A stretch of DNA of 64,000 nt, taken from NCBI GenBank assembly GCA_002711995.1, contig PASN01000019.1, positions 124,001-188,000 on the forward strand, in the 5' to 3' direction. The position numbers were made by a program, and so were the translations under genes. This DNA comes from Halobacteriovoraceae bacterium. GTDB taxonomy: Bacteria; Bdellovibrionota; Bacteriovoracia; Bacteriovoracales; Bacteriovoracaceae. Of this stretch, positions 1 to 64,000 are shown piece after piece; the stretch's first letter is position 1; each line of letters starts with the position of its first letter. A model generated the notes under the pieces. That model had not been told where the DNA came from and made no database searches. It worked only from the letters and a program-made list of their open reading frames with translations.

Positions 1-606
1 GGTGAGGTTTTTGTAAAAATTGAAATGGCCTTGCTTGGGCATAAGCACTCCGATATACAAAATATAAAAGTAGTTAAGTCACATCCTATGGCCTTGCTTC
101 AATGTCAGAAATACCTTCGGAGTCTTCCAAATGTGCAATTGGTAGAGAGTGATGACACCGCACAAAGCGCAAAAGATATTGTAGTGAATGGAGAGGTGCA
201 TACCGCAGCGGTAGCTAGTGTTCTGGCTGGAGACGAGTATGGACTAAAAGTTTTAAAGAAAAATATTGAGACAGACTCCGCTAATTTTACAAGGTTTTTA
301 GTTTTATGCAGGAAGGAAGACTTTAAGCAAGTTGAATCTGCAAACAAGTCCTCCATTCGTTTTGAAGTTAAGCACGACCCAGGCAGCTTGGCCAAGGTGC
401 TTGCTATTTTCGACGCCTATGAAATCAATATGACTAAGATTCATTCTTTGCCTATTTTGGGAAGGCCGTACCATTACGCCTTTCATGTTGATTTGGAATG
501 GAGCAGCTTAGATGATTATACAAGCGCAATAAAATGGCTTGAAGGAAGGGCATTAAACTTTTCATCCTACGGGGAATACAAGAGCGGTGAAAAGGTGCTG
601 TTATGA
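1..606 (+). CDS. pheA: Prephenate dehydratase, 5' truncated by window edge
   Basis: Converts prephenate to phenylpyruvate in phenylalanine synthesis. The frame is open from base 1, so the N-terminal half of the catalytic domain lies outside the window; the ATG at 25 is internal. Visible are the SHPMALLQC block, the TRF catalytic motif at 289-297, and a C-terminal ACT regulatory domain (about 355-570) whose usual ESRP motif is altered to HSLP/GRP. It is a monofunctional dehydratase, with no chorismate mutase fused at the visible end; a separate mutase lies downstream. It overlaps the next gene by ATGA. Feedback control by phenylalanine through ACT is known for the family; here it is inferred. 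Confidence 0.9.
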   Translation, partial: GEVFVKIEMALLGHKHSDIQNIKVVKSHPMALLQCQKYLRSLPNVQLVESDDTAQSAKDIVVNGEVHTAAVASVLAGDEYGLKVLKKNIETDSANFTRFLVLCRKEDFKQVESANKSSIRFEVKHDPGSLAKVLAIFDAYEINMTKIHSLPILGRPYHYAFHVDLEWSSLDDYTSAIKWLEGRALNFSSYGEYKSGEKVLL

Positions 607-1763
607 AATTGGCGGAAAGAGCTCAGAAGACTCCAGAGTACTACTTCTCAAAGAAGCTTAAAGAGGTTGCATCCCTTAGAGAGCAAGGGAGAGATATAAT
701 AAACTTAGGTATTGGCAGTCCTGACCACCCCACGTCAGAGAAGGTTATTCAAGGCCTGATAGATAGTGTAAAGTCACCATCATCCCACGGCTACGCCCCT
801 TATGGTGGTTTACCAAGTCTTAAAAGCGCAATAAAAAATTGGCACGCAAAACATTTTGGAACCGAGCTAAATGAACAAACTCAAATTCTTCCATTGGCCG
901 GATCAAAGGAAGGAATCGTATTGCTTTCTTTGGCATTTCTTAATCCAGGGGATGAGGTTTTAGTGCCAGATCCTGGCTATCCTGCTTACGGCTCCATTGC
1001 AAATATGATAGGGGCGAATGTGGTAAAATACGACCTAACGTCCGATAATCACTGGCTCCCTGACTTTTCACAACTTGAAAACCTTGTGGGGGAAAACACT
1101 AAGCTTATGTGGATCAACTATCCTCATATGCCGACAGGAACTGATGCTGGTGAAGAAACCTTTAAAGAGTTATTAAAGTTTGCAAAGAAACACAATATAT
1201 TTCTATGCAATGACAATCCATATTCTCTTGTTGGGAATTCCAAAAAGCATGTTAGTATACTTTTAAGCGACACCGACCAATCCAATTGCGCGGAGCTTAA
1301 CTCACTTAGTAAATGTCTTAACATGGCCGGTTGGAGAGTTGGAATGTTGCTTGGTTCACCGGAGCTTATTGAGGCCGTCACTAGAATAAAAACCAATATG
1401 GATTCAGGCATGTTTATACCAATTCAAGAAGGGGCCATCGAAGCTTTGAAACTGGATGATATCTGGTACGAAGAAAACAACAAACTTTATGCCACTAGAA
1501 GGGACCTTGCTTTTAAGATTTGCGACTTGTTGGACCTTTCATACGAGGATGACCAGGTTGGAATGTTTGTATGGGCAAAGGTGAAAAATGACGAAATGGA
1601 AGTCGCCAATATTGTCGACGATCTTCTTTATAAAGCTGGCGTATTCTTAACCCCTGGTTTTATTTTTGGAAAAAATGGTGAACGGCACATAAGGATTTCT
1701 CTTTGTGCTTCAGAAGAAAAACTCATAGAAGCTTATGATAGAATTAAGGAAGTGGTGAAATGA
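603..1763 (+). CDS. PLP-dependent class I/II aminotransferase of the aromatic operon
   Basis: Fold type I aminotransferase of 386 residues. The Schiff-base lysine is K237 in SLSKCLNMAGWRVG; D204 and Y207 (DNPYS) are the expected PLP contacts, and a C-terminal RHIRISL segment supplies the carboxylate-binding arginine. It resembles LL-diaminopimelate/aromatic aminotransferases. Its place between prephenate dehydratase and prephenate dehydrogenase suggests transamination of phenylpyruvate, hydroxyphenylpyruvate or prephenate; this is inferred from context. The usual NPPNPTG loop reads NYPHMPTG. An AAGG site lies 8 nt before the ATG, and the gene overlaps both neighbours by 4 nt, implying translational coupling. 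Confidence 0.85.
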   Translation: MKLAERAQKTPEYYFSKKLKEVASLREQGRDIINLGIGSPDHPTSEKVIQGLIDSVKSPSSHGYAPYGGLPSLKSAIKNWHAKHFGTELNEQTQILPLAGSKEGIVLLSLAFLNPGDEVLVPDPGYPAYGSIANMIGANVVKYDLTSDNHWLPDFSQLENLVGENTKLMWINYPHMPTGTDAGEETFKELLKFAKKHNIFLCNDNPYSLVGNSKKHVSILLSDTDQSNCAELNSLSKCLNMAGWRVGMLLGSPELIEAVTRIKTNMDSGMFIPIQEGAIEALKLDDIWYEENNKLYATRRDLAFKICDLLDLSYEDDQVGMFVWAKVKNDEMEVANIVDDLLYKAGVFLTPGFIFGKNGERHIRISLCASEEKLIEAYDRIKEVVK

Positions 1764-2632
1764 GGGTCGCAATTGTAGGACTAGGTCTTATTGGAGGCTC
1801 ATTGGCCAAAGATCTCAGGGCCAAGGGGATATGCCAGGAAATTCATGGAGTAGACTCTAGCCAGGAAAATTCAGACAAGGCCTTGGAGTTGGGACTTGTG
1901 GACAATGTCGCCACACTCGAGGATGCCTCTAGTAATTGTGATTTAATCATCCTTTGCACGCCAGTCAACGCTGTAGTTACTCTTTTACCCCAAATTTTGG
2001 ATAATATATCAGAGGATCAAACTGTTACGGATGTTGGCTCTACTAAGCTTGAGATCATTGAAAGTGTTAAAGACCACCCGAATAGAGGTCAATATATCCC
2101 TGCCCATCCTATGTCGGGTACCGAATTTTCTGGGCCAGAGGCCGCGCAGCTGGATTTATTTAAAAACAAAGTCACTGTTATTTGCGACCCTGACGACTGT
2201 TGGAAGGCGCACTTAGATAGAGTATGTGACATATTTAAAGCTCTCGGGATGAAAATTACTCATATGAATGCTAGCGAGCATGACTTGAACGCGGCATATG
2301 TTTCACACCTGTCACATATTAGCTCATTTGTTTTGGCAAGCACCGTGCTTGATAAAGAGAAGAAAGTCACTGAGATTTTTAATCTGGCCGGGGCCGGTTT
2401 TGAATCAACAGTAAGACTTGCAAAAAGTTCTCCTGATATGTGGGCCCCAATTTTTGAACACAATAACCAATATATTGTTGAGGCGCTTGCCTCCTATATT
2501 GATCATTTGAAGATCTTTCACCTTGCACTCACGACTAAAAATTACGATTTAACAAAGGCGCTTATGTCCCAGTCAAATGAGATAAAAAGAGTCCTGGAAA
2601 ATATGGACAAAAACGGAGGTTCTAATGAGTGA
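1760..2632 (+). CDS. tyrA: Prephenate dehydrogenase
   Basis: NAD(P)-dependent oxidative decarboxylation of prephenate to 4-hydroxyphenylpyruvate for tyrosine synthesis. The 290-residue protein starts with a Rossmann motif VGLGLIGGSLA (residues 6-16). It then shows the HPMSGTEFSGP substrate loop and the helical dimerisation half containing HDLNAAYVSHLSH. There is no fused mutase and no ACT domain, so it is a minimal TyrA. It overlaps the upstream aminotransferase by ATGA and the downstream mutase by 8 nt. Confidence 0.9.
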   Translation: MRVAIVGLGLIGGSLAKDLRAKGICQEIHGVDSSQENSDKALELGLVDNVATLEDASSNCDLIILCTPVNAVVTLLPQILDNISEDQTVTDVGSTKLEIIESVKDHPNRGQYIPAHPMSGTEFSGPEAAQLDLFKNKVTVICDPDDCWKAHLDRVCDIFKALGMKITHMNASEHDLNAAYVSHLSHISSFVLASTVLDKEKKVTEIFNLAGAGFESTVRLAKSSPDMWAPIFEHNNQYIVEALASYIDHLKIFHLALTTKNYDLTKALMSQSNEIKRVLENMDKNGGSNE

Positions 2633-2924
2633 CTCTGTTGATCAGCTCGAAGCTTTGCGAAACCAAATTGACGTCGAAGATAGGAAAATTCTTGAATCTC
2701 TTTCAAAGAGATTTAAACTTTGCGAACAAATAGGAAAGCATAAAAAGAAAAATAATATGTCACTTCATCAAAGCAATAGGTGGGAGAGCCTTCTAGAGAA
2801 CAGGCTCAAGCACGCAAAGGAGCTTGGTCTTGATCCAGAGTTTACCAAGGTCTTCTTTGACATGATTCATGATTTATCAAAAGATATACAAAGTAAAACA
2901 TCAAGCGAGGTCGCAGATGAGTAA
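2625..2924 (+). CDS. aroQ: AroQ-type chorismate mutase
   Basis: Small all-helical chorismate mutase (99 residues) that rearranges chorismate to prephenate, the substrate of both flanking activities. Typical AroQ elements are visible: [19 protein letters not shown] in helix 1 with its active-site Arg, a lysine-rich loop, and the helix carrying [11 protein letters not shown]. It overlaps tyrA by 8 nt and the class II DAHP synthase by 8 nt. In mycobacteria a small AroQ mutase binds and is activated by class II DAHP synthase; the tight coupling here permits, but does not show, a similar complex. Confidence 0.88.
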
Positions 2925-4296
2925 TGGTAAATGGTCCCCAGAGTCTTGGAGAGAGAAAGAGAAACGTCAAATTCCAGAGTATCCAGATCAAAAGAAACTG
3001 GAGGAGGTTGAGTCTACCCTTAGTGAGTATCCACCACTTGTTTTTGCCGGAGAAGCGAGGCAACTCAAGAATAGGTTGGCGCAAGTTTGCAACGGAGATG
3101 CCTTCCTTTTACAGGGGGGGGATTGTGCTGAAAGTTTCGGTGAGTTTAACTCGGCCGTAATTAGAGATAATCTTAGAATCCTTTTGCAGATGGCCGTTAT
3201 TCTAACGTTTGGAGAACAAAAGCCAGTTGTTAAGGTAGGCCGGGTCGCCGGCCAATTTGCCAAACCAAGATCTAGCGACGAAGAAACTAAAGATGGCATT
3301 ACTCTTCCGTCTTATCGCGGTGATATTATTAATGGACACCCATTTAATGAAGCGTCTAGAGTCCCCGATCCTGAGCGCATGATAAGAGGTTATGTGCAAT
3401 CATCTGCAACTATGAACCTTTTAAGAGCCCTTTCCCAAGGTGGTTATGCCGATCTTCACCAGGTTCACGCCTGGAACTTGGAATTTGTGAAAAAAAGCAG
3501 TCAGTCTAAAAGGGATGAAAAAATGGCCAATAGACTGGATGAAACACTGGCCTTTATGCAGGCAATTGGAATCACTGGAGATACAAGCCCACAAATTAGA
3601 GAGAGTGAGTTTTACACCTCACATGAGGCCTTGTTGCTCAATTATGAGCAGGCGTTGACTAGAAGAGACAGCACAACTGCAAGACCTGAGGATGGATATG
3701 AAGGGGATTGGTACGATTGTTCAGCTCATATGCTTTGGATTGGTGAAAGGACACGTCAGCCGGATGGGGCGCACGTTGAGTTTTTAAGAGGCGTAAAAAA
3801 TCCAATCGGGTTGAAATGTGGACCTACAATGACTCCTGACGACCTAATGGTCCTTGTCGATAAACTTAATCCAAGAAATGAGCCTGGTCGATTGACCCTC
3901 ATTACAAGAATGGGAGAAGACCTAATTTCCTCCAAATTAGTACACCTTATTAGGAAGATAAAGGCAGAGGGCAGAAATGTTGTGTGGAGTTGCGACCCAA
4001 TGCATGGAAACACAGTAGTTGCTCCCAATGGCTATAAAACAAGAAAATTCGAAACAATTTTAAAAGAAGTGAGAGGCTTCAATGAAGTTCACAAGGCCGA
4101 GGGCACATACGCTGGAGGGGTTCACTTTGAATTGACAGGCAAGGACGTTGTCGAATGTCTAGGTGGTGGACAGAATATCACCCATGCTGAGCTTGCTAAA
4201 GGAGCATATAAGACACTTTGCGATCCTAGACTGAATGCCACTCAAGCTCTAGAGCTTGCGTTTCAATTAGTTGAAATGGGAGATTTAGAAGAATAA
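2917..4296 (+). CDS. Class II 3-deoxy-D-arabino-heptulosonate 7-phosphate synthase
   Basis: First step of the shikimate pathway (phosphoenolpyruvate plus erythrose 4-phosphate). The ATG at 2917 is chosen because it has a GAGG site 6 nt upstream and a typical plant/actinobacterial-type N-terminus ([10 protein letters not shown]); an upstream in-frame ATG at 2869 would add 16 unlikely residues. The 459 residues carry class II signatures: [11 protein letters not shown] with the metal cysteine, [27 protein letters not shown], and late Glu and Asp metal ligands. It is the last gene of the aromatic operon. Confidence 0.92.
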
Positions 4297-4306
4297 AGTT
4301 CTGAAA

Positions 4307-4328
4307 AAAGGCCCTTAGAAGGGCCTTT
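4307..4328. terminator. Bidirectional intrinsic terminator
   Basis: Perfect 8-bp stem AAAGGCCC/GGGCCTTT with a 6-nt loop, between the converging ends of the DAHP synthase and LolA-like genes. The minus-strand transcript ends in six Ts and the plus-strand one in TTTCT, so it can serve both directions. Confidence 0.85.
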
Positions 4329-4335
4329 CTCATTA

Positions 4336-5079
4336 TTAAAAATTTTCTTTCAACTCATCGCCAAGACGAAAGTGATTAAAGTAATTGTTCTTTACCCTCT
4401 TGTTAAAAATGTGTTTAGTAATGATTGTTGTCGTTTTTTGATCAATCACATGACTTGTAACGACTGACTTCTGAGCAAACCAAACCCCAGCATCCTTTTT
4501 GAAGTCTGAGGAAACAGTTGTCTTCTCTGGCTTGCCATCAATAAAGAATTGGGCCTTCACTATAACCATCTTTTCTAAGTCAATTGTGTTGATCATTTTA
4601 GAGTAAATGTCTTTCTCTTTAGGGGTGCTCTCAATAACAGCTAAATTTCCCTTCTTTCCAACAAGTTTGTGGTTATCTTTGCTGTAGTGTCTGTTTTCCA
4701 TATCTGTGTAATAGATGTCACTGCCCACAAATCTACCTGACTTTGAAGAGCTATCAAGCCTTCTAACTTTCTTCAAAGCGGGAAGGTAGATCCATTGAGA
4801 ACTGTTTTTATTAGGGTAGTTCTTTGTAAGGAGAGAGACATTTCTAAATTTGGAAGGCTTCTGAAATTTCACAAGATTTTCCGCATCATCAATATTGTTC
4901 GTTTTACCTATCGTTACAAATTCTCTTTCAGAGTTTCTTCCAGCTCCTTCAATAATCATTTTTGCCTTGTAAATGGCAGTTGTGGGACGGTTCGCATGAT
5001 ATAGCGACTTCATGATTTTTTCCGCGTCATTTGCGAATGTTTGGGTTGCGATAATTGCAAGCAAGATAAAAAGTTTCAT
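4336..5079 (-). CDS. LolA-like outer-membrane lipoprotein-sorting family protein
   Basis: Exported 247-residue protein with an N-terminal signal peptide (cut near residue 16, TFAND). It has the LolA-like β-sheet signature of the family encoded beside MMPL exporters, including WIYLPALKKVRRL and GSDIYYTDM. It probably carries a lipid-like ligand across the periplasm; this comes from family context, and the ligand is unknown. An AAGGA site precedes the ATG. It lies 14 nt after the RND exporter gene and ends at the shared terminator. Confidence 0.75.
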   Translation of the reverse strand: MKLFILLAIIATQTFANDAEKIMKSLYHANRPTTAIYKAKMIIEGAGRNSEREFVTIGKTNNIDDAENLVKFQKPSKFRNVSLLTKNYPNKNSSQWIYLPALKKVRRLDSSSKSGRFVGSDIYYTDMENRHYSKDNHKLVGKKGNLAVIESTPKEKDIYSKMINTIDLEKMVIVKAQFFIDGKPEKTTVSSDFKKDAGVWFAQKSVVTSHVIDQKTTTIITKHIFNKRVKNNYFNHFRLGDELKENF

Positions 5080-5093
5080 AGCAACAGTCCTTT

Positions 5094-7292
5094 TTATGGT
5101 TGATGTTTAAGTTTGTAGTTAAAAAAACCTTCATGGTTTATTTTCATAAGCGCTGGCAGAAGTATTAAATCAAAAACTAGAGCGCTAAATAGACCTATTG
5201 AAGTAATAAAGCCAAAGTTTTTTAAAGGTAAAAAATCAGAGAACATTAACAGCATAAACTGGGTGCACAGAATGAATGTCGTCATTGTAATGCTTGTTCC
5301 TGATTCGCGGTAGGCCATTCTTATTCCATCATTAACACCATGAATTTCAATATTTTTCTTCATTGAGTGAAACATGTGTATTGTATCGTCCACAGCGATA
5401 CCTAGTGTTAGGCTTGAAATCATTGCTGTTCCAAAGTCCAGCCATATATTGAAAATTCCCATAAAGCCAAAGCTCATTATTATGGGGGAGAGGTTTGGAA
5501 CCATCATAAGCATTCCTGAGCCTAAACTTTTAAACAAGAGCACTAGGCAGAGGCTAACTAGACCAAAGCTTAAAACGAAGCCTTGAGTGAAGCCGCCGAT
5601 CAATAAATTTTCTTGGTCAGAGAAAAGCTTTCCACTTCCCGCCAAAGCGACTTTTAGTCCCTTTAGATTGGTGTTTTTAATAATTTCTTCAACTTTCTCT
5701 ATTTGTTTTTCTATTAAATTTGCTCTGTTCTCGGTAAGGCTTAAATTCACTCTTCCAAGGGTGCCATCCCTGTCCATGAAATCATATAGATCTTGGCCGT
5801 CATATATGAAAAGGTATTGTTCTAACATTTCACTGCTGGCAGCGTCAAAGCTTGAAAGTGAGAACTTTTTATGGAAAGTTCTTAAAACGTTTGCGAAAGA
5901 ATAAACCTTTGTCACATCTTCAAGCTTTTCTAGCTCCGCTTGCATGTTTAGTATTTCACGCATTCTATCGGCGTTTAAAAGGCTGCCTTCCTCAACTTTG
6001 AGAGATATGTCGATCGGTGTTGTTCCAACAAAATGCTTTTTAAATAGATTGTTCCCTCTGTTTAGGGCATGATCTTTAGGGAAGAATTCATAAAGACTTG
6101 ATTCAGACTCAACATATGTTCCGAAAAATCCAAAAATGCACAAGGTGGCGAGCATAAATACAGCGGTCTTTCTTGGGGCGTTCAACACTGTGGAGATCAA
6201 GAAATCCAACTTTCGCATCAACATGTCGTTAAAGGACTTTTTCTTTAACTTTACTTTGAACGTCCTCAATAGAATTGGCGAAACAAATAGAATGAATAAA
6301 ACCGATGTTATTACACCGACCCCACCGACTAGACCGATGTATCTAATTGGGGGGATAGGGCTTGCTGCAAGAGCAAATAGGCCAATAGAGGTTGTTATGC
6401 CTGAGTACATCGTGGGTTTAAATACCTTCTTCGCTGCTTCATCGTAACTGTTAAAGTCATCTTCTTCGCTGTGGTTAAGGAGGTGGATGAAGAAAGAAAT
6501 GGTAATGGCCATCATTAGACTTGGTATCATTGTGGATACCATATTATAAGGAAGCTCAAATGCGCCATAAAGTCCTATACAGACACCTGTGACAACAGTG
6601 CTTCCTATTTGTAGAACCACAATGGAGCCGATGCTTCTGAATAAAAAGAAAATTACCGCCATGGAGAAAATACTCGTTAACGGCACTACAAGGGTGAGAA
6701 CATTGATCATCTCTTCGAATTGATGGGTGTCAACGCTTAGCTCTCCGGCCGTGCCTAAAAACGTTGCGCCAGAGTCGGATAGCTTTTGAAACTCTTTTTC
6801 TATCTGAGTTTTAAGCTCGTGTCTCTGTAAAGATTCTCCAATTAAAGTTGGCTCCACCACCAATGACAAAATTTTATTATCATAATCCAGATACAAGTCC
6901 TTAGCGACTTCATCATTTTGAAGCTCTTTGAGTTCCGCCTCGAAATTGTCCACGTTGAACTCTTTCTTTACATAAACCGCATCCGCATCACCGGTTATTA
7001 CCTCATGGTCAAAAATGGATCTTATTTCCTTTACGTTTTTAACTCTTTTGGCGCGGTCGACTACCTTTTGAAACTTGGTAAGAGACTCTTTTGAAAATTC
7101 CTCCAACTGGAACATAAAGATAAAGAGCTCATCCGATCCAAACTGCTTTCGCAACTTAGCATTTAAAACATTTGAGGGCATGTCTTTTGGCAAGTAAGTT
7201 GCCGGGATGTTTGATACAATTACATCCTTTGCAAGAAAGCCTGAAAAGAGTGCGACAGCGATAAAAATCGCAATAATAAATTTGTTTTTCAT
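5094..7292 (-). CDS. RND/MMPL-family exporter
   Basis: Inner-membrane transporter of 732 residues with the two-fold RND layout. There is a first transmembrane helix (residues 4-20), a large periplasmic loop with coiled-coil character, a cluster of about five helices (about 195-345), then a repeat of helix, loop and helix cluster (about 375-725). The second half contains TLGIAVDDTIHMFHSM, a typical MMPL segment with acidic residues in the membrane. Family members move lipids or hydrophobic molecules by proton motive force. The ATG overlaps the stop of the upstream barrel gene as ATGA, and a LolA-like gene follows, so the three form one envelope transport operon. Confidence 0.85.
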   Translation of the reverse strand: MKNKFIIAIFIAVALFSGFLAKDVIVSNIPATYLPKDMPSNVLNAKLRKQFGSDELFIFMFQLEEFSKESLTKFQKVVDRAKRVKNVKEIRSIFDHEVITGDADAVYVKKEFNVDNFEAELKELQNDEVAKDLYLDYDNKILSLVVEPTLIGESLQRHELKTQIEKEFQKLSDSGATFLGTAGELSVDTHQFEEMINVLTLVVPLTSIFSMAVIFFLFRSIGSIVVLQIGSTVVTGVCIGLYGAFELPYNMVSTMIPSLMMAITISFFIHLLNHSEEDDFNSYDEAAKKVFKPTMYSGITTSIGLFALAASPIPPIRYIGLVGGVGVITSVLFILFVSPILLRTFKVKLKKKSFNDMLMRKLDFLISTVLNAPRKTAVFMLATLCIFGFFGTYVESESSLYEFFPKDHALNRGNNLFKKHFVGTTPIDISLKVEEGSLLNADRMREILNMQAELEKLEDVTKVYSFANVLRTFHKKFSLSSFDAASSEMLEQYLFIYDGQDLYDFMDRDGTLGRVNLSLTENRANLIEKQIEKVEEIIKNTNLKGLKVALAGSGKLFSDQENLLIGGFTQGFVLSFGLVSLCLVLLFKSLGSGMLMMVPNLSPIIMSFGFMGIFNIWLDFGTAMISSLTLGIAVDDTIHMFHSMKKNIEIHGVNDGIRMAYRESGTSITMTTFILCTQFMLLMFSDFLPLKNFGFITSIGLFSALVFDLILLPALMKINHEGFFNYKLKHQP

Positions 7293-8824
7293 AGATTTAC
7301 CTTAAGCCCAACCATTAAAGCGTGGTCCTCTCTGTTGAATCCGAAAAACGTTTCCGGATCCCCTTGGAAATTAAAATATTTTAAATAATAAGAAACCATA
7401 TCATTGCTAGAGTAGTTTAATTGAGGCGAGAGGTAGTTACTCCCATCATTGGTGTTGTACAGTGTCCTGAAGGCAAACCCCAATCGATCAGATAAAAAAC
7501 TCTTTCTTGCTTCCAATATTAACAGTGATTGCTTGTCGTTCAACAACAATTCTTGGTCATGAAACTCTTGATGATTAAATTGAAGAAATAGGTCCAAAGC
7601 GATTGAGTCAATTGAGCCTTCAAGTCCTAAGTTGAACATATAGTTTGTGGCCTGCTCAAGTTTAAATTCCTCAGTTAAAACTTCATAATTATCTTTGGCC
7701 GTCACTTCCAATTTCGCGAGCATGCTCTCAAGTTGTTTTTGAAAAGAGACACCATAGATGGAGCGGCTTTTCTTTTTCAGCATAAGACCATTTTCTAAGG
7801 CCGCTGGATCAGGAATTTGGCTCACAAGCATATTAATATAGGCGGGACTAAAAACAATCTCTTCATTCTCATCAAGTATTTTTCCAATTAGAAGCTGAGT
7901 GTCTATACCAAAGAATATAGTGGAAAGCCTCAGGCCATAATTCACTTCTCGGTCTGCTGAAAAATTGAATTTTGATGCAGCTAATAGTGGTATTTGATCA
8001 GCTGCCCCTCTCACTCTTCCTTGCTCTAAATCCACTGCTTCGAATGTTGAAGTTCTTGTCGTGTAGTCTTGGTCTGGTCTGGGAGCTTCCAAATAGAAGT
8101 CCCACTTGGATGATTCCCCATAGTAGGTCCAAAGTGCGATGTCTTTAGGCAGTCTTAGATCCCTTCCATCCCAAAAAAATAGGTAAGGATCCCTAGTTGC
8201 TGTTAAAATATCAAAGCCGGACAACTCGTCAAAAACACCCCATTGAACGATTTGTCGTCCCAGAGATAGACTTGAGCTTTCAAAGTCCGTCTGGAAGGTG
8301 AACTCAAAAAAATCAATATTTCCCTCATTCCCTTGATCAAACTCAGACTTAACCTCCAAGAAAGGCTCAATGTTGAAAGTGTAGTCTTTATAGCCAAAAG
8401 AGAACTTTTTACTCGCATTTTGAAAAGTGGAGTACTCGTACTTATCCTTGCCGGTGATCGCAATCGCAGCAGAGTGGAACTTCAGCCCTCGAGAATCTGC
8501 AAACAAGTCTTCCCATGGGTCTTTTTTAGGCTTTATCTTTAAAATAAACCTTTTAACTTTTATTTGTTTTTTGGCGACCTTGTACTTTGGGGAAAGGTAT
8601 CTATTGGGAAGTTCTTTATAAAACTTTTTTATAAGGCGGCCATTTTCATAAACATGAAAGGCGGTAATTGGTGTGTTAACATAACCTAGTTTAAACTCAC
8701 GTCCCTCTTTCTTGAGCTCTATTGCCTTTTTCTTAACTTGAGAGAAGCTGTAAGACTTAAACACTTCCTGTGCTTCACTTCCATAAGAGAGTAGAATAAA
8801 GGTTAAAATACAAATAATGCGCAT
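7289..8824 (-). CDS. Outer-membrane β-barrel protein (DUF1302-like)
   Basis: Secreted protein of 511 residues with a signal peptide (RIICILTFILLSYGSEAQ) and alternating amphipathic β-strands to the end. A GRQIVQWGVFDELSGFDIL segment recalls the LGRQ..WG motif of DUF1302/alginate-export-like barrels; the assignment to that family is by eye. I start at the ATG at 8824; the upstream in-frame TTG at 8830 adds only two residues. It is translationally coupled (ATGA) to the RND exporter. DUF1302-type barrels, LolA-like proteins and MMPL exporters are often encoded together, which supports a common job in lipid or hydrophobe traffic. Confidence 0.65.
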   Translation of the reverse strand: MRIICILTFILLSYGSEAQEVFKSYSFSQVKKKAIELKKEGREFKLGYVNTPITAFHVYENGRLIKKFYKELPNRYLSPKYKVAKKQIKVKRFILKIKPKKDPWEDLFADSRGLKFHSAAIAITGKDKYEYSTFQNASKKFSFGYKDYTFNIEPFLEVKSEFDQGNEGNIDFFEFTFQTDFESSSLSLGRQIVQWGVFDELSGFDILTATRDPYLFFWDGRDLRLPKDIALWTYYGESSKWDFYLEAPRPDQDYTTRTSTFEAVDLEQGRVRGAADQIPLLAASKFNFSADREVNYGLRLSTIFFGIDTQLLIGKILDENEEIVFSPAYINMLVSQIPDPAALENGLMLKKKSRSIYGVSFQKQLESMLAKLEVTAKDNYEVLTEEFKLEQATNYMFNLGLEGSIDSIALDLFLQFNHQEFHDQELLLNDKQSLLILEARKSFLSDRLGFAFRTLYNTNDGSNYLSPQLNYSSNDMVSYYLKYFNFQGDPETFFGFNREDHALMVGLKVNL

Positions 8825-8914
8825 ATACAAAAAGGGTACCAGAATGCTGCATTATTTGTTATTTGGAATAAGTTTCCTAGCGGATTATGATGGCCTGTAA
8901 GGATTGAGCTCGAC

Positions 8915-9790
8915 TTAAATTGAATAAAGTGAAAAGCCCTTTATGGTGCTGGAATCTTTAATTTTTTCAAGATAGGACCTAAGAGAGATTTTTAACACTT
9001 TGCCCGCACTGCTAGCATGAATGAAGTAAACGCCATCGTTGGCGACTTCGAGCACTCCTTGATGGGAAATATTTAAATTGGTTCCAATTAAATGTTTAAG
9101 CTCCCAATTTGGTCGGACAATATTCAAAATATAAGTCTTTTCTTTTAAACCCAACAAGAACAGTTCCCAATTATAGAGGACCTCTTTGATGGATAGGTAG
9201 TCAATTCTAACTTCTTCTGGAGAAAATCTAATGGCCTCTTCTCTAAGTTGGTTTAGTCTCTCTAATTTTGTTTTCTCACTTAGATGGGGAAGTTTCAAAG
9301 ATGTAACCTTGTGAAACTTGAGCCAATTGGCCAAATCTATTATTGCAGAGGCCTCTTTTACAAAGTGTGACGCAAAAAAGGAGGTATTGTTAAATATGAA
9401 GTGGTTCTCGATGTTGTTCGGGACCCAGCTTTGGGAAATAATGTGGTTTCTATCTAAATAGGATACAAAACCATCTCTATATCTTACTTGGTTCATAGCA
9501 TCTAAGAAGGAGGTTTTGTCCACTGAATTGGATAACGCGATCAAGGTCTCTACGAAAGTTGTGCAGTCAAAGGTATCGAATCTGTATAGGGGATCTTGGT
9601 CATAGAGTCCATCACTTCCTTCACCCAGGGGACCGGTTGGGTCGTAAGGTAGCCCTATGAAGTGGTTTGCCCAATAAAGAAGTTTGGCCTGCTTATCGAG
9701 TGAGTTCTGCTCACTAAGCTTTTTGAAGATAAGCTCTTCTGACGCAAAGGCGGAATATATAAATAGAAGTAAGGTCAACCCAATTTTCAT
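8915..9790 (-). CDS. DUF1460 N-acetylmuramoyl-L-alanine amidase-like protein
   Basis: Exported cysteine-peptidase-fold protein. The ATG at 9790 opens a good signal peptide (MKIGLTLLLFIYSAFA); an in-frame TTG at 9808 would put six residues before it. The family pattern is visible: ANHFIGLPYDPTGP, then FDCTTFVETLIAL with the presumed nucleophile C76, RYRDGFVSYLDR, and a late HASS segment with the likely catalytic His. Family members act on peptidoglycan peptides, so the likely site is periplasm or outside. No partner gene is adjacent. Confidence 0.75.
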   Translation of the reverse strand: MKIGLTLLLFIYSAFASEELIFKKLSEQNSLDKQAKLLYWANHFIGLPYDPTGPLGEGSDGLYDQDPLYRFDTFDCTTFVETLIALSNSVDKTSFLDAMNQVRYRDGFVSYLDRNHIISQSWVPNNIENHFIFNNTSFFASHFVKEASAIIDLANWLKFHKVTSLKLPHLSEKTKLERLNQLREEAIRFSPEEVRIDYLSIKEVLYNWELFLLGLKEKTYILNIVRPNWELKHLIGTNLNISHQGVLEVANDGVYFIHASSAGKVLKISLRSYLEKIKDSSTIKGFSLYSI

Positions 9791-9902
9791 TGGGGTAACA
9801 TAGCTCAATTTTCAAAAGAATGTATCTTACTTGGTAGAATTTACGGGAAATTTATATGTGGTAGATACCTGTTTTCAAGTGCTTACGCCGAGGATTTGTG
9901 AA

Positions 9903-9927
9903 TTGGGTCACTCTATGAGCAACCCAA
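9903..9927 (-). terminator. Hairpin downstream of the SulP gene
   Basis: An 11-bp stem (two G-T wobbles) with a 3-nt loop just after the SulP stop codon. It lacks a clear T-tract on the minus strand, so it is either a weak terminator or an mRNA 3'-end stabilising hairpin. Confidence 0.5.
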
Positions 9928-9944
9928 ATAAAATTATTATATTT

Positions 9945-11465
9945 TTAGGCCAATTCGTCAGTGAATACGTGATAGCTAGGATCTTCTTCGATATTGACTT
10001 CAACCATGCTTCCGGCCTTGCCTAAAAGCTTTATGCATTCTTCGCTGAGGTGGCGAATACAAACTCTCTTCCCAACTCTAGAGTACCTCTGAGTTAATTG
10101 ATTTAGAGCTTCAATGCCACTTTGGTCAACCACTCTTGATTCCTTGAAGTCAACAATCACATCTTCAGGATCATTTTGTGGATCAAACTTTTCATGAAAT
10201 GCGGCAATCGATGCAAAGAACAAAGGGCCATAGATTTCATAGTGCTTAACACCCTTATCATCTACGCGCTTTCTTGCTCTAATTCTTACCGAGTTGTCCC
10301 AAGCAAAAACAAGTGCAGCTAAGATCACGCCCACTAAAACGGCAATGGCCAGGTCAAAAACAAGAGTTAAAACTGTCACTGCGACAATTATGATAGCGTC
10401 AGCTTTAGGTACTTTATGTAGGATTTTAAATGTTGCCCACTCAAAGGTTCCAATACTGACCATAAACATCAGACCTACAAGCGCTGCCATAGGTATCTGT
10501 TCAATTAGCCCAGATGCAAAAAGTATAAACACTAGTAAAGATATTGCCGCTACGATACCGGAGAGTCTGCTTCTTCCTCCAGAGCTTACATTGATAATAC
10601 TTTGGCCGATCATTGCACAACCACCCATACCGCCAAAAAAGCCAGTTACAATATTGGCAAAACCTTGGGCCTTGCATTCTTTGTTTCCTTGACCTCTAGT
10701 TTCAGTCATCTCATCAATAAGAGTTAGGGTAAGTAGGGATTCAATAAGCCCAATGCCCGCCAAAATTAATGAATAGGGAAGGATGATCTTTAAAGTTTCA
10801 AAAGTGAATGGAACTTGTGGAAAGTGAAAGCTTGGAAGCCCGGCTTTGATTGATGCCAGGTCCCCAACTGTTTTGGTATCAAGGTCAAGCCCTATCGCAA
10901 TAACGGAAACCGTTAGAATTGCTGCCAATGGAGCGGGGATTGCTTTTGAGACCTTTGGTAAAAGGTAGATGATCGCCATTGTTACAGCACATAAACCAAG
11001 CATGAGAGCTAGAGGTCCACTGGCAAGCCATGAGCCGTCAGCTGTTTTAAAGTGTTGGAGTTGTGCCATTCCGATTATGATCGCAAGGCCGTTAACAAAG
11101 CCATATATAACAGGCGCAGGAACCAACCTGATAAACTTTCCAAGCTTCAATAATCCAACCGCAACCTGAATAATTCCCATAAGAACAACTGTTGCAAAAA
11201 GGTACTCAACTCCATGTGAAGTAACTAGGTTTACCATAACTACGGCAAGGGCACCTGTGGCTCCGGATATCATTCCAGGTCTTCCTCCAAAAGCTGAGGT
11301 AATAAAACACACCATAAAGGCCGCATATAACCCTAAAATGGGGGATACTCCTGCTACCAAAGCAAAAGCAACTGCCTCAGGCACGAGTGCCAATGCTACG
11401 GTCAATCCGGATAAAATCTCAGTTTTATGATCAATGCCTTTAAGTTTTGAGAATGATAAAATCAT
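9945..11465 (-). CDS. SulP-family anion transporter with STAS domain
   Basis: Integral inner-membrane transporter of 506 residues. The N-terminal part shows the SulP signature ALALVPEAVAFALVAGVSPILGLYAAF and many hydrophobic helices up to about residue 385. A C-terminal STAS domain follows (about 400-506, VVDQSGIEALNQL). SulP proteins carry sulfate, bicarbonate or dicarboxylates; the substrate cannot be read from sequence. Some relatives have a carbonic anhydrase neighbour, but none is present here. GAAGG lies 5 nt upstream of the ATG. It appears monocistronic. Confidence 0.9.
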   Translation of the reverse strand: MILSFSKLKGIDHKTEILSGLTVALALVPEAVAFALVAGVSPILGLYAAFMVCFITSAFGGRPGMISGATGALAVVMVNLVTSHGVEYLFATVVLMGIIQVAVGLLKLGKFIRLVPAPVIYGFVNGLAIIIGMAQLQHFKTADGSWLASGPLALMLGLCAVTMAIIYLLPKVSKAIPAPLAAILTVSVIAIGLDLDTKTVGDLASIKAGLPSFHFPQVPFTFETLKIILPYSLILAGIGLIESLLTLTLIDEMTETRGQGNKECKAQGFANIVTGFFGGMGGCAMIGQSIINVSSGGRSRLSGIVAAISLLVFILFASGLIEQIPMAALVGLMFMVSIGTFEWATFKILHKVPKADAIIIVAVTVLTLVFDLAIAVLVGVILAALVFAWDNSVRIRARKRVDDKGVKHYEIYGPLFFASIAAFHEKFDPQNDPEDVIVDFKESRVVDQSGIEALNQLTQRYSRVGKRVCIRHLSEECIKLLGKAGSMVEVNIEEDPSYHVFTDELA

Positions 11466-11605
11466 GAATACCTTCGAATAGTGAACAAACCAGCCTGGAT
11501 ATGGCCTAAGGCCAAGGTTTAGGACTGTTTAATTTATAATTTTGCAAAATATATCCTCTCATTTGCCGCTAGGCAATAATTAATTAAATTAATTTTATGC
11601 TAGGA

Positions 11606-11631
11606 GAGCGAAGGTTTTAACACCTTCGCTC
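11606..11631. terminator. Perfect 10-bp hairpin after the Q-rich secreted protein gene
   Basis: GAGCGAAGGT/ACCTTCGCTC with a 6-nt loop, 14 nt past the stop of the minus-strand gene ending at 11645. The minus-strand side has no T-tract, so termination may be inefficient. Confidence 0.55.
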
Positions 11632-11644
11632 AAGAGATTTTGTC

Positions 11645-12211
11645 CTACATTTGCTCACTGTGTGATTCGGTTTTTTGATCACTTTCAGGGGTCTCTGTTT
11701 GCTCTTGTTTTAGGCTTTCTTCTTGGGCCTGCTTCTTTGGAGCCTCCTGGGCCTGTTTAGGAGATGTTCTATTCAATGTAACAGCATTGCCGTCAAACTT
11801 GGCCTCTTTGGCCACAAAAAACTCTTTCTTATCAAGCTTAACCAATCTTCCTTTTGCCTGAATTTTAGTCTTTCCATCAGTTATTTCTGGCAAATTTGCA
11901 GGCTGTCCCAAGTCAACTACTAAGCGGTCATTGCCTTTGTTTGGTTTTATTAGGACCACAAGAGATTCGCTATGTTTTTCCTTTTTAGTCTCCTGTCCTT
12001 TGGGAGCGATTCTTACTGTTTTGTGTTTTAGAATTGTCCCTTGGACTTGCCGCATTTCCCGAGCTTTTTTAAGGGTGTCTTTTTTTACATCTTGTTGCTG
12101 TTGAACATTACCTTGTTCGGGATTGACGGTCTTTGCTTCCCCTTCATGTTCTCCGGCGTAGGCAATGCCTCCGGCTAAAAATATTGATAGTATTGTGCTT
12201 TTAATTTTCAT
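11645..12211 (-). CDS. Secreted protein with Gln/Glu-rich tail, unknown function
   Basis: 188 residues with a signal peptide ending in AYAGEH. A Q-rich segment (QQQQ) is followed by a compact basic β-rich core (about 50-145: QGTILKHKTVRIAPKG, LVVLIKPNKGNDRLVVDLG) that could be a small OB- or SH3-like barrel. The tail is low complexity and contains a short direct repeat (PKQAQEA, PKKQAQEE). I do not recognise a family. AGGAATGAGTT precedes the ATG. It lies 18 nt after a Tyr/Asp-rich gene, so the three small genes at 11645-12838 are probably one transcript. Confidence 0.7.
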   Translation of the reverse strand: MKIKSTILSIFLAGGIAYAGEHEGEAKTVNPEQGNVQQQQDVKKDTLKKAREMRQVQGTILKHKTVRIAPKGQETKKEKHSESLVVLIKPNKGNDRLVVDLGQPANLPEITDGKTKIQAKGRLVKLDKKEFFVAKEAKFDGNAVTLNRTSPKQAQEAPKKQAQEESLKQEQTETPESDQKTESHSEQM

Positions 12212-12229
12212 AACTCATTCCTTTTGTGA

Positions 12230-12499
12230 TTAAAACAGTCCTTCTTCTTCCCACTCGTATTCGCCCTCAATCCAATCATACTCATACTCATAGTCTGTGT
12301 AATCGTAGTCGAATGTTTCATCGTCATAGGCGTAGTAGTCGTAAAACCAGTCGTCATCAGCGTCGTAATAGTCATACGATGTGTCGTCATACCAGCCTGC
12401 ATCGTAATAATCATAGTAGTTGTAGTCATCGACCAATGCATTGGCGTTAAAACTTGAAATCATCAATGCAAAGGCGAATATGCTTAAAATCTTTTTCAT
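12230..12499 (-). CDS. Small secreted Tyr/Asp-rich protein
   Basis: 89 residues: a 21-residue signal peptide (to NANA) then 68 residues with 19 Tyr, 18 Asp, many Glu and no Lys or Arg. Recurrent units are YYDAGW, DYYDADDDWFYDYY and EGEYEWEEE. An AGGAGG site 5 nt before the ATG gives strong support for expression. It is a paralogue of the adjacent upstream lipoprotein gene. The composition suggests a disordered, highly anionic extracellular protein that could bind cations or crosslink through tyrosine; function unknown. Confidence 0.8.
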   Translation of the reverse strand: MKKILSIFAFALMISSFNANALVDDYNYYDYYDAGWYDDTSYDYYDADDDWFYDYYAYDDETFDYDYTDYEYEYDWIEGEYEWEEEGLF

Positions 12500-12520
12500 A
12501 AAGGCCTCCTAAATAGGTTT

Positions 12521-12838
12521 TTAAATTATATCTTCGTCAACTTCCCACTCGTAGTCTCCTTCAAGTGGTTGGTATTCGTAGTCAAGTTCTTCTTCATAGA
12601 GGTCATCATCATAGTCGTATTCCATCTCATCAAAATCGGTGTCGTAGTAGTCGTAAAACCAGTCATCCTCTTCGTCGTAGTAGGGGTCATAGGGAGAGTA
12701 GTAGCCTGCATCGTAATAGTCGTAATAGCTGTCGTAGTAGGTTTCCTCTTGGTAAGGCTCGGGAGTCGCGCAAGAAACCGCTATAAAGCACAACAGTGCC
12801 GCTAATAATCCTTGAAGACTTAATTTTTTTAACTTCAT
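12521..12838 (-). CDS. Tyr/Asp/Glu-rich lipoprotein
   Basis: 105 residues. The ATG at 12838 is chosen because AAGGAG lies 6 nt upstream; the in-frame TTG at 12862 would put the ribosome site inside the gene. The signal peptide ends in a lipobox-like AVSC (C23), so it is probably lipidated. The rest is Tyr/Asp/Glu-rich with YYDYYDAGYY, DDWFYDYYD and EGDYEWEVDED, matching the neighbouring secreted protein motif for motif. It is probably the membrane-anchored partner or duplicate of that protein. No known family recognised. Confidence 0.8.
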   Translation of the reverse strand: MKLKKLSLQGLLAALLCFIAVSCATPEPYQEETYYDSYYDYYDAGYYSPYDPYYDEEDDWFYDYYDTDFDEMEYDYDDDLYEEELDYEYQPLEGDYEWEVDEDII

Positions 12839-12906
12839 CTTAAACTCCTTAGGGTCACGCAATAGTGATGGATGTTTAATGATGTAGCTGCAATTAAAGT
12901 TCCAAT

Positions 12907-13644
12907 TTAAGAAGTGGGAAAGTTTGATTCAAAGTGAGTTGATTCTTTTTGCTTTAAGATATTGTAGGCATAAGCTTTGTCCATTTTGTTGGGATCTAGC
13001 CAGCTGTCAAATTTATCGCTCCTTAAGAAAATGGGGCACCTGTCATGTCCCATTTCTTCAACTTCTTTAGGAGGCTCATCAGTGATTATGGCAAAGGAGG
13101 AGAATTGGATTTTTCCATCGGAGCTAGTCCAAGTGTCATAGAGACAGGGTGCCCACATCATTTTAGCGTTATTGGGTTTAAAATTTATTAGTCTCTTTTT
13201 TCCACTTTGATCTTCAACCCATTCATAGAAACTATAAAAAGGAAAAAGGCCGTGATTCTTCATGAAGAGGCCTTTCCAAGTTTTTCTAGACTCCAAAGCG
13301 TCAATTCTCGCGTTAAAAACATTGTACTTTGAAGGTATCTCCTCTTTAGAGTGGGCCGGTCTAACCCTGTAACGCATGGGACGGACAACCCGCCTTCCTT
13401 GATCGAAAGTTATAACTGGGGCAAAGTAGTTGGGATAAACAACTCCGTCATCTTCAGGTGTTTTAAAGCAACTTGATTTGGATACTCTTTTTAGTCCTAA
13501 AGAATTTTTTAACTCTTGAGGCGAAAGATTCTTCTCATAATTTTGAAGAGATTTTAACTCGTGAAAAGACTTTACATCAGGAAGGGCCTGAAAGTTTGAG
13601 GCGAGGCGCTTAATATCTTTGTCGATTTTAACGCTAAAACACAT
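12907..13644 (-). CDS. SRAP (YedK/HMCES) family protein
   Basis: 245 residues. Members self-process to expose Cys2 and crosslink covalently to abasic sites in single-stranded DNA. The catalytic set is visible: C2 directly after Met1, N111 in NARIDAL, E141 in YEWVED and H200 in GHDRCPIFL. The N-terminus reads MCFS rather than the common MCGR, and the first ~70 residues are divergent. It stands alone between the secreted-protein cluster and the glycan locus, 37 nt from the latter. Confidence 0.85.
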   Translation of the reverse strand: MCFSVKIDKDIKRLASNFQALPDVKSFHELKSLQNYEKNLSPQELKNSLGLKRVSKSSCFKTPEDDGVVYPNYFAPVITFDQGRRVVRPMRYRVRPAHSKEEIPSKYNVFNARIDALESRKTWKGLFMKNHGLFPFYSFYEWVEDQSGKKRLINFKPNNAKMMWAPCLYDTWTSSDGKIQFSSFAIITDEPPKEVEEMGHDRCPIFLRSDKFDSWLDPNKMDKAYAYNILKQKESTHFESNFPTS

Positions 13645-13681
13645 TGCCTCATCATCTCAGACCCTTTGCGATTGGTCAAAG

Positions 13682-16000
13682 CTACGCAGCTATTTTTGGA
13701 GTAATGGCGATAGAAGCGAGCACTTGATTTAACTCGCTTGCCACGTATTCGCACTGCTCTTTTGTCATATCTCCAAAGAAAGGCAAGGCCATTGTTCTCT
13801 CACCAATATTAAGGGTGTTCGGAAGCTGGTCTTCTCCTTTTGTTGGATAGTCTTTCAAGTAGGGTTGGGTATGGATCGGAGTGAAGTATGCGCGCGCCAC
13901 AATATTTCTTTCTTGCAGTTTTTTAATGACTTCGTCTCTATTTAGACCTTCGTTTAAAGTCACAACAAAGACAAACCAGCTCATTTCCACACCTGATTTT
14001 ATGGTCTGAGTCTTTAGCCAAGGTGAATCTTTGAAGGCCTCATTATACCAGGCAGCGGCCCTTTCTCTTTTTGCCAAGATTTCATCAAGCCTTTTCATTT
14101 GAACAACGCCAAGCGCAGCTTGAACTTCACTCATCCTATAGTTGTATCCAAGAACGGCGTGTTCTAGCCACTGGGACATTGTGTCTCTTCCTTGATTCAT
14201 TAGCATTCTGCATTTTCTGGCCACTTCGTCATTGTCTGTGACGATCATGCCGCCTTCGCCCGTTGTAATCTGCTTGTTAGGGTAGAAAGCAAAGCTTGCA
14301 ACATCTCCATAGTTGCCCACTTTTCTATTGTGGAGTTTGGCTCCCAGAGCTTCACAGCTGTCATCCACTAGGAATAGGTTGTGTTCGTTGCACAAGTTTT
14401 CCAGCTTATCCAAAGGAGCAGGATGTCCAAACACATCAACACTAACAATCGCTTTCGTTTTCTCTGAAATTTTGGATTCAGCGTCGCTGACATCAATGCA
14501 GTAGTCATCTTTATTTATATCAACAAAGACTGGAACAGCTCCCACATATAATATGCAATTGACGCTGGCGACAAAGGTGTAGGATGGAACAAGGACCTCA
14601 TCACCAGCGCCAACTCCCAATGCCATAAGCGCTAAGTGTAAACCTGCGGTGCCGGAGCTAACGGCGATGGCATGCTTTCTATTTGTGTATTTTGCAAAGA
14701 GCTCTTCAAATTCTTTTATCTTGGGGCCTAAGGCCAATCTTTTTGATTGCACAACTTCGAGCACCGCTTGCTCTTCTTCACTTGTAATGTCTGGCATGGC
14801 CATAGGGATGTTTAGCGCTTCTGATTTCATCGAATATTCCTTCTTCTTTTTTGAGGGAGTGCCTATCCATAGACACCCTTCACTGTTTAGATCGTTTACT
14901 ACTGTGGAGCCTGCTCCAATAACGGAATTCTTGGCCACTTTCACACCTGGCACAATTGAGCTTCCCACTCCAATCAATGATTCCGCACCTATATGGACGT
15001 TTCCGCAGAGGGTTGTTCCAGGCGCGGCGTGGACAAAGTTTTCTATGACACAGTCATGGTCAATAGAAGAATTTGTGTTAACTATGCAGTGTTCTCCGAG
15101 CTTTGTTTTTGCCTGTATTTTTGCTCCTGCAAAGATTACAGTGCCAGGGCCAACTTTCGCGCTTCTAGAGATCCAAGACTTGGGATGCCTAACCACACCA
15201 AACCTTGAGTAGCGGGTGCTCAGTTTTTTTCGAACCTCAGCTGATCCTATTGCCAAGATTACCAATGCACCTTTTGGTATCTCACTTAAGGGACGCACTT
15301 TGTGTCCATATAAGTGGGTGTTGTGCAAGTTTGTATTATCATCATAAAAACCTGCAATCTCTTTTCCAGACTCTATCGCCGCTTCGTAGACAACTTTGGC
15401 ATGCCCGCCAGCGCCTATTAGGTAGAGACGGTCACTGAGACGTTCCATCGTTTTACCCTTATCAGCATTAACATTGGAGAAGTTAAAGATTGCAAAAAAT
15501 GTCTTAAAAATTAATTTTACATCCAGCCAAAGAGAACGGTTTTCCAAATACTCAATGTCCTTTTGGAACTTATCTCTCCAAGAGAATTGGTTGCGACCAC
15601 ATACTTGAGCAAGCCCTGTTAATCCTGGAAGAACTTTGTGTCTTTGCTGTTCTTGAGAAGAAAAAAATGGCCTATATTCCACAGGTAGTGGGCGTGGGCC
15701 AACAATAGACATCTCTCCTTTGAGAATGTTTAAAATCTCTGGTAGCTCATCTATTGACAGTTTTCTTAATATTCTGCCTATTGGTGTGACCCTTTGCATG
15801 TCATCACCCTTTCCTGTGTGCATAGTGCGAAACTTTATAAGGTTGAAAGGTCTAAGGTCTTTTCCAATTCTTTGTTGACGAAAAAATATAGGTCTGCCCT
15901 GAATGACCAACAGTAAAAGGGAAGTCACCGCCATGATTGGAAGAGTGATTGGCAGACTTAAAAAAATTATAGTTAAATCCAATGCTCTTTTCTTCATCAT
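13682..16000 (-). CDS. PglC-PglD-PglE-like triple fusion: phosphoglycosyl transferase, N-acetyltransferase, aminotransferase
   Basis: 772 residues, three enzymes in one open frame. Residues 1-184 are a monotopic phosphoglycosyl transferase: membrane helix 8-33, FFRQQRIGKDLRPF, catalytic D84-E85 in SIDELPE, SIVGPRPLP. Residues about 190-385 are a PglD/NeuD-type acetyltransferase: YLIGAGGHAKVV, H315 (IDHDC) and H324, left-handed β-helix hexapeptides. Residues about 391-772 are a DegT/DnrJ/EryC1 sugar aminotransferase with Schiff-base K576 (YPNKQITTGEGG). With the upstream dehydratase this would make UDP-di-N-acetylbacillosamine and transfer its phosphosugar to undecaprenyl phosphate. Neisserial PglB is a known PglC-PglD fusion; the third domain is the unusual part. 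The start overlaps the dehydratase stop. Confidence 0.9.
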   Translation of the reverse strand: MMKKRALDLTIIFLSLPITLPIMAVTSLLLLVIQGRPIFFRQQRIGKDLRPFNLIKFRTMHTGKGDDMQRVTPIGRILRKLSIDELPEILNILKGEMSIVGPRPLPVEYRPFFSSQEQQRHKVLPGLTGLAQVCGRNQFSWRDKFQKDIEYLENRSLWLDVKLIFKTFFAIFNFSNVNADKGKTMERLSDRLYLIGAGGHAKVVYEAAIESGKEIAGFYDDNTNLHNTHLYGHKVRPLSEIPKGALVILAIGSAEVRKKLSTRYSRFGVVRHPKSWISRSAKVGPGTVIFAGAKIQAKTKLGEHCIVNTNSSIDHDCVIENFVHAAPGTTLCGNVHIGAESLIGVGSSIVPGVKVAKNSVIGAGSTVVNDLNSEGCLWIGTPSKKKKEYSMKSEALNIPMAMPDITSEEEQAVLEVVQSKRLALGPKIKEFEELFAKYTNRKHAIAVSSGTAGLHLALMALGVGAGDEVLVPSYTFVASVNCILYVGAVPVFVDINKDDYCIDVSDAESKISEKTKAIVSVDVFGHPAPLDKLENLCNEHNLFLVDDSCEALGAKLHNRKVGNYGDVASFAFYPNKQITTGEGGMIVTDNDEVARKCRMLMNQGRDTMSQWLEHAVLGYNYRMSEVQAALGVVQMKRLDEILAKRERAAAWYNEAFKDSPWLKTQTIKSGVEMSWFVFVVTLNEGLNRDEVIKKLQERNIVARAYFTPIHTQPYLKDYPTKGEDQLPNTLNIGERTMALPFFGDMTKEQCEYVASELNQVLASIAITPKIAA
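14830..14842 (-). promoter_or_regulatory. Ribosome-binding-like site at the acetyltransferase/aminotransferase junction
   Basis: AAGGAA (14837-14842) sits 8 nt upstream of the in-frame ATG for residue 391, exactly where a free PglE-like aminotransferase would begin (MKSEALNIPMAMPDIT). It could give internal initiation, or be a relic of a separate gene. Expression is not shown. Confidence 0.4.
15446..15460 (-). promoter_or_regulatory. Ribosome-binding-like site at the phosphoglycosyl transferase/acetyltransferase junction
   Basis: AAGGG (15456-15460) sits 7 nt upstream of the in-frame ATG for residue 185, where a free PglD-like protein would begin (MERLSDRLYLIGAGG). This is the best spacing possible for an internal start; use is inferred. 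Confidence 0.45.
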
Positions 16001-17178
16001 GCCGCCTCTATCTCTTTGGATTGCTCGAACAGGTCTTCGTCAAAAAGGGATTCTTGAAGTGATAAATCGCTGTCGATTGCGGCCCAGAGAAGATTGACGC
16101 TCATTTTACTATGGTTGTTGGCATAAAAAAGAATGTCGAACACCGCTTGAGATATGTCATTGTAGGGACGGCCGTTAAATACCATTGGTGTGAATGGGAT
16201 GTCTCCATCCTTTAGCGTTGCAAAGCTTTGACCATTTTTAAAGAGGTCTTCAGTATTTAGGCTAAGTTCCTCATATAGCTTCTCTCCTGGCCGTGTTCCC
16301 ACAAACTTAATAGGGTAGCTTTTGGGGTTTTTGCCGCACAGAGAAATCATTTTCTTTGCAATGTCCATGATGCGAATTGGTCTTCCCATGTTTAGAAGTG
16401 CAATATCTCCTCGATTGCATGACATACTCGAACTTAAGACGAGACCCACCGCCTCTGGTATCAACATAAAGTAACGAGTCATTCTTTCATCAGTTATGGT
16501 TAATGGTTTGTTTTTAATAATCTGTGAATGAAGTTTTGGAATGAGACTCCCACTACTGCCCGCGACGTTTCCAAATCTGACAGCGCAAAGATCGAGTCCG
16601 TGCTTATTTGCATAGTGGTTCATCATAAGCTCACAAACTCTTTTTGTGGCCCCCATGAGATTGGTGGTGCGGACTGCCTTGTCAGTGGAAATCAAGGTGA
16701 ACTTCTCTATTCCGTGTAACACGCATAGGTTTAGAATGTTTTGTGTCCCTGCTATATTGTTAACAATTCCAGCTTGGGGATTGCTTTCCACCAATGGGAC
16801 ATGTTTAAAAGCGGCAGCATGATAGATGAAATCTGGCTTGTGCTTAACGAACAAATTCTCCATTGGAGTGTATTCACAGATATTTGCCAGTGAAGGGACC
16901 AACTCAATTGAATTTTCTTCACAAACATGTGCTAGAGATTCATTTACTTTATAGAGATTGTACTCTGAGTTATCTACGAGTATTAACGTTTTGAGCTCCA
17001 TTTCGGCCAACTGATTGGCAAGCTCCGAACCAATTGAGCCTCCAGCTCCTGTTACGAGAACTGTTTTACCTTTAGTTCTAGTCCTTAGAGCTTTTAGGTC
17101 GGGTTTTTCGAAGTTTCGGCCGACAATATCCTCTAGGTCCAATTCTAGTGCACTGGGATCATTGAGTGGCTTGGTCAT
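15997..17178 (-). CDS. PglF-like UDP-sugar 4,6-dehydratase, soluble form
   Basis: 393-residue extended SDR of the CapD/PglF group, expected to form the UDP-4-keto-6-deoxy sugar used by the aminotransferase domain downstream. The Rossmann motif TGAGGSIG is at 43-50, and the catalytic block TDKAVRTTNLMGATK (T165, D166, K167, M175, K179) has Met in place of the SDR tyrosine, as in PglF-type inverting/retaining dehydratases. The four N-terminal membrane helices of full-length PglF are absent; a 35-residue polar leader replaces them. GGAG lies 6 nt before the ATG. The TGA stop overlaps the start of the triple-fusion gene. Confidence 0.87.
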   Translation of the reverse strand: MTKPLNDPSALELDLEDIVGRNFEKPDLKALRTRTKGKTVLVTGAGGSIGSELANQLAEMELKTLILVDNSEYNLYKVNESLAHVCEENSIELVPSLANICEYTPMENLFVKHKPDFIYHAAAFKHVPLVESNPQAGIVNNIAGTQNILNLCVLHGIEKFTLISTDKAVRTTNLMGATKRVCELMMNHYANKHGLDLCAVRFGNVAGSSGSLIPKLHSQIIKNKPLTITDERMTRYFMLIPEAVGLVLSSSMSCNRGDIALLNMGRPIRIMDIAKKMISLCGKNPKSYPIKFVGTRPGEKLYEELSLNTEDLFKNGQSFATLKDGDIPFTPMVFNGRPYNDISQAVFDILFYANNHSKMSVNLLWAAIDSDLSLQESLFDEDLFEQSKEIEAA

Positions 17179-17332
17179 GTAATCTCCAATTTTTGATTAG
17201 GTTGGTCTTAATAAGTATAAAGATTTTCTTTATATTCTACTGTTATAGTTCGTATAGTTTTAAAACTTCTTTAATAAAGAAAACTAAAGGCAAAAAATTC
17301 TCTCCTTAGGTATGTGAAATCAATAAATTATA

Positions 17333-18496
17333 ATGAAGTGTAAACAGTGTGGGGGAATATTGACTGTTAAGATAATCTTTATACTTAGCCAAGTTATCTT
17401 GGCGGTCGGAAACTGGATTCTCCTGGCCACAATAGCGAAAAATTATTCGCTGACAGAAACTGGTGACTATAATCTCGCACTCGCTTGCCTGGCACCAACC
17501 TTTTTGTTTTTCTCGTTTCATCTGAAGAATTACTTTCTGGCAAAAGACTCTTCCAATATGGAGTTTTCCCATTATGTGCATACCAGGATTTTAAGTATGG
17601 TGCTGGCGTTGGCGGTGGCGTTGGTGGCGGGAAGTGTCTTGGAAGTTGTAAATCAATTCTTTTGGGGAGTCTTTGTTCTAAAGGCCTCTGAATTAATTTT
17701 TGAATTGCCGTTTATGTACGATCATAAAATAGACAAACTCAAAAGGGCTTCTGGTAGGCATATATTAAGAAGTTTATTGGTCTATGGCTGTTTAGTATTT
17801 TTATTAGAGAGCAAAGTTGGAATATTCACCTCATTTGGAATTTCTGGTCTATTAAGCATTTTGGGAACAATCCCTTATATCCTTACTGTAAATAATCAAG
17901 ACTGGTCTTTCTCTCTTCAGAAGGTAGCCTCATTGATCAGAAGCACTTTTTGGCTTGGAGGTTCGGCCTCGCTTTTGAGTTTAAATATCTCTCTTCCAAG
18001 AATTTTTCTGGCCTACACTTTAGGAAAAGAGGCCACCGCCATTTATTCGGTCTCTTTTGCTTTTTACTCTGTTTGGCAGTTGCTCTTTAATAGTTACCTA
18101 AACTCCATACTGCCAAAGTTTACAAGCGCGAGTTTGAAAGAGAAGGTTGTAATACCTTTGGTGATCTTTATAGCGTGCTCCTTGATATTTATTAATTTCG
18201 ATACAGAAATATACAGGGTAATCTTTGGGCCTGAATACATCAAGGCCACAGAGTTAAGCCCTGGACTTCTAGGAGCAATCTTTCTGTCATTCATTAGTTC
18301 CTATTTTTTTTACGATTTCATGTCCAAGGGAAGCTTTAAAGCTCACTTTAATCTAAACCTCATTGCACTCGGCGTTCATGCCATCGTTTTATACCCCTTA
18401 ATCAAACTTATTGGCATAGAGGCCTGTTATTACTCTTGGACTCTCGCACTGATTGTGCAGTGTGGGCTCTACTGGGCTTGGAGGCCATCCTCATGA
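17333..18496 (+). CDS. Wzx-like polysaccharide flippase
   Basis: 387 residues, almost wholly hydrophobic with about 10-12 predicted membrane helices and no long soluble domain, like MATE/MOP-superfamily Wzx proteins. It probably flips undecaprenyl-linked oligosaccharide across the inner membrane; this rests on topology and on adjacent polymerase and glycosyltransferase genes. The start is uncertain: the ATG at 17333 has no ribosome site and gives an odd polar MKCKQCGG leader. A TTG at 17360 begins just before the first helix but has GGGGGA only 3 nt away. It diverges from the dehydratase gene across 154 nt. Confidence 0.7.
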   Translation: MKCKQCGGILTVKIIFILSQVILAVGNWILLATIAKNYSLTETGDYNLALACLAPTFLFFSFHLKNYFLAKDSSNMEFSHYVHTRILSMVLALAVALVAGSVLEVVNQFFWGVFVLKASELIFELPFMYDHKIDKLKRASGRHILRSLLVYGCLVFLLESKVGIFTSFGISGLLSILGTIPYILTVNNQDWSFSLQKVASLIRSTFWLGGSASLLSLNISLPRIFLAYTLGKEATAIYSVSFAFYSVWQLLFNSYLNSILPKFTSASLKEKVVIPLVIFIACSLIFINFDTEIYRVIFGPEYIKATELSPGLLGAIFLSFISSYFFYDFMSKGSFKAHFNLNLIALGVHAIVLYPLIKLIGIEACYYSWTLALIVQCGLYWAWRPSS

Positions 18497-19695
18497 GTGA
18501 TTGGTGGACAGTTTTATTGTGGACTATCTTCTCACTTGGGGTAGTCGTCTTAAAGTTAGGAAAGTCTAAGAGCAAGGACCCTATAGGATATATCCTGCTT
18601 TTCTACTTCTTTTTTGGTTTTGGACCGGTGGTGAACTATTTATTGGGCATGCCTATTTATTTTGGAATTGTAAAAGAGCATATTCCTTCTGCGGCAATGA
18701 TCATGTCTTTGGGAATTCTTAGCTTTGCTTTCCCTCACTTAATTTTCAAAGATCACTCATTGGTTCCCGATGAAAATTCTGACGAGCCCCACAGGTGGGA
18801 AGCTCTTAAAATCGCACTTATGGGAAGTATTGTATATGGTGGAGCAAAATGCCTTTTAATGCTTCCTCTTAAAGCGCAAGGAGCCACAAAGATAGAAATG
18901 ATCAGCATTGCTCTTCCACAGCTTCACTACATATACCTTCTGTTGCAGCTTTACTTTTGCGCGTTTTATTTTAGCGCAAAAAGAGTTGATGGCCTTGCAA
19001 AAATATATTGGCTCAACGTTGCGGTTTATATTGTTTACTGTTTAGTGGTTGCTGAGAGAGATTTTATTTTTCCCTTAGCATCGATATTCATAATGAAGTC
19101 GCTAGTCGAGGGCAAAAAGGTTTCGTGGCGAAAGCTTGCCTTCGGCGGAGTCTCACTAGGCGTCTTGGGAACAATTATATTCTATCTTAGGGATGGCACT
19201 CAAGAGGCCGGGAATATTGTGTCCGCCGTTCTGAGTCAGGGCTCAATTCTTTTTATTAACACTTTTGTGCTCAAGGTGTTCGAGCAAGGACATGAATTCT
19301 TTTATGGTGAGACCTTTTTAAATTCATTGATAAACCTTGCTCCAAGTTTTGTCTACAAAACCGATTATAACAATTTGGCATGGTTCAAAAATTTATACGC
19401 CCCGGCCAGTGACAGTGGGTACGGATTTGCTTTGGATGCTGAAGGTTATATTAACTTTGGATTTGCAGGAGTTGTTCTGGTTTATTTAAGCTTGGCATTC
19501 TACTGGAGAGTCCTTTTATCGAAATTTTCTTCCAGTGAGTTTTTCAGATATCTTACGTTGTTTAGCGTTGGCTTCGTTATGTATGCATTAAGAAACGATT
19601 CCTTGGCGCTTTTTAAAGGTATCCTTTACGCCATCATTATTTATCTATTCATAAATACAACATCATATTTATTAAGTATAAGGAAGAACGCATGA
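18493..19695 (+). CDS. Wzy-like O-antigen/oligosaccharide polymerase
   Basis: 400 residues from the ATG at 18493, chosen because it overlaps the flippase stop as ATGA and has GGAGG upstream; an in-frame alternative start at 18436 lies inside the flippase gene. The protein has about 10-11 membrane helices with one longer periplasmic loop (about 250-325). This is the layout of Wzy polymerases, which share little sequence. The role is assigned from topology and from position between flippase and glycosyltransferases. Confidence 0.65.
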   Translation: MSDWWTVLLWTIFSLGVVVLKLGKSKSKDPIGYILLFYFFFGFGPVVNYLLGMPIYFGIVKEHIPSAAMIMSLGILSFAFPHLIFKDHSLVPDENSDEPHRWEALKIALMGSIVYGGAKCLLMLPLKAQGATKIEMISIALPQLHYIYLLLQLYFCAFYFSAKRVDGLAKIYWLNVAVYIVYCLVVAERDFIFPLASIFIMKSLVEGKKVSWRKLAFGGVSLGVLGTIIFYLRDGTQEAGNIVSAVLSQGSILFINTFVLKVFEQGHEFFYGETFLNSLINLAPSFVYKTDYNNLAWFKNLYAPASDSGYGFALDAEGYINFGFAGVVLVYLSLAFYWRVLLSKFSSSEFFRYLTLFSVGFVMYALRNDSLALFKGILYAIIIYLFINTTSYLLSIRKNA

Positions 19696-20870
19696 GGGCC
19701 ATAGTCACTTTGGAACACAGATTCATATCTTGCGAAGGAAAACTCTACACATCAGGTGCCTTTGATCAAACCTTTTGGGAGCGCTATCTTCAAGTGTTTT
19801 CGGAAGTTTTAATAGTGGCAAGGGTGAAGAATGTTGAAAAACTAAGTGGCAAAGAGATTCGGGTGTGTTCTGACAAAATTAGGATTTATCCCTTGGATCA
19901 TTATGTTGGTTTAAAGCAAGGCCTTTTGAGTCTTCCTCGAATGAAGAGAAAACTTCAATATCTTGTGAATCACTATAGGGGCGCATTTATTCTGAGAATT
20001 GGCTCTCCAATTGCGGACCTACTTGGGCCTATGCTTAAGAAGGCCAATATACCTTATGCTGTTGAAGTTGTGGGAGATCCATGGGACGTATTCGCCAAAG
20101 GGGCCATCAATCATCCGGCTAGACCTTTCTTAAGAAGTTATTTCGCCTATAAACTAAAACAGCAGTGTGCGGCCGCAAAGTTTTCATCTTATGTTACAAA
20201 AACCGCTCTTCAGAAAAGATACCCACCAATGAATTCATTAAAAACTATAAATGCCTCCAGTATTAGCTTGAGTGAGGATTTTTTTGCGCAAAGGAGTGAT
20301 TTTGGCAGTGATAATCAAAATTGGCTTTTTGTTGGCACTTTGGAGCAATATCAAAAAGCGCCTGATGTTCTCATTAAAAGCTTCAAAATTGTTTTAGAGA
20401 AGTTTCCAAATGCTAAGTTAAACATTTTGGGGGATGGAAGAAAGAGAGCAGAACTAGAGGCGTCTGCAATCAAGCTTGGGATTGAGAATTCTGTAAAATT
20501 TCACGGCTCTGTGGCGAGTTCTAAAGAGGTTAGAGAGTATTTATTGAATTCACCATATTTTGTGCTCCCTTCAAGAGGAGAGGGTCTACCTCGGGCAATG
20601 ATTGAGGCCATGGCATGTGGCTGTGCTTGTGTAGGAAGCAATATTGGTGGCATACGAGAATTGATCGATGATAAGTGGATAGCCCAAGTGAATGATGTTG
20701 CAGACCTCGCCCAGAAAATGATTGCTCTCATGAATTTAGATGAGGAAACTAAGCTTCAAGTTTCAAGAAGGAACAACGAGGCCGCTAAAGATTACTTAGT
20801 CCATAAACTTGATAACAGAAGAATGGAGTTTTACTCCTATATTAAAAAGCATTTGGAAGAGGCGGTATGA
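19692..20870 (+). CDS. GT4-family glycosyltransferase
   Basis: 392 residues, GT-B fold. The C-terminal half shows NWLFVGTLEQYQKAPDVL, GDGRKRAELE and the nucleotide-sugar site SRGEGLPRAMIEAMACG (an EX7E motif), then GGIRELID. The N-terminal half is acceptor-specific and divergent. It probably adds a sugar to the undecaprenyl-linked unit started by the PglC-like domain. Donor and linkage cannot be read. ATGA overlap with the polymerase and a 4-nt overlap with the next glycosyltransferase show a tightly coupled operon. Confidence 0.85.
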   Translation: MRAIVTLEHRFISCEGKLYTSGAFDQTFWERYLQVFSEVLIVARVKNVEKLSGKEIRVCSDKIRIYPLDHYVGLKQGLLSLPRMKRKLQYLVNHYRGAFILRIGSPIADLLGPMLKKANIPYAVEVVGDPWDVFAKGAINHPARPFLRSYFAYKLKQQCAAAKFSSYVTKTALQKRYPPMNSLKTINASSISLSEDFFAQRSDFGSDNQNWLFVGTLEQYQKAPDVLIKSFKIVLEKFPNAKLNILGDGRKRAELEASAIKLGIENSVKFHGSVASSKEVREYLLNSPYFVLPSRGEGLPRAMIEAMACGCACVGSNIGGIRELIDDKWIAQVNDVADLAQKMIALMNLDEETKLQVSRRNNEAAKDYLVHKLDNRRMEFYSYIKKHLEEAV

Positions 20871-22015
20871 GAGTCTTACACCTGGTAAAAACCTCTGATG
20901 GCGCAAGGTGGGCGGCTGAGCAAGTTAAAGTTTTAGTGGAACTTGGCCATGAAATCGGAGTTATTCTACCACAACAGAATGGTAAAATGATGAATGCCTG
21001 GGATAAGACTGGTGCAGAGCTATTCTTTGGAAATGTCGAGCTTCCGGTTAAAAGTCCATGGGAATTTCCTTATAGAAAAGTTTTTTTGCAAAACATCGTT
21101 GAGGATTTTAAACCTGATATTATCCACTCACACTTTTTCTCCACCACATTAATGGCGCGGTATTCAACACATGTTCCCGTTGCATTTCAAGTGCCTGGCC
21201 CGCTCCATATGGAGAATGCTTTATTTAAGAAGTGGGATCTTTACAGCGCTAGGAAGCAAGATTTTTGGATCGCATCCAGTCACGCGATACGCAGTCTTTA
21301 TTTAAGTGAAGAAGTAGACGCTTCCAAGGTTGGAATGAGCTATTATGGAAACACTATCGAGGACTATTCATTGGGTGGAAAAGGCCTAAGAAGTGAGCTC
21401 TCGCTGGGGGATCGTGATTTTGTAGTAGGAAATATAAGCTATTTTTATTCTCCTAAAAAATATCTCTTTCAGACTAAAGGCCTAAAAGGACATGAAATGA
21501 TGTTTGAAGCACTCTCAAAGTTAAAGGGAGATGGGATTAAAGGTGTGTTTTGGGGTGAACAGTGGGGAGAAGGAGTAAATTACGAAAAGAAACTTCGAAG
21601 TCTAGTTCCAGAAAACTGTCTTATGCCTGGGGCGCTTGCCCCCTTTGAAGTTTCCAAAGGATGGAACACTATGGACATGTGCATGCATATGCCATTTAGT
21701 GAGAATTGTGGTGGGGTGCTTGAACCCCTGCTTCATGAGGTGCCAGTAATCGCATCAAATGTTGGTGGACTTCCAGAGCTAATTATCAATAACAAAACAG
21801 GAATACTTATAGAGAGGTGTCCTTCAGAGGCCGCCAAATCTATTAAAAAAGCAAAGAGCAATAAGATTTTGCTTAAGGATATGGCTAAGAAGGGAGCTGC
21901 ACTGGCCCGCACGGCCTTTGATGTTTCTAGAACTGCCAGAGAAATTGATCGAATTTACAAAAGTGGAGGGGAGATGGATGACAAGTCTATGTTCTTTTCC
22001 AAGGAGCGCGTATGA
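20867..22015 (+). CDS. GT4-like glycosyltransferase
   Basis: 382 residues, GT-B fold. MRVLHLVKTSDGARWAAEQ is a typical N-terminal nucleotide-fold opening for GT4. DIIHSHFFS follows, and a C-terminal ENCGGVLEPLLHEVPVIAS block corresponds to the EX7E donor-binding region, with NVGGLPELI after it. A hydrophilic tail (SGGEMDDKSMFF) follows the catalytic domain. It overlaps both neighbours by 4 nt. It is the second sugar-adding enzyme of this locus, suggesting a short repeat unit of about three sugars if no other transferases act. Confidence 0.82.
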   Translation: MRVLHLVKTSDGARWAAEQVKVLVELGHEIGVILPQQNGKMMNAWDKTGAELFFGNVELPVKSPWEFPYRKVFLQNIVEDFKPDIIHSHFFSTTLMARYSTHVPVAFQVPGPLHMENALFKKWDLYSARKQDFWIASSHAIRSLYLSEEVDASKVGMSYYGNTIEDYSLGGKGLRSELSLGDRDFVVGNISYFYSPKKYLFQTKGLKGHEMMFEALSKLKGDGIKGVFWGEQWGEGVNYEKKLRSLVPENCLMPGALAPFEVSKGWNTMDMCMHMPFSENCGGVLEPLLHEVPVIASNVGGLPELIINNKTGILIERCPSEAAKSIKKAKSNKILLKDMAKKGAALARTAFDVSRTAREIDRIYKSGGEMDDKSMFFSKERV

Positions 22016-23238
22016 AGCTTACAAGAAAGCAGTTCTTGGGGGCTACTGTAGCGGCTATATCAGGAACAATCACTCCTAGTTTGTTTGGAGCTGTAAAGGA
22101 GAAGAGAAAGATTAAGCTAAACGGGAGTTCCTTAAAAATTAAAAAATTGGTACTCAAAGACAATGACTATATTTTAGGCCCTGGTGTCGTTGAGCTAACA
22201 GGTCCTGATGCTATTGTTATACAGGGCAAAAACGTAGTTCTCGACAATGTATCGTTTAAAGCTTCCATTGGACCTAAAAAACACTCTTCGGCCATAAGGA
22301 TGCTTCAAGGCTGTGAGAATCTTACAATTAAAAACTGTGCCTTTGAAGGAGATGCATACTGTGTCTTAAAGGCCGATATCAATTCCAATAAAGATGGAGA
22401 CCTTACTTTTGACAAACCCGTTGGGCCTATAACCTTTATCAATAATTCATGCGACGGTTTTTCCAGACACATCTATTTAAGCAGCGTTTCAAGAATTAAC
22501 ATTGAAGGAAACTTCTTTAAAAACAGTGCAAGGGACTCTATTAGATTAAGACAAGGTGTCAGGAAGGTTCTCATCTCAAAAAACACTTTTGACAATGTTG
22601 GCAAAAAAACAGGAGAAAGCGCTGACGCGATAGATACCTATTGGAGTGGCGAGGAATTAATTATTTCTTCTAATATCATCAATAACTGCGCTGTTCATGG
22701 GCTAGATTTAAAGGGCATATCTCCTGATGGGAAGGGGGCAAGCTCTAAAGTCATCGTGGAAAACAACATCATAAATGGGTGTGTGTTTTCAGGAATTCTT
22801 GTTAGCTCGGGTAAAGTCCACTTGAAGAAAAAAAATAAAGTTGCCGACTTCATTATCAAGTCAAACGTTATTAAGAACTGTAATAAAAACAATAAGAACC
22901 CTAACGATGCGGCCATCTTTTTACGCCACGGCGTTCAAGGATGCATTATAAGTCTAAATCAAATTTCATCGTCTAACGGGCATGGCATCGTGCTGGGCAA
23001 CTTTGAAGAGAAGGCAGAGCAAACAAAAAACATTACAATCGCTGAAAATCAAATTGTTTCAAAGTCTGGAGACTGCGTCAGAGTGTTTGCTGCTGACAAT
23101 GTGGTGCTTGCAAGGAATATATTTGAATCTCGCAAGAACAAAGCTTCGGTAAAATTGTTTAAAAGATACAAAAGCTTTGAGCTTGCTAAGGTTTTAGAGA
23201 CAGACAATCTAGAGTCTGTCATCGATCACGAGACCTGA
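22012..23238 (+). CDS. Exported right-handed parallel β-helix protein with Tat-like signal
   Basis: 408 residues. The N-terminus TRKQFLGATVAAISG resembles a twin-arginine signal (S/T-R-R-x-F-L-K) with one Arg replaced by Lys. The remainder is a run of PbH1-type β-helix coils with repeated NNxI/NxF asparagine ladders (NLTIKNCAFEG, RINIEGNFFKN, KVLISKNTFDN, KVIVENNIINGC). Such folds occur in polysaccharide lyases, epimerases and hydrolases, so it may trim or modify the glycan. No catalytic set can be named with confidence. GGAG precedes the ATG. Its last 30 nt overlap the convergent SLBB gene. Confidence 0.75.
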   Translation: MKLTRKQFLGATVAAISGTITPSLFGAVKEKRKIKLNGSSLKIKKLVLKDNDYILGPGVVELTGPDAIVIQGKNVVLDNVSFKASIGPKKHSSAIRMLQGCENLTIKNCAFEGDAYCVLKADINSNKDGDLTFDKPVGPITFINNSCDGFSRHIYLSSVSRINIEGNFFKNSARDSIRLRQGVRKVLISKNTFDNVGKKTGESADAIDTYWSGEELIISSNIINNCAVHGLDLKGISPDGKGASSKVIVENNIINGCVFSGILVSSGKVHLKKKNKVADFIIKSNVIKNCNKNNKNPNDAAIFLRHGVQGCIISLNQISSSNGHGIVLGNFEEKAEQTKNITIAENQIVSKSGDCVRVFAADNVVLARNIFESRKNKASVKLFKRYKSFELAKVLETDNLESVIDHET

Positions 23239-23733
23239 AACAATCAGGCCTAGAATTGTCGAGGCAACGGTTAAAACTTTCAAGCCGTTGTCGCTTATGA
23301 AAGGTTTCTTTTGAGGCACATGCACTAGATCATTCGGCCTTAGCTTTAAGTCCTTCTGTGACTCGCTTTGAAGAAAGCTTTCCAGGTCGTGGGTGATCAC
23401 AGTATAGCCGTTTTTTGATTTTCTTTTTATTGTGATTTCCTCGATGTCCGCCTCTTTGGTTGGTCCACCTGCGAATGCTAGTAGGGAAGTAAGCTCACTG
23501 TTTGCTGGAACTACATGGGAGCCAGGCTTGTTCACTGCTCCCAACAAGCTCACTCTCATGAGCGCGTCTTTGTAATTTTGACCAGAAATGTATTCGCTTC
23601 CCTTTAGGGAGTACCTTGTTTTGCTTTCAGTCGCTCTAAAGTAATCTTGAGCGGCCGCGCCGCTTGAGGTAAGTGTTATTAAAGTCGCAATTGTTGCACT
23701 AAGCAGCCTCTTGCAAAAGTGAGTCTTTTTCAC
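23209..23733 (-). CDS. Small SLBB-domain polysaccharide-export-like protein
   Basis: 174 residues. The GTG at 23733 is preferred because GGAG lies 7 nt upstream and it opens a clean signal peptide (KKTHFCKRLLSATIATLI to GAAAQ); an ATG at 23745 has no ribosome site. One SLBB domain is visible (VSLLGAVNKPGSHVVPANSELTSLLAFAGGP, here split by function: strand, GxV loop, helix), and a C-terminal hydrophobic helix (about 152-170). It lacks the N-terminal Poly_export domain of Wza and is about half a Wza in size. The start lies inside the upstream copolymerase gene. Confidence 0.75.
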   Translation of the reverse strand: MKKTHFCKRLLSATIATLITLTSSGAAAQDYFRATESKTRYSLKGSEYISGQNYKDALMRVSLLGAVNKPGSHVVPANSELTSLLAFAGGPTKEADIEEITIKRKSKNGYTVITHDLESFLQSESQKDLKLRPNDLVHVPQKKPFISDNGLKVLTVASTILGLIVSGLVIDDRL

Positions 23734-24802
23734 TTGAATCTCCATTGGGGTAAATGAATGAGTTTAAATCATCGTAGGTTTGAGCGTTTGTTAATACATA
23801 TTGAAATTTATTTTTTAACTGGGATGCCAATTCGGCCTTTCTTTTGTTGAATTTTTTAATATTCTTCTCTGTTGTTTTAAACATTTCAACAAATATAAAG
23901 CTCTTTTCCACCATTTGAGACATTATAAGACCATCTGGGGATGCGTACAGGTTTTCAGTTAGAACCACAAGGTGATCGCTTTCAGCGTGAGAGTTCATGA
24001 CCTTTCTTATTGCTCTTTTGTTGGGAAATTCATTTTTATAACTCTTTGAATTCAGTTCTATAAATTCAAAGTCTTTAGCATAGGCCTTTTTTAACCTCTT
24101 CACATGCTTTTTATCAAAATTTGCCTGATCCAGTTTTATAAGGATGACCTTTTTTCCTCTTGCAAGCATAGTTTCCAATAAACTTTTCACCTCGTTACCC
24201 ATATTTTGATTTTTGGATATAGAGGTTATGCTTATCCACTTTAGTGAACTTATTTGAGCGTTATAAAAGTTTTCTAAAGCTATTTTTCTAGGGTGATTGC
24301 CAGTTATGTGAGAGTCCTTCCTAGACGAAACCTTTGGAATTGTCACGGCCAAGGAGTTCTCCGGCAACACGAGTTGATTTTTAGACATTAGTACTGGGAA
24401 TAAACTTTGCTTGTAATAAAGGCCTGCGATTAACATGCCTATGAGCGTTAGTGAGACGATTAAAGTCTTTAGAAAGATTTTTAAAGTGCTTGTAACTTGG
24501 ATTTTTTCATTTGTGTTTAAGTTGGTGATAGAAGTTTTTACTTTCTCATACGAAATCTTTGCAAGGGAGATTTGCTCTGTTAACTTGTTTAATTTCTCCA
24601 GCAAAATCTTCTTTCTTAGCGTGTATTTTTCTATTTTTGAACTAAACTCTGGAAGTTCCTTATATTCAGACTCTAATGTTGCAAGGGACCTTGTGAGGTG
24701 TTTGGTTCCCGCCTTGAGCCCTGTTAGCTCTTTTAGAAGCTCTTCCTTTTCTTTTTCGATGGAGTAGTCAAAGGTCTGGTCCTTTTTTGATTTTATTGTC
24801 AA
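23699..24802 (-). CDS. Wzc-like copolymerase, C-terminal part with degenerate BY-kinase domain
   Basis: 367 residues: a long coiled coil (about 15-95), a membrane helix (about 108-127), then a domain aligning with bacterial tyrosine kinases. The Walker A position (after WISITSISK) reads NQNMGN instead of GEGKST, and Walker A' reads VILIKLD rather than LLIDxD, so ATP binding is probably lost. A TYDDLNSFIYPNG tail is not tyrosine-rich. The only possible start is a TTG without a clear ribosome site. One added A in a run upstream would join this frame to the preceding gene, so it is probably the second half of one protein. Confidence 0.6.
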   Translation of the reverse strand: MTIKSKKDQTFDYSIEKEKEELLKELTGLKAGTKHLTRSLATLESEYKELPEFSSKIEKYTLRKKILLEKLNKLTEQISLAKISYEKVKTSITNLNTNEKIQVTSTLKIFLKTLIVSLTLIGMLIAGLYYKQSLFPVLMSKNQLVLPENSLAVTIPKVSSRKDSHITGNHPRKIALENFYNAQISSLKWISITSISKNQNMGNEVKSLLETMLARGKKVILIKLDQANFDKKHVKRLKKAYAKDFEFIELNSKSYKNEFPNKRAIRKVMNSHAESDHLVVLTENLYASPDGLIMSQMVEKSFIFVEMFKTTEKNIKKFNKRKAELASQLKNKFQYVLTNAQTYDDLNSFIYPNGDSSEKDSLLQEAA

Positions 24803-24807
24803 TTGTT

Positions 24808-25698
24808 TTATCTTTTTTGCAGCTGTCTTTCTTGAGTGACATTTTTAAGAATCCCTTTTTCTATCTCTAACCTCATGCTCGAGTAACGAGCGGGCAACTC
24901 TTGTGGAATAAGTGTTTTAAATTCACTTTGAAGATTAAGGATTCGAGAGTCAAGGTTATCTAGTTCCTCAAAAATGGCCGATTCACTGTCTTCAATTATT
25001 TTAAGCGCTCCCTTGGCCTCTGTTAGTGGATCCTTTACAAGCAATTTTGCAGATTGGTTTTTAATAAGTTTTTGAATATCTTTTGTGAGGCCAATATTTT
25101 TTGTGCCAACGGTAAAAAGAATATTGTTTTCACCTTTCTTCTTAACTGTAATTACCTGTTCCAGTTGTTCGCTTATCCTTGAATGTATTTGTTCTTGTCC
25201 ACTTAGTTGAATCTTTCCCAACAATTTCTTTTTTACAAATTCAACCCAGCCTTTTCTCTCTTCGCCGAGTTTAAATTTTATAAAATCATATTCTTTCTCA
25301 CTTATTACTATATCAGTTAGCTCTTGGTAAAAGGACATGCTGCTCGCCTTTGCGAGGGCCCTCTCTGGAATGTTGTCCAAAGAGTTTTTATTGGAGCGAA
25401 TTCCTAATATTGAGTCGGATAGAATATTAGAGGTTAAATCCTGGCCGGGCTCGATTTTAAGGCCAACGGTTGCCTTGTACACACGGTTTTGAAACAGTGA
25501 GAAAAGCAATATCGGTATCAATACTGATGTTGCCACAAGGGCCGCCTTGTATTCTAAGAAGTATCTTAATATATTTTCCCATGAAGGGGTCCAATTAGAT
25601 TCTACTTTAACGCTGCTTGAAGAGACAGATTGCTTTGGCGTTAACACTTCCATGTTATCAAAGTAAAGTGAATGTGTTTGTTCTTCTTTTTTATCCAA
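24808..25698 (-). CDS. Wzz/Wzc-like copolymerase, N-terminal part
   Basis: 296 residues starting at TTG (AGG 9 nt upstream). It has a polar cytoplasmic leader, membrane helix about 48-68 (AALVATSVLIPILLFSLF), then the Wzz periplasmic domain (VYKATVGLKIEPGQDLTSNIL) running into a coiled coil. It ends at TAA (24808) in the middle of the coiled coil, before the second membrane helix and the proline-rich segment expected of the family. Those missing parts follow in the -1 frame, 6 nt further on. Wzz/Wzc proteins control chain length and link polymerase to exporter. Confidence 0.7.
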   Translation of the reverse strand: MDKKEEQTHSLYFDNMEVLTPKQSVSSSSVKVESNWTPSWENILRYFLEYKAALVATSVLIPILLFSLFQNRVYKATVGLKIEPGQDLTSNILSDSILGIRSNKNSLDNIPERALAKASSMSFYQELTDIVISEKEYDFIKFKLGEERKGWVEFVKKKLLGKIQLSGQEQIHSRISEQLEQVITVKKKGENNILFTVGTKNIGLTKDIQKLIKNQSAKLLVKDPLTEAKGALKIIEDSESAIFEELDNLDSRILNLQSEFKTLIPQELPARYSSMRLEIEKGILKNVTQERQLQKR

Positions 25699-25861
25699 GT
25701 TTTAAGCCTGTTAAGATCATCTTAATCTAATTCTTAGTTATATATACGGATAATAAGACCTTTAGCTTGAATCAGGTTTAAATATTAAGAAGAATATAAG
25801 AAATTTCTGCTCCTTTTTTAGTTGAGTGTTTTCGTTTATGGGTTGAATGGCGCCTATTTTG

Positions 25862-25883
25862 CTCCTTTATTAATTTAAAGGAG
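25862..25883 (+). promoter_or_regulatory. Hairpin sequestering the ribosome binding site of the lipoprotein operon
   Basis: Perfect 8-bp inverted repeat CTCCTTTA/TAAAGGAG with loop TTAATT. The 3' arm contains most of the AGGAGG ribosome site, 5 nt before the ATG at 25889. No plus-strand gene lies upstream, so it is not a terminator. It could act as an RNA thermometer or a target for a regulator; this is inferred from structure only. Confidence 0.55.
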
Positions 25884-25888
25884 GCCGC

Positions 25889-26209
25889 ATGAATTTTTTT
25901 AATGTACTGGTCCTGTCAGTGATAGGACTTCTTTTTACCAGTTGTGGAGGCAAGGACTACAACAATACTGGTAAGGATATTTATCATTTGTACACAGCTG
26001 ACGCGCAAATTGAAGGCCCTTCAGTCCCTCAACAAATGCAGGAGCCTGAGTTCATAATAGATAACTCTATTTATATAGAAGACGTGGCCTGGGATTATTC
26101 CCCTCGGGATGATATGAATGTTTTTGGGGATAATAACTCCCAACTTGAATTGGAATTTGAGACTGATGCTCCACCAAGGCTGCAATTTAAGGATAGGCAA
26201 TTTCCATAG
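25889..26209 (+). CDS. Small lipoprotein, unknown function
   Basis: 106 residues with a lipobox (LLFTSC, C19) followed by GGKD. The mature part is polar, acidic and proline-containing, without a recognised domain. A strong AGGAGG ribosome site is folded into a hairpin. It is the first gene of a three-gene set with a DUF3943 protein (8 nt downstream) and a small barrel, all exported, suggesting an outer-membrane assembly. Partners and role are unknown. Confidence 0.8.
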   Translation: MNFFNVLVLSVIGLLFTSCGGKDYNNTGKDIYHLYTADAQIEGPSVPQQMQEPEFIIDNSIYIEDVAWDYSPRDDMNVFGDNNSQLELEFETDAPPRLQFKDRQFP

Positions 26210-26217
26210 AAAGAGCT

Positions 26218-26835
26218 GTGCTTTTTTTAAAGCATTTAAATTTTCTTTGGCCGTATCTTTTATGCGCTTCGTTTAGCGTTCATAGTTTCGAGTATAAAAA
26301 TAGAGAACACAGTTTTAAAGAAACGGCCTATCGTCAAGGACAAGTCTTTGTCTTTCATGCTGTTGGTTATATGCTTACCCAGTCGGACACAATCAGAGAA
26401 GATGGATCGTGGGAAGGCTATAAAAGAAGGTTTTTAGACTTTCAGTACGATCCCGACAATAGTGTATGGAATCTCCTAGGTCATCCTCTAACGGGTGCAC
26501 AAGTGTTTTTATTCTATAGGGCCTATGGGTATACACGTGAAAAGTCCTTTCTTTTAGGCGCACTTTCCAGCTTGTACTTTGAAACTCTTATCGAGAGCTA
26601 TACTGAAAGACCAAGCGCTCAAGATACAATCAATACGCCCATATTCGGGGCCATGCTGGGAACTGGAATCGAGCGTGTGTCTGTGGAACTGCTTAACTCC
26701 AATCGCAAGTTTTATAGAGCCATAGGGAGGATCATAAATCCTTTTTCTTTTTTAACCAATAAGAACGATTTCAAAGCTGGCATTATTCCACTTAGGGGAG
26801 GGGCAAGTGTTTTAGGAGGGTGGCGCTTTGATTAA
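26218..26835 (+). CDS. DUF3943 family exported protein
   Basis: 205 residues starting at GTG (26218, with AGAG 5 nt upstream; no ATG fits). A hydrophobic N-terminus (FLWPYLLCASFSVHSFEY) looks like a signal peptide. The family core is visible: DNSVWNLLGHPLTGAQVFLFYRA, then SSLYFETLIESYTERPSAQDTINTPIFGAMLGTG split over two short motifs (ESYTERPSAQD, TPIFGAMLG). DUF3943 proteins are envelope proteins of unknown function. The gene ends inside the start of the next one (8-nt overlap). Confidence 0.75.
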   Translation: MLFLKHLNFLWPYLLCASFSVHSFEYKNREHSFKETAYRQGQVFVFHAVGYMLTQSDTIREDGSWEGYKRRFLDFQYDPDNSVWNLLGHPLTGAQVFLFYRAYGYTREKSFLLGALSSLYFETLIESYTERPSAQDTINTPIFGAMLGTGIERVSVELLNSNRKFYRAIGRIINPFSFLTNKNDFKAGIIPLRGGASVLGGWRFD

Positions 26836-27475
26836 ATATTTTATACTGACGATGCTTTTTTCAACGGCCTTTGCCAATGTGGACAATAAATTGCGTGTCT
26901 ATTTTAGAGGTGGCTATATACTTCAAGATATAGCTGGCAACAGACCTGAGAAAGGCGGAGATTACTTTTCATTTCTGGTGGGAGGACATGTTCACTACCA
27001 AATAAACTCACAGTTATTATTGGGGCTTGATGCAACGGTCGCATTTGCACCTTTTAGAGATAGCACAAGGGTGGAAATTGACAACGAAGAAATTAAGGGC
27101 GACGCCTTCATCAGAACTAACTACTACAGTCTTCCTTTATATTACCGGCCAGAGGGCTGGAAGAGCTACTATTTGGGCATGGGCCCAGCATTAACTTTAA
27201 ACCACATTCAATACAGAAACTTCTCAAAGAACGAGCCTGGCATAGAAAAGAAAAATAAACTGCTTTTAAAAAATGTCGGAATTGTCACAGGAGTAAAGAA
27301 GTTTTTAGAAGATAACATCTCTTTTGTTGAGGCGAATATGTTTGTCGTTTATTGGGATGAATTTTTTTTGGTGAACGACTCGTCTCTTGACGCTCAAGTG
27401 ATAGAGGAGGATGAAAGTCTGGAAAAGAGAATTAATTTCACGATTTCCCTCTCAGTTGGAGCGTTAGTTTTTTAA
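26828..27475 (+). CDS. Small outer-membrane β-barrel-like protein
   Basis: 215 residues from a TTG at 26828, supported by GGAGGG 7-8 nt upstream. The signal peptide IKYFILTMLFSTAFA is followed by alternating amphipathic strands (LRVYFRGGYILQDI, LLLGLDATVAFAPF, YLGMGPALTLNHI) ending FTISLSVGALVF with a terminal Phe, as in small OmpA-like barrels. It overlaps the DUF3943 gene by 8 nt and the convergent next gene by 12 nt. It probably forms an envelope unit with the two preceding proteins. Confidence 0.7.
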   Translation: MIKYFILTMLFSTAFANVDNKLRVYFRGGYILQDIAGNRPEKGGDYFSFLVGGHVHYQINSQLLLGLDATVAFAPFRDSTRVEIDNEEIKGDAFIRTNYYSLPLYYRPEGWKSYYLGMGPALTLNHIQYRNFSKNEPGIEKKNKLLLKNVGIVTGVKKFLEDNISFVEANMFVVYWDEFFLVNDSSLDAQVIEEDESLEKRINFTISLSVGALVF

Positions 27476-28330
27476 CCTTAAATCTGTACTGCCCTCTGGA
27501 AGTCTTGCATTGACCCAATCATACGCCTGATCTGGAGACCAAAATGTTAATTCAACCGCGTCCTTATTACGGGGGGACGCCCATTGAGATTGAAGAAGGA
27601 TTTCCAGAATGCCTGGCCCTTCGCCTTTTTTTACAGGATGGTAGTTTTGATTTGAAGAGGTGTAAGACACTCTATTATGTGGACCAATTAAGGATGGGTT
27701 GATTCTTACTGTTTTTTGCCAATTAACATAGTCACTCTTTGGCGCTATTTCGAAATCCTTTAAGAAAGTCATGGCAAAGGCAGAACATCCTGCGCCGGTG
27801 TACTTAAGTGGTGCTTCGTTGAGGCCATAGTTGAGATAGGCCTTTTTCTCTACCCATGTATCAAGATGGAGTAAAAGCTTTTGGCACTTTTTATATGTCG
27901 TCTGGTAGGTCATTGAATTAACATTACCTGTCTTCAAACCCTGTTCAATCTCGCCCTTTAACTCATCTTCAGTCTCCAACCTGCCCTTGAACCTATGAAA
28001 CAAAACCCCAAGTCCTGAGTTCTGGGAAAATAAAAGCTTTAATGCTTCCCCTGTGGAGTCTAGGGACGCCATACCTGCCAGTTTTTTGATCTCATTGCCA
28101 TTGGGTGGAAAGCAAGAAATCTCGACCGCGTTGTGTCCTATGATCCTTTTATTCTTGGTGAGTCCAAGACTTAACCCAAGCTTGTTTTTTAAGGCGGAAA
28201 GAACTAGAGACCTAGGGGTACTCCAATCAACTCCGTAAGGAGATTTGAAGTTGTATACGCGCACATAGCTTTGTTTTGCATGGGTGTGCAGGGAAAAGAT
28301 TAATAGTAAAAGGGTTGCCAGCATCTTCAT
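27464..28330 (-). CDS. Secreted protein of unknown function
   Basis: 288 residues from the ATG at 28330, chosen because it opens a signal peptide (MKMLATLLLLIFSLHTHA). A longer frame from ATG 28375 begins inside the upstream terminator hairpin. The mature part has GHNAVEISCF near the N-terminus and GAGCSAFAMTFLKDF in the middle; this His/Cys pairing hints at, but does not prove, a cysteine-hydrolase-like fold. No family recognised. Neither start has a clear ribosome site. The 3' end overlaps the barrel gene on the other strand. Confidence 0.65.
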   Translation of the reverse strand: MKMLATLLLLIFSLHTHAKQSYVRVYNFKSPYGVDWSTPRSLVLSALKNKLGLSLGLTKNKRIIGHNAVEISCFPPNGNEIKKLAGMASLDSTGEALKLLFSQNSGLGVLFHRFKGRLETEDELKGEIEQGLKTGNVNSMTYQTTYKKCQKLLLHLDTWVEKKAYLNYGLNEAPLKYTGAGCSAFAMTFLKDFEIAPKSDYVNWQKTVRINPSLIGPHNRVSYTSSNQNYHPVKKGEGPGILEILLQSQWASPRNKDAVELTFWSPDQAYDWVNARLPEGSTDLRLKN

Positions 28331-28365
28331 GCGGGCAACTGTATTATAGGGAGACAGAAAATCAA

Positions 28366-28388
28366 GCCTCGACATTTTGGGTCGAGGC
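28366..28388 (-). terminator. Intrinsic terminator of the glycine dehydrogenase gene
   Basis: 8-bp stem GCCTCGAC/GTCGAGGC with a 7-nt loop, 27 nt past the gcvP stop. On the minus strand it is followed by TTGATTTTC, a moderately T-rich run. Confidence 0.7.
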
Positions 28389-28414
28389 CAGTGGAAAGTA
28401 AATCAAATGCTTGT

Positions 28415-31399
28415 CTAGTTTGCAGCAAGCTTAGACTCATGTGCGGCAAGGATCTTTTCCTGAAGCTCGCCAAATGGCATATTTCGTAAAACTTCAGGAG
28501 CGACCTTGTCCGTGGCCACACTAGGAAGCTTGGTCTCAATCTTCTCGGAAAGCATTGGTCTCTTATTTGCTGTCAGCTCATCGACTTTTCCAACTGGTGT
28601 GAAATGAGGCGCAGTCGTGAGAACCTGAGGGTACTCATGGATCATCTTGTGAATTGACTTCACAACCTCAGCAAACTGATCAAGCTCTTCTTTTGTGTAG
28701 GACTCTGTTGGCTCGATCATTAGTCCATATTGTTCTGGAAAAGCAACTGTTGGAGCGTGGAAGCCAAAGTCCAAGAATAGTTTTCCCACCTTAGCAATTG
28801 CCTGCGCCTTTGGAGTTCCCGCCTTTTCAATCTTTTCAAACATTTCTGGTGAAAGAGTAAGGATGAACTCATGCATTCTAGGTGAGTCTTCAGAACCCGC
28901 TGGAAGAATAGGGTAGACGCTTTTAAGCTCTTTATATAAGTATCTCGCGCTTAAGGTTGCTATGGCGCTCATTCTTCTAATGCCCTCTGCACCTAATGCT
29001 GCTAGATATGTATAAGCTCTAACCTTGTGAGCAAAGTTTCCATGATGACGATGGAATGATCCAATGCTTTTATCAGTCTTAAAAGTTGAGTAAACACCGT
29101 CTTCAAGCTTTATTTGTTTGCCTGGCATGTAGTCGACAAGTTTCTCACTAACGGCAACTATTGCATCGCCTGGCCCGCCGCCGCCATGTGGAATTGACCA
29201 AGTTTTGTGAAGGTTGTTGTGAACAGCATCAACGCCTAAAGTATTGAGGTCAATCCACCCCGCTATCGCGTTCATATTTGCGCCGTCCATGTAAACTAGA
29301 CCTCCGGCCTGGTGTACAAGGTCGCTCATCTCTTTAAACTTAGTTTCAAAAATCCCTGCTGTGTTGGGATTGGTGACCATTACACCTGCCAGGCGCTCGC
29401 CATACTGCTCAATTGTGCTTTTTAGTTTTTCAAAATCCATCTCACCTGTGGGTAGAGCATCAAGGCCTACAATACCAAATGCTTCGCCTTTAACCTTTTT
29501 GGTTTCATAACCTGCCATTGTGGCCGTCGCAGGGTTTGTGCCATGTGCAGACCTCGGAATTATTACGATGTTTCTTTTATTCGCGTCTCCGTTGTCACGG
29601 TGGTAGGCCTGAAACATTTTTAGTCCAACAAGTTCACCTTGCGCACCTGCAACAGGTTGGGTGGTCACACCTGGAAGTCCTGTGATCTTTTTAAACCATT
29701 CTTGAATGTTAAAAAGAATTTCCAGATTTCCTTGGATATCTGATTCTGGAGCCTGAGGATGTGTTTGGGTAAAACCTTCAAGGCCAGCTGCCCAGTCATT
29801 CACTTCCGGATTGTATTTCATGGTGCAAGAGCCAAGCGGGTAGAGCCCCTCGTCAGGTGAAAGGTTTTGTTTTCCAAGTTTTTGATAATATTCGTACAGC
29901 TCAGCTGTTTCAAAACTAGGGATTGAGGCCTTGTTAACTCTTTTCTGATAAGGTTTTAGCTCGGCCATCGTACTGGAGATGCTCTTTCTTTGAAGTCTCT
30001 CTTTAAAGAATCGTGTAAGCTTTGAAAGATCTTGTTCAGTTCTTTTGTCGCTAAAGGACACCAACAATAGATTTTCGTCAATGCCACAACGATTGCTAAC
30101 GTTGGATCCTATATGCAGGCCTTCTTCACTTGCGGCCTTGATTAGCTCATCAATATCTGTATCGAACTTCAATGTTATTTCATTAAAAAATTCATTTTCA
30201 AACTTAAGATTCACGCCCTCAAACTTTGTAAGCTCTTGCGCGGCCAATCTTGCGTTTTCATGCGCCTTAGTGAAGATTTCGTTTAGACCCTTGTCACCGA
30301 GAGCTAGAACTGATGCGCCAGCAGCTGTGGCTATGAAAGATTGATTGGAGCAAATATTCGATGTCGCTTTTTCTCTTCTGATATGTTGTTCGCGCGTGGA
30401 TAGGATAATGCTTTTGCAAGTTTCACCGAACTCATCAACAGTTTTTCCGATAAACCTGCCCGCGCTGGCGCGAAGTCCATTTTTAACGTTTTCGTTATTT
30501 CTAACGCCAAAAATCCCAAGTCCTGGACCTCCAAAATTTGGATCAAGGGCCAAGTGTTGTCCCTCTCCAACCATAATGTCGGCTCCTTCTTTGTTTGAAC
30601 CCCATGCGGCGGGCTCTTTAAGTCCGTCATTTGCTAAAGCAACAGGGTCAACGATTCCGATGGTTAACAGGGAGTTGTCATGCGCAAGATCGGTGAGGGA
30701 GTCGAAATCCTCAATTTGTCCAAAGCTGTTAATCTGGGAGAAGGCCAGAGCCGCTGCAGTCGGTGTTGATTCGATCAACTCCTTTAACTTTTTAAGCTCA
30801 ACTCTTGAAGTGCCTTTATCTATTGGAGCGTAAACAACCTTAAGGTTTGTTTCTTTAATCAATGTATCAATAACTTCTTTGTCGCCAGGGTAGATATTCT
30901 CTGCAACGATGACTGTGTCTTTTCCTCTGCTCATTCTGAGAGCACAGTTGAAGGCCTCATGAAGACAAGTTGATCTCTCATAAAGAGAAGCGTTAATGGC
31001 CTCAAATCCAGTTATCTCGCTAATAACTGATTGGTAGATCCACAAGCTTTGCAGTGTTCCTTGGCTTCTTTCTGGCTGGTAAGGTGTATACGCTGTGGTA
31101 AGGCCTCTTATTGAGCAAACCATCGGAACGATTGCCGGAACAGATATTTCTTGAAGGCCGTCACCAATGAAGTTAATTGCCTTTTTATTTTTAGAGGCGA
31201 TGCTCTTTAGGTGCTCTTTAAGCTCTTCACCCTTTTTGTGAACTGGCAGGTCAAGCTTATCCATTAGGGGATCAGTGCCTATATGTTTAAATAGGTCTTT
31301 TACTGAGTTTAGACCTAATGATTCTAGCATTTGCTTTTCTTCATCCTTATTCACGCCAACATAGAAAGGATAATTTTCACGGGGGTTTACATAGCTCAT
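28415..31399 (-). CDS. gcvP: Glycine dehydrogenase (decarboxylating), GcvPA-GcvPB type fused in one chain
   Basis: P-protein of the glycine cleavage system; decarboxylates glycine on PLP and loads the aminomethyl group on lipoyl-GcvH. In 994 residues, the first ~460 match the GcvPA subunit (YTPYQPERSQGTLQSL, EQHIRREKATSNICSNQ) and residues ~480-994 match GcvPB (LYPLGSCTMKYNPEVND, SAHGTNPATATMAGYE, the PLP lysine K732 in NLHKTWSIPHGGGGPGD). Normal single-chain P-proteins have different signatures (LGSCTMKLN). No gcvT or gcvH lies adjacent, and I see no glycine riboswitch in the 80-nt divergent upstream gap. AAGG lies 9-11 nt before the ATG. Confidence 0.92.
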   Translation of the reverse strand: MSYVNPRENYPFYVGVNKDEEKQMLESLGLNSVKDLFKHIGTDPLMDKLDLPVHKKGEELKEHLKSIASKNKKAINFIGDGLQEISVPAIVPMVCSIRGLTTAYTPYQPERSQGTLQSLWIYQSVISEITGFEAINASLYERSTCLHEAFNCALRMSRGKDTVIVAENIYPGDKEVIDTLIKETNLKVVYAPIDKGTSRVELKKLKELIESTPTAAALAFSQINSFGQIEDFDSLTDLAHDNSLLTIGIVDPVALANDGLKEPAAWGSNKEGADIMVGEGQHLALDPNFGGPGLGIFGVRNNENVKNGLRASAGRFIGKTVDEFGETCKSIILSTREQHIRREKATSNICSNQSFIATAAGASVLALGDKGLNEIFTKAHENARLAAQELTKFEGVNLKFENEFFNEITLKFDTDIDELIKAASEEGLHIGSNVSNRCGIDENLLLVSFSDKRTEQDLSKLTRFFKERLQRKSISSTMAELKPYQKRVNKASIPSFETAELYEYYQKLGKQNLSPDEGLYPLGSCTMKYNPEVNDWAAGLEGFTQTHPQAPESDIQGNLEILFNIQEWFKKITGLPGVTTQPVAGAQGELVGLKMFQAYHRDNGDANKRNIVIIPRSAHGTNPATATMAGYETKKVKGEAFGIVGLDALPTGEMDFEKLKSTIEQYGERLAGVMVTNPNTAGIFETKFKEMSDLVHQAGGLVYMDGANMNAIAGWIDLNTLGVDAVHNNLHKTWSIPHGGGGPGDAIVAVSEKLVDYMPGKQIKLEDGVYSTFKTDKSIGSFHRHHGNFAHKVRAYTYLAALGAEGIRRMSAIATLSARYLYKELKSVYPILPAGSEDSPRMHEFILTLSPEMFEKIEKAGTPKAQAIAKVGKLFLDFGFHAPTVAFPEQYGLMIEPTESYTKEELDQFAEVVKSIHKMIHEYPQVLTTAPHFTPVGKVDELTANKRPMLSEKIETKLPSVATDKVAPEVLRNMPFGELQEKILAAHESKLAAN

Positions 31400-31479
31400 A
31401 TATACTTACCTTTTTGACCAAAATGTTCTAATTGAACCTTAGTATATAGCGCAAAATTATGCTAATGTGACTCGGATTT

Positions 31480-32193
31480 ATGAGATTTTTTAACAAAGAA
31501 CAAGAAATAGACTTCAATGCTTTCAAGAAGGCCTTGCCAGCCGAAGCCGCCGTGTTGGAGCCTCATTTGGATAGAGGAGAGCAGTTTGAGTATGATTCAG
31601 ATCATCGTCTCTTTTTGCAAAGTAAAAGCTCTGGGCCTATTTCTTTTGAACTTGAGTCTCAACTTAAATACCATCAACGGTTTTTCTATAAAAATTCTGT
31701 TTATTCACAGCCGCTTGCAAAGGCCTTGGGTATAAAGAAAGGCAGGCCAAGACCAAAAGTTCTCGATGCAACGGCAGGTACTTTAAAAGACTCAATGCTT
31801 ATCTTGGCAATGGGCTGCGATGTGCTGGCATGTGAAAGAAACCCTATTGTTCAGGCATTAATTTTAAATGCTTTAAAGTTTGTTGAGTTTGAAGCTCGGT
31901 TTGAGTTTATCCCAAATGGCACTCTTGATCTGATTTCAGAAAGAGGGGATTTTGATGTGGCGTACTATGATCCCATGTATGAACAGAAAAATGAAAAGGC
32001 CGCTCCAAGAAAAGAGATGCGGATATTCCGGGACGTTGTGCAAGTTGATTCAGATATCGTTCAAGTAGGATCTGCTTTGAAGGCAACCGGAAAACGATTG
32101 GTGATAAAGCGCTCTTCCAAAGCTGTTCCACTCATAGAGGCTCCTGAAGTTTCTTTTGGTAAAAAGAGCACCATATATGATGTTTATATCTAA
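31480..32193 (+). CDS. rsmJ: RsmJ-like 16S rRNA guanine-N2 methyltransferase
   Basis: 237-residue class I SAM methyltransferase. The SAM motif LDATAGTLKDSMLILAMGCDVLACERNP is present in two blocks (LDATAGTLKDS; GCDVLACERNP), the catalytic-type YYDPMYEQK corresponds to the DPM(F/Y) motif of RsmJ, and PRKEMRIFRDV and KRSSKA follow as in that family. RsmJ methylates G1516 of 16S rRNA in E. coli; the same target is inferred. No ribosome site is apparent before the ATG. It diverges from gcvP. Confidence 0.85.
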   Translation: MRFFNKEQEIDFNAFKKALPAEAAVLEPHLDRGEQFEYDSDHRLFLQSKSSGPISFELESQLKYHQRFFYKNSVYSQPLAKALGIKKGRPRPKVLDATAGTLKDSMLILAMGCDVLACERNPIVQALILNALKFVEFEARFEFIPNGTLDLISERGDFDVAYYDPMYEQKNEKAAPRKEMRIFRDVVQVDSDIVQVGSALKATGKRLVIKRSSKAVPLIEAPEVSFGKKSTIYDVYI

Positions 32194-32245
32194 AAATGAG
32201 ATTGGTAAGCTTCACCTCGCAAAGCTCACACCGTAACCCTTTAGT

Positions 32246-32395
32246 TTAGATATAGTTTTTTGGGTTTCTTACATAGTCAAGATACTCCCACTCTTTAGCT
32301 TCTTCTGTCAGGTCTTCGCAAGCTAAGCTGCTGAAATTAAGTTCGGGGTGAGGTCTAGTAAAATTACACGGTTCTTCTTTTTTTGTGCGTTGCAT
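32246..32395 (-). CDS. Small acidic protein, 49 residues
   Basis: An otherwise unexplained intergenic stretch holds a frame from ATG (32395) to TAA (32246). It encodes 49 residues with a basic N-terminus (MQRTKKEEP), two Cys, and an acidic aromatic end (EDLTEEAKEWEYLDYVRN). Residue composition and codon use look coding rather than random. The ribosome site is weak (AAAAGA directly upstream). No family recognised. It lies convergent to rsmJ and divergent from the next secreted protein. Confidence 0.5.
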   Translation of the reverse strand: MQRTKKEEPCNFTRPHPELNFSSLACEDLTEEAKEWEYLDYVRNPKNYI

Positions 32396-32444
32396 TCTTT
32401 TGTTGTGGTAGTTGAAGCTTCAGTATTTAAACCTTAGGAGAATT

Positions 32445-33191
32445 ATGAAAAATCTTATTCTTGCCACAACTTTTCTAACTAGCTTTTCAGCTTTAGCAAA
32501 TACTTGCTTTGTGGAACTTCAATACCAAGGGACCGTATTGGGACAAAATGTTTTTGAAGGGCAAACGTGTAGAGACCCTTTGCGCGAATGCAAAAGAGCA
32601 GAAAAAAAATATGAGATGGAACATAATCTTACAGAACTTGAGTGTGTAAGGCTTGATCAGACACCACCAATGCCATCTCCACCGGTGCCACCTAGACCTT
32701 CAAGACCAGCTCCAATTACTTTTAAAGGCTCGATAGATAATTATGATTTCTATATTGCTGCAACTGGCATGGATGATTTCTACAATCAATGTCTGGACTT
32801 TTCTAATCGTAACAATATTCACTACGCATCAAAGTTTAAAGTTTCTGCAGATGGCAGAAGGTATAGCTTTGGAGATATTCAATTTGGTCATTGGAATGGC
32901 CAGGAAAGTATCTGTATGGAGCTTCAAACAGTTGCCCTATATCAAATTGGCACACCTGTTTCATTTAGATACACTTCCGCTTCCGGAAAGATTGAAGATA
33001 AACACTTCAGCTTTGTTGGCCAAAGCGAGGATGAAATCTACAACCAATGTGTTGAGTTTGTTGAAGACTCAAAAGTCGGCTACGCGGATGATATAAGGGT
33101 TTCCTTTAACGGCCAGAGAAGTCGTAGCTACAAAAATGCCAGATCCTGGTGGAAAACTTCGCAAGAAGTATGTGATGCAATGTTTCAATAA
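32445..33191 (+). CDS. Secreted two-repeat protein with proline linker
   Basis: 248 residues from the ATG at 32445 (AGGAG 5 nt upstream; the alternative start at 32412 would mask the signal peptide). Signal peptide to SALAN, then a Cys-containing N-terminal domain (CFVELQYQG...CRDPLRECKRAE), a linker of PPxP units, and two related repeats of about 65 residues each. Each repeat contains DDFYNQCLDF or DEIYNQCVEF followed by a DGRRYSF or NGQRSRSY turn. I do not recognise the family; the layout suggests an extracellular binding protein. Confidence 0.75.
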   Translation: MKNLILATTFLTSFSALANTCFVELQYQGTVLGQNVFEGQTCRDPLRECKRAEKKYEMEHNLTELECVRLDQTPPMPSPPVPPRPSRPAPITFKGSIDNYDFYIAATGMDDFYNQCLDFSNRNNIHYASKFKVSADGRRYSFGDIQFGHWNGQESICMELQTVALYQIGTPVSFRYTSASGKIEDKHFSFVGQSEDEIYNQCVEFVEDSKVGYADDIRVSFNGQRSRSYKNARSWWKTSQEVCDAMFQ

Positions 33192-33209
33192 GTTTTAAAA
33201 AAATCACCT

Positions 33210-33231
33210 GGCCCTCATTTCTTTGAGGGCC
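33210..33231. terminator. Bidirectional terminator hairpin
   Basis: 8-bp stem GGCCCTCA/TGAGGGCC with a 6-nt loop, between convergent genes. The plus strand continues TTTACCTTT; the minus strand reaches seven Ts within a few nucleotides. Confidence 0.75.
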
Positions 33232-33292
33232 TTTACCTTTAGCTATAGTAAAATCAACGTGTCAAAATAGAGCTTTTTAAATTAAAGCTTGC

Positions 33293-35149
33293 CTACTTTA
33301 AGTAGAGCTTTGAGCAGAGCTCTGGGGTAACAACATGTGACTGGTCTTGCCATTTCTTAATCTGACCGGACAATTCTTCATAGGTCTGTCGAAAGTTCAC
33401 CAATCTATTAAAGACTTCTGAGTCATTACAACCAGTCTTGTCACTAGCGCCACATTTCAAATCAACCATGTCGCGGTATAGGTTTGTAAAAATTTGTTCT
33501 TTTCTCTCCCTAAAATAGGCAAGATTGTTTTTCTTCGTGCCAGCATCACAGCCTGACTCTATTTTTAGCACTTCTTTCTCGGGCTCTGTTATTGAGTTGT
33601 TCTCCAGCCTTACAAGAGCCGATTCTGGACCTAGGGATTCTGGCTCAACCTTAGTCGATCTCACAGTCTTCTCCCCGCCAACTACATTCTCTTTTGATTC
33701 TATAGGCCCTGGCGTAGTGGGAGGCGTTTTTACAAGTTTGTCCCTTTCAACAACAGGCCCTGCTTTAACTGGTTCTTTTTCTTCAATAATGGAGTTTTTG
33801 TTCTCTTTTTTATCTTCTGTCTTAGAATCATTTGCAATTGTTTGCACTTCTTCTTTTGCTTCATACACAGCTTCGGAGCCAGTATTTTCTATTTTTTGAA
33901 GCTGTAAACTCAGTACGCGCTTGCTATCAAGACTTGCCTCCAGGTGTAATGTTTTATCTTTTATGTTGTATCCTAGATACATTCTCTTTTTACCTTTGGA
34001 CGTCTCATAAAAACGTTTCAGATGCGATTGGACATTTTTACCGAGTTTTGCCCATTTAATTTGACCTCTATCTTTGTCTCTCCACTGAAGCTTAAATCCA
34101 TCTTTTAAGTCAGGAATGTAGTTTAGGTTATCTTCTTCCCAAATCTCAAATTCAAGTTTTGCACGATAAAACTTTCCTTTCGTGTCCAGGCCATAATCAA
34201 TGAGTCCGCCTCCATTTATTTTATTTCCTAGGTTGTCATAGAGTGGAAAAAAGTTATCTTTCCATGTCTGAAGGTCGGATTGGGTCACCCAACCACCTTG
34301 GCCTATTAGTTTGTCTTTATGTTTGGCAATCTTTTCACTAAGAAAAGTCATTCTGTCAGAAGCCTTAAGTCTATAGGCAAATTGGCGGTTGTAGACACAT
34401 CTAAATCTGTGCAAATTTCTGAGGCAACTTCCTATTGTAACATAAGGCCGGCAGGAATGACTTTTTTCAGGACCATCTGCATTTAGATAGGCGTGCCTGT
34501 TGGTGTCAAACCATGCCTGCCTATAACATGTTGAAAATTTCTGCTTAATTATATTTTTATCATCGAGCTTTGAGTCGCTATTAGTACGAAGGACAATGGG
34601 AGCCCACTTAGATCGCAAAATGCTTTTCCATGTGGTGGACCTTAAATGGTTTGGATGATTCTTTGTGTCAGTTAACTTAACATAGCCTTTGCATATGGGC
34701 TCTTTTAAGATCTTGTCCCTCTTAATCTTTGCTTCATCTTCACAAGCGAAAAATGTCTCCGCACGCGCTTTAGCTTTCTCTGGTGTGGGTCCTACTACTT
34801 TTGGCAAAGTGACAGCACACTTTCTTACACTTTTATAGAAATCCAATTCCGCCTTCAAACATTTGTAAGATTGATCATTCTGTAGGCCCTCAACACACTT
34901 AGTGGCCTTCTCATTAAACATGTCGGCATATTCGGCAATTTCATCTCGAGTATGTGATAGTGATTTGTGCACCTGGTCGCATTGAGAGGCATCAGGCCTC
35001 TTTTTAACAAAGGCGGCCCGCGCCTTTTCTACTTCAGCTGGAGTTTCATATTCTAATTCAGAGAAAAATCTCTCCTGAGCGCTGATAGATTGAGATAGGA
35101 AAGCTCCAAAAAGAAGCGTACTTAGAATTGGTTTATTTAAATTTCTCAT
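33293..35149 (-). CDS. Large Cys-rich secreted protein, unknown function
   Basis: 618 residues: signal peptide (ILSTLLFGAFLSQSISAQ), a Cys-rich helical domain (about 25-165), and a mixed domain (about 170-400) with more cysteines and β-rich GLIDYGLDTKGKFYRAKLE. A charged low-complexity linker rich in Lys, Glu, Pro and Val follows (about 420-525), then a small C-terminal domain with four Cys (ESGCDAGTKKN, LKCGASDKTGCND, LCSKLYLK). The even cysteine content suggests disulfides and periplasmic or extracellular location. No known family recognised and no clear ribosome site. Confidence 0.7.
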   Translation of the reverse strand: MRNLNKPILSTLLFGAFLSQSISAQERFFSELEYETPAEVEKARAAFVKKRPDASQCDQVHKSLSHTRDEIAEYADMFNEKATKCVEGLQNDQSYKCLKAELDFYKSVRKCAVTLPKVVGPTPEKAKARAETFFACEDEAKIKRDKILKEPICKGYVKLTDTKNHPNHLRSTTWKSILRSKWAPIVLRTNSDSKLDDKNIIKQKFSTCYRQAWFDTNRHAYLNADGPEKSHSCRPYVTIGSCLRNLHRFRCVYNRQFAYRLKASDRMTFLSEKIAKHKDKLIGQGGWVTQSDLQTWKDNFFPLYDNLGNKINGGGLIDYGLDTKGKFYRAKLEFEIWEEDNLNYIPDLKDGFKLQWRDKDRGQIKWAKLGKNVQSHLKRFYETSKGKKRMYLGYNIKDKTLHLEASLDSKRVLSLQLQKIENTGSEAVYEAKEEVQTIANDSKTEDKKENKNSIIEEKEPVKAGPVVERDKLVKTPPTTPGPIESKENVVGGEKTVRSTKVEPESLGPESALVRLENNSITEPEKEVLKIESGCDAGTKKNNLAYFRERKEQIFTNLYRDMVDLKCGASDKTGCNDSEVFNRLVNFRQTYEELSGQIKKWQDQSHVVTPELCSKLYLK

Positions 35150-35471
35150 AGAAATTATTCTAAATTTAATTTATTTTTCAATCAAGTTTTAGGCATAACG
35201 GCTCAAATTTCCATCATAGGTGCTTCCAATTATTGGCAAATCAATTTAGGTTGCTGATTTTACTAAGAAGGAGCGTTCGTGGGAATTTCTTCGTACTTCA
35301 TTAGGTTTGCCATGTCTTGTGAAGAGGTCGAATCAAGATGTGACCGTAGCTATTTTCATGAAATCTATAGTTCATAAGGAGACCATACCGATGAATGCCA
35401 TTTGCTCTAGCTATTTCCTTGTAAATTCGGTATTGTAACTGCGAAAAACACCTTAAAAATTGGGAGCTTCG
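35150..35471 (+). other. Intergenic leader before the adenosine kinase-asnS pair, with two micro-ORFs
   Basis: 322 nt without an obvious full gene. It holds two very short frames with good ribosome sites: GTG 35279-35377 (32 codons, AAGGAG 5 nt upstream) and ATG 35391-35438 (15 codons plus stop, AAGGAG 7-8 nt upstream). They may be small proteins, leader peptides or chance. I see no T-box or terminator-like structure. Confidence 0.35.
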
Positions 35472-36482
35472 ATGAAATACGATGTATATGGTATCGGCAA
35501 CGCTTTGGTCGATATGGAATTTAAAGTAAATGATGAATTTTTCACTAAAAACAACGTGGAAAAAGGCCTGATGACTCTTGTGGAGGAGGATCGTCAAAAC
35601 GAATTGCTTGAAGTTTTGCATACAATGCAAAATGACGAAATTAAGAAAGCATGTGGCGGTAGCGCTGCAAACACTGTAATCGCTGTAAGTCAGTTCGGTG
35701 GCAACTCATTTTACTCGTGCAAAGTTTCAAATGATGAAACTGGAAAGTTTTATCTAGGAGATCTTAAAGAAAATGGTGTTCACACTAAATATACCCCAGA
35801 AACCGCACCTGAGGGCACAACTGGAAAGTGTATGGTTATGGTTACACCAGACGCAGAGAGAACAATGAACACATACCTTGGAATCACTGCAACATTTGGT
35901 GAGGACGAGCTAGTGGAAGAAGAGATTAAAAATTCAAAGTGGCTCTACATTGAAGGTTACCTTGTTGCAAGTCCAAGAGGTCAAAAAGCCGCGCTTAAAG
36001 CAAAAAAGATCGCAAGAGAAAATGGTGTAAAAGTCGCATTCACAATGAGTGATCCAAACATGGTTAAATTTTTTAGAGACAATGTTGCCGAGATTCTTGA
36101 TGGTGGCGTTGATCTACTTTTCTGTAATGAAGCTGAAGCAATGGAATTCACTCAGACTGACGATATGATGAAGGCCAGAGAAGAGATGAAAAAGCACGCA
36201 AAACGTTTTGCTATTACTCTAGGAAAAAACGGTGCAATTCTTTGGGACGAAACTACATTTATCGATATCGAACCATATAAAACCACTGCTGTTGACTCAA
36301 ACGGCGCAGGTGACATGTTTGCAGGAGCTTTCCTTTACGCCCTAACTCATGGACATGGGATGGCCGATGCTGGAAAGCTTGCAAGCCTTTCAAGCTCAAA
36401 AATAGTTTCCCAGTTTGGGCCTCGTCTTACATGGGCCGAGGCAAAAGAAGTTGTTAATCAATTCACGGAGAGCAATGAATGA
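35472..36482 (+). CDS. Adenosine kinase-like PfkB-family kinase
   Basis: 336 residues from the ATG at 35472 (GGGAG 5 nt upstream; an in-frame TTG at 35460 overlaps that site). Ribokinase fold: YDVYGIGNALVDMEF at the start, CGGSAANTVIAVSQFGG, TTGKCMVMVTPDAERTM, and the anion-hole/catalytic motif DSNGAGDMFAGAF with base D281. Closest by pattern to the adenosine kinase branch of PfkB proteins, which phosphorylate adenosine to AMP; sugar kinase activity cannot be excluded. Overlaps asnS by 4 nt. Confidence 0.8.
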   Translation: MKYDVYGIGNALVDMEFKVNDEFFTKNNVEKGLMTLVEEDRQNELLEVLHTMQNDEIKKACGGSAANTVIAVSQFGGNSFYSCKVSNDETGKFYLGDLKENGVHTKYTPETAPEGTTGKCMVMVTPDAERTMNTYLGITATFGEDELVEEEIKNSKWLYIEGYLVASPRGQKAALKAKKIARENGVKVAFTMSDPNMVKFFRDNVAEILDGGVDLLFCNEAEAMEFTQTDDMMKAREEMKKHAKRFAITLGKNGAILWDETTFIDIEPYKTTAVDSNGAGDMFAGAFLYALTHGHGMADAGKLASLSSSKIVSQFGPRLTWAEAKEVVNQFTESNE

Positions 36483-37861
36483 AACGTTGGACTGTAAAAG
36501 AGCTCTACGCTCAAAAACCTGTTGGTGAAGAAGTTGTTGTAAAGGGTTGGGTTAGGTCTCAACGTAAAACAAAGACTTTTAACTTTATAATTCTAAATGA
36601 TGGAACTTCTCAAGGGGACCTTCAAATAATTGCAGATGCAGACCTCCCAAACTATGAGGAGTTCTCCAAGTGTGGAACTGGCGCTTCTATGGCCATCACT
36701 GGAAAGGTTGTTGAGTCTCAAGGCAAGCAGCCAATTGAGCTTCAGGCAACATCTGTTGAAGTTTATGGAAATGTGGGCGAGGATTATCCACTTCAGAAGA
36801 AAGGAACTTCAATGGAGTTTCTTCGTGAGATCGCCCACCTTAGACCTAGAACCAACACATTTCGCGCGGTCTTTAGAATTCGCCACCACTTGGCGCAAGC
36901 AACTCACAAGTTCTTTGATGAAAAAGGCTTCTTTTATGTAAACACACCAATTGTAACCGCTATGGATGCGGAAGGTGCTGGAGAGTTGTTTAGAGTATCC
37001 ACTCTTGATCCTGCAAACCCTCCAAAAACTGACAAAGGGGAGATCGACTGGAGTGAAGATTACTTCGGTAAGCAGGCCTATCTTTGTGTTACTGGACAAC
37101 TTGAAGGAGAGGCCTTCGCAACTGCCCTTGGTAGCATCTATACATTTGGCCCAACCTTTAGATCTGAAAACTCCAACACTCCAAGACACCTTGCTGAGTT
37201 TTGGATGATTGAGCCTGAAGTTGCTTTTGCTGATCTTGATGATATCGCTGCTTTAGGAGCCGAGTACATCCAATACATGATCAACTACGCGATGGAAAAA
37301 TGCCCTGAAGAGCTGGAGTTTCTAAATCGTTTTATTGATAAAGGTTTAAAATCCAAGCTTGAGCATGTGGCGAAAACTCCATTTAAGAAAATTACTTATA
37401 CGGAAGCTGTGGACATCCTTTTAAAGTCCAATAAAAAGTTTGAATATAAAGTAGAGTGGGGCGCTGATCTTCAAACTGAGCACGAGCGCTATTTGACTGA
37501 CGAGCACTTCAAAGGGCCAGTTATTGTGACTGATTACCCTCGTGACATAAAAGCATTCTACATGAAGCAAAACGAAGACGGTAAGACTGTTCGCGCTATG
37601 GATATCCTAGTACCAGGTGTTGGAGAGATTATCGGTGGTTCTCAAAGAGAAGAGAACTACGACAAACTTGTTAAGAGAATGAATGAAATGGGTATGGAAG
37701 AGGACCTTTATGATTGGTTCCTAGATCTTAGACGCCATGGAACTGTTCCTCACTCTGGCTTTGGCCTTGGGTTTGAGAGAGCTGTTATGTACATCACGGG
37801 AATGAGCAATATCCGTGATGTAATTCCATTCCACAGAACACCAGGTCACGTTGAATTTTAA
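36479..37861 (+). CDS. asnS: Asparaginyl-tRNA synthetase
   Basis: 460-residue class IIb synthetase. An N-terminal OB-fold anticodon-binding domain (WVRSQRKTKTFNFIILNDGTS) is followed by the catalytic core with motif 2 (TFRSENSNTPRHLAEFWMIE), the Asn-specific IVTDYPRDIKAFYMK segment, GEIIGGSQREENYD, and motif 3 (GLGFERAVMYITGMSNIRDV). Presence of AsnS means Asn-tRNA is charged directly. Coupled to the kinase gene by an ATGA-type overlap. Confidence 0.95.
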   Translation: MKRWTVKELYAQKPVGEEVVVKGWVRSQRKTKTFNFIILNDGTSQGDLQIIADADLPNYEEFSKCGTGASMAITGKVVESQGKQPIELQATSVEVYGNVGEDYPLQKKGTSMEFLREIAHLRPRTNTFRAVFRIRHHLAQATHKFFDEKGFFYVNTPIVTAMDAEGAGELFRVSTLDPANPPKTDKGEIDWSEDYFGKQAYLCVTGQLEGEAFATALGSIYTFGPTFRSENSNTPRHLAEFWMIEPEVAFADLDDIAALGAEYIQYMINYAMEKCPEELEFLNRFIDKGLKSKLEHVAKTPFKKITYTEAVDILLKSNKKFEYKVEWGADLQTEHERYLTDEHFKGPVIVTDYPRDIKAFYMKQNEDGKTVRAMDILVPGVGEIIGGSQREENYDKLVKRMNEMGMEEDLYDWFLDLRRHGTVPHSGFGLGFERAVMYITGMSNIRDVIPFHRTPGHVEF

Positions 37862-37873
37862 ATATTTCAATTC

Positions 37874-37902
37874 AAGCAGGCATGCTGTGAGCATGTCTGC
37901 TT
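37874..37902. terminator. Long hairpin terminator between asnS and the SBBP lipoprotein gene
   Basis: 13-bp stem with one G-T wobble and a GTG loop, 12 nt past the asnS stop, abutting the stop codon of the convergent gene. The plus strand continues CTTTAATC. It probably serves both converging transcripts. Confidence 0.7.
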
Positions 37903-37904
37903 CT

Positions 37905-39383
37905 TTAATCCTCAAACTTTAAAATAAATCCATTTTCATTTCCTGTAAGCGTTTCACTTTCTGTTGTGTAAACGCCTGAAGGAAATGCTGGACTTCTAAA
38001 GCCACCGACTACAGCAACTTCTTCACCCACTAGTTTGAGGTCATAGATTTGGTCCGAACCTGAACTACCCAAATGATAAGAGTTTAAGTAGTCACCACTC
38101 GAATTTAGTTTTAAAATCAAAGTATCAGCTACCCCATTGGTGTGAGGGCCTATGCTGTAGTTATTTGTTCCTGGGTCTGCGTCCATCGTTCCTGAAAAAT
38201 AACCTGCTAAATATACAGTACCATCATCTCCAACATCCAGAGCATGCGCTCGGTCGCTCTGATCTGAGCCTATGCTGTGTGACCATATTAAATCTAGACT
38301 TGAGTCGTACTTTGCGAGGTAAATATCAATGTCACCGTTTGTGCCTGAAGTTTGCGAGCCAGCACCTGGATCAAATTCAAAGTTCGTACTCTGGTGAGAT
38401 CCTGTAACTATGATGTCTCCAGAGGTGTCGACATCAATGTCATAAACGCTTTCGGATTGATCGCCACCGATTGAAATTGAGTCAAGGTAGTTTCCAGTGG
38501 AAGATATTTTAAGAATAAATATATCATGGCTGCCCACGGACGTGTGGTTTACCGTGCCGCCAGAGTTGTCCAAATCGATAGTACCCGAATATTTTGCGGA
38601 AAAGTAGACATTGCCCGTATTGTCTACGTCCACCGCACCGGTCCATTCTGTGCCACTGCTCCCTACGTAATAAGTCCATGCGTAAGAATTGTCACTATTA
38701 ATCTTGGTTACAAAAACGTCGTAGCTGTTAAAGCCACCTGGCGCAGCAAGGTTGTCTGAACCTACGGTGGGGTCAAAATCTGTATCAGTGGATTTTCCAT
38801 GAATCGTTCCAGCATAGTAAATGTTGTCGGAACTATCTATCTCTAAACTTTCGGAATCATCATAACCGGTATTACCTATATTAAAAGAAGTGATGAAGTC
38901 TCCATTTTGATCAAGCTTTACTAGAAATATATCCTGATTTCCGTTACTTGTAAGAGTCTGCGAACCAGGGCCTGGGTTTGTATCTAGAGTTCCTGTAAAG
39001 TCACCGAGAATAATTATATTGCCAAGTGAGTCTACCCTTATGTCCTTGGGTCTTGCATAGCTTGTACCACTGTCACCTAAAATTCTTGTCCATTCGTAAG
39101 CACCATCTTTATCAAGTTTTGTAATGTAAACAGCATCGGTGCCGGGTGCGGTGAAGGTATCATTTGAAACTTCCGCTTTAAAACTTATCGTGCCATTAAA
39201 TCTGCCAGCCACATAAATATTTTGGTTATCGTCGTAAAACAAAGATCGTGTTTGGGAAAAGTCATCTGTTTGTGTAACTCTCATGAACTCATTCTTTGTC
39301 ACACTTTGTGTCTCACCAATGCGTACGTCCTTTGAGCAGCTTGCGAGGAGAGTGAGAGAAATAGTTATAAGAACGGATCGCAT
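37905..39383 (-). CDS. SBBP-repeat β-propeller lipoprotein
   Basis: 492 residues with a lipobox (TLLASC, C16) and GGAG 5 nt upstream of the ATG. The mature part has about seven SBBP-type β-propeller repeats, each with the pattern D..GN.Y..G...G..D.D followed by D.F..K....G (for example DSLGNIIILGDFTGTLD, DNTGNVYFSAKYSGTIDLD, DDGTVYLAGYFSGTMD). These are surface-anchored propellers of unknown ligand. Asp/Gly-rich turns suggest Ca2+ binding. It lies head-to-head with the giant lipoprotein gene (282 nt apart). Confidence 0.85.
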   Translation of the reverse strand: MRSVLITISLTLLASCSKDVRIGETQSVTKNEFMRVTQTDDFSQTRSLFYDDNQNIYVAGRFNGTISFKAEVSNDTFTAPGTDAVYITKLDKDGAYEWTRILGDSGTSYARPKDIRVDSLGNIIILGDFTGTLDTNPGPGSQTLTSNGNQDIFLVKLDQNGDFITSFNIGNTGYDDSESLEIDSSDNIYYAGTIHGKSTDTDFDPTVGSDNLAAPGGFNSYDVFVTKINSDNSYAWTYYVGSSGTEWTGAVDVDNTGNVYFSAKYSGTIDLDNSGGTVNHTSVGSHDIFILKISSTGNYLDSISIGGDQSESVYDIDVDTSGDIIVTGSHQSTNFEFDPGAGSQTSGTNGDIDIYLAKYDSSLDLIWSHSIGSDQSDRAHALDVGDDGTVYLAGYFSGTMDADPGTNNYSIGPHTNGVADTLILKLNSSGDYLNSYHLGSSGSDQIYDLKLVGEEVAVVGGFRSPAFPSGVYTTESETLTGNENGFILKFED

Positions 39384-39665
39384 ATATCTCCTTATTTAAC
39401 TAAAGCAATACAAAATGTTTCTTCGGAATATTTTAAACTATGCTTAGGCTTTACTTCGTAAATATTCGTAGTTGCTTAAAAGCTCAAATAGATAAGGTTT
39501 TCTTTAGTTCCACTCAGAAGGTTCGCCGCCAACATTTTTATGCTCAGCTTGAAAAACTTAATTATTTTTAAGGACAAAATTTACCTCTAAAGGCCCACAA
39601 ATACATGACTTGTTAAAAGCTTCTTAATAACTCCGATAGAAATTGTGTGAATAGGGAGTTGTCAT

Positions 39666-42600
39666 TTGAACTTTAAACATTTAATTAAACTGATTCAGCT
39701 TATTGCGCTTTCCCTAGTGTCTTCATGTGTAGGCGAGCAGACCAGTCCGATTTCTCCCAATCTTGACCCGAGTATAAATCCAGTGTTCCAGGGGATTGGA
39801 CTTAATATAAAAAGCCCCACCACCAGCTCAAAGGTCTTGGATAAACTTTTCATAAGTGGCGAGTGCAGTAATTACAATTATCCCATTCAAATATCGTCCC
39901 CTTCATTAAGCAAAGTGGTTTACTCAATCTGCCAAAAAGATTTCACTTGGGCCGCCGCAATTGAAACTTCTGAAATTGAAGCTGGGGCATTCAGTGTTCG
40001 GGCACAGATCTTTAATACCGATTACACAGAAAACTCAAATATTGAGAGTGTTGAATTAATTAAAGGAGAGCAGCTCTGTTTTGAGCATAATGCGAGTGAG
40101 CTATTTGCGAACTATAAAACCGGAGGTGATGGAGACACTTCTCCATATGTAATCTGTAATCAAGAACAGTTTTCCAATATTAGATTTTTTCCAAGCAAAA
40201 GCTTTGTCCTTGGCAAGAACATTGATTTCTCAAATAAGACTATTGAACCAATTGCAATTCCTTTCAGGGGAGTCCTGGACGGTAATGGGTTTCAAATATC
40301 CAACATCGTGGTTAAAGACTTAAAAGGCAATGGCATAAGTGTGGGGCTTTTTAAGTTTGCTCATGGAGCAACTGTAAGAAATATTGCCATTAAAAATGCG
40401 CTTGTTGAAGGTTATCAGAGGGTGGGTATTCTGGCCGGTGACTGGCGAGGCACAGGGACTATTGAAAATATTAAGGTGCAGGGAAAGGTTGGAGGAGTCA
40501 GCTTCATTGGTGGACTTGTAGGGCTTGGCAACACCTCTTCAGCTTTGAATATTACCAATGCAAGTGTGGAGGTCGAGGTTGGCGGCAACAACTATGTTGG
40601 TGGACTGGTAAGCTACATAGTAACTCGCAACGGCTCATTTAATGTTAATAACTCTTACATTTTAACCAGGGTATCAGGCATTGATTATGTAGGTGGAATT
40701 GTCGGGAGATCTCTGGAGCCAAACTTTACAATCCAAAATACCGAAAGGATAGGCAACGTCAGCTCTCTTGGAAAATATGTTGGAGGCGTCGCTGGCCAGA
40801 TCCCTGGTGGTGTGATCTCAAATCTTAAAAACGTTGGGGTGGTATCAAGCTCAGTAAGCGCCGAAGATGCATTTGTAGGTGGTGTAGTAGGTGAGAGTCG
40901 AGACCTTTTAACAGTCACAGATGTGTACAGCACAACCAATATTAATGCAGGCGGGCACTATGTTGGCGGACTTGTTGGCAAGACTCACTCCTTATCTTTA
41001 ACCAGCTCGAAATTTAGAGGTAATATAGAGGTTCTGGACACAAAATATGACAGCGTCACAAAGTTTGTGGGTGGAGTTGCCGGAGGCATAAGTCTTTCTT
41101 CAAGTATAGAAGATGCAAGGTCTCATGTATCAATTGATAGCAAGTCTCAATATGTTGGTGGGCTTGTTGGAATTATGAATGGACAGTCATCCACAATCAC
41201 AGGTTCATATTATAAAGGAGAACTTTCAGCTTACACATCACACATTGGTGGTATAGCTGGAGTGTTCGGCGGCTCAATGCTTGCGAACACCTTCGCTCAG
41301 GCGAAGGTTGTGGTAACTAATCCAACACCCAACTCTTATGTCGGATTAATTGCAGGGCACAGCTCCAACAATGCTGGCGTTCATACAAGACTTTATTCAA
41401 AAGGTGATATAGAAGTTGTTGACGGCATCGCGGATTATGTTGGTGGCCTTTTTGGCTATCTTAATGGAGAAGCGCTTTCCGAGTCGTACTTTGTGGGGGA
41501 TATCAACGGGCCTAGAAGTAAAGTTGGGGGTATCGTGGGATACACCAAAGCAGACATTTCAAAGTCCTATGCCCACGCCAACCTTAATGCCAAGTTTAGA
41601 TATGTTGGATCCATAGCAGGCCTTGTCCATGAAGCAAACATATCTGATGTTTTTGCAAAAGGAACCGTTCAGGGCAAAGGTGAAGTTGGAGGTCTTGTGG
41701 GGTGGCACAATTCATTTGCTTCAAACTTAAGGCGTGGATATTTTATTGGAACGATTTCAAAGCTGGCCGGTTCAATATTTGAAGACACTACCTTTGGCAA
41801 TATTGTTGGACTTGAAGGTGTTGGAGGTTTTGAAAATGCTTTCTACGCCAACACAAACCAATTTCTAGATCACAATCTTACCCCCTTTATAGGGAACAAT
41901 GTAGGCGATCCCTTAACAATCCCACAGCTTAGAAACCCTGTGTACTACACTAACTTTAACTTTGGAGAGGATGTATGGGCCGAGCCTAGTGAAGATTTTA
42001 AGCTTCCATTTTTGATGGATGACTATCTTTATGCAAGCTTTGATTGGCTAAGAGAAATTAATCAAGGTTTTCAAATTCCTGAGGTCTTTGATCATAATCC
42101 GTTGGAGTTAAGCCATTCATCAATATTTATCCATGACAGTGATGTTTTGTCTGACTTGGACCAAGATCATTTAGATGTTATTGACACTAATGATCCTCCA
42201 TTGACAGTTTCTCCTGACAGTTTGGCAATCACTGTCGAAGCACCATCAACAAATTCTGAGGTTGTGAGCAATTTAAAGCTTGTATATGGGGAGTGTGGCA
42301 TACCTGGCAATCGAATATTGATTGGTGGGGATTTCTCAATATCTTCCGTATGTCAAAAGAACCATCGTTGGGCGGCAGTGCTTGATGTTAAGGGGCTTCC
42401 CGTGGGCACTGTTAATTTCACAGTACACATGAAGAGTTTGGATGGAACTCAAAACTCAAATATTGTTAATAAAAGTATGATCAAAAGCGATGATCTTTGC
42501 GAGCAAGAAGAGGCAATAAAAGGAACATACGCCAACTCTCATTTGGGTGGGGATGGAGCAGGAAGACCTTTTAAAATATGTCACGCCGGCCATTTTGCGA

Positions 42601-45600
42601 ACATAGCGTTTAACCATGGCGCAAGTTTTGAGTTGATGAACGATATTGACTTTGGAGGCAATACCATCAGTCCAATTCAGTCTGTGTTCACTGGCTCCAT
42701 TGAAGGGAATGGCCACGCCATTAAGAACTATATCGTTAAAAAGCCATCTGCTGTAGGAGCTGGTCTTTTTAGACTTGTTAAAGATGCATCAATTAGAAAT
42801 TTAAACATTCAAGGCGCCAATGTGAGAGGCTACGAACGTGTAGGACTCCTTACTGGTAGTTGGGTAGGGCAAGGTACCTTGAGCAATGTGAACGCTAAAG
42901 GGGCCGTTGAGGGAATCCTCTACACTGGTGGTCTTATAGGGCTTGTGAACTCTGAGGTGGACCTTCACTTGGATCAAGTAAACACAGAAATTAATGTGAA
43001 AGGGAATGGATTCACAGGCGGAGTTATTGGATATGTTTCCACACTTGAAGGGAGCTTAAGCGCAAGGAATCTAGATTTAAAAAACACAGTGACCGGTCTA
43101 AATAATGTTGGGGGATTTATAGGTTCTAGCTTAGAATCCAATATTGTTTTTGAAAACATTACCCAAAATGGAAATGTTTCCGGTAAGAAAGAGAATGTGG
43201 GTGGAATCGCAGGGCATCTAAGAGGTGGTAGCCTTGTTAACATTAGCGCTTCTGGAGATGTATCCACGATAAGCAATGCCAAAGAGGCAAACCTTGGCGG
43301 AATTGTAGGACTAGTTGAGCTAACAACGTTTAATCTAGATACCGCAGCATTTAACGGAACAGTTACTTCTGGAGGGGATAATGTTGGCGGAATAATTGGC
43401 AGTCTTATCCAAGGGAGTCTTAATAACCTGCAAAGCCAGGGGCAAGTAAATGTATTAGATCAAAAGTATAATAGTGTTCGCTCGCATGTTGGAGGACTCC
43501 TTGGACACGTTTCGGAGTCTTCCGTTTTAACAAATTCATTTTCTTCGATGAGCGTAAACGCCAAAGCTCAATATGTTGGTGGGCTTGCTGGAAGATTTGC
43601 GGGTAAAGACTCGATTCTAACTGGTAGCTTCTTCACAGGGGAGGTCTACTCTTACACCGCATTTGCTGGTGGAATTGCAGGCTTTTTCTTCGGTGAGGTT
43701 CTTCAAGATAGCTACTCAACCGCAAATATCAATATTGTTAACCCTACACCAAATGCATATGTGGGTGGGCTATTAGGCTACGCAAACAACTGGACCTCTG
43801 ATTATCAGAGAGTTTACTCCACTGGAAACATCACTATCTCGGGAGGACTTGCTGACTACGTCGGTGGACTGATTGGATATTTTAGAGGTGGATCACTTAG
43901 CGAGTGTTACGCCAATGGAAATATAGTCGGAGCGCGCTCTTCGGTGGGGGGGCTAGTAGGCCTACACCGTGGTTCTACGAGATATTGTTACTCCACAGGA
44001 GATGTGGACGCATCTTTTAGACACGCGGGGGGTCTTGTTGGGTATCTATTGAATGGGTCTATTCAAGACAGCTTTTCCTTAAGCAATGTAGTTGCCAAGG
44101 CACAATCTGGAGGGATCGTTGGGTATGCCAACTCTTCAGAGGGCTCGATATCCAATGTCTACTTCTATGGACAGGTTCAGAGAGCTGTTGAGAGCTCGGA
44201 GGATCTTTCTTTATTTGGCCCAATCATTGGTGCCGAGGGAGTGGCCAACACTGTAGGTTTCAACTCTCTTTATGCTTTAGAATATGACCAGGTTGGGCAT
44301 AATGATCATGGTGATCAGGTGTCTATTTCTAATGCGGGAGACTCTGCCACTTACCCAGGCCTTGACTTTGTATCCGAGGGCGCCTGGAGAATGCCTAACA
44401 CTGGTTATGAATTGCCAGGCCAGTTAGGCGAGTATACCTATCCTATTCATGATTGGTTAGGGGAAGGCCAGATTGTTCAAACCTACTCCGTTGGAGGGAT
44501 TGTTGAAGGACTAAATTATGGTCAAATTGAACTTACCCTTAATGCTCAAGAGACAATTCAGATAAACCCAGGTCAAACTAATTTCATGTTTAACACTCAG
44601 CTTTCATCTGGAGACGCTTATCATGTCCTGGTATCGGCACCCGGATACGAGTTAATTGAATGTACTGTAAACGGCGGAGTTGGAAATGTTGGCACCGCTG
44701 ATGTTACCGCAGTTCAAGTTTTGTGTCCGGAGCTTGAAACGATTTCTATTACGCCCAAAAACCTCTCTTTAGGTGTGGGAGAAGCTTTTCAATTGAATGC
44801 TTCTGGAGCTTTGTCCAATGGTGTTCAAATCGATCTTACAAGAGAAGTTATGTGGAACTCAGACAACTCTTCTACTACTATCCTGCCCACTGGGAAGCTG
44901 AGCGCTCAAAACCCTGGAAGCTCTATTATTGAAGCTAGACTTGATGAGTTTAGCGATTCTATTACTGTGAATGTTTTTGCTCCAGTTGCCCAGGCCACTA
45001 ATCTTACTTGGGTGCAAATAAGCCCACATAACGCACTGGAGGTGATTGCAACGTGGACGCCCAGCATCTCAAGCAATGTGTCCGGGCAGGCAGTAAGATA
45101 CTATGTAAATGGTGACTGCTCAGGCGAGCCGGTGAAATCAAAAACACTTTCCACTAGCATCTCCAGCGACACCTTTATTGGCGCGAATTTGAAAACCTAT
45201 AGTTTCAATGTTGTAAGTGAAAGCTCTGATGGAGTCCTAAGCGTCTCCACGTGTTCAGCTGGAATGCTAATTCAGCTAGATCCACCTCCAGGTGTTAGTG
45301 AAGTCGCAAGCTCCCAAACATGGGTAAGTGGTGATTTGCCAATTAGCTCACCTCTTATTTCTTGGGTTAATCCTTCTCTGTCAGGCAACTACTTAATAAA
45401 GGTAGGGCTTGGTTCAACACCGGGAAGTGATGATATTGTTGGGCACACAGCTATTGGTGAAAACAATTCATATGTGTTTCAAAATTTATTAGGGATTGAA
45501 GAATGCCAAGCATTCTTTCCAACTGTGATTGTAGTTGATGAGAATGGACTTGAGTCTAACCCCGCCACAGACACTATTGGGTTTCGTTGGGATAATACTA

Positions 45601-47774
45601 ATCCTAACTCTATCAATACATTAAGTGTAGCAGGCGAGGCTACCGAAACCTCCAGTCCTGAAATCTTATGGCAAGCGCCAGCTGACAACTGCGCCCTCAG
45701 ATTCTATGAGATGGCCATCGGAACTGCGCCTGGGCTTGACGATGTCTCTATTGGGTTTAAGGCCGTTGGCAACACATTAAGTTACACTGCCATATCAGGC
45801 CTGAATGGCTTTAATCTATCACTTTCTAGTGGTGTCGATTATTACACGTCCGTAAGGGCCGTGGACTATGCTGGGAATCGATCTGAAGTCACAGTCTCCA
45901 ATCCTTGGCAAGTGGCAGAGCTACAGTCAAGTCTACCTGAGCTTATTGCTCACTTAGACTCCTCAGTCACAAGCACTGTCTTGGACACTTTTGGAAATGA
46001 TCCAGACTCGGCCGCGTTTGATAACTCCGTACAAGAGTGGAATGACATTTCCACTCTAGGTGACACTCATACCTTTTTTGCTCAACAAGCTTCAGAGAGG
46101 CCTTATTACACAGATGGGAGTGTATTCTTTAACGGCTCCTCACACGGGCTTGTGGCACAGTCCCATCCGGATCTAGATCAATCCATTATTGATCAGAAAT
46201 CGATATCAATTTCCTTTAGAACTGAAAACAATGTTTATGAAACACAGACCTTGTTTGAGCTAGGAGGTAGAAGAAGAGGGCTTAATATCTATATTTCTGA
46301 AGGTGTTCTTCGGTGTGGGGTCTGGAACATAAGAAATGATGGCGATGGTGCTCAGCCCTTTGTTGGAATATCTTCAGCTATTGAGAAGAACAAGGCCTAC
46401 GCTGTTACCATAAACTACCACTTCAGCAATTCTGATGGTTATGGTGGTTTTGATTGTCACCTTAATGGAGTAAAGGTTGGCTCCGCCATTTCCTCAAGTA
46501 GAATTCATCCTGATGAAGCAGGTGTGGGGATTGGCATGAAGGTCAATGGCACACACTTCCATACTGGAAAGTCTCGTGGAAATGGAAGTTATTTCAGAGG
46601 TGAGATCCATGAGTTCATGATGACAAACCAGTCTCTTAATGACCCAGAGATTGAGTATGTGCATGCCTACATGATGGGAAAGTGGGGACAAGATGACCTT
46701 TCCAGGCCAAACAACTTAGCAATTTTTAACAACTCATTGGTAGATAGAGCTGCAACTGCAAGTTGGCAACCCATTGATCCAAATCTCTTTACCACTTCAT
46801 ACTACGAGGTTGCTATTGGTCAAACTCCAGGAGGGACTGAGAACTTATACTGGAAAAATATTGGTCAGGTATTAAGTTATCAGGTTATTGACGGTATTGA
46901 CGGGGTTGCATTAAAACTTGAAAAGGGGATTGAGTACTATCTATCCATTAGGGCGGTTGACGAACTTGGGAATGTTTCCCATAAAGCTATAAGTGATCCC
47001 TGGAGAATCTTTGACTTTATGAGGGACATCCCAAATTTAGTCTTAAATCTCTCCTCAAATGATTTAATGAGTGTTTATGATCGGGACGGAAATACGCCAA
47101 CTCAAGGCGACTTTCTCGAAGAAGTTCAAATGTGGGGGGACACTTCTGGTTTTGATAACCATTTTTACTCGGACTCCAAAAGGAGACCAGGGTTTGATCT
47201 CTCAAATTCAAAAGTTATTTTCAATGGAAGAAACCACCTAATTGCAAATGACTCACCAGAACTTAACACCATGCCAACAGTTGAAAAGAGCGTGACCGTT
47301 AACTTCGAAGTTTTTGATGACGTCAATTCAAAGCAGGTTTTATTTGAACAGGGCGATGTGGATAGAGGGCTGATTATATACCTTCATGAAGGAAAAGCGC
47401 ATTGTGGTTTTTGGAATATAACTGATGGTGGAGATGGACAACAGCCTTATGTTGGACTTAGCGCCAATGTTGTCGCCTTTAGTGTGAATGTGGTCACGTT
47501 AGCTTTCTCTTATCAGGGACCGGAGTCAGACTCCATTCTGGAATGCTCTATTAATGGACAGAGAATGGGGACTGCAAATATCTCTTCAAGGCTGTTTCCA
47601 CATGATGGTGCTGGCTCCATTGGAGGGATAGATAACGGCACGCATTTCCAAAATGGACCAAATGGGCGTGGAGCTGGAAAAAAGTTTGAAGGTAAAATAA
47701 GCGATGTAATTATTAATAACTCGTTTACAGGCCATGCCACGGTTCAAGGTTTGCACAACTACCTTTTAAAGTAA
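39666..47774 (+). CDS. Giant GLUG/LamG-type surface lipoprotein, 2702 residues
   Basis: Starts at TTG (39666) with GGGAG 9 nt upstream; signal peptide with lipobox LVSSC (C21). Two tandem ~800-residue halves (about 45-805 and 852-1600) each hold a Cys-containing Ig-like lead-in, a D-G-N-G β-helix start and many GLUG motifs (YVGGLVG...), so each probably forms a long β-helix. They are joined by an Asp-rich, thrombospondin-3-like linker (about 815-845). A BIG2-like domain (about 1690-1770), FN3-like segments and two tandem LamG/concanavalin-like domains (about 2090-2340 and 2455-2702) follow. Likely a surface adhesin or carbohydrate-binding protein; the role is inferred. Confidence 0.85.
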   Translation: MNFKHLIKLIQLIALSLVSSCVGEQTSPISPNLDPSINPVFQGIGLNIKSPTTSSKVLDKLFISGECSNYNYPIQISSPSLSKVVYSICQKDFTWAAAIETSEIEAGAFSVRAQIFNTDYTENSNIESVELIKGEQLCFEHNASELFANYKTGGDGDTSPYVICNQEQFSNIRFFPSKSFVLGKNIDFSNKTIEPIAIPFRGVLDGNGFQISNIVVKDLKGNGISVGLFKFAHGATVRNIAIKNALVEGYQRVGILAGDWRGTGTIENIKVQGKVGGVSFIGGLVGLGNTSSALNITNASVEVEVGGNNYVGGLVSYIVTRNGSFNVNNSYILTRVSGIDYVGGIVGRSLEPNFTIQNTERIGNVSSLGKYVGGVAGQIPGGVISNLKNVGVVSSSVSAEDAFVGGVVGESRDLLTVTDVYSTTNINAGGHYVGGLVGKTHSLSLTSSKFRGNIEVLDTKYDSVTKFVGGVAGGISLSSSIEDARSHVSIDSKSQYVGGLVGIMNGQSSTITGSYYKGELSAYTSHIGGIAGVFGGSMLANTFAQAKVVVTNPTPNSYVGLIAGHSSNNAGVHTRLYSKGDIEVVDGIADYVGGLFGYLNGEALSESYFVGDINGPRSKVGGIVGYTKADISKSYAHANLNAKFRYVGSIAGLVHEANISDVFAKGTVQGKGEVGGLVGWHNSFASNLRRGYFIGTISKLAGSIFEDTTFGNIVGLEGVGGFENAFYANTNQFLDHNLTPFIGNNVGDPLTIPQLRNPVYYTNFNFGEDVWAEPSEDFKLPFLMDDYLYASFDWLREINQGFQIPEVFDHNPLELSHSSIFIHDSDVLSDLDQDHLDVIDTNDPPLTVSPDSLAITVEAPSTNSEVVSNLKLVYGECGIPGNRILIGGDFSISSVCQKNHRWAAVLDVKGLPVGTVNFTVHMKSLDGTQNSNIVNKSMIKSDDLCEQEEAIKGTYANSHLGGDGAGRPFKICHAGHFANIAFNHGASFELMNDIDFGGNTISPIQSVFTGSIEGNGHAIKNYIVKKPSAVGAGLFRLVKDASIRNLNIQGANVRGYERVGLLTGSWVGQGTLSNVNAKGAVEGILYTGGLIGLVNSEVDLHLDQVNTEINVKGNGFTGGVIGYVSTLEGSLSARNLDLKNTVTGLNNVGGFIGSSLESNIVFENITQNGNVSGKKENVGGIAGHLRGGSLVNISASGDVSTISNAKEANLGGIVGLVELTTFNLDTAAFNGTVTSGGDNVGGIIGSLIQGSLNNLQSQGQVNVLDQKYNSVRSHVGGLLGHVSESSVLTNSFSSMSVNAKAQYVGGLAGRFAGKDSILTGSFFTGEVYSYTAFAGGIAGFFFGEVLQDSYSTANINIVNPTPNAYVGGLLGYANNWTSDYQRVYSTGNITISGGLADYVGGLIGYFRGGSLSECYANGNIVGARSSVGGLVGLHRGSTRYCYSTGDVDASFRHAGGLVGYLLNGSIQDSFSLSNVVAKAQSGGIVGYANSSEGSISNVYFYGQVQRAVESSEDLSLFGPIIGAEGVANTVGFNSLYALEYDQVGHNDHGDQVSISNAGDSATYPGLDFVSEGAWRMPNTGYELPGQLGEYTYPIHDWLGEGQIVQTYSVGGIVEGLNYGQIELTLNAQETIQINPGQTNFMFNTQLSSGDAYHVLVSAPGYELIECTVNGGVGNVGTADVTAVQVLCPELETISITPKNLSLGVGEAFQLNASGALSNGVQIDLTREVMWNSDNSSTTILPTGKLSAQNPGSSIIEARLDEFSDSITVNVFAPVAQATNLTWVQISPHNALEVIATWTPSISSNVSGQAVRYYVNGDCSGEPVKSKTLSTSISSDTFIGANLKTYSFNVVSESSDGVLSVSTCSAGMLIQLDPPPGVSEVASSQTWVSGDLPISSPLISWVNPSLSGNYLIKVGLGSTPGSDDIVGHTAIGENNSYVFQNLLGIEECQAFFPTVIVVDENGLESNPATDTIGFRWDNTNPNSINTLSVAGEATETSSPEILWQAPADNCALRFYEMAIGTAPGLDDVSIGFKAVGNTLSYTAISGLNGFNLSLSSGVDYYTSVRAVDYAGNRSEVTVSNPWQVAELQSSLPELIAHLDSSVTSTVLDTFGNDPDSAAFDNSVQEWNDISTLGDTHTFFAQQASERPYYTDGSVFFNGSSHGLVAQSHPDLDQSIIDQKSISISFRTENNVYETQTLFELGGRRRGLNIYISEGVLRCGVWNIRNDGDGAQPFVGISSAIEKNKAYAVTINYHFSNSDGYGGFDCHLNGVKVGSAISSSRIHPDEAGVGIGMKVNGTHFHTGKSRGNGSYFRGEIHEFMMTNQSLNDPEIEYVHAYMMGKWGQDDLSRPNNLAIFNNSLVDRAATASWQPIDPNLFTTSYYEVAIGQTPGGTENLYWKNIGQVLSYQVIDGIDGVALKLEKGIEYYLSIRAVDELGNVSHKAISDPWRIFDFMRDIPNLVLNLSSNDLMSVYDRDGNTPTQGDFLEEVQMWGDTSGFDNHFYSDSKRRPGFDLSNSKVIFNGRNHLIANDSPELNTMPTVEKSVTVNFEVFDDVNSKQVLFEQGDVDRGLIIYLHEGKAHCGFWNITDGGDGQQPYVGLSANVVAFSVNVVTLAFSYQGPESDSILECSINGQRMGTANISSRLFPHDGAGSIGGIDNGTHFQNGPNGRGAGKKFEGKISDVIINNSFTGHATVQGLHNYLLK
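39798..42080 (+). repeat. Giant lipoprotein, GLUG-half copy 1
   Basis: First ~760-residue unit. It shares block order with copy 2: SPTTSSKVLDKL, GECS, SICQKDFTWAA, TGGDGDTSPYVIC, LDGNGFQI, then repeated YVGGLVG coils and a C-terminal DWLRE. Approximate limits; similarity is at protein level. Confidence 0.7.
42222..44475 (+). repeat. Giant lipoprotein, GLUG-half copy 2
   Basis: Second unit: APSTNSEVVSNL, GECG, SVCQKNHRWAA, LGGDGAGRPFKIC, IEGNGHAI, matched GLUG coils in the same order, and a C-terminal DWLGE. The codons have diverged, so the duplication is old. Period about 2.4 kb. Confidence 0.7.
45640..46700 (+). repeat. Giant lipoprotein, FN3-LamG unit copy 1
   Basis: Encodes RFYEMAIGTAPG, VDYYTSVRAVDYAGN, then a LamG-like domain with FNGSSHGLVA, GVWNIRNDGDGAQPFVG and NGTHFHTG. 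Confidence 0.7.
46740..47770 (+). repeat. Giant lipoprotein, FN3-LamG unit copy 2
   Basis: Encodes SYYEVAIGQTPG, IEYYLSIRAVDELGN, then FNGRNHLIA, GFWNITDGGDGQQPYVG and NGTHFQNG, block for block with copy 1. Confidence 0.7.
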
Positions 47775-47800
47775 TTGCGCGGCGGTGCCGATAAATAAGT

Positions 47801-48628
47801 ATGGTAAAGTACTTTATATTTCTTGCAATGCTTTCATTAAGCGCATTCGCTCAAAACGAGACTAAAGAGTATCTTGCGGTTAAAAAAGTAATAGAGAAAA
47901 CTAGAATTCAAGAGTTTGGAGAGTTCGTGGCCAGCATCAAAAAAGGCGCTGTGCCGGAGCCAACAAATCCATATTCACCTGACTCCGCACTATCTCTCAA
48001 AGAAGAATCTTTTTACAAATCTTTTGATCTTTTTAGGTATCAATCGGGCCTCATAAAGCAGCTTATGCACAACTTTGAGACTTCTGAACTCGAAGAAATT
48101 GAGCGCTTTTATAGCAATCCTTTTAATGCAAAAATTCTTACTCACCTAAATACCGATGCCTTTCTAGTTGGCGCATACAAGAGACTTGATCAAGCAAAGT
48201 TGAGCAAGCTTTCAAAAAACAGGGCCAAGCTTCTTCAAAAAGTATTGAACCTTCACAAACTGAACCTTCTTGTTGTCGATCAAAAGAATGAATTGTCAAA
48301 AGAGCTCTATAGAAAAAAGGAGCTTTTAGCGATCCTAGAGACAGCAGACACTACTGAAGTAGGGAGAGACGTGGAAAGGTTGGAAGACATCTATAAGCAA
48401 TTTAGCTTCTACACTTTAAAATATCTTGGAAACAAGTTTGAAGACTATCAAGACACTGAACTTAAAGAAATCGCTAGGATTATGACAAGTAAACCGGTTC
48501 AAAAGGCTGCACAGTTAATTGTCTCTTATCATTACTATTTCCTTAAAAATGCCAAAAGAGAATTTGATCGAACATACGTTCCTGATAAGGATATCAAGCT
48601 GAAACAAGACCAGCTTTATATTAAATAA
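47801..48628 (+). CDS. Exported DUF2059-like protein
   Basis: 275 residues with a signal peptide (KYFIFLAMLSLSAFAQ). The helical mature part contains NFETSELEEIERFYSNPFNAKILTHL and, later, FEDYQDTELKEIARIMTSKPVQKAAQ, which look like two diverged DUF2059 helical hairpins. The family match is by pattern only. Function unknown; probably periplasmic. It starts 26 nt after the giant gene with no clear ribosome site and may be co-transcribed. Confidence 0.65.
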   Translation: MVKYFIFLAMLSLSAFAQNETKEYLAVKKVIEKTRIQEFGEFVASIKKGAVPEPTNPYSPDSALSLKEESFYKSFDLFRYQSGLIKQLMHNFETSELEEIERFYSNPFNAKILTHLNTDAFLVGAYKRLDQAKLSKLSKNRAKLLQKVLNLHKLNLLVVDQKNELSKELYRKKELLAILETADTTEVGRDVERLEDIYKQFSFYTLKYLGNKFEDYQDTELKEIARIMTSKPVQKAAQLIVSYHYYFLKNAKREFDRTYVPDKDIKLKQDQLYIK

Positions 48629-48729
48629 CATGTGAATTCAGTTAGTTAAACGGCCGTTAAGATCTTAACACTCCTATAAATTTTTCTTTGAGTCCTAGTG
48701 GATTTAGTTACCTAAGTTAAACTAAATTC

Positions 48730-49590
48730 ATGAAATATTTAATAAACTCCATCCAGATCCTTACCTTCCTTCTTATTAGTGCCAATGCTCAGGCCAATTT
48801 CTTAACGGACTTATTCGTTAAGGAGAGAAATCTTTATTCTGATGCAAAGAAAACTAGATATGCAAAAAGGGATGTGCCAGTAATCAAAGTGGCATTAATA
48901 GGCTATGGAACAACATCTACCAAAGAGGATCTTGAGAGAATCGCGCCAAAGCTTGTTGAAAAGTTTTCAATAGCAACCGCAGGCGAAATTGAACTCGATG
49001 TAAAACATATCGATAGCTATGACTTTCTTAATTACAAAGTTGGAAAGCTCTCTCTTGAAGGGATCAACGACCGTGAAAGATTAAAAAGGATTAGCTATTC
49101 TTATGATAAAAGAGTTGTTGAAACAATTACTAGAGAGGCCTATAAAGCGATGAAGGCCAATACTGAAAAAAAGGTCATGGAAGAAGTGGATCTTATGCTG
49201 TTGGTGACGGGAGCTCAATTTGAAGGTCTTGGAATACAGTATGGAAGGTTTGCAATAGTAGAGCATCCAAGAGAAATCGCTTTTGAAGTTCCCAATGGCA
49301 ATAAGGTTAAATTTCTTTCTGATGAAATGATTGTCAGTGAACTGATACATGAAGTTGGACATTCAATGGGCATGATGCACGCCGCTCAATGCAACACAAT
49401 TGAGTGTTGTGAGCAATCAGAAAATGCGGATGATATAATGAGCTACTGTAGAGACAGAAAGAAAGTGGAGCACAATGATTTCATATTTGTGTTTGAGCAG
49501 TGTCACTTGAACTTTATACGTGAAAAGTTTAAACCTACCTTGCTTGGAGGTGGAAGTATCGATTTGTCCAAGGCCCCTGAATGTTTATAA
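48730..49590 (+). CDS. Secreted metzincin-type zinc metalloprotease
   Basis: 286 residues with a signal peptide (to AQANF). The zinc site is H207-E208-x-x-H211-x-x-G-x-x-H217 in ELIHEVGHSMGMMHAAQ, followed by a Met-turn-like DDIMSYC about 25 residues on, which together define metzincins. A Cys-rich loop (CNTIECC) sits between the two. The N-terminal ~190 residues are an archaemetzincin/propeptide-like region that I cannot name. Probably degrades proteins outside the cell or in the periplasm. A 7-bp inverted repeat (TTTAGTT/AACTAAA) lies just before the ATG. Confidence 0.8.
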   Translation: MKYLINSIQILTFLLISANAQANFLTDLFVKERNLYSDAKKTRYAKRDVPVIKVALIGYGTTSTKEDLERIAPKLVEKFSIATAGEIELDVKHIDSYDFLNYKVGKLSLEGINDRERLKRISYSYDKRVVETITREAYKAMKANTEKKVMEEVDLMLLVTGAQFEGLGIQYGRFAIVEHPREIAFEVPNGNKVKFLSDEMIVSELIHEVGHSMGMMHAAQCNTIECCEQSENADDIMSYCRDRKKVEHNDFIFVFEQCHLNFIREKFKPTLLGGGSIDLSKAPECL

Positions 49591-50505
49591 TTTAAAAACC
49601 TTTTGAGCAGTTTGCTTATAAAACTGCTCCTTTAGGGCCTCGTCAATCAGCAAGCTCTCGGTTCTCTTCACCATAGTGGTTTGATTGCTGCCGATTAAAG
49701 GCCAGTCCGTTCCAAACATTATTTTCTTTGGTATTCTCTTTAGCGCCTCGTCTATGATCTCGGCAGGCTGCCAGGAACAATCGCAATATACATTTGAGTA
49801 ATTTTCGCAAAACTCAATTGCTGTCTCAGGATAGTGATAATTCATGTGTGCTAGAACAAATTTTATATTTGGGTATTCTTGAAACCATGGTTCAAAATGT
49901 TTGGCATGGCCCATATCAGGATCTTTATACGCAGGTTGTATATGAATGCAGCCTGTATGAATTATGACTGGAAGCTTAAGCTCATTGGCCTGCTCTAATA
50001 AAAGTCTGTAATGATTGTCTTTGTTCTGTTTACCATCCGCCGCTGCGTGAATTTTTAAGGCGACAGCTCCCTGGTCCACATAATCTCTTAAGACCTTCTT
50101 CGGCTCATTTACAGTGTTAGGAATGTTAACCACAGGTATAAGCCTGTCGTTATTGTTGCACTCTTCTAAAATAAACTCGTTAGGAATCAGTGGAGGGTGG
50201 GCTATGACAATGGATTTATCTATGCCATTCTCGTCCATGCTCTTTATAAGGTCCTCTTTGGAGCAACAAATTGCGACGTTTCCTATTGTGGAGAGCGCAT
50301 GCGCCTTTTCAACAAAGGGCAATGCTTTTTGTGGCAGTTTACGCATGTTGGACGCAGCATCCTGCATCATCATGTTCCACTTTTGTCTAGGTTTAAGCCC
50401 AATGGATTTTAATTTTTTAAAAGGAAGCTTTTGGGTGTCAAAGTCGATCCCAAGCTTTTGGAGTCCATAATCAAGGCCTGGATACATATGTACGTGAGTG
50501 TCAAT
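49585..50505 (-). CDS. Amidohydrolase-2 family TIM-barrel hydrolase, probable ATT start
   Basis: Metal-dependent hydrolase/decarboxylase family. The metal-binding HxH motif (DTHVH) is encoded at 50488-50502, upstream of the only ATG (50487). Within the open frame back to a TAG there is no ATG, GTG or TTG, so I place the start at ATT 50505, with GAGGG 7 nt upstream. Other features: KIHAAADGK, VIIHTGCIH, FVLAHMNYHYPE and the catalytic-type FGTDWPLIG. Substrate unknown. A sequence error at the start codon is the alternative. It overlaps the convergent metalloprotease gene by 6 nt. Confidence 0.75.
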   Translation of the reverse strand: MDTHVHMYPGLDYGLQKLGIDFDTQKLPFKKLKSIGLKPRQKWNMMMQDAASNMRKLPQKALPFVEKAHALSTIGNVAICCSKEDLIKSMDENGIDKSIVIAHPPLIPNEFILEECNNNDRLIPVVNIPNTVNEPKKVLRDYVDQGAVALKIHAAADGKQNKDNHYRLLLEQANELKLPVIIHTGCIHIQPAYKDPDMGHAKHFEPWFQEYPNIKFVLAHMNYHYPETAIEFCENYSNVYCDCSWQPAEIIDEALKRIPKKIMFGTDWPLIGSNQTTMVKRTESLLIDEALKEQFYKQTAQKVFKL

Positions 50506-50567
50506 AATAATTCCCTCATTGTAATGGCGAACTCCATTTTGTACAATCGTATAAAAAGGGGTTAAAT

Positions 50568-50795
50568 ATGAAATTTCTTGTACTCTGCTTTCTTGCTCTA
50601 TCTTGCGCGCACCATACTAAAACTTCACCTGACAAAATTGTCGCAAAGCGCGCAATGTATGACTTTAACTGCGAGCTTGAGGAAGTTACAGTAACTGCTC
50701 ATGCTGATAGTTTTAAAGCGACTGGTTGCAATCAATCGGGAGAGTACGAGGTTCAGTGCTCCATTGGACCTTGCCAGGCGGTAAAGAAAAATTAA
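50568..50795 (+). CDS. Small Cys-containing lipoprotein
   Basis: 75 residues with lipobox LALSC (C13) and AAGGGG 6 nt upstream of the ATG. The mature part has four more Cys (NCELEEV, GCNQSGEYEVQCSIGPCQ) in a short β-rich domain, so two disulfides are likely. No family recognised. It diverges from the amidohydrolase gene and overlaps the sbcC end by 4 nt. Confidence 0.75.
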   Translation: MKFLVLCFLALSCAHHTKTSPDKIVAKRAMYDFNCELEEVTVTAHADSFKATGCNQSGEYEVQCSIGPCQAVKKN

Positions 50796-53700
50796 TTGTA
50801 AACGATCTCGATTTTGCTGTTGCCTAGTTGGTTCTTTTGCAAGTGAATGTTCACTGGAATTCGCTGGGTAAGCTCTTTAACGTGGGAAATTAGACCAATC
50901 TGTTTTCCACGGGTTTCTATATCTTGAAGCATGGCCAAGGCATCTTCCAGAGAGTCTTGGTCTAATGTGCCAAACCCTTCATCTATGAAAAATGAGTCAA
51001 GATCCGCGCTTCCACGTGTTAGTTCCGCCAAGGCCAATGCCATGGCCAAAGAGACCATAAACGTCTCACCACCAGAAAGAGTGCTTACTTTTCTAAGTTC
51101 TTCACCTCGAAACTTATCAATGATGTAAAAGTCAGGTGCAAGCTTACTTGAAGCGCGTTTATGCTGAATAAGGTATCTTCCATCGCAAAGCTTTCCAAGC
51201 TCAATATTTGTCTGTTGAATGAGCACTTTTTCAACCATGGCCAGAATATAGTTTCTAAATTCGTCCTTTCCAATCAGTTGATAAAGCTCCTCCCATTGAG
51301 ACTTTAATTCTTGGGCCTTTTGAAGCTCTTTTTTATGCTCTTTAATTTTTTCTTTGGCCGCATTTTGTCTTGCGAGAATAGTTTTGTACTCTGTGATCCT
51401 TTCCTGAAATTCTGAGAGTGTTTCTTTCGAATGGCCTAAGCTCTCATGAGTTAGATCTTTAGTGATCTTTAAAACTTCTTCGTCACACGGCAGTTCTTGT
51501 TTTTGAATCTCTCCAAGAGGGCCTTCAAGCTCTTCACGAAGCTTTGGCCTGTCACCATTTAGGTGGTCGGTCATTTGCTGCCAATGAATTAGCAGAAGAG
51601 ACTGTTGCTCTTTTAATTGTTCAGAGAAGGTGTGTGCCCTTGAGAAGAGCGCGCTTTTTTCAATTTCTAATGACTTTATGTCATTTTCTATTTTTCTTTT
51701 ATTGAACTCAAAGAGATCCGACTCTTTCTCCAGCTCATTCAAAGTGACTTGAGGATCAGCGCCGCCTGTTATTGCCTTTATCTTTTGATCGAGTGCTTGT
51801 GAATCTTTTATTAAAGACTCAAGGCCTGACTTGTTTTCTTTGATTCTTTGCTCAAAGTCTTTAATCTTTTCAATTGAGTGGAGCTTGCTCTGCTCCGTAG
51901 TGCGCATATCATTTTGCACTTCTTGGGCCTTCTCAACCAAATCAATGAACGCTTTAATTTTTGAAGGGTCATCCAGGCCTGCAACTTTAAAGATTTCCTT
52001 TTCATAGTTTTCAAGATCTTGCTTAAGAGAGCGAAGTCGGTTTGAACTTGCTTCGCCATCAATCTTCAGTTTGTCTAGCCTTTGCCTTAGGGAACTTATC
52101 CGAGAGTTCAGAGAGCGAGTTTTTTCTGCGACAGTGTGCATTCTAGATTGAAGCTCCTGTGCCTTCTCCACATTTTGTTTTACCTGGTTAAAGCTCTCCC
52201 TCAGTTTCTCATCTAGAATAGAAAGGTCTTCCTCTTTCTCAAGTCCTAAAGGCTCGAGTGCGGCGTGATTGGCGCTCAGAAAATGCCCCTTGATAGAAGT
52301 AACTTTCTCTTTAAGTTTTTTTTCGGTTGCTTGGTGAGCTTTCTGGGATGTGCGAACCCTTTCTATAGATTGGAATAATTCGTTTGCCACCTGGTCGAGT
52401 TTTTCGAGATTTGACTCGTACTGAGCTATCTTTTCCTGCTCTGTTTGAATCTCACTAAGGTTCAGGTGAGAAATATCTGTGCTTTCACATACAACACAAA
52501 CATTGTTTTCGATCGACTCTTCTATGCAAATGTGCCTTGCGCCTTCTAGCTTTCTTGCCTTTAAAGCGTCCTTTTGAATTTCTATTTGTTTTTGATTCTC
52601 TAAATCTTTATCCTCAAGGCGCTTTATCTCTTGCGCGTTCTTTGTAAGGGCCTCTTTGGAAGACTCCATCTCCTCACTTATTGAAGACAGCTCCCTATGA
52701 TGAGTCTCAAGTCTTGTGAGAGTGACCTGTAGTTCTGATTGTCTCTTATGCAACTTGTCGGGATCATGAACCTTTAATTGTTCTTGCAAGCTTTTTAAGC
52801 TTTCAACAGCTTCACTTTGTTCAGTTGAAAGGCTTTTAAGCTCGTTTGAGGTTTCTGTATATAATTGTCGGTGGTGGTCGTTTAACTTTTTAGCTCCACC
52901 AAGTTCTGAATGAGCTTTGAGCCAATTGTGGTAGAGGTCTTTGAGCTTTAGGAAGTTGTCAGGTTCAAGTTTCTTGAAAAGGGGACTTGAACTTAGCTCT
53001 GCTAGTTGAGCTTCTTTTTGTTTGAGCTTTTTTGAAAGCTTATCTAGATTGGCCTTCTCATTTTGATGGTTTGAGGTTAGCTTTTCAATAATTTGGGTTT
53101 CTTGGTCTATCTTTCCATTAGTTTGGGCCAGTGTCTTTTTTCCCTCTATGGCTTGGTGAAGCTTTGGGGAAAGCTCTTTTTGTTTTGTTAAAAAAGAATC
53201 ACGCTTCTTATTGAATTCTTCGTGTTCTTTGGATTTGTCGTTTAGAAGTCTGGTTTGTTCTTTCTTTTTATGCTCAAGTTCCTCTATCTTAAACTTTGCC
53301 TCTTTTATCTTTTCATTAAGATGGGAAATGTCCTTAAAGTGGGAGTTGAGCTCATCAAGAAAGTTATGTTTGGCCTTGAGGGTCTTTAGTTCTTCATCAA
53401 GCGTGTTTAGACCTTCCTCTGACACATCATCTAATAGGCCTTGTCCAAGGCCTGAAATTTCGGCCTCTATTTTCTCCACCTGTCCAACAAGTTGGTTGAT
53501 CTTTGAGCGCAGTAAAGGATTTAGCCCTTGGAGTTTCTCACCGTGGTAGAGCTTTTCCAGTATGTCTTTTCTATCTTTAAAACCACTTGTCAGGAACTTT
53601 GCAAATTGGCCTTGATTCAGAATAATTGTTTTACAGAATTGCTCAAAGTTTAAGTGAATCACGTCCTCTGGCGAGATGTCCAAAATATGCTTTTCGCCAC

Positions 53701-54052
53701 CTTTTATTTCATAAAATTCTTTGCTTAGCCTTGGTTGTTTTAAGAATTCTCCGTTCTTTTTTCTTATTCGACAGTCCCAAACACTCATGTAGCGCTTCTC
53801 GGAACATGAGAATTCAAGTTCTATTTTACCCTCGGCCTGGCCTAGAGTTATGAAATCACCTTGAGTAAGATTTCTCTTATAGTTTTGTCCGTATAGCGCC
53901 AATGCGATTGAGTTTAAAATTGAAGACTTCCCAGCTCCTGTGTCGCCAGTGATGGCAAAGCTTCCATGATCCGCCTGAAACTCGTCAAAGTCTATGAAGT
54001 GTTCGCCTTTGAGGGAGGCAATATTGTAAATTCTTAGTTTATGAATCTTCAT
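50792..54052 (-). CDS. sbcC: SbcC exonuclease subunit (Rad50-type ATPase)
   Basis: 1086 residues. The SMC-like ATPase partner of SbcD processes hairpins and blocked DNA ends. Walker A GDTGAGKSS is at 36-44; two long coiled coils flank the zinc hook C519-V-V-C522; the C-terminal lobe has the signature STLSGGETFMVSLAMALALA, Walker B SFFIDEGFGTLD and a downstream His switch region. Length is normal. The start overlaps sbcD by 14 nt. Confidence 0.95.
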   Translation of the reverse strand: MKIHKLRIYNIASLKGEHFIDFDEFQADHGSFAITGDTGAGKSSILNSIALALYGQNYKRNLTQGDFITLGQAEGKIELEFSCSEKRYMSVWDCRIRKKNGEFLKQPRLSKEFYEIKGGEKHILDISPEDVIHLNFEQFCKTIILNQGQFAKFLTSGFKDRKDILEKLYHGEKLQGLNPLLRSKINQLVGQVEKIEAEISGLGQGLLDDVSEEGLNTLDEELKTLKAKHNFLDELNSHFKDISHLNEKIKEAKFKIEELEHKKKEQTRLLNDKSKEHEEFNKKRDSFLTKQKELSPKLHQAIEGKKTLAQTNGKIDQETQIIEKLTSNHQNEKANLDKLSKKLKQKEAQLAELSSSPLFKKLEPDNFLKLKDLYHNWLKAHSELGGAKKLNDHHRQLYTETSNELKSLSTEQSEAVESLKSLQEQLKVHDPDKLHKRQSELQVTLTRLETHHRELSSISEEMESSKEALTKNAQEIKRLEDKDLENQKQIEIQKDALKARKLEGARHICIEESIENNVCVVCESTDISHLNLSEIQTEQEKIAQYESNLEKLDQVANELFQSIERVRTSQKAHQATEKKLKEKVTSIKGHFLSANHAALEPLGLEKEEDLSILDEKLRESFNQVKQNVEKAQELQSRMHTVAEKTRSLNSRISSLRQRLDKLKIDGEASSNRLRSLKQDLENYEKEIFKVAGLDDPSKIKAFIDLVEKAQEVQNDMRTTEQSKLHSIEKIKDFEQRIKENKSGLESLIKDSQALDQKIKAITGGADPQVTLNELEKESDLFEFNKRKIENDIKSLEIEKSALFSRAHTFSEQLKEQQSLLLIHWQQMTDHLNGDRPKLREELEGPLGEIQKQELPCDEEVLKITKDLTHESLGHSKETLSEFQERITEYKTILARQNAAKEKIKEHKKELQKAQELKSQWEELYQLIGKDEFRNYILAMVEKVLIQQTNIELGKLCDGRYLIQHKRASSKLAPDFYIIDKFRGEELRKVSTLSGGETFMVSLAMALALAELTRGSADLDSFFIDEGFGTLDQDSLEDALAMLQDIETRGKQIGLISHVKELTQRIPVNIHLQKNQLGNSKIEIVYN

Positions 54053-55241
54053 CGCCGCTCTCGTCTATTAAGGCCTTAAAGTGTTGCTCGAGGTAAGTGG
54101 GAACGGCCTCGGACTGTGGATACTTTTCTTTATAGAAACGCTTAAATAACTCAACAACATTAAGCTCATTGGCGCCTATGCTCTCGGGTTCAATGGTGTC
54201 TTTTTCTTTAAGTATGGGAAGGAAAGACAATAGCTCACAGTCAAGCTTTGAGCATAGCTCTTTTACGATGTCCACCATTCCTGTTCGGGATTCAAGCATC
54301 TCCATCTGAACTTCCACATAAGGAAGAAGTTCTCCCTGAACATTTTTGAGTTTTTTCTCAATGTCAGACTCATAAGTTTGAGAGTTTGTTTTTACTTGGA
54401 CCAACTCTCTGAAGACAGGTATCTCAACTTTTTCATGAGAGATGAGGCCGTTGTCAAAAATCATATTGCTTATATGCTTTTGCTTGCTCTCTGAAAAGCG
54501 CATCTGAAGCGGCGATCCTGTGTAGATGGAAGGAGGCTCTTGCGATAAGGCCTGATACTTATGGATATGCCCTAAGGCGGCATAGTCCGTATTTCCCTTA
54601 AGCCAATCTATTGAGACAGACTCGATCCCGCTAAGTCCAATAAAATGCTCTGAACCTGTGGCGGCATAATCACCGAAAACGTGGTGGGACAAAAGCATTT
54701 TGTTTTTGGTGGCCTCTTCTGGCCAGTACTCAAAAAATCTCTTGAGAGTATTCTTGAAAACTTCTTCCCTTGGAAGCTCCTCATCAAACATATCAAGTTC
54801 GCTTGCAAGTTTTATAAGCTCATAGTTTCTAAAGTAGGGAAGTGACTTAATCCAAAGATCATTTCCATTAATATTTAAATGGCAAATATTCTTTCTTAAT
54901 TCTGTCTCAAGCCTGGGATATAGATGTGTTTTGTTGTCTTTTAAGAGGTTTTTAGGTGCAGCGATAAGGCCTTGAGAGTCATGATTGCCGCTGATAACCA
55001 CAGTTTGAACTCCAAGGTCATTCACCTTTTTTAAGAAGTCGTAATAGTTTTTTAAAGCGCTGTGGGCCGGTGTGGGGGAGTCAAAGATATCGCCTGCAAT
55101 AACTAAAACATCCGCGCTCTGAGATTCAAGGTGGCCAACTAGCCAATTTAGAAAAAGAAGGTGCTCTTCTTCTCTGTCTTTTCTATAAAGACGTTTTCCC
55201 AAGTGCCAGTCGGAAGTATGTACTACTTTGATTTGTCCCAT
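54039..55241 (-). CDS. sbcD: SbcD nuclease subunit (Mre11-type)
   Basis: 400-residue metallophosphoesterase. Dinuclear metal motifs are in order: TSDWHLGK (residues 10-17), VIAGDIFDS, VISGNHDSQ, LLSHHVFG and ALGHIHKYQ. A C-terminal capping region follows (about 280-400). Acts with SbcC in double-strand break and hairpin processing. AAGG lies just before the ATG. It sits 8 nt after ricT. Confidence 0.95.
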   Translation of the reverse strand: MGQIKVVHTSDWHLGKRLYRKDREEEHLLFLNWLVGHLESQSADVLVIAGDIFDSPTPAHSALKNYYDFLKKVNDLGVQTVVISGNHDSQGLIAAPKNLLKDNKTHLYPRLETELRKNICHLNINGNDLWIKSLPYFRNYELIKLASELDMFDEELPREEVFKNTLKRFFEYWPEEATKNKMLLSHHVFGDYAATGSEHFIGLSGIESVSIDWLKGNTDYAALGHIHKYQALSQEPPSIYTGSPLQMRFSESKQKHISNMIFDNGLISHEKVEIPVFRELVQVKTNSQTYESDIEKKLKNVQGELLPYVEVQMEMLESRTGMVDIVKELCSKLDCELLSFLPILKEKDTIEPESIGANELNVVELFKRFYKEKYPQSEAVPTYLEQHFKALIDESGDEDS

Positions 55242-55249
55242 GGCCTTTA

Positions 55250-56662
55250 TTAAGAATCAGACTTCTTGGAATCCTTGTTGCCAGGTTTTTGCCCTTGTCT
55301 AGGTCCTCTTCTGCGATTTCCGCCTTTTCTTGGAGGTCTCTTTCCCCTTGGGCGTCTATCTCCACGATCTTGTCGAGGTTTAGATTCTCTCTTTTCTTTA
55401 GGGTCCTCACTCGGAACGGCTTCTTCAGCTGGAGAGGCTTCTGGTCTTTCTCTCTCAACACGGTGGCCGTGCTTTTTCAAGGCCTCTCTTTCAATCTTAA
55501 GAAGCTCTTTTTCTTTCTTGGCCTCTACTTGCTGAGGAGTTGTTTGTTGTTCTTCCTGGGAAACACCTGTGAGTTCTTCGAAAACTTCGGAAGCATATGT
55601 TCCTGCTTTAATCTTAAGTTTGTTGATCTCGTTTTCAAAACGTCTTGAGTTTTTGGCCTGAACATCGTTTAGGCCTAATACTGTATTTGTCTCATCAGAA
55701 ATATTTTCGAAACGCTCTGGCATATTAACGTCGCTTCGCTTGAGCTTTCTTTTAAAATAACTTTGAGTGTATCTTTTAATTTTTCCACGTTCTGTAAGCA
55801 CGTCGAACTGCTCACTCAAAATATGAAGTCTAAAGATTTTCCCCTTGTCCCCATTGGTCGTTTCAATAAATGATCCCTCTGGCGGAAGTTTCTTTCTCTT
55901 TTGATGATAGACTTCATCTTCGTATTGAAGACAACATTTGAGTTGGCCACAAACACCATTAAGCTTTGAGTAGTTCAAAGTAAGGTTTTGGTTCTTGGCC
56001 ATTTTGATAGAGACATTGCCGTATCTTGATAGGAATGAGGAGCAACAAAGCTCTCTTCCACATGGGCCTAATGCACCCATAGATGCAGAGCGGTCCCTAA
56101 CGCTGATCTGACGAAGCTCTATTCTGAGCTTTAGCTCGCCCACAAGGTCTTTAACTAGGCCTCTAAAGTCAACTCTTGCTGGGGCCACAAAGTAAAACAC
56201 AACCTTTTTACCAAATTGGGTGAACTCAACATGCGTGAGGTTCATATCCAAGTTGTGTTTATCAATTAGGCGCTGGCAAAGCGTTTCTGTTTCTTTTTGC
56301 TTCTGGTAGGTTTCTTTTTCACTAACAATGTCTTCTTCACTAGCGATTTTATTGATGCTTCTAAGAGGAAGCATGGACTTGTCAAAAGGAAGCTCATAGG
56401 TGAATGAGTTTACGTATCCAACGGCCATCCCACGATCACTCATGGCCATCACTTTTTGTCCGTAGGCGAGCTTTCTCTGCCCAATCAGGAAAGGGTAGCT
56501 TCTAGCATGTCCAGGAAACCTAACTCTTACAAATTTAAGAGGCTGTCCTGGCTGAAATCTGCAATTGGATTCAGTTACCTCTTCCTTGATGGAAGATTGG
56601 GAAACATAATTTTTTTCTATATCTTGGGAGCTCTCGCTTTCGGAGCTAGTATTTTCGTTCAT
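55250..56662 (-). CDS. ricT: RicT/YaaT-like PSP1-domain protein with basic tail
   Basis: 470 residues. The PSP1 C-terminal domain (about 120-260) carries the Fe-S cysteine set C201, C206, C207, C238, C243, C244 (GPCGRELCC, GVCGQLKCC). In Bacillus, RicT works with RicA and RicF on [4Fe-4S] clusters to steer RNase Y. Here a ~30-residue acidic leader and a ~170-residue extension are added, ending in a strongly basic Arg/Lys/Gly/Pro-rich tail (RRPRGKRPPRKGGNRRR) that would suit RNA binding. Gene order tmk-holB-ricT matches Firmicutes. No ricA/ricF in the window. Confidence 0.85.
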   Translation of the reverse strand: MNENTSSESESSQDIEKNYVSQSSIKEEVTESNCRFQPGQPLKFVRVRFPGHARSYPFLIGQRKLAYGQKVMAMSDRGMAVGYVNSFTYELPFDKSMLPLRSINKIASEEDIVSEKETYQKQKETETLCQRLIDKHNLDMNLTHVEFTQFGKKVVFYFVAPARVDFRGLVKDLVGELKLRIELRQISVRDRSASMGALGPCGRELCCSSFLSRYGNVSIKMAKNQNLTLNYSKLNGVCGQLKCCLQYEDEVYHQKRKKLPPEGSFIETTNGDKGKIFRLHILSEQFDVLTERGKIKRYTQSYFKRKLKRSDVNMPERFENISDETNTVLGLNDVQAKNSRRFENEINKLKIKAGTYASEVFEELTGVSQEEQQTTPQQVEAKKEKELLKIEREALKKHGHRVERERPEASPAEEAVPSEDPKEKRESKPRQDRGDRRPRGKRPPRKGGNRRRGPRQGQKPGNKDSKKSDS

Positions 56663-56716
56663 TTATAGTCCATATGGGTGTCTGGTTAACCATTGTCTAG
56701 TTAATCAAGCGATCAG

Positions 56717-57484
56717 TCAAGAATTAGACAAGCTCGAGGATTGGCCTTCAATCTCTAAATAAATTTCCCTCAATCTGGCCAGTCTAGAGTAGCTGTTGTG
56801 GTTAAATTTTGAGTCTTCCGCTTGTGCTTCCAGATATTTTTGTGCCTTGCGGAATAGTTGGGCATTGGAGTTTGGATCTATTTGGTCAAGAAGTGCCTGG
56901 GCCAGTGATACCTCTTCCTCCTTGCGGGTTTTGAAAAAGTCGCAAAACTGGTGCATGTCCTTTTTCTCCAGCTTCTTTCTCCAAGCCCCAAGGTCTGCCT
57001 GTTCAAGGGCCGTTTGTTTGACCATGGCGCGAATTGTTATCGCTCTAGAATCAATCGTTGGAAGAACTTTCACTAAAGAAGGGTTTAAGAGAAAAATGGT
57101 TGAGCTAACCGGTGGTTCTTCAAAGATCTTTAAAAGTTTGTTGTTGTGAATCTCCGATAGTTTTGAAAGATCTTCTATGACCACAAACTTTCTGTCCGCT
57201 CGGGTCGGCAAATGGGATAAAAACTTGGAAACCAAGTCCACCACCGACTTGTCATAAAACTTTTTGTTCACAAGCTCATCATCTAAAATGAGCACATCTT
57301 CATTGTTTTTTAATTCGCTGGTTTGGGCATTTTTTGACTTGAAGAACTCTTGCACTATCTGCTCTGTCCAGCGCATGAGGTCCTTTTTTGGGTCCTTGGC
57401 CCTTCCAGGAGGGTTAACAATAAAGAAGTGGCCAATCATAGATTTTTTGGCCTTTTCCACTAAGTTTTTTTGTATATTGTCCAC
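56717..57484 (-). CDS. holB: DNA polymerase III δ'-like subunit
   Basis: 255 residues from GTG with AAAGG upstream. AAA+ clamp-loader fold without Walker A, as usual for δ'. It retains RKFVVIEDLSKLSEIHNNKLLKIFEEPP (sensor/Walker B region; split here as VVIEDLSKLS and KLLKIFEEPP), STIFLLNPSL and the sensor-1 SRAITIRA. Shorter than E. coli δ' (334), with a reduced C-terminal collar domain. It starts 3 nt after tmk, the same neighbour as in Bacillus, which supports the call. Confidence 0.82.
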   Translation of the reverse strand: MDNIQKNLVEKAKKSMIGHFFIVNPPGRAKDPKKDLMRWTEQIVQEFFKSKNAQTSELKNNEDVLILDDELVNKKFYDKSVVDLVSKFLSHLPTRADRKFVVIEDLSKLSEIHNNKLLKIFEEPPVSSTIFLLNPSLVKVLPTIDSRAITIRAMVKQTALEQADLGAWRKKLEKKDMHQFCDFFKTRKEEEVSLAQALLDQIDPNSNAQLFRKAQKYLEAQAEDSKFNHNSYSRLARLREIYLEIEGQSSSLSNS

Positions 57485-57487
57485 AAT

Positions 57488-58159
57488 TTAGCCTTTAATT
57501 AGTTTTTGGGCAGCACTCAAGATGTCGCTGGATACTTCATCCTGTGTTTTCTTCCCATCAATTACTTGGAAACGTTCTGTAAAAATTGAACAGGCATGGT
57601 CATAGCCTTCTATCAATTTTGTGTAGAACTGGGAGTTCTCTTTCTCAAAATAGTCTTTCTTTGAGCCACGATGGTCTTGCCTCTTCATAGAAGTCTCAAG
57701 ATCAATCTTTAAATAAAAGGTGAGGGAAGGAACAATTGTAAGAGGATGCCTGTTGTGTATCTCAAGAACGCTTTGGGCTCCAAGTCCTCTTGCGCTTCCT
57801 TGGTAGGCCAGGGAGCTGTCTATATAGCGGTCCACGATGACGATATTGTCTTTTTCCTCCAGCAAGGGGATTATTCTTTGTTCAAGGAGCTGTGCCCTAG
57901 AGGCGGCCATAAGACATGCCTCGGCAACCGGCGAGATTTTTTCTTCCGAAGTGAGGATGGCCTCCCGCATTTTTTCTCCAAATGGAGTTCCGCCTGGCTC
58001 TCTCATTAATGTCACATTGAGCCCAAGCTCTTCAAGTGATGCTTTTAATCTTTGAATTTGAGTTGTTTTGCCTGAGCCTTCAATGCCTTCAAAGCTTAAG
58101 AATAAGGAATTCGTAGGTCTATAAGGTTGAAACCGGGCAATAAGATTTTGATCTATCAT
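57488..58159 (-). CDS. tmk: Thymidylate kinase
   Basis: 223 residues; phosphorylates dTMP to dTDP. The P-loop EGIEGSGKTT is at 24-33, then MREPGGTPFGEKMREAIL (dTMP contact), the VDRYIDSSLAYQGSARG signature, and a lid (KRQDHRGSKKDYFE). A 15-residue N-terminal extension precedes the usual start of the family. AGGG lies 4-5 nt before the ATG. First gene of a tmk-holB-ricT-sbcD-sbcC series. Confidence 0.95.
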   Translation of the reverse strand: MIDQNLIARFQPYRPTNSLFLSFEGIEGSGKTTQIQRLKASLEELGLNVTLMREPGGTPFGEKMREAILTSEEKISPVAEACLMAASRAQLLEQRIIPLLEEKDNIVIVDRYIDSSLAYQGSARGLGAQSVLEIHNRHPLTIVPSLTFYLKIDLETSMKRQDHRGSKKDYFEKENSQFYTKLIEGYDHACSIFTERFQVIDGKKTQDEVSSDILSAAQKLIKG

Positions 58160-58200
58160 ATTGCCCTATAGATATCACGGCCTAAGAAGCTTCTTCAAGC

Positions 58201-59469
58201 TTATTCAAAGTCTGAATACTCTTCGTAAGCTGGCTCATCTTGGTATTCAGCTTCTCTGCTTTCTTGTTCAGGTGGAAGCTCTTCTGGATAGTCTTGCTCT
58301 TCAGGATAATCCGGATAATCTGGACTGTCTGTATACTCACCATTGTCATCCATTGGTGGATTGTCTTCATTTCTATTTAAAATTTCGCCTGCAAGCTCTC
58401 TTGTAAGCTCTTCCCGCACCATTGGGTCTTCAATATCAAGATTTTCGAAGTCCTCATATGTGTGTGAGATTCTCTCTTCCTCTCTAAATCTTTCCGGTCT
58501 ATTTCTTTTTACTCTGTCATTTCTAGGACTTCTGTCCTCGTACTTCTTAGCTCTCTGCACTCTCGCAGGACGCTTTCTCTTGTTTTTATTCACTGACGCG
58601 GGCTTTCTTACCCTTGTCCCTCGATCTGTATTGTTTATACGCTTTGTGTCTCCCTCAAAAGTTTCTCCCAGCTGATGAGAGTCATCGATTGATGAGGAGT
58701 TAAACGTATTGAATGCGGCACTAACAACTAAGACAAGACCCATCGCCATTGAAAATTTCTTCCAAGAAAATGATTTCTTGGCTTTAACTTGGGGAAATTG
58801 AGCGACAGTGGCCAGGGACTCTTGCTCCTGAGGCTTGTCTTTGGCCATGGTTTGACCTTTGTCGTTTCCACGTCCGATATAGGCTAGTCCTGAGATGGCC
58901 GTGCTGTCTTCTTTCTTTTGCGCTAAAGAAACCACCTTGGAGTACATTTCCTCTTCAGTCTTACTGAAAAGCTCCGGTTCTGGTTGAAAGGGAAGTTCTT
59001 CTTGGTTTTGTCTTAATCTTCTGTCAAAGGCGTGATGCTCATAGAGCTTAATCCAGGTCTTTCCATCATCAACACTCACTTCCTGGTTTAGGACGATCTC
59101 TTTTTGAGCAACTTTTTGTTTTAATTCATCCAAGGTGTATGGACCGTTCTTTTGGCCATTGGTTAAAACTAAAAAACTTTCGCTATTAATCAGTCCCTGT
59201 GCCGGAACCAGTTTAGGTCTTCTTCTTTGAAATTCGGATATCGTGTAGAAGCTTTTCCACTTTTCAGAAACCACATTAAAGGCCTTGCAGCCATCGTATA
59301 GTTCTTCGTTCTTTGCCGAATGCTCTCTAAGCATTTCAGTTGAAAATGGGCCGAATACATCGCCCTCATCAAATTGAAGCATCCAAAGATCAGACTTTGA
59401 GAGTCCTGATGCCTCAAACTCTTCATCTGTTATAGGGCTTAAGTTAAATGTTTGATCATTTCCATCCAT
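58201..59469 (-). CDS. GYF-like domain membrane protein with charged tail
   Basis: 422 residues. Two GYF_2-like domains are at about 28-80 (WMLQFDEGDVFGPFSTEML) and 98-145 (SFLVLTNGQKNGPYTLDEL), then a linker and a single membrane helix (about 240-256). A very basic stretch (about 290-340, RVRKPASVNKNKRKRPARV) and a very acidic, Pro/Tyr/Glu-rich end follow. GYF domains bind proline-rich peptides. With the GYF part inside the cell, the charged tail would lie in the periplasm; topology is inferred. GGAG precedes the ATG. Specific role unknown. Confidence 0.75.
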   Translation of the reverse strand: MDGNDQTFNLSPITDEEFEASGLSKSDLWMLQFDEGDVFGPFSTEMLREHSAKNEELYDGCKAFNVVSEKWKSFYTISEFQRRRPKLVPAQGLINSESFLVLTNGQKNGPYTLDELKQKVAQKEIVLNQEVSVDDGKTWIKLYEHHAFDRRLRQNQEELPFQPEPELFSKTEEEMYSKVVSLAQKKEDSTAISGLAYIGRGNDKGQTMAKDKPQEQESLATVAQFPQVKAKKSFSWKKFSMAMGLVLVVSAAFNTFNSSSIDDSHQLGETFEGDTKRINNTDRGTRVRKPASVNKNKRKRPARVQRAKKYEDRSPRNDRVKRNRPERFREEERISHTYEDFENLDIEDPMVREELTRELAGEILNRNEDNPPMDDNGEYTDSPDYPDYPEEQDYPEELPPEQESREAEYQDEPAYEEYSDFE

Positions 59470-59602
59470 AGCATTCTCCGGTGCTTTTGCTTCATAGACT
59501 TATTCGGACGGATAGGTGCTAAACCTTTGAAGGGGATTTATTGATTGGAAATATTTGCCTGATGTGTTAAAAAAATGCCTCAAAGACAGAAGGTGTAACA
59601 CT

Positions 59603-60061
59603 ATGCAAGAACCTAGCAAAAACAGTGCTGTAGAACAGATTATTGAGCGATTTAATCAATACTCCGATTGGGAGGACCGTTACAGGGAGCTCATTAAAAC
59701 AGGTAAGTCTCTAAATGAACTTGATGAATCCCAGAAGATTGACAAGTTTAAGGTTAGAGGGTGTCAATCCCAAGTCTGGCTTGTTCCAGAATTAAAAGAT
59801 GGAAAAGTTCTATTTAAAGCGGATAGCGACGCAGTGCTTGTTAAGGGGATTGTTGCTCTTTTGGTTGAGGCCTATTCTGGATTGACTCCTGAGGAGATCA
59901 CGTCCCAGGACACAGGTTTTCTCAAAGAGATAGGCATCACCGAACATCTTTCCATGAACAGGACAAATGGCCTGGCCAACATGGTTAAGCAAATTAAAAT
60001 GTACGCAATCGCGTTTCAATCACTCATAGCAAAGGGCGTTACCAATGTTCCAACACTCTAG
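59603..60061 (+). CDS. sufE: SufE-family sulfur acceptor
   Basis: 152 residues from the ATG at 59603 (GAAGG 8-9 nt upstream; an earlier in-frame start at 59555 gives an unlikely N-terminus). SufE accepts persulfide sulfur from SufS; the acceptor is C54 in VRGCQSQVWL, followed by FKADSDAVLVKGIVALLVEAYSG. No sufS or sufBCD is present in the window. It overlaps hemB by 17 nt, so the two are co-translated. Confidence 0.9.
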   Translation: MQEPSKNSAVEQIIERFNQYSDWEDRYRELIKTGKSLNELDESQKIDKFKVRGCQSQVWLVPELKDGKVLFKADSDAVLVKGIVALLVEAYSGLTPEEITSQDTGFLKEIGITEHLSMNRTNGLANMVKQIKMYAIAFQSLIAKGVTNVPTL

Positions 60062-61031
60062 GCCAAGAAGATTAAGAAGAAGCGACGCCATTAGAGCAAT
60101 GGTTGAGGAGAACAACGTCAGTGCCAGCGACCTTATTGCTCCTCTATTTTTTATAGAAGGCACGTCTCAGAAGGTTGCAATTGACTCTATGCCAGGGCAG
60201 TCAAGGTTTAGCGTGGACTTGCTTGTGGATGAAGTCTTAAAGCTTCAGGACCTTGGCGTTAAAACGGTGGCGCTCTTTCCAGCAATCGAGGAGTCACTTA
60301 AAACCAAAGATGCTAAAGAAGCACATAATGAGAAAGGTCTTAACCAAAGGGCCGTAAGAGCTGTTAAAGAAAAAGCTCCTGAGATGACTATCATGACAGA
60401 TGTGGCGCTGGACCCATACTCCAGTGACGGACATGATGGCCTTGTGGACCCAAATACAGGGGAAATTTTAAATGATCCAACTTTAGAGGTTCTTTGCAAA
60501 ATGGCGCTTGCTCAGGCAAGAGCTGGAAGCGATATCGTTGGTCCAAGTGACATGATGGATGGGAGAGTGGGAGCTATTCGGGAAGCGCTTGACGCTGAAG
60601 GCTTCACCAATGTGCTTATAATGTCCTACCCCGCAAAGTACGCCAGCCATTTTTACGGGCCTTTTAGAGACGCATTGGATTCTGCGCCTAAAGCCGGAGA
60701 CAAGAAAACCTATCAAATGAACTATGCCAATAGAAGAGAGGCCTTAAAAGAGCTTGAGCTTGATATCAATGAAGGCGCTGACATTGTTATGGTCAAACCT
60801 GGACTCAGCTATCTAGATATTATTAGCGATCTAAAACAGCATTGCCACCTTCCGGTAGCAGCTTACAATGTGAGTGGGGAGTATGCGATGGTGAAGGCCG
60901 CCCAAGAAAAAGGCTGGCTTGATGGGGAAATGATTATGGTTGAAACCCTAACCTCCTTTAAAAGGGCCGGCGCAGACATAATTCTTACCTATTTTGCGCA
61001 AGAGATGGCCAAGTTTTTGAAAAATCATTAA
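60045..61031 (+). CDS. hemB: Porphobilinogen synthase (5-aminolevulinate dehydratase)
   Basis: 328 residues; condenses two 5-aminolevulinates in heme synthesis. Schiff-base lysines are K198 (YPAKYASHFYGPFRDA) and K251 (VKPGLSYLD). The active-site metal segment reads DVALDPYSSDGHDG, the Asp/Ala version rather than the zinc-binding Cys-rich form, so the enzyme is probably magnesium-dependent or metal-independent at that site. AAAGGGCG lies before the ATG, inside sufE. Confidence 0.95.
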   Translation: MFQHSRPRRLRRSDAIRAMVEENNVSASDLIAPLFFIEGTSQKVAIDSMPGQSRFSVDLLVDEVLKLQDLGVKTVALFPAIEESLKTKDAKEAHNEKGLNQRAVRAVKEKAPEMTIMTDVALDPYSSDGHDGLVDPNTGEILNDPTLEVLCKMALAQARAGSDIVGPSDMMDGRVGAIREALDAEGFTNVLIMSYPAKYASHFYGPFRDALDSAPKAGDKKTYQMNYANRREALKELELDINEGADIVMVKPGLSYLDIISDLKQHCHLPVAAYNVSGEYAMVKAAQEKGWLDGEMIMVETLTSFKRAGADIILTYFAQEMAKFLKNH

Positions 61032-61041
61032 GCTTTAGCTT

Positions 61042-62094
61042 ATGCGTTTTCTTTTAATCAGGTTTTCAAGCCTGGGCGATATTGTGCTGCAGACATCATT
61101 TGCTTCTTGGCTAAAGTCCAAGTATCCAGATTGTCATATTAGCTTCCTTACCCTTAAAGGCAATGAAGCGTTAATTGAAGGGCATCCACATATCGATGAG
61201 ATACTGACCTATAAGAAAATGTCGGGAGCAAAGGATCTGAAGAATCTATACTCCTTCACAAGGTCCGTCCTAAAACCTAAGAGATTTAATCTCATTGTTG
61301 ATCTGCATGGAACAACCCGCTCATTTTTTACTCGTTGCTTCTTGCCTGAGGCCCAGGCATTGCCAATGGATAAGAGAAGGTTTGAAAGATCTCTCTTGGT
61401 GAACACAAAAATTGATCTGCTTAAAAAAGAAAAAACTCTTCACGATCGAAACATTTCTGATTTGGCATGGGCGTTTAATAGCTCCTATGATGAAGGCGAG
61501 CTTCTTGAATTCATTGAACTAAGTTTTCCGGGATCAAAGTCCCTGACCACAAGCTCTGTGAGCGCTAAGTTTGAAAAACAAAAAACCGTGGTGATTGCTC
61601 CCGGGGCAAGCTTTGTTCCAAAGCGATGGCCAGTGGACAAGTTTTATGAAGTTGCATCGGAAATACTCAATCAGAGCTCATTCAATTGCGTTGTGGTGGG
61701 CGGCCAGGAAGATGACTTTTGTTCGGTTTTTAATGAGCTTGAAAAGCAATTTCCTGAGAGACTTAAGAATCTTCAAGGAAAGCTAAGTCTTGCGCAGTCG
61801 ATGGAAGTTGTCGCAGAGGGCTCACTGTTAATTGGCAATGACTCCTTGATGGCACATGTTGCTGAATCCTGTTCAATACCTGTGTATTCTATCTTTGGTC
61901 CAACAAGCGAGTCTTTTGGCTTCTCTCCACGGCTTAAGGATTCAAAAGTTTTCTCTGTCAACTTGTGGTGCAGGCCATGCTCAACAACTGGCTCTAAAGC
62001 GTGCTTTAGGAAAAAACAATATTGTATGACGATGGTGAGTTCACAGTCCGTGGCCGAAAAGGCACTTGAATATTTAAGAGGGATGGATGTTTAG
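61042..62094 (+). CDS. GT9 heptosyltransferase-like protein
   Basis: 350 residues, GT-B fold. N-terminal IRFSSLGDIVLQTSFASWLK is the ADP-heptose:LPS heptosyltransferase pattern. The C-terminal half shows VVIAPGASFVPKRWP, VVVGGQEDDF and the donor loop GNDSLMAHVAESCSIPVYSIFGPTS. Adds heptose or a similar sugar to the LPS core; RfaF versus RfaC cannot be decided. It lies next to a WaaA-like gene (8-nt overlap), consistent with inner-core assembly. Confidence 0.85.
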   Translation: MRFLLIRFSSLGDIVLQTSFASWLKSKYPDCHISFLTLKGNEALIEGHPHIDEILTYKKMSGAKDLKNLYSFTRSVLKPKRFNLIVDLHGTTRSFFTRCFLPEAQALPMDKRRFERSLLVNTKIDLLKKEKTLHDRNISDLAWAFNSSYDEGELLEFIELSFPGSKSLTTSSVSAKFEKQKTVVIAPGASFVPKRWPVDKFYEVASEILNQSSFNCVVVGGQEDDFCSVFNELEKQFPERLKNLQGKLSLAQSMEVVAEGSLLIGNDSLMAHVAESCSIPVYSIFGPTSESFGFSPRLKDSKVFSVNLWCRPCSTTGSKACFRKKQYCMTMVSSQSVAEKALEYLRGMDV

Positions 62095-63424
62095 AATTTA
62101 CCAGCTTTTAAGACTTTTTTATTATCCTTTTTTCAATTGGGTGTTCTTCGTATTTCCAAAGATCAACACAAGACTAAAGTTTGAAAGATTAAATGAAAGC
62201 TGCGCCCATTCACAGTCCTTTAAATTGAGTTCTAAAACTGCAGACATCTGCTTTGAAGTGAGCAGTGAAGGAGAGTTGGAACAGATAAGACCTGTACTTA
62301 TGGAAGAGCTCTCCAGCGGAGCCTTGGTCGAGCTTGTCTTTGCTTCAGACTCTGTTAAAAAACAGTGCTCCGCTTTGGCGGAGGAGTTTGCGGATAATTT
62401 AAGAATCTTTCGCTATCCTCTTTTAACCTACTTGCCAGGTAGGTGGTGGTCTGATCCTCTTAAGTGGATTAGCGCTAAAAAATTAGTGCTTTGCAGATAC
62501 GACTTCTTTCCTGAGCTTTTGAAGTACGGAAGAAAGAAAGATGTAGAGTTTATTTTATTGTCAGGTAGCCTAAAGAACTTTGAAACAAAATCTGGGCCTG
62601 CAAAAAAGTTCTATTCATTTTCTTATCACAGCTTTGATAAAATCGTTGCTGCGACTGCACTGGACCAAGAAAGGTTTGAAGAAAAACTTGGTATAAGAAA
62701 GTCGAAAGTCGAGAGCTTTGACTTTAGGCCACTCGCCATTGAGAAAAGGCAAGCAAAGGCCTATGAGACTTTAGGGCATAGATTTCCAGACTTCGAATCC
62801 TTTTTTAGGCTCGCTCAAGAGTATAACCCAAGACGCCGCATAGTTTTTGGAAGCTTTTGGGAGTACGAGACCGAAGCATTCAATAATGGTTTTGACTTTA
62901 AAAATAACTTCCTATGTTTAGTTCCGCACAAGCTTGACGATGCTTCTATAGGCTCTATGAAAGTTAAACTTAAAGAGAAGTTTCCAGAACAACCCATCTA
63001 TGAGTGGAATAAGGATTTCCTTAACAACAAATCTGTTGCAGAGAGCTTTTTTAAACGCCCAGGAGTTGTCATCATAAATCTCAAAGGTGTTCTGTGCGAG
63101 CTTTACACCATTTTTGGAGCCTCCTTTGTCGGGGGTGGACATGGTGTGTCTGTTCACAGTCTTCTTGAGCCTTTCATGGCAGGCTGCATGGTGTATTGCG
63201 GGCCTAAAGTCCACCGCTCCACAGAATATGACTTGATTATTCAAAATTATCCTGATCGTTTAAGGATTGTGGACAGATTGGATAATGTGGTTGAAAATTT
63301 TGAAAGTGATATCTCAACTGAATTGTCTGATATTACAAAGTTTATAAAACAGGCCAAAAACAAGCGCAAAGCTGTTATGAAATGGTTGCAGGTAGGGGAA
63401 GAGGAAACCAATGGATCTATCTAA
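62087..63424 (+). CDS. waaA: WaaA-like 3-deoxy-D-manno-octulosonate transferase (divergent)
   Basis: 445 residues. The N-terminal membrane anchor LLRLFYYPFFNWVFFVFP is typical for GT30. FEVSSEGELEQIRPVL corresponds to the ASVGE acceptor motif in altered form (SSEGE). The C-terminal block INLKGVLCELYTIFGASFVGGG and HSLLEPFMAGCMVYCGPK matches the donor-binding region of KdtA. Transfers Kdo to lipid A precursor. Divergence from canonical motifs leaves substrate uncertain. It overlaps the heptosyltransferase by 8 nt and the next frame by 14 nt. Confidence 0.8.
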   Translation: MFRIYQLLRLFYYPFFNWVFFVFPKINTRLKFERLNESCAHSQSFKLSSKTADICFEVSSEGELEQIRPVLMEELSSGALVELVFASDSVKKQCSALAEEFADNLRIFRYPLLTYLPGRWWSDPLKWISAKKLVLCRYDFFPELLKYGRKKDVEFILLSGSLKNFETKSGPAKKFYSFSYHSFDKIVAATALDQERFEEKLGIRKSKVESFDFRPLAIEKRQAKAYETLGHRFPDFESFFRLAQEYNPRRRIVFGSFWEYETEAFNNGFDFKNNFLCLVPHKLDDASIGSMKVKLKEKFPEQPIYEWNKDFLNNKSVAESFFKRPGVVIINLKGVLCELYTIFGASFVGGGHGVSVHSLLEPFMAGCMVYCGPKVHRSTEYDLIIQNYPDRLRIVDRLDNVVENFESDISTELSDITKFIKQAKNKRKAVMKWLQVGEEETNGSI

Positions 63425-64000
63425 TTCGTACAATAGCGTTATCGTTGGAAAGTCGTACGTATCCATTGCCTTTGCAATCTTGCAGAAAACGAGGTTGGGA
63501 ATTGATAACCTCGTCCTAGACGATGAAACTTTTCAGTTAGGGGATAAGTGGAACACAAATATTGGAGAGCTTGAAAAGAAAACCCTTCAAAAGCTTGGAC
63601 AAATTTACAATATTGAGCCATTGGCCAGAATTGATCAATTTATAGAGCAGAACAACACACTTATTTTTCTCAATGAAAAAATGATTGAGCTTTGAAGCTC
63701 GCCGTTTTCAAACATAAAGGAGCTTGCAAGAAAGCTCCCACAATGCTTTTCCAATGAGTTTATTGAAAGTCTTGAACAGATAGTTCCGGAGAGTTTCGAC
63801 GCTCAGGTAGATGGCTTTTTTAATAAGGTTGCCGTTGATTCTGTGGATGAGAAAAAGCTTGATGAGAAGAGGTTGTTCTTAGGTGAGTCTGAGCCCCTTG
63901 AGAGTGTTTTTAAAAGATTTTTAAAATACTTCGAAAGCGATCAGCTGGTCACAAATCAGCTTCACTATATACTGCAAGCGCTTTTTCAAACTCTGATATC
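63411..64000 (+). pseudogene. Reading frame interrupted by in-frame TGA, runs off window
   Basis: The frame begins at ATG 63411 (GAGGAA upstream, overlapping waaA) with a degenerate Rossmann-like start (SVIVGKSYVSIAFAIL). It reaches TGA at 63693-63695 after 94 codons, then stays open in the same frame for about 101 further codons to the window end. The second part has normal coding character (NIKELARKLPQCFSNEFIE, ESVFKRFLKYFESD) and no nearby ATG with a ribosome site. Probably one gene with a nonsense change, a sequence error, or a recoded TGA. Family not recognised. Confidence 0.6.

Follow-up and report, generated by a model that had tools for sequence, protein, structure and literature searches.

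Is the open reading frame at positions 13682–16000 of this DNA really one gene for three enzymes and, if so, how did it arise and what would its product make? The frame lies in a 64,000-nt stretch of a Halobacteriovoraceae genome (contig PASN01000019.1, positions 124,001 to 188,000), called here the window, to which all coordinates refer unless another record is named.

An intact gene for a three-domain protein

A sequence-only reading of this DNA had described one frame of 772 residues at 13682–16000. The coordinates and the intactness of the frame held, although the gene runs on the minus strand, with its start ATG at 16000 and its stop ending at 13682 (772 codons, a single intact frame); the plus strand of the same interval is full of stops and noncoding. 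From its N to its C terminus, the product joins a monotopic phosphoglycosyl transferase (PGT), a PglD/NeuD-type acetyltransferase (AcT), and a DegT-type aminotransferase (AmT), as had been proposed, with Pfam placing Bac_transf, PglD_N plus hexapeptide repeats, and DegT_DnrJ_EryC1 in the one chain. Domain matches along the entire length ruled out a chance ORF. The claimed catalytic residues, D84-E85, H315, H324, and K576, were each found at the number assigned to them, and all are kept in the 772-aa product.

The PGT domain (residues 4–172; 15485..15991, minus strand) matched Pfam Bac_transf at 9e-56 and is a member of that family by its D-E dyad (D84-E85, 15746–15751) and by the PRP uridine motif in SIVGPRPLP. 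At the sequence level, alignment to PglC revealed N-terminal basic residues (the start reads MMKKR) and a hydrophobic re-entrant helix (residues 10–33) broken by P17 and P21. The nearest solved PGT structure is Campylobacter concisus PglC (8e37, 146 bits). The mobile loop, a feature linked to substrate binding (PMC12550135), is about 6 residues shorter than in PglC. The AcT domain (residues 191–384; 14849..15430, minus strand) is of the NeuD/PglB/VioB sugar N-acetyltransferase type, with PglD_N at 191–263 followed by hexapeptide repeats, and scored 191.7 bits against TIGR03570 (NeuD/PglB/VioB; cut-off 160.8). It has the left-handed beta helix, the catalytic histidine, and the acetyl-CoA histidine of the PglD/NeuD/PglB family (H315 at 15056–15058 and H324 at 15029–15031, minus strand), and its nearest PDB relatives are PerB (4ea7), Neisseria PglB (4m98), and PglD. 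The AmT domain (residues 404–757; 13730..14791, minus strand) matched the DegT/DnrJ/EryC1 family of PLP-dependent sugar aminotransferases at 7e-127 in Pfam and carries the PLP lysine, K576 (14273–14275); its nearest solved relative is the GDP-perosamine synthase 3bn1 (265 bits). AlphaFold2 modeling of the 772-aa chain on a five-row alignment gave a mean pLDDT of 49.7, too poor to judge domain packing.

A scan by short peptide patterns, covering 84,980 species with one genome each, gave one other full-length, single-frame match: JAGSHJ010000171.1 (L038), a Bacteriovoracaceae metagenome bin whose genome was listed as G001 and G372 in whole-genome searches. At 3067–5382, it encodes the same fusion, a stop-free 771-aa orthologue that is 72% identical over its full length, and it shares the neighbours, with a gene for a short dehydratase immediately upstream and one for an SRAP-domain protein downstream. 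Values of pN/pS between the two species were 0.24 (PGT), 0.40 (AcT), and 0.15 (AmT), indicating purifying selection in all three domains. An artefact of sequencing or assembly that removed a stop or shifted the frame between three genes has in its favor the draft state of both genomes and nothing more, and its probability is negligible, since an independent genome carries the same stop-free frame, differing in length by one residue and under purifying selection throughout; in practice, such an error is excluded. The earlier claim that the frame is real, which named stops or frameshifts at the junctions as its disproof, is thus borne out by the second species. As a separate observation, the AcT domain diverges much faster than its partners when 13685–16000 is compared with L038 (53% identity, vs 71% for PGT and 82% for AmT).

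Rarity and origin of the fusion

Fusions of monotopic PGTs to sugar-modifying enzymes are reportedly a common class in a published survey. Bifunctional PGTs have been confirmed as a class (PMC10942596), and the 772-aa protein falls within it, having a PGT and at least one further pathway enzyme in one chain. The three-domain architecture, in turn, was found in 2 of 129 genomes of the family, both in the window's genus. Apart from those two, it was absent from 369 genomes of the phylum, and it did not turn up in samples of 369, 395, and 398 genomes drawn from Aliidiomarina's class, from its phylum, and from the phylum to which a Flavobacteriaceae genome belongs. The genome sets searched (59, 129, 369, 369, 395, 398, and 261) overlap in part; among these about 1,500 genomes, no further PGT-AcT-AmT protein appeared beyond the two species. 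One more genome of this genus, which is 81% complete, gave no match to the fusion, perhaps because of an assembly gap. Among the best matches listed from plasmid records there was no three-domain protein, the annotated genes being separate, and the AmT domain had no match in a scan of viral contigs.

Outside the family, a PGT-AcT fusion was seen, among the genomes searched, only in the Neisseria-like G1225 and in Neisseria gonorrhoeae. One apparent PGT-AcT match with an internal stop was opened and proved to be a stop-separated gene pair. The sequence-only reading had named a common architecture as evidence against its claim and had asked for a count; the genome searches together with the 84,980-species scan yielded only L038 beyond the window, and the idea that this is a common architecture was rejected, no other instance being found across the sets searched. 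A full-text search with partial coverage of the PGT literature found no description of a PGT-AcT-AmT protein, although one might be mentioned in a survey or a supplementary table. The trifunctional PGT-AcT-AmT protein is rare but real, and it represents a variant of the bifunctional PGTs already known.

A genome of another genus in the same family, G019, carries a dehydratase gene followed by a 389-aa PGT-AcT gene and then a 370-aa AmT gene, the last two overlapping as ATGA (stop/start). All three of its domains are orthologous to those of the window, with the same dehydratase and the same order, and both the AmT tree (100/98) and the PGT tree (100/100) unite the window, L038, and G019 in one clade. 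The loci differ at the junction, where alignment of AAAAAGGATTTAGGATGAAA from G019 with AAGAAGGAATATTCGATGAAA from the window and AAGAAGGACTATTCAATGAAA from L038 showed G019 to be shifted by one base relative to the fused genes, leaving two proteins. Because G019 keeps two genes overlapping by ATGA, we infer that the fusion arose by a one-base change of frame at this overlap. In the window's genus, the change would have brought a PglB-like PGT-AcT gene and the AmT gene behind it into one frame, the stop being lost with one extra base and the old AmT ATG becoming the in-frame, internal M391. With three consecutive steps fused and an unfused relative one base away, the family offers a natural experiment on what fusion brings, be it channelling, stoichiometry, or nothing.

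Three genomes from two other families of the window's phylum encode PGT-AmT fusions, each beside a WbpM-type dehydratase gene: G152 (666 aa; L103 172–2172), G343 (591 aa; L111 6332–8107), and G358 (573 aa; L112 5633–7354). Their AmT domains belong to the window's AmT clade (100/100) and are likewise C-terminal; in contrast, these proteins lack an AcT domain, their PGT domains are not sister to that of the window, and the dehydratase is full-length where the gene is complete (635 aa in G152, 701 aa in G358), rather than short. Since parsimony on the AmT tree needs two changes of state, they look like fusions of separate origin. Being AcT-less fusions of the same AmT clade, they also indicate that the clade can serve pathways in which the amine may be left unacetylated or may be acetylated by a non-fused enzyme. 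Similar-looking glycosyltransferases stand near the PGT fusion loci of distant members of the phylum (L112 9466–10635 and window 20867–22015), a likeness that suggests a possible shared ancestral polysaccharide cluster.

The AcT-AmT junction and a candidate internal start codon

Comparison of the two fused species shows synonymous conservation to be strongest at the AcT-AmT junction, codons 384–405 (14786..14851, minus strand). Over the whole gene, the same codon is kept at 39% of identical residues (window vs L038); within the junction, it is kept at 11 of 12, where rates matched by amino acid predict 4.8 (P about 2e-4, the exact limits of the region having been set with the data in view). 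When 1,779 segments of 20 codons from five gene pairs were ranked, the junction held the top places, and the next separate region was this gene's true start. Within the junction lies the ATG of M391 (14828..14830, minus strand), which lines up with the start of the separate AmT gene in G019, is the ancestral AmT start codon, and is a candidate second start. In both fused species, AAGGA (14838..14842, minus strand), a candidate ribosome-binding site, stands 7 nt before this ATG; the motif occurs at such a distance ahead of 7 of 349 in-frame internal ATGs (2%), compared with 6 of the 43 presumed gene starts in the window. In the two species, 96% and 98% of segments of the gene have stronger RNA structure than the surroundings of M391. 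Shine-Dalgarno pairing at M391 is moderate, with 15% of codons as strong by unconstrained duplex energy.

These features raise the alternative that the one gene has two products, the full-length protein and a free AmT of 382 aa started at M391, and we judge the arguments for and against it to be evenly balanced. Relatives of the AcT are trimers and relatives of the AmT are dimers, so that free AmT would ease a mismatch between the two parts of the chain. Most transamination may then be performed by free dimers, the fusion serving mainly to set a lower limit on the local amount at the membrane. However, the comparison comprises two sequences only, the Shine-Dalgarno match is not exceptional, the edges of the region behind the P value were set afterwards, and a conserved run this short may be due to chance, to gene conversion, or to an effect on pausing in translation. 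A second product is compatible with the main explanation, in which the fused chain acts at the membrane, but it changes the mechanism. Somewhat more tentatively, at a little below an even chance, we suggest that the gene has kept its ancestral ribosome-binding site and start under selection, and that one message would thereby give both the three-enzyme chain and a free AmT able to assemble with it. Of the new points, the apparently retained internal start is the most interesting and, if true, would provide a testable case of a new fusion solving a trimer-dimer mismatch between its parts.

Predicted pathway and comparison with known systems

Our preferred explanation, which we hold with good though not full confidence, is that the protein is bound to the membrane and, as a trifunctional enzyme, carries out the final three steps in priming a surface glycan, giving an Und-PP-linked diacetamido-trideoxyhexose. 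The first step appears to be supplied by the overlapping upstream gene, which the sequence-only reading had missed. This gene (15997..17178, minus strand; Pfam Polysacc_synt_2, 1e-99) encodes a short, soluble UDP-GlcNAc 4,6-dehydratase of the PglF/WbpM type (393 aa), lies directly upstream of the fusion gene with an ATGA overlap, and is also present in L038 and G019. In its motif, STDKAVRTTNLMGATKR (TDK...M...K), Met replaces Tyr. The three genomes of the family that have a PGT-AcT fusion all encode a dehydratase that starts at its catalytic domain with no N-terminal membrane part, and the membrane anchor is thus found only in the PGT domain.

The dehydratase would convert UDP-GlcNAc to the UDP-4-keto-6-deoxy sugar, the C-terminal AmT domain would aminate C4, the middle left-handed beta-helix AcT domain would use acetyl-CoA to acetylate the C4 amine, and the N-terminal re-entrant-helix PGT would transfer the phosphosugar to undecaprenyl phosphate. 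The product would be an Und-PP-linked 2,4-diacetamido-2,4,6-trideoxyhexose, most likely diNAcBac. This order of reactions agrees with the earlier statement that it is opposite to the order of domains. We infer the substrates, the reaction order, and any channelling from sequence; channelling between the domains is speculation. The dehydratase and the fusion, two genes, would suffice to lead from UDP-GlcNAc to the Und-PP-linked 2,4-diacetamido-trideoxyhexose.

Divergent polysaccharide genes (17333..22015, plus strand) encode flippase-like and polymerase-like membrane proteins, followed by two glycosyltransferases (Glycos_transf_1); the first two were named by look and position only, having no Pfam match, and the flippase-like gene also occurs in L038 and G019. 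Since glycosyltransferases and a putative flippase and polymerase lie nearby, the fusion more likely primes a surface polysaccharide than serves protein glycosylation. Two further observations concern the region: a right-handed beta-helix protein ends the glycosyltransferase operon (22012–23238), its gene overlapping at the end an opposite-strand SLBB-domain gene, and 39666–47774 encodes a lipoprotein-like protein of 2,702 aa with two long runs of short, VGGLVG-like repeats and two similar C-terminal domains.

The identity of the sugar is less firm. The fusion had been described as PglC-PglD-PglE-like, and the domain classes do match, but the trees do not place the AmT with strict PglE or Neisseria PglC, nor the PGT with PglC/PglB. 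In the AmT tree, the window's domain belongs to a strongly supported clade (100/100), separate both from Neisseria PglC and from a second clade that we take to be PglE-like by an N-terminal sequence signature, and in the sequence set used the window's clade contained no enzyme of known substrate; no grouping with the characterized UDP-diNAcBac aminotransferases, PglE and Neisseria PglC, was thus seen in this tree, the PglE-like clade being recognized from that signature only. The known UDP-bacillosamine aminotransferases are likewise scattered; against 4ztc, presumably C. jejuni PglE, Neisseria PglC scored 107 bits and the window's AmT domain 163 bits. In the PGT tree, the long branch of the window's domain falls outside the group that contains C. 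concisus PglC and N. gonorrhoeae PglB (95/85), and no grouping with the characterized diNAcBac-specific PGTs (PglC, PglB, EpsL) was found there. Because both domains group apart from the characterized diNAcBac enzymes, UDP-diNAcBac is proposed with reserve.

The same chain could instead make a different sugar, such as the C4 epimer 2,4-diacetamido-2,4,6-trideoxygalactose, through the opposite stereochemistry at the AmT. Besides the two trees, the best NCBIfam matches of the AmT (PseC, the LegC family, ArnB), all below their cut-offs, and the related PGT-AmT fusions without an AcT domain speak for this. However, the nearest solved structures are GDP-perosamine synthase for the AmT and PglC for the PGT, and the solved AcT relatives PglD, PglB, PerB, and VioB take as substrates 6-deoxy sugar nucleotides with an equatorial 4-amine, which favors a D-gluco sugar. 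On balance, the different sugar appears possible but the less probable outcome, and diNAcBac is slightly favored as the most likely product.

Fusions of PGTs are read as evidence that the makers of a sugar nucleotide work together with the enzyme that commits it to the membrane and, if our preferred explanation is true, the window holds a two-gene kit leading from UDP-GlcNAc to a lipid-linked diacetamido sugar. As the sequence-only reading had said, Neisseria fuses only two of the three enzymes, with a PglB of 418 aa and a separate aminotransferase (PMC11130364). In Neisseria, the same pathway is divided among PglB, PglC, and PglD. Neisseria PglB likewise places PGT before AcT with almost no linker, is 40% identical over window residues 4–384, and has AmT (PglC) and dehydratase (PglD) genes adjacent to it; it differs from the window in that the AmT is a separate protein of another clade and the dehydratase, of 635 aa, has a membrane part. 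The diNAcBac pathways of Campylobacter (PglF-PglE-PglD-PglC) and Bacillus (EpsC-EpsN-EpsM-EpsL) comprise four reaction classes (PMC10653937). The same four, dehydration, transamination, acetylation, and phosphosugar transfer, are predicted for the window, where two genes would encode what those bacteria divide among four separate proteins.
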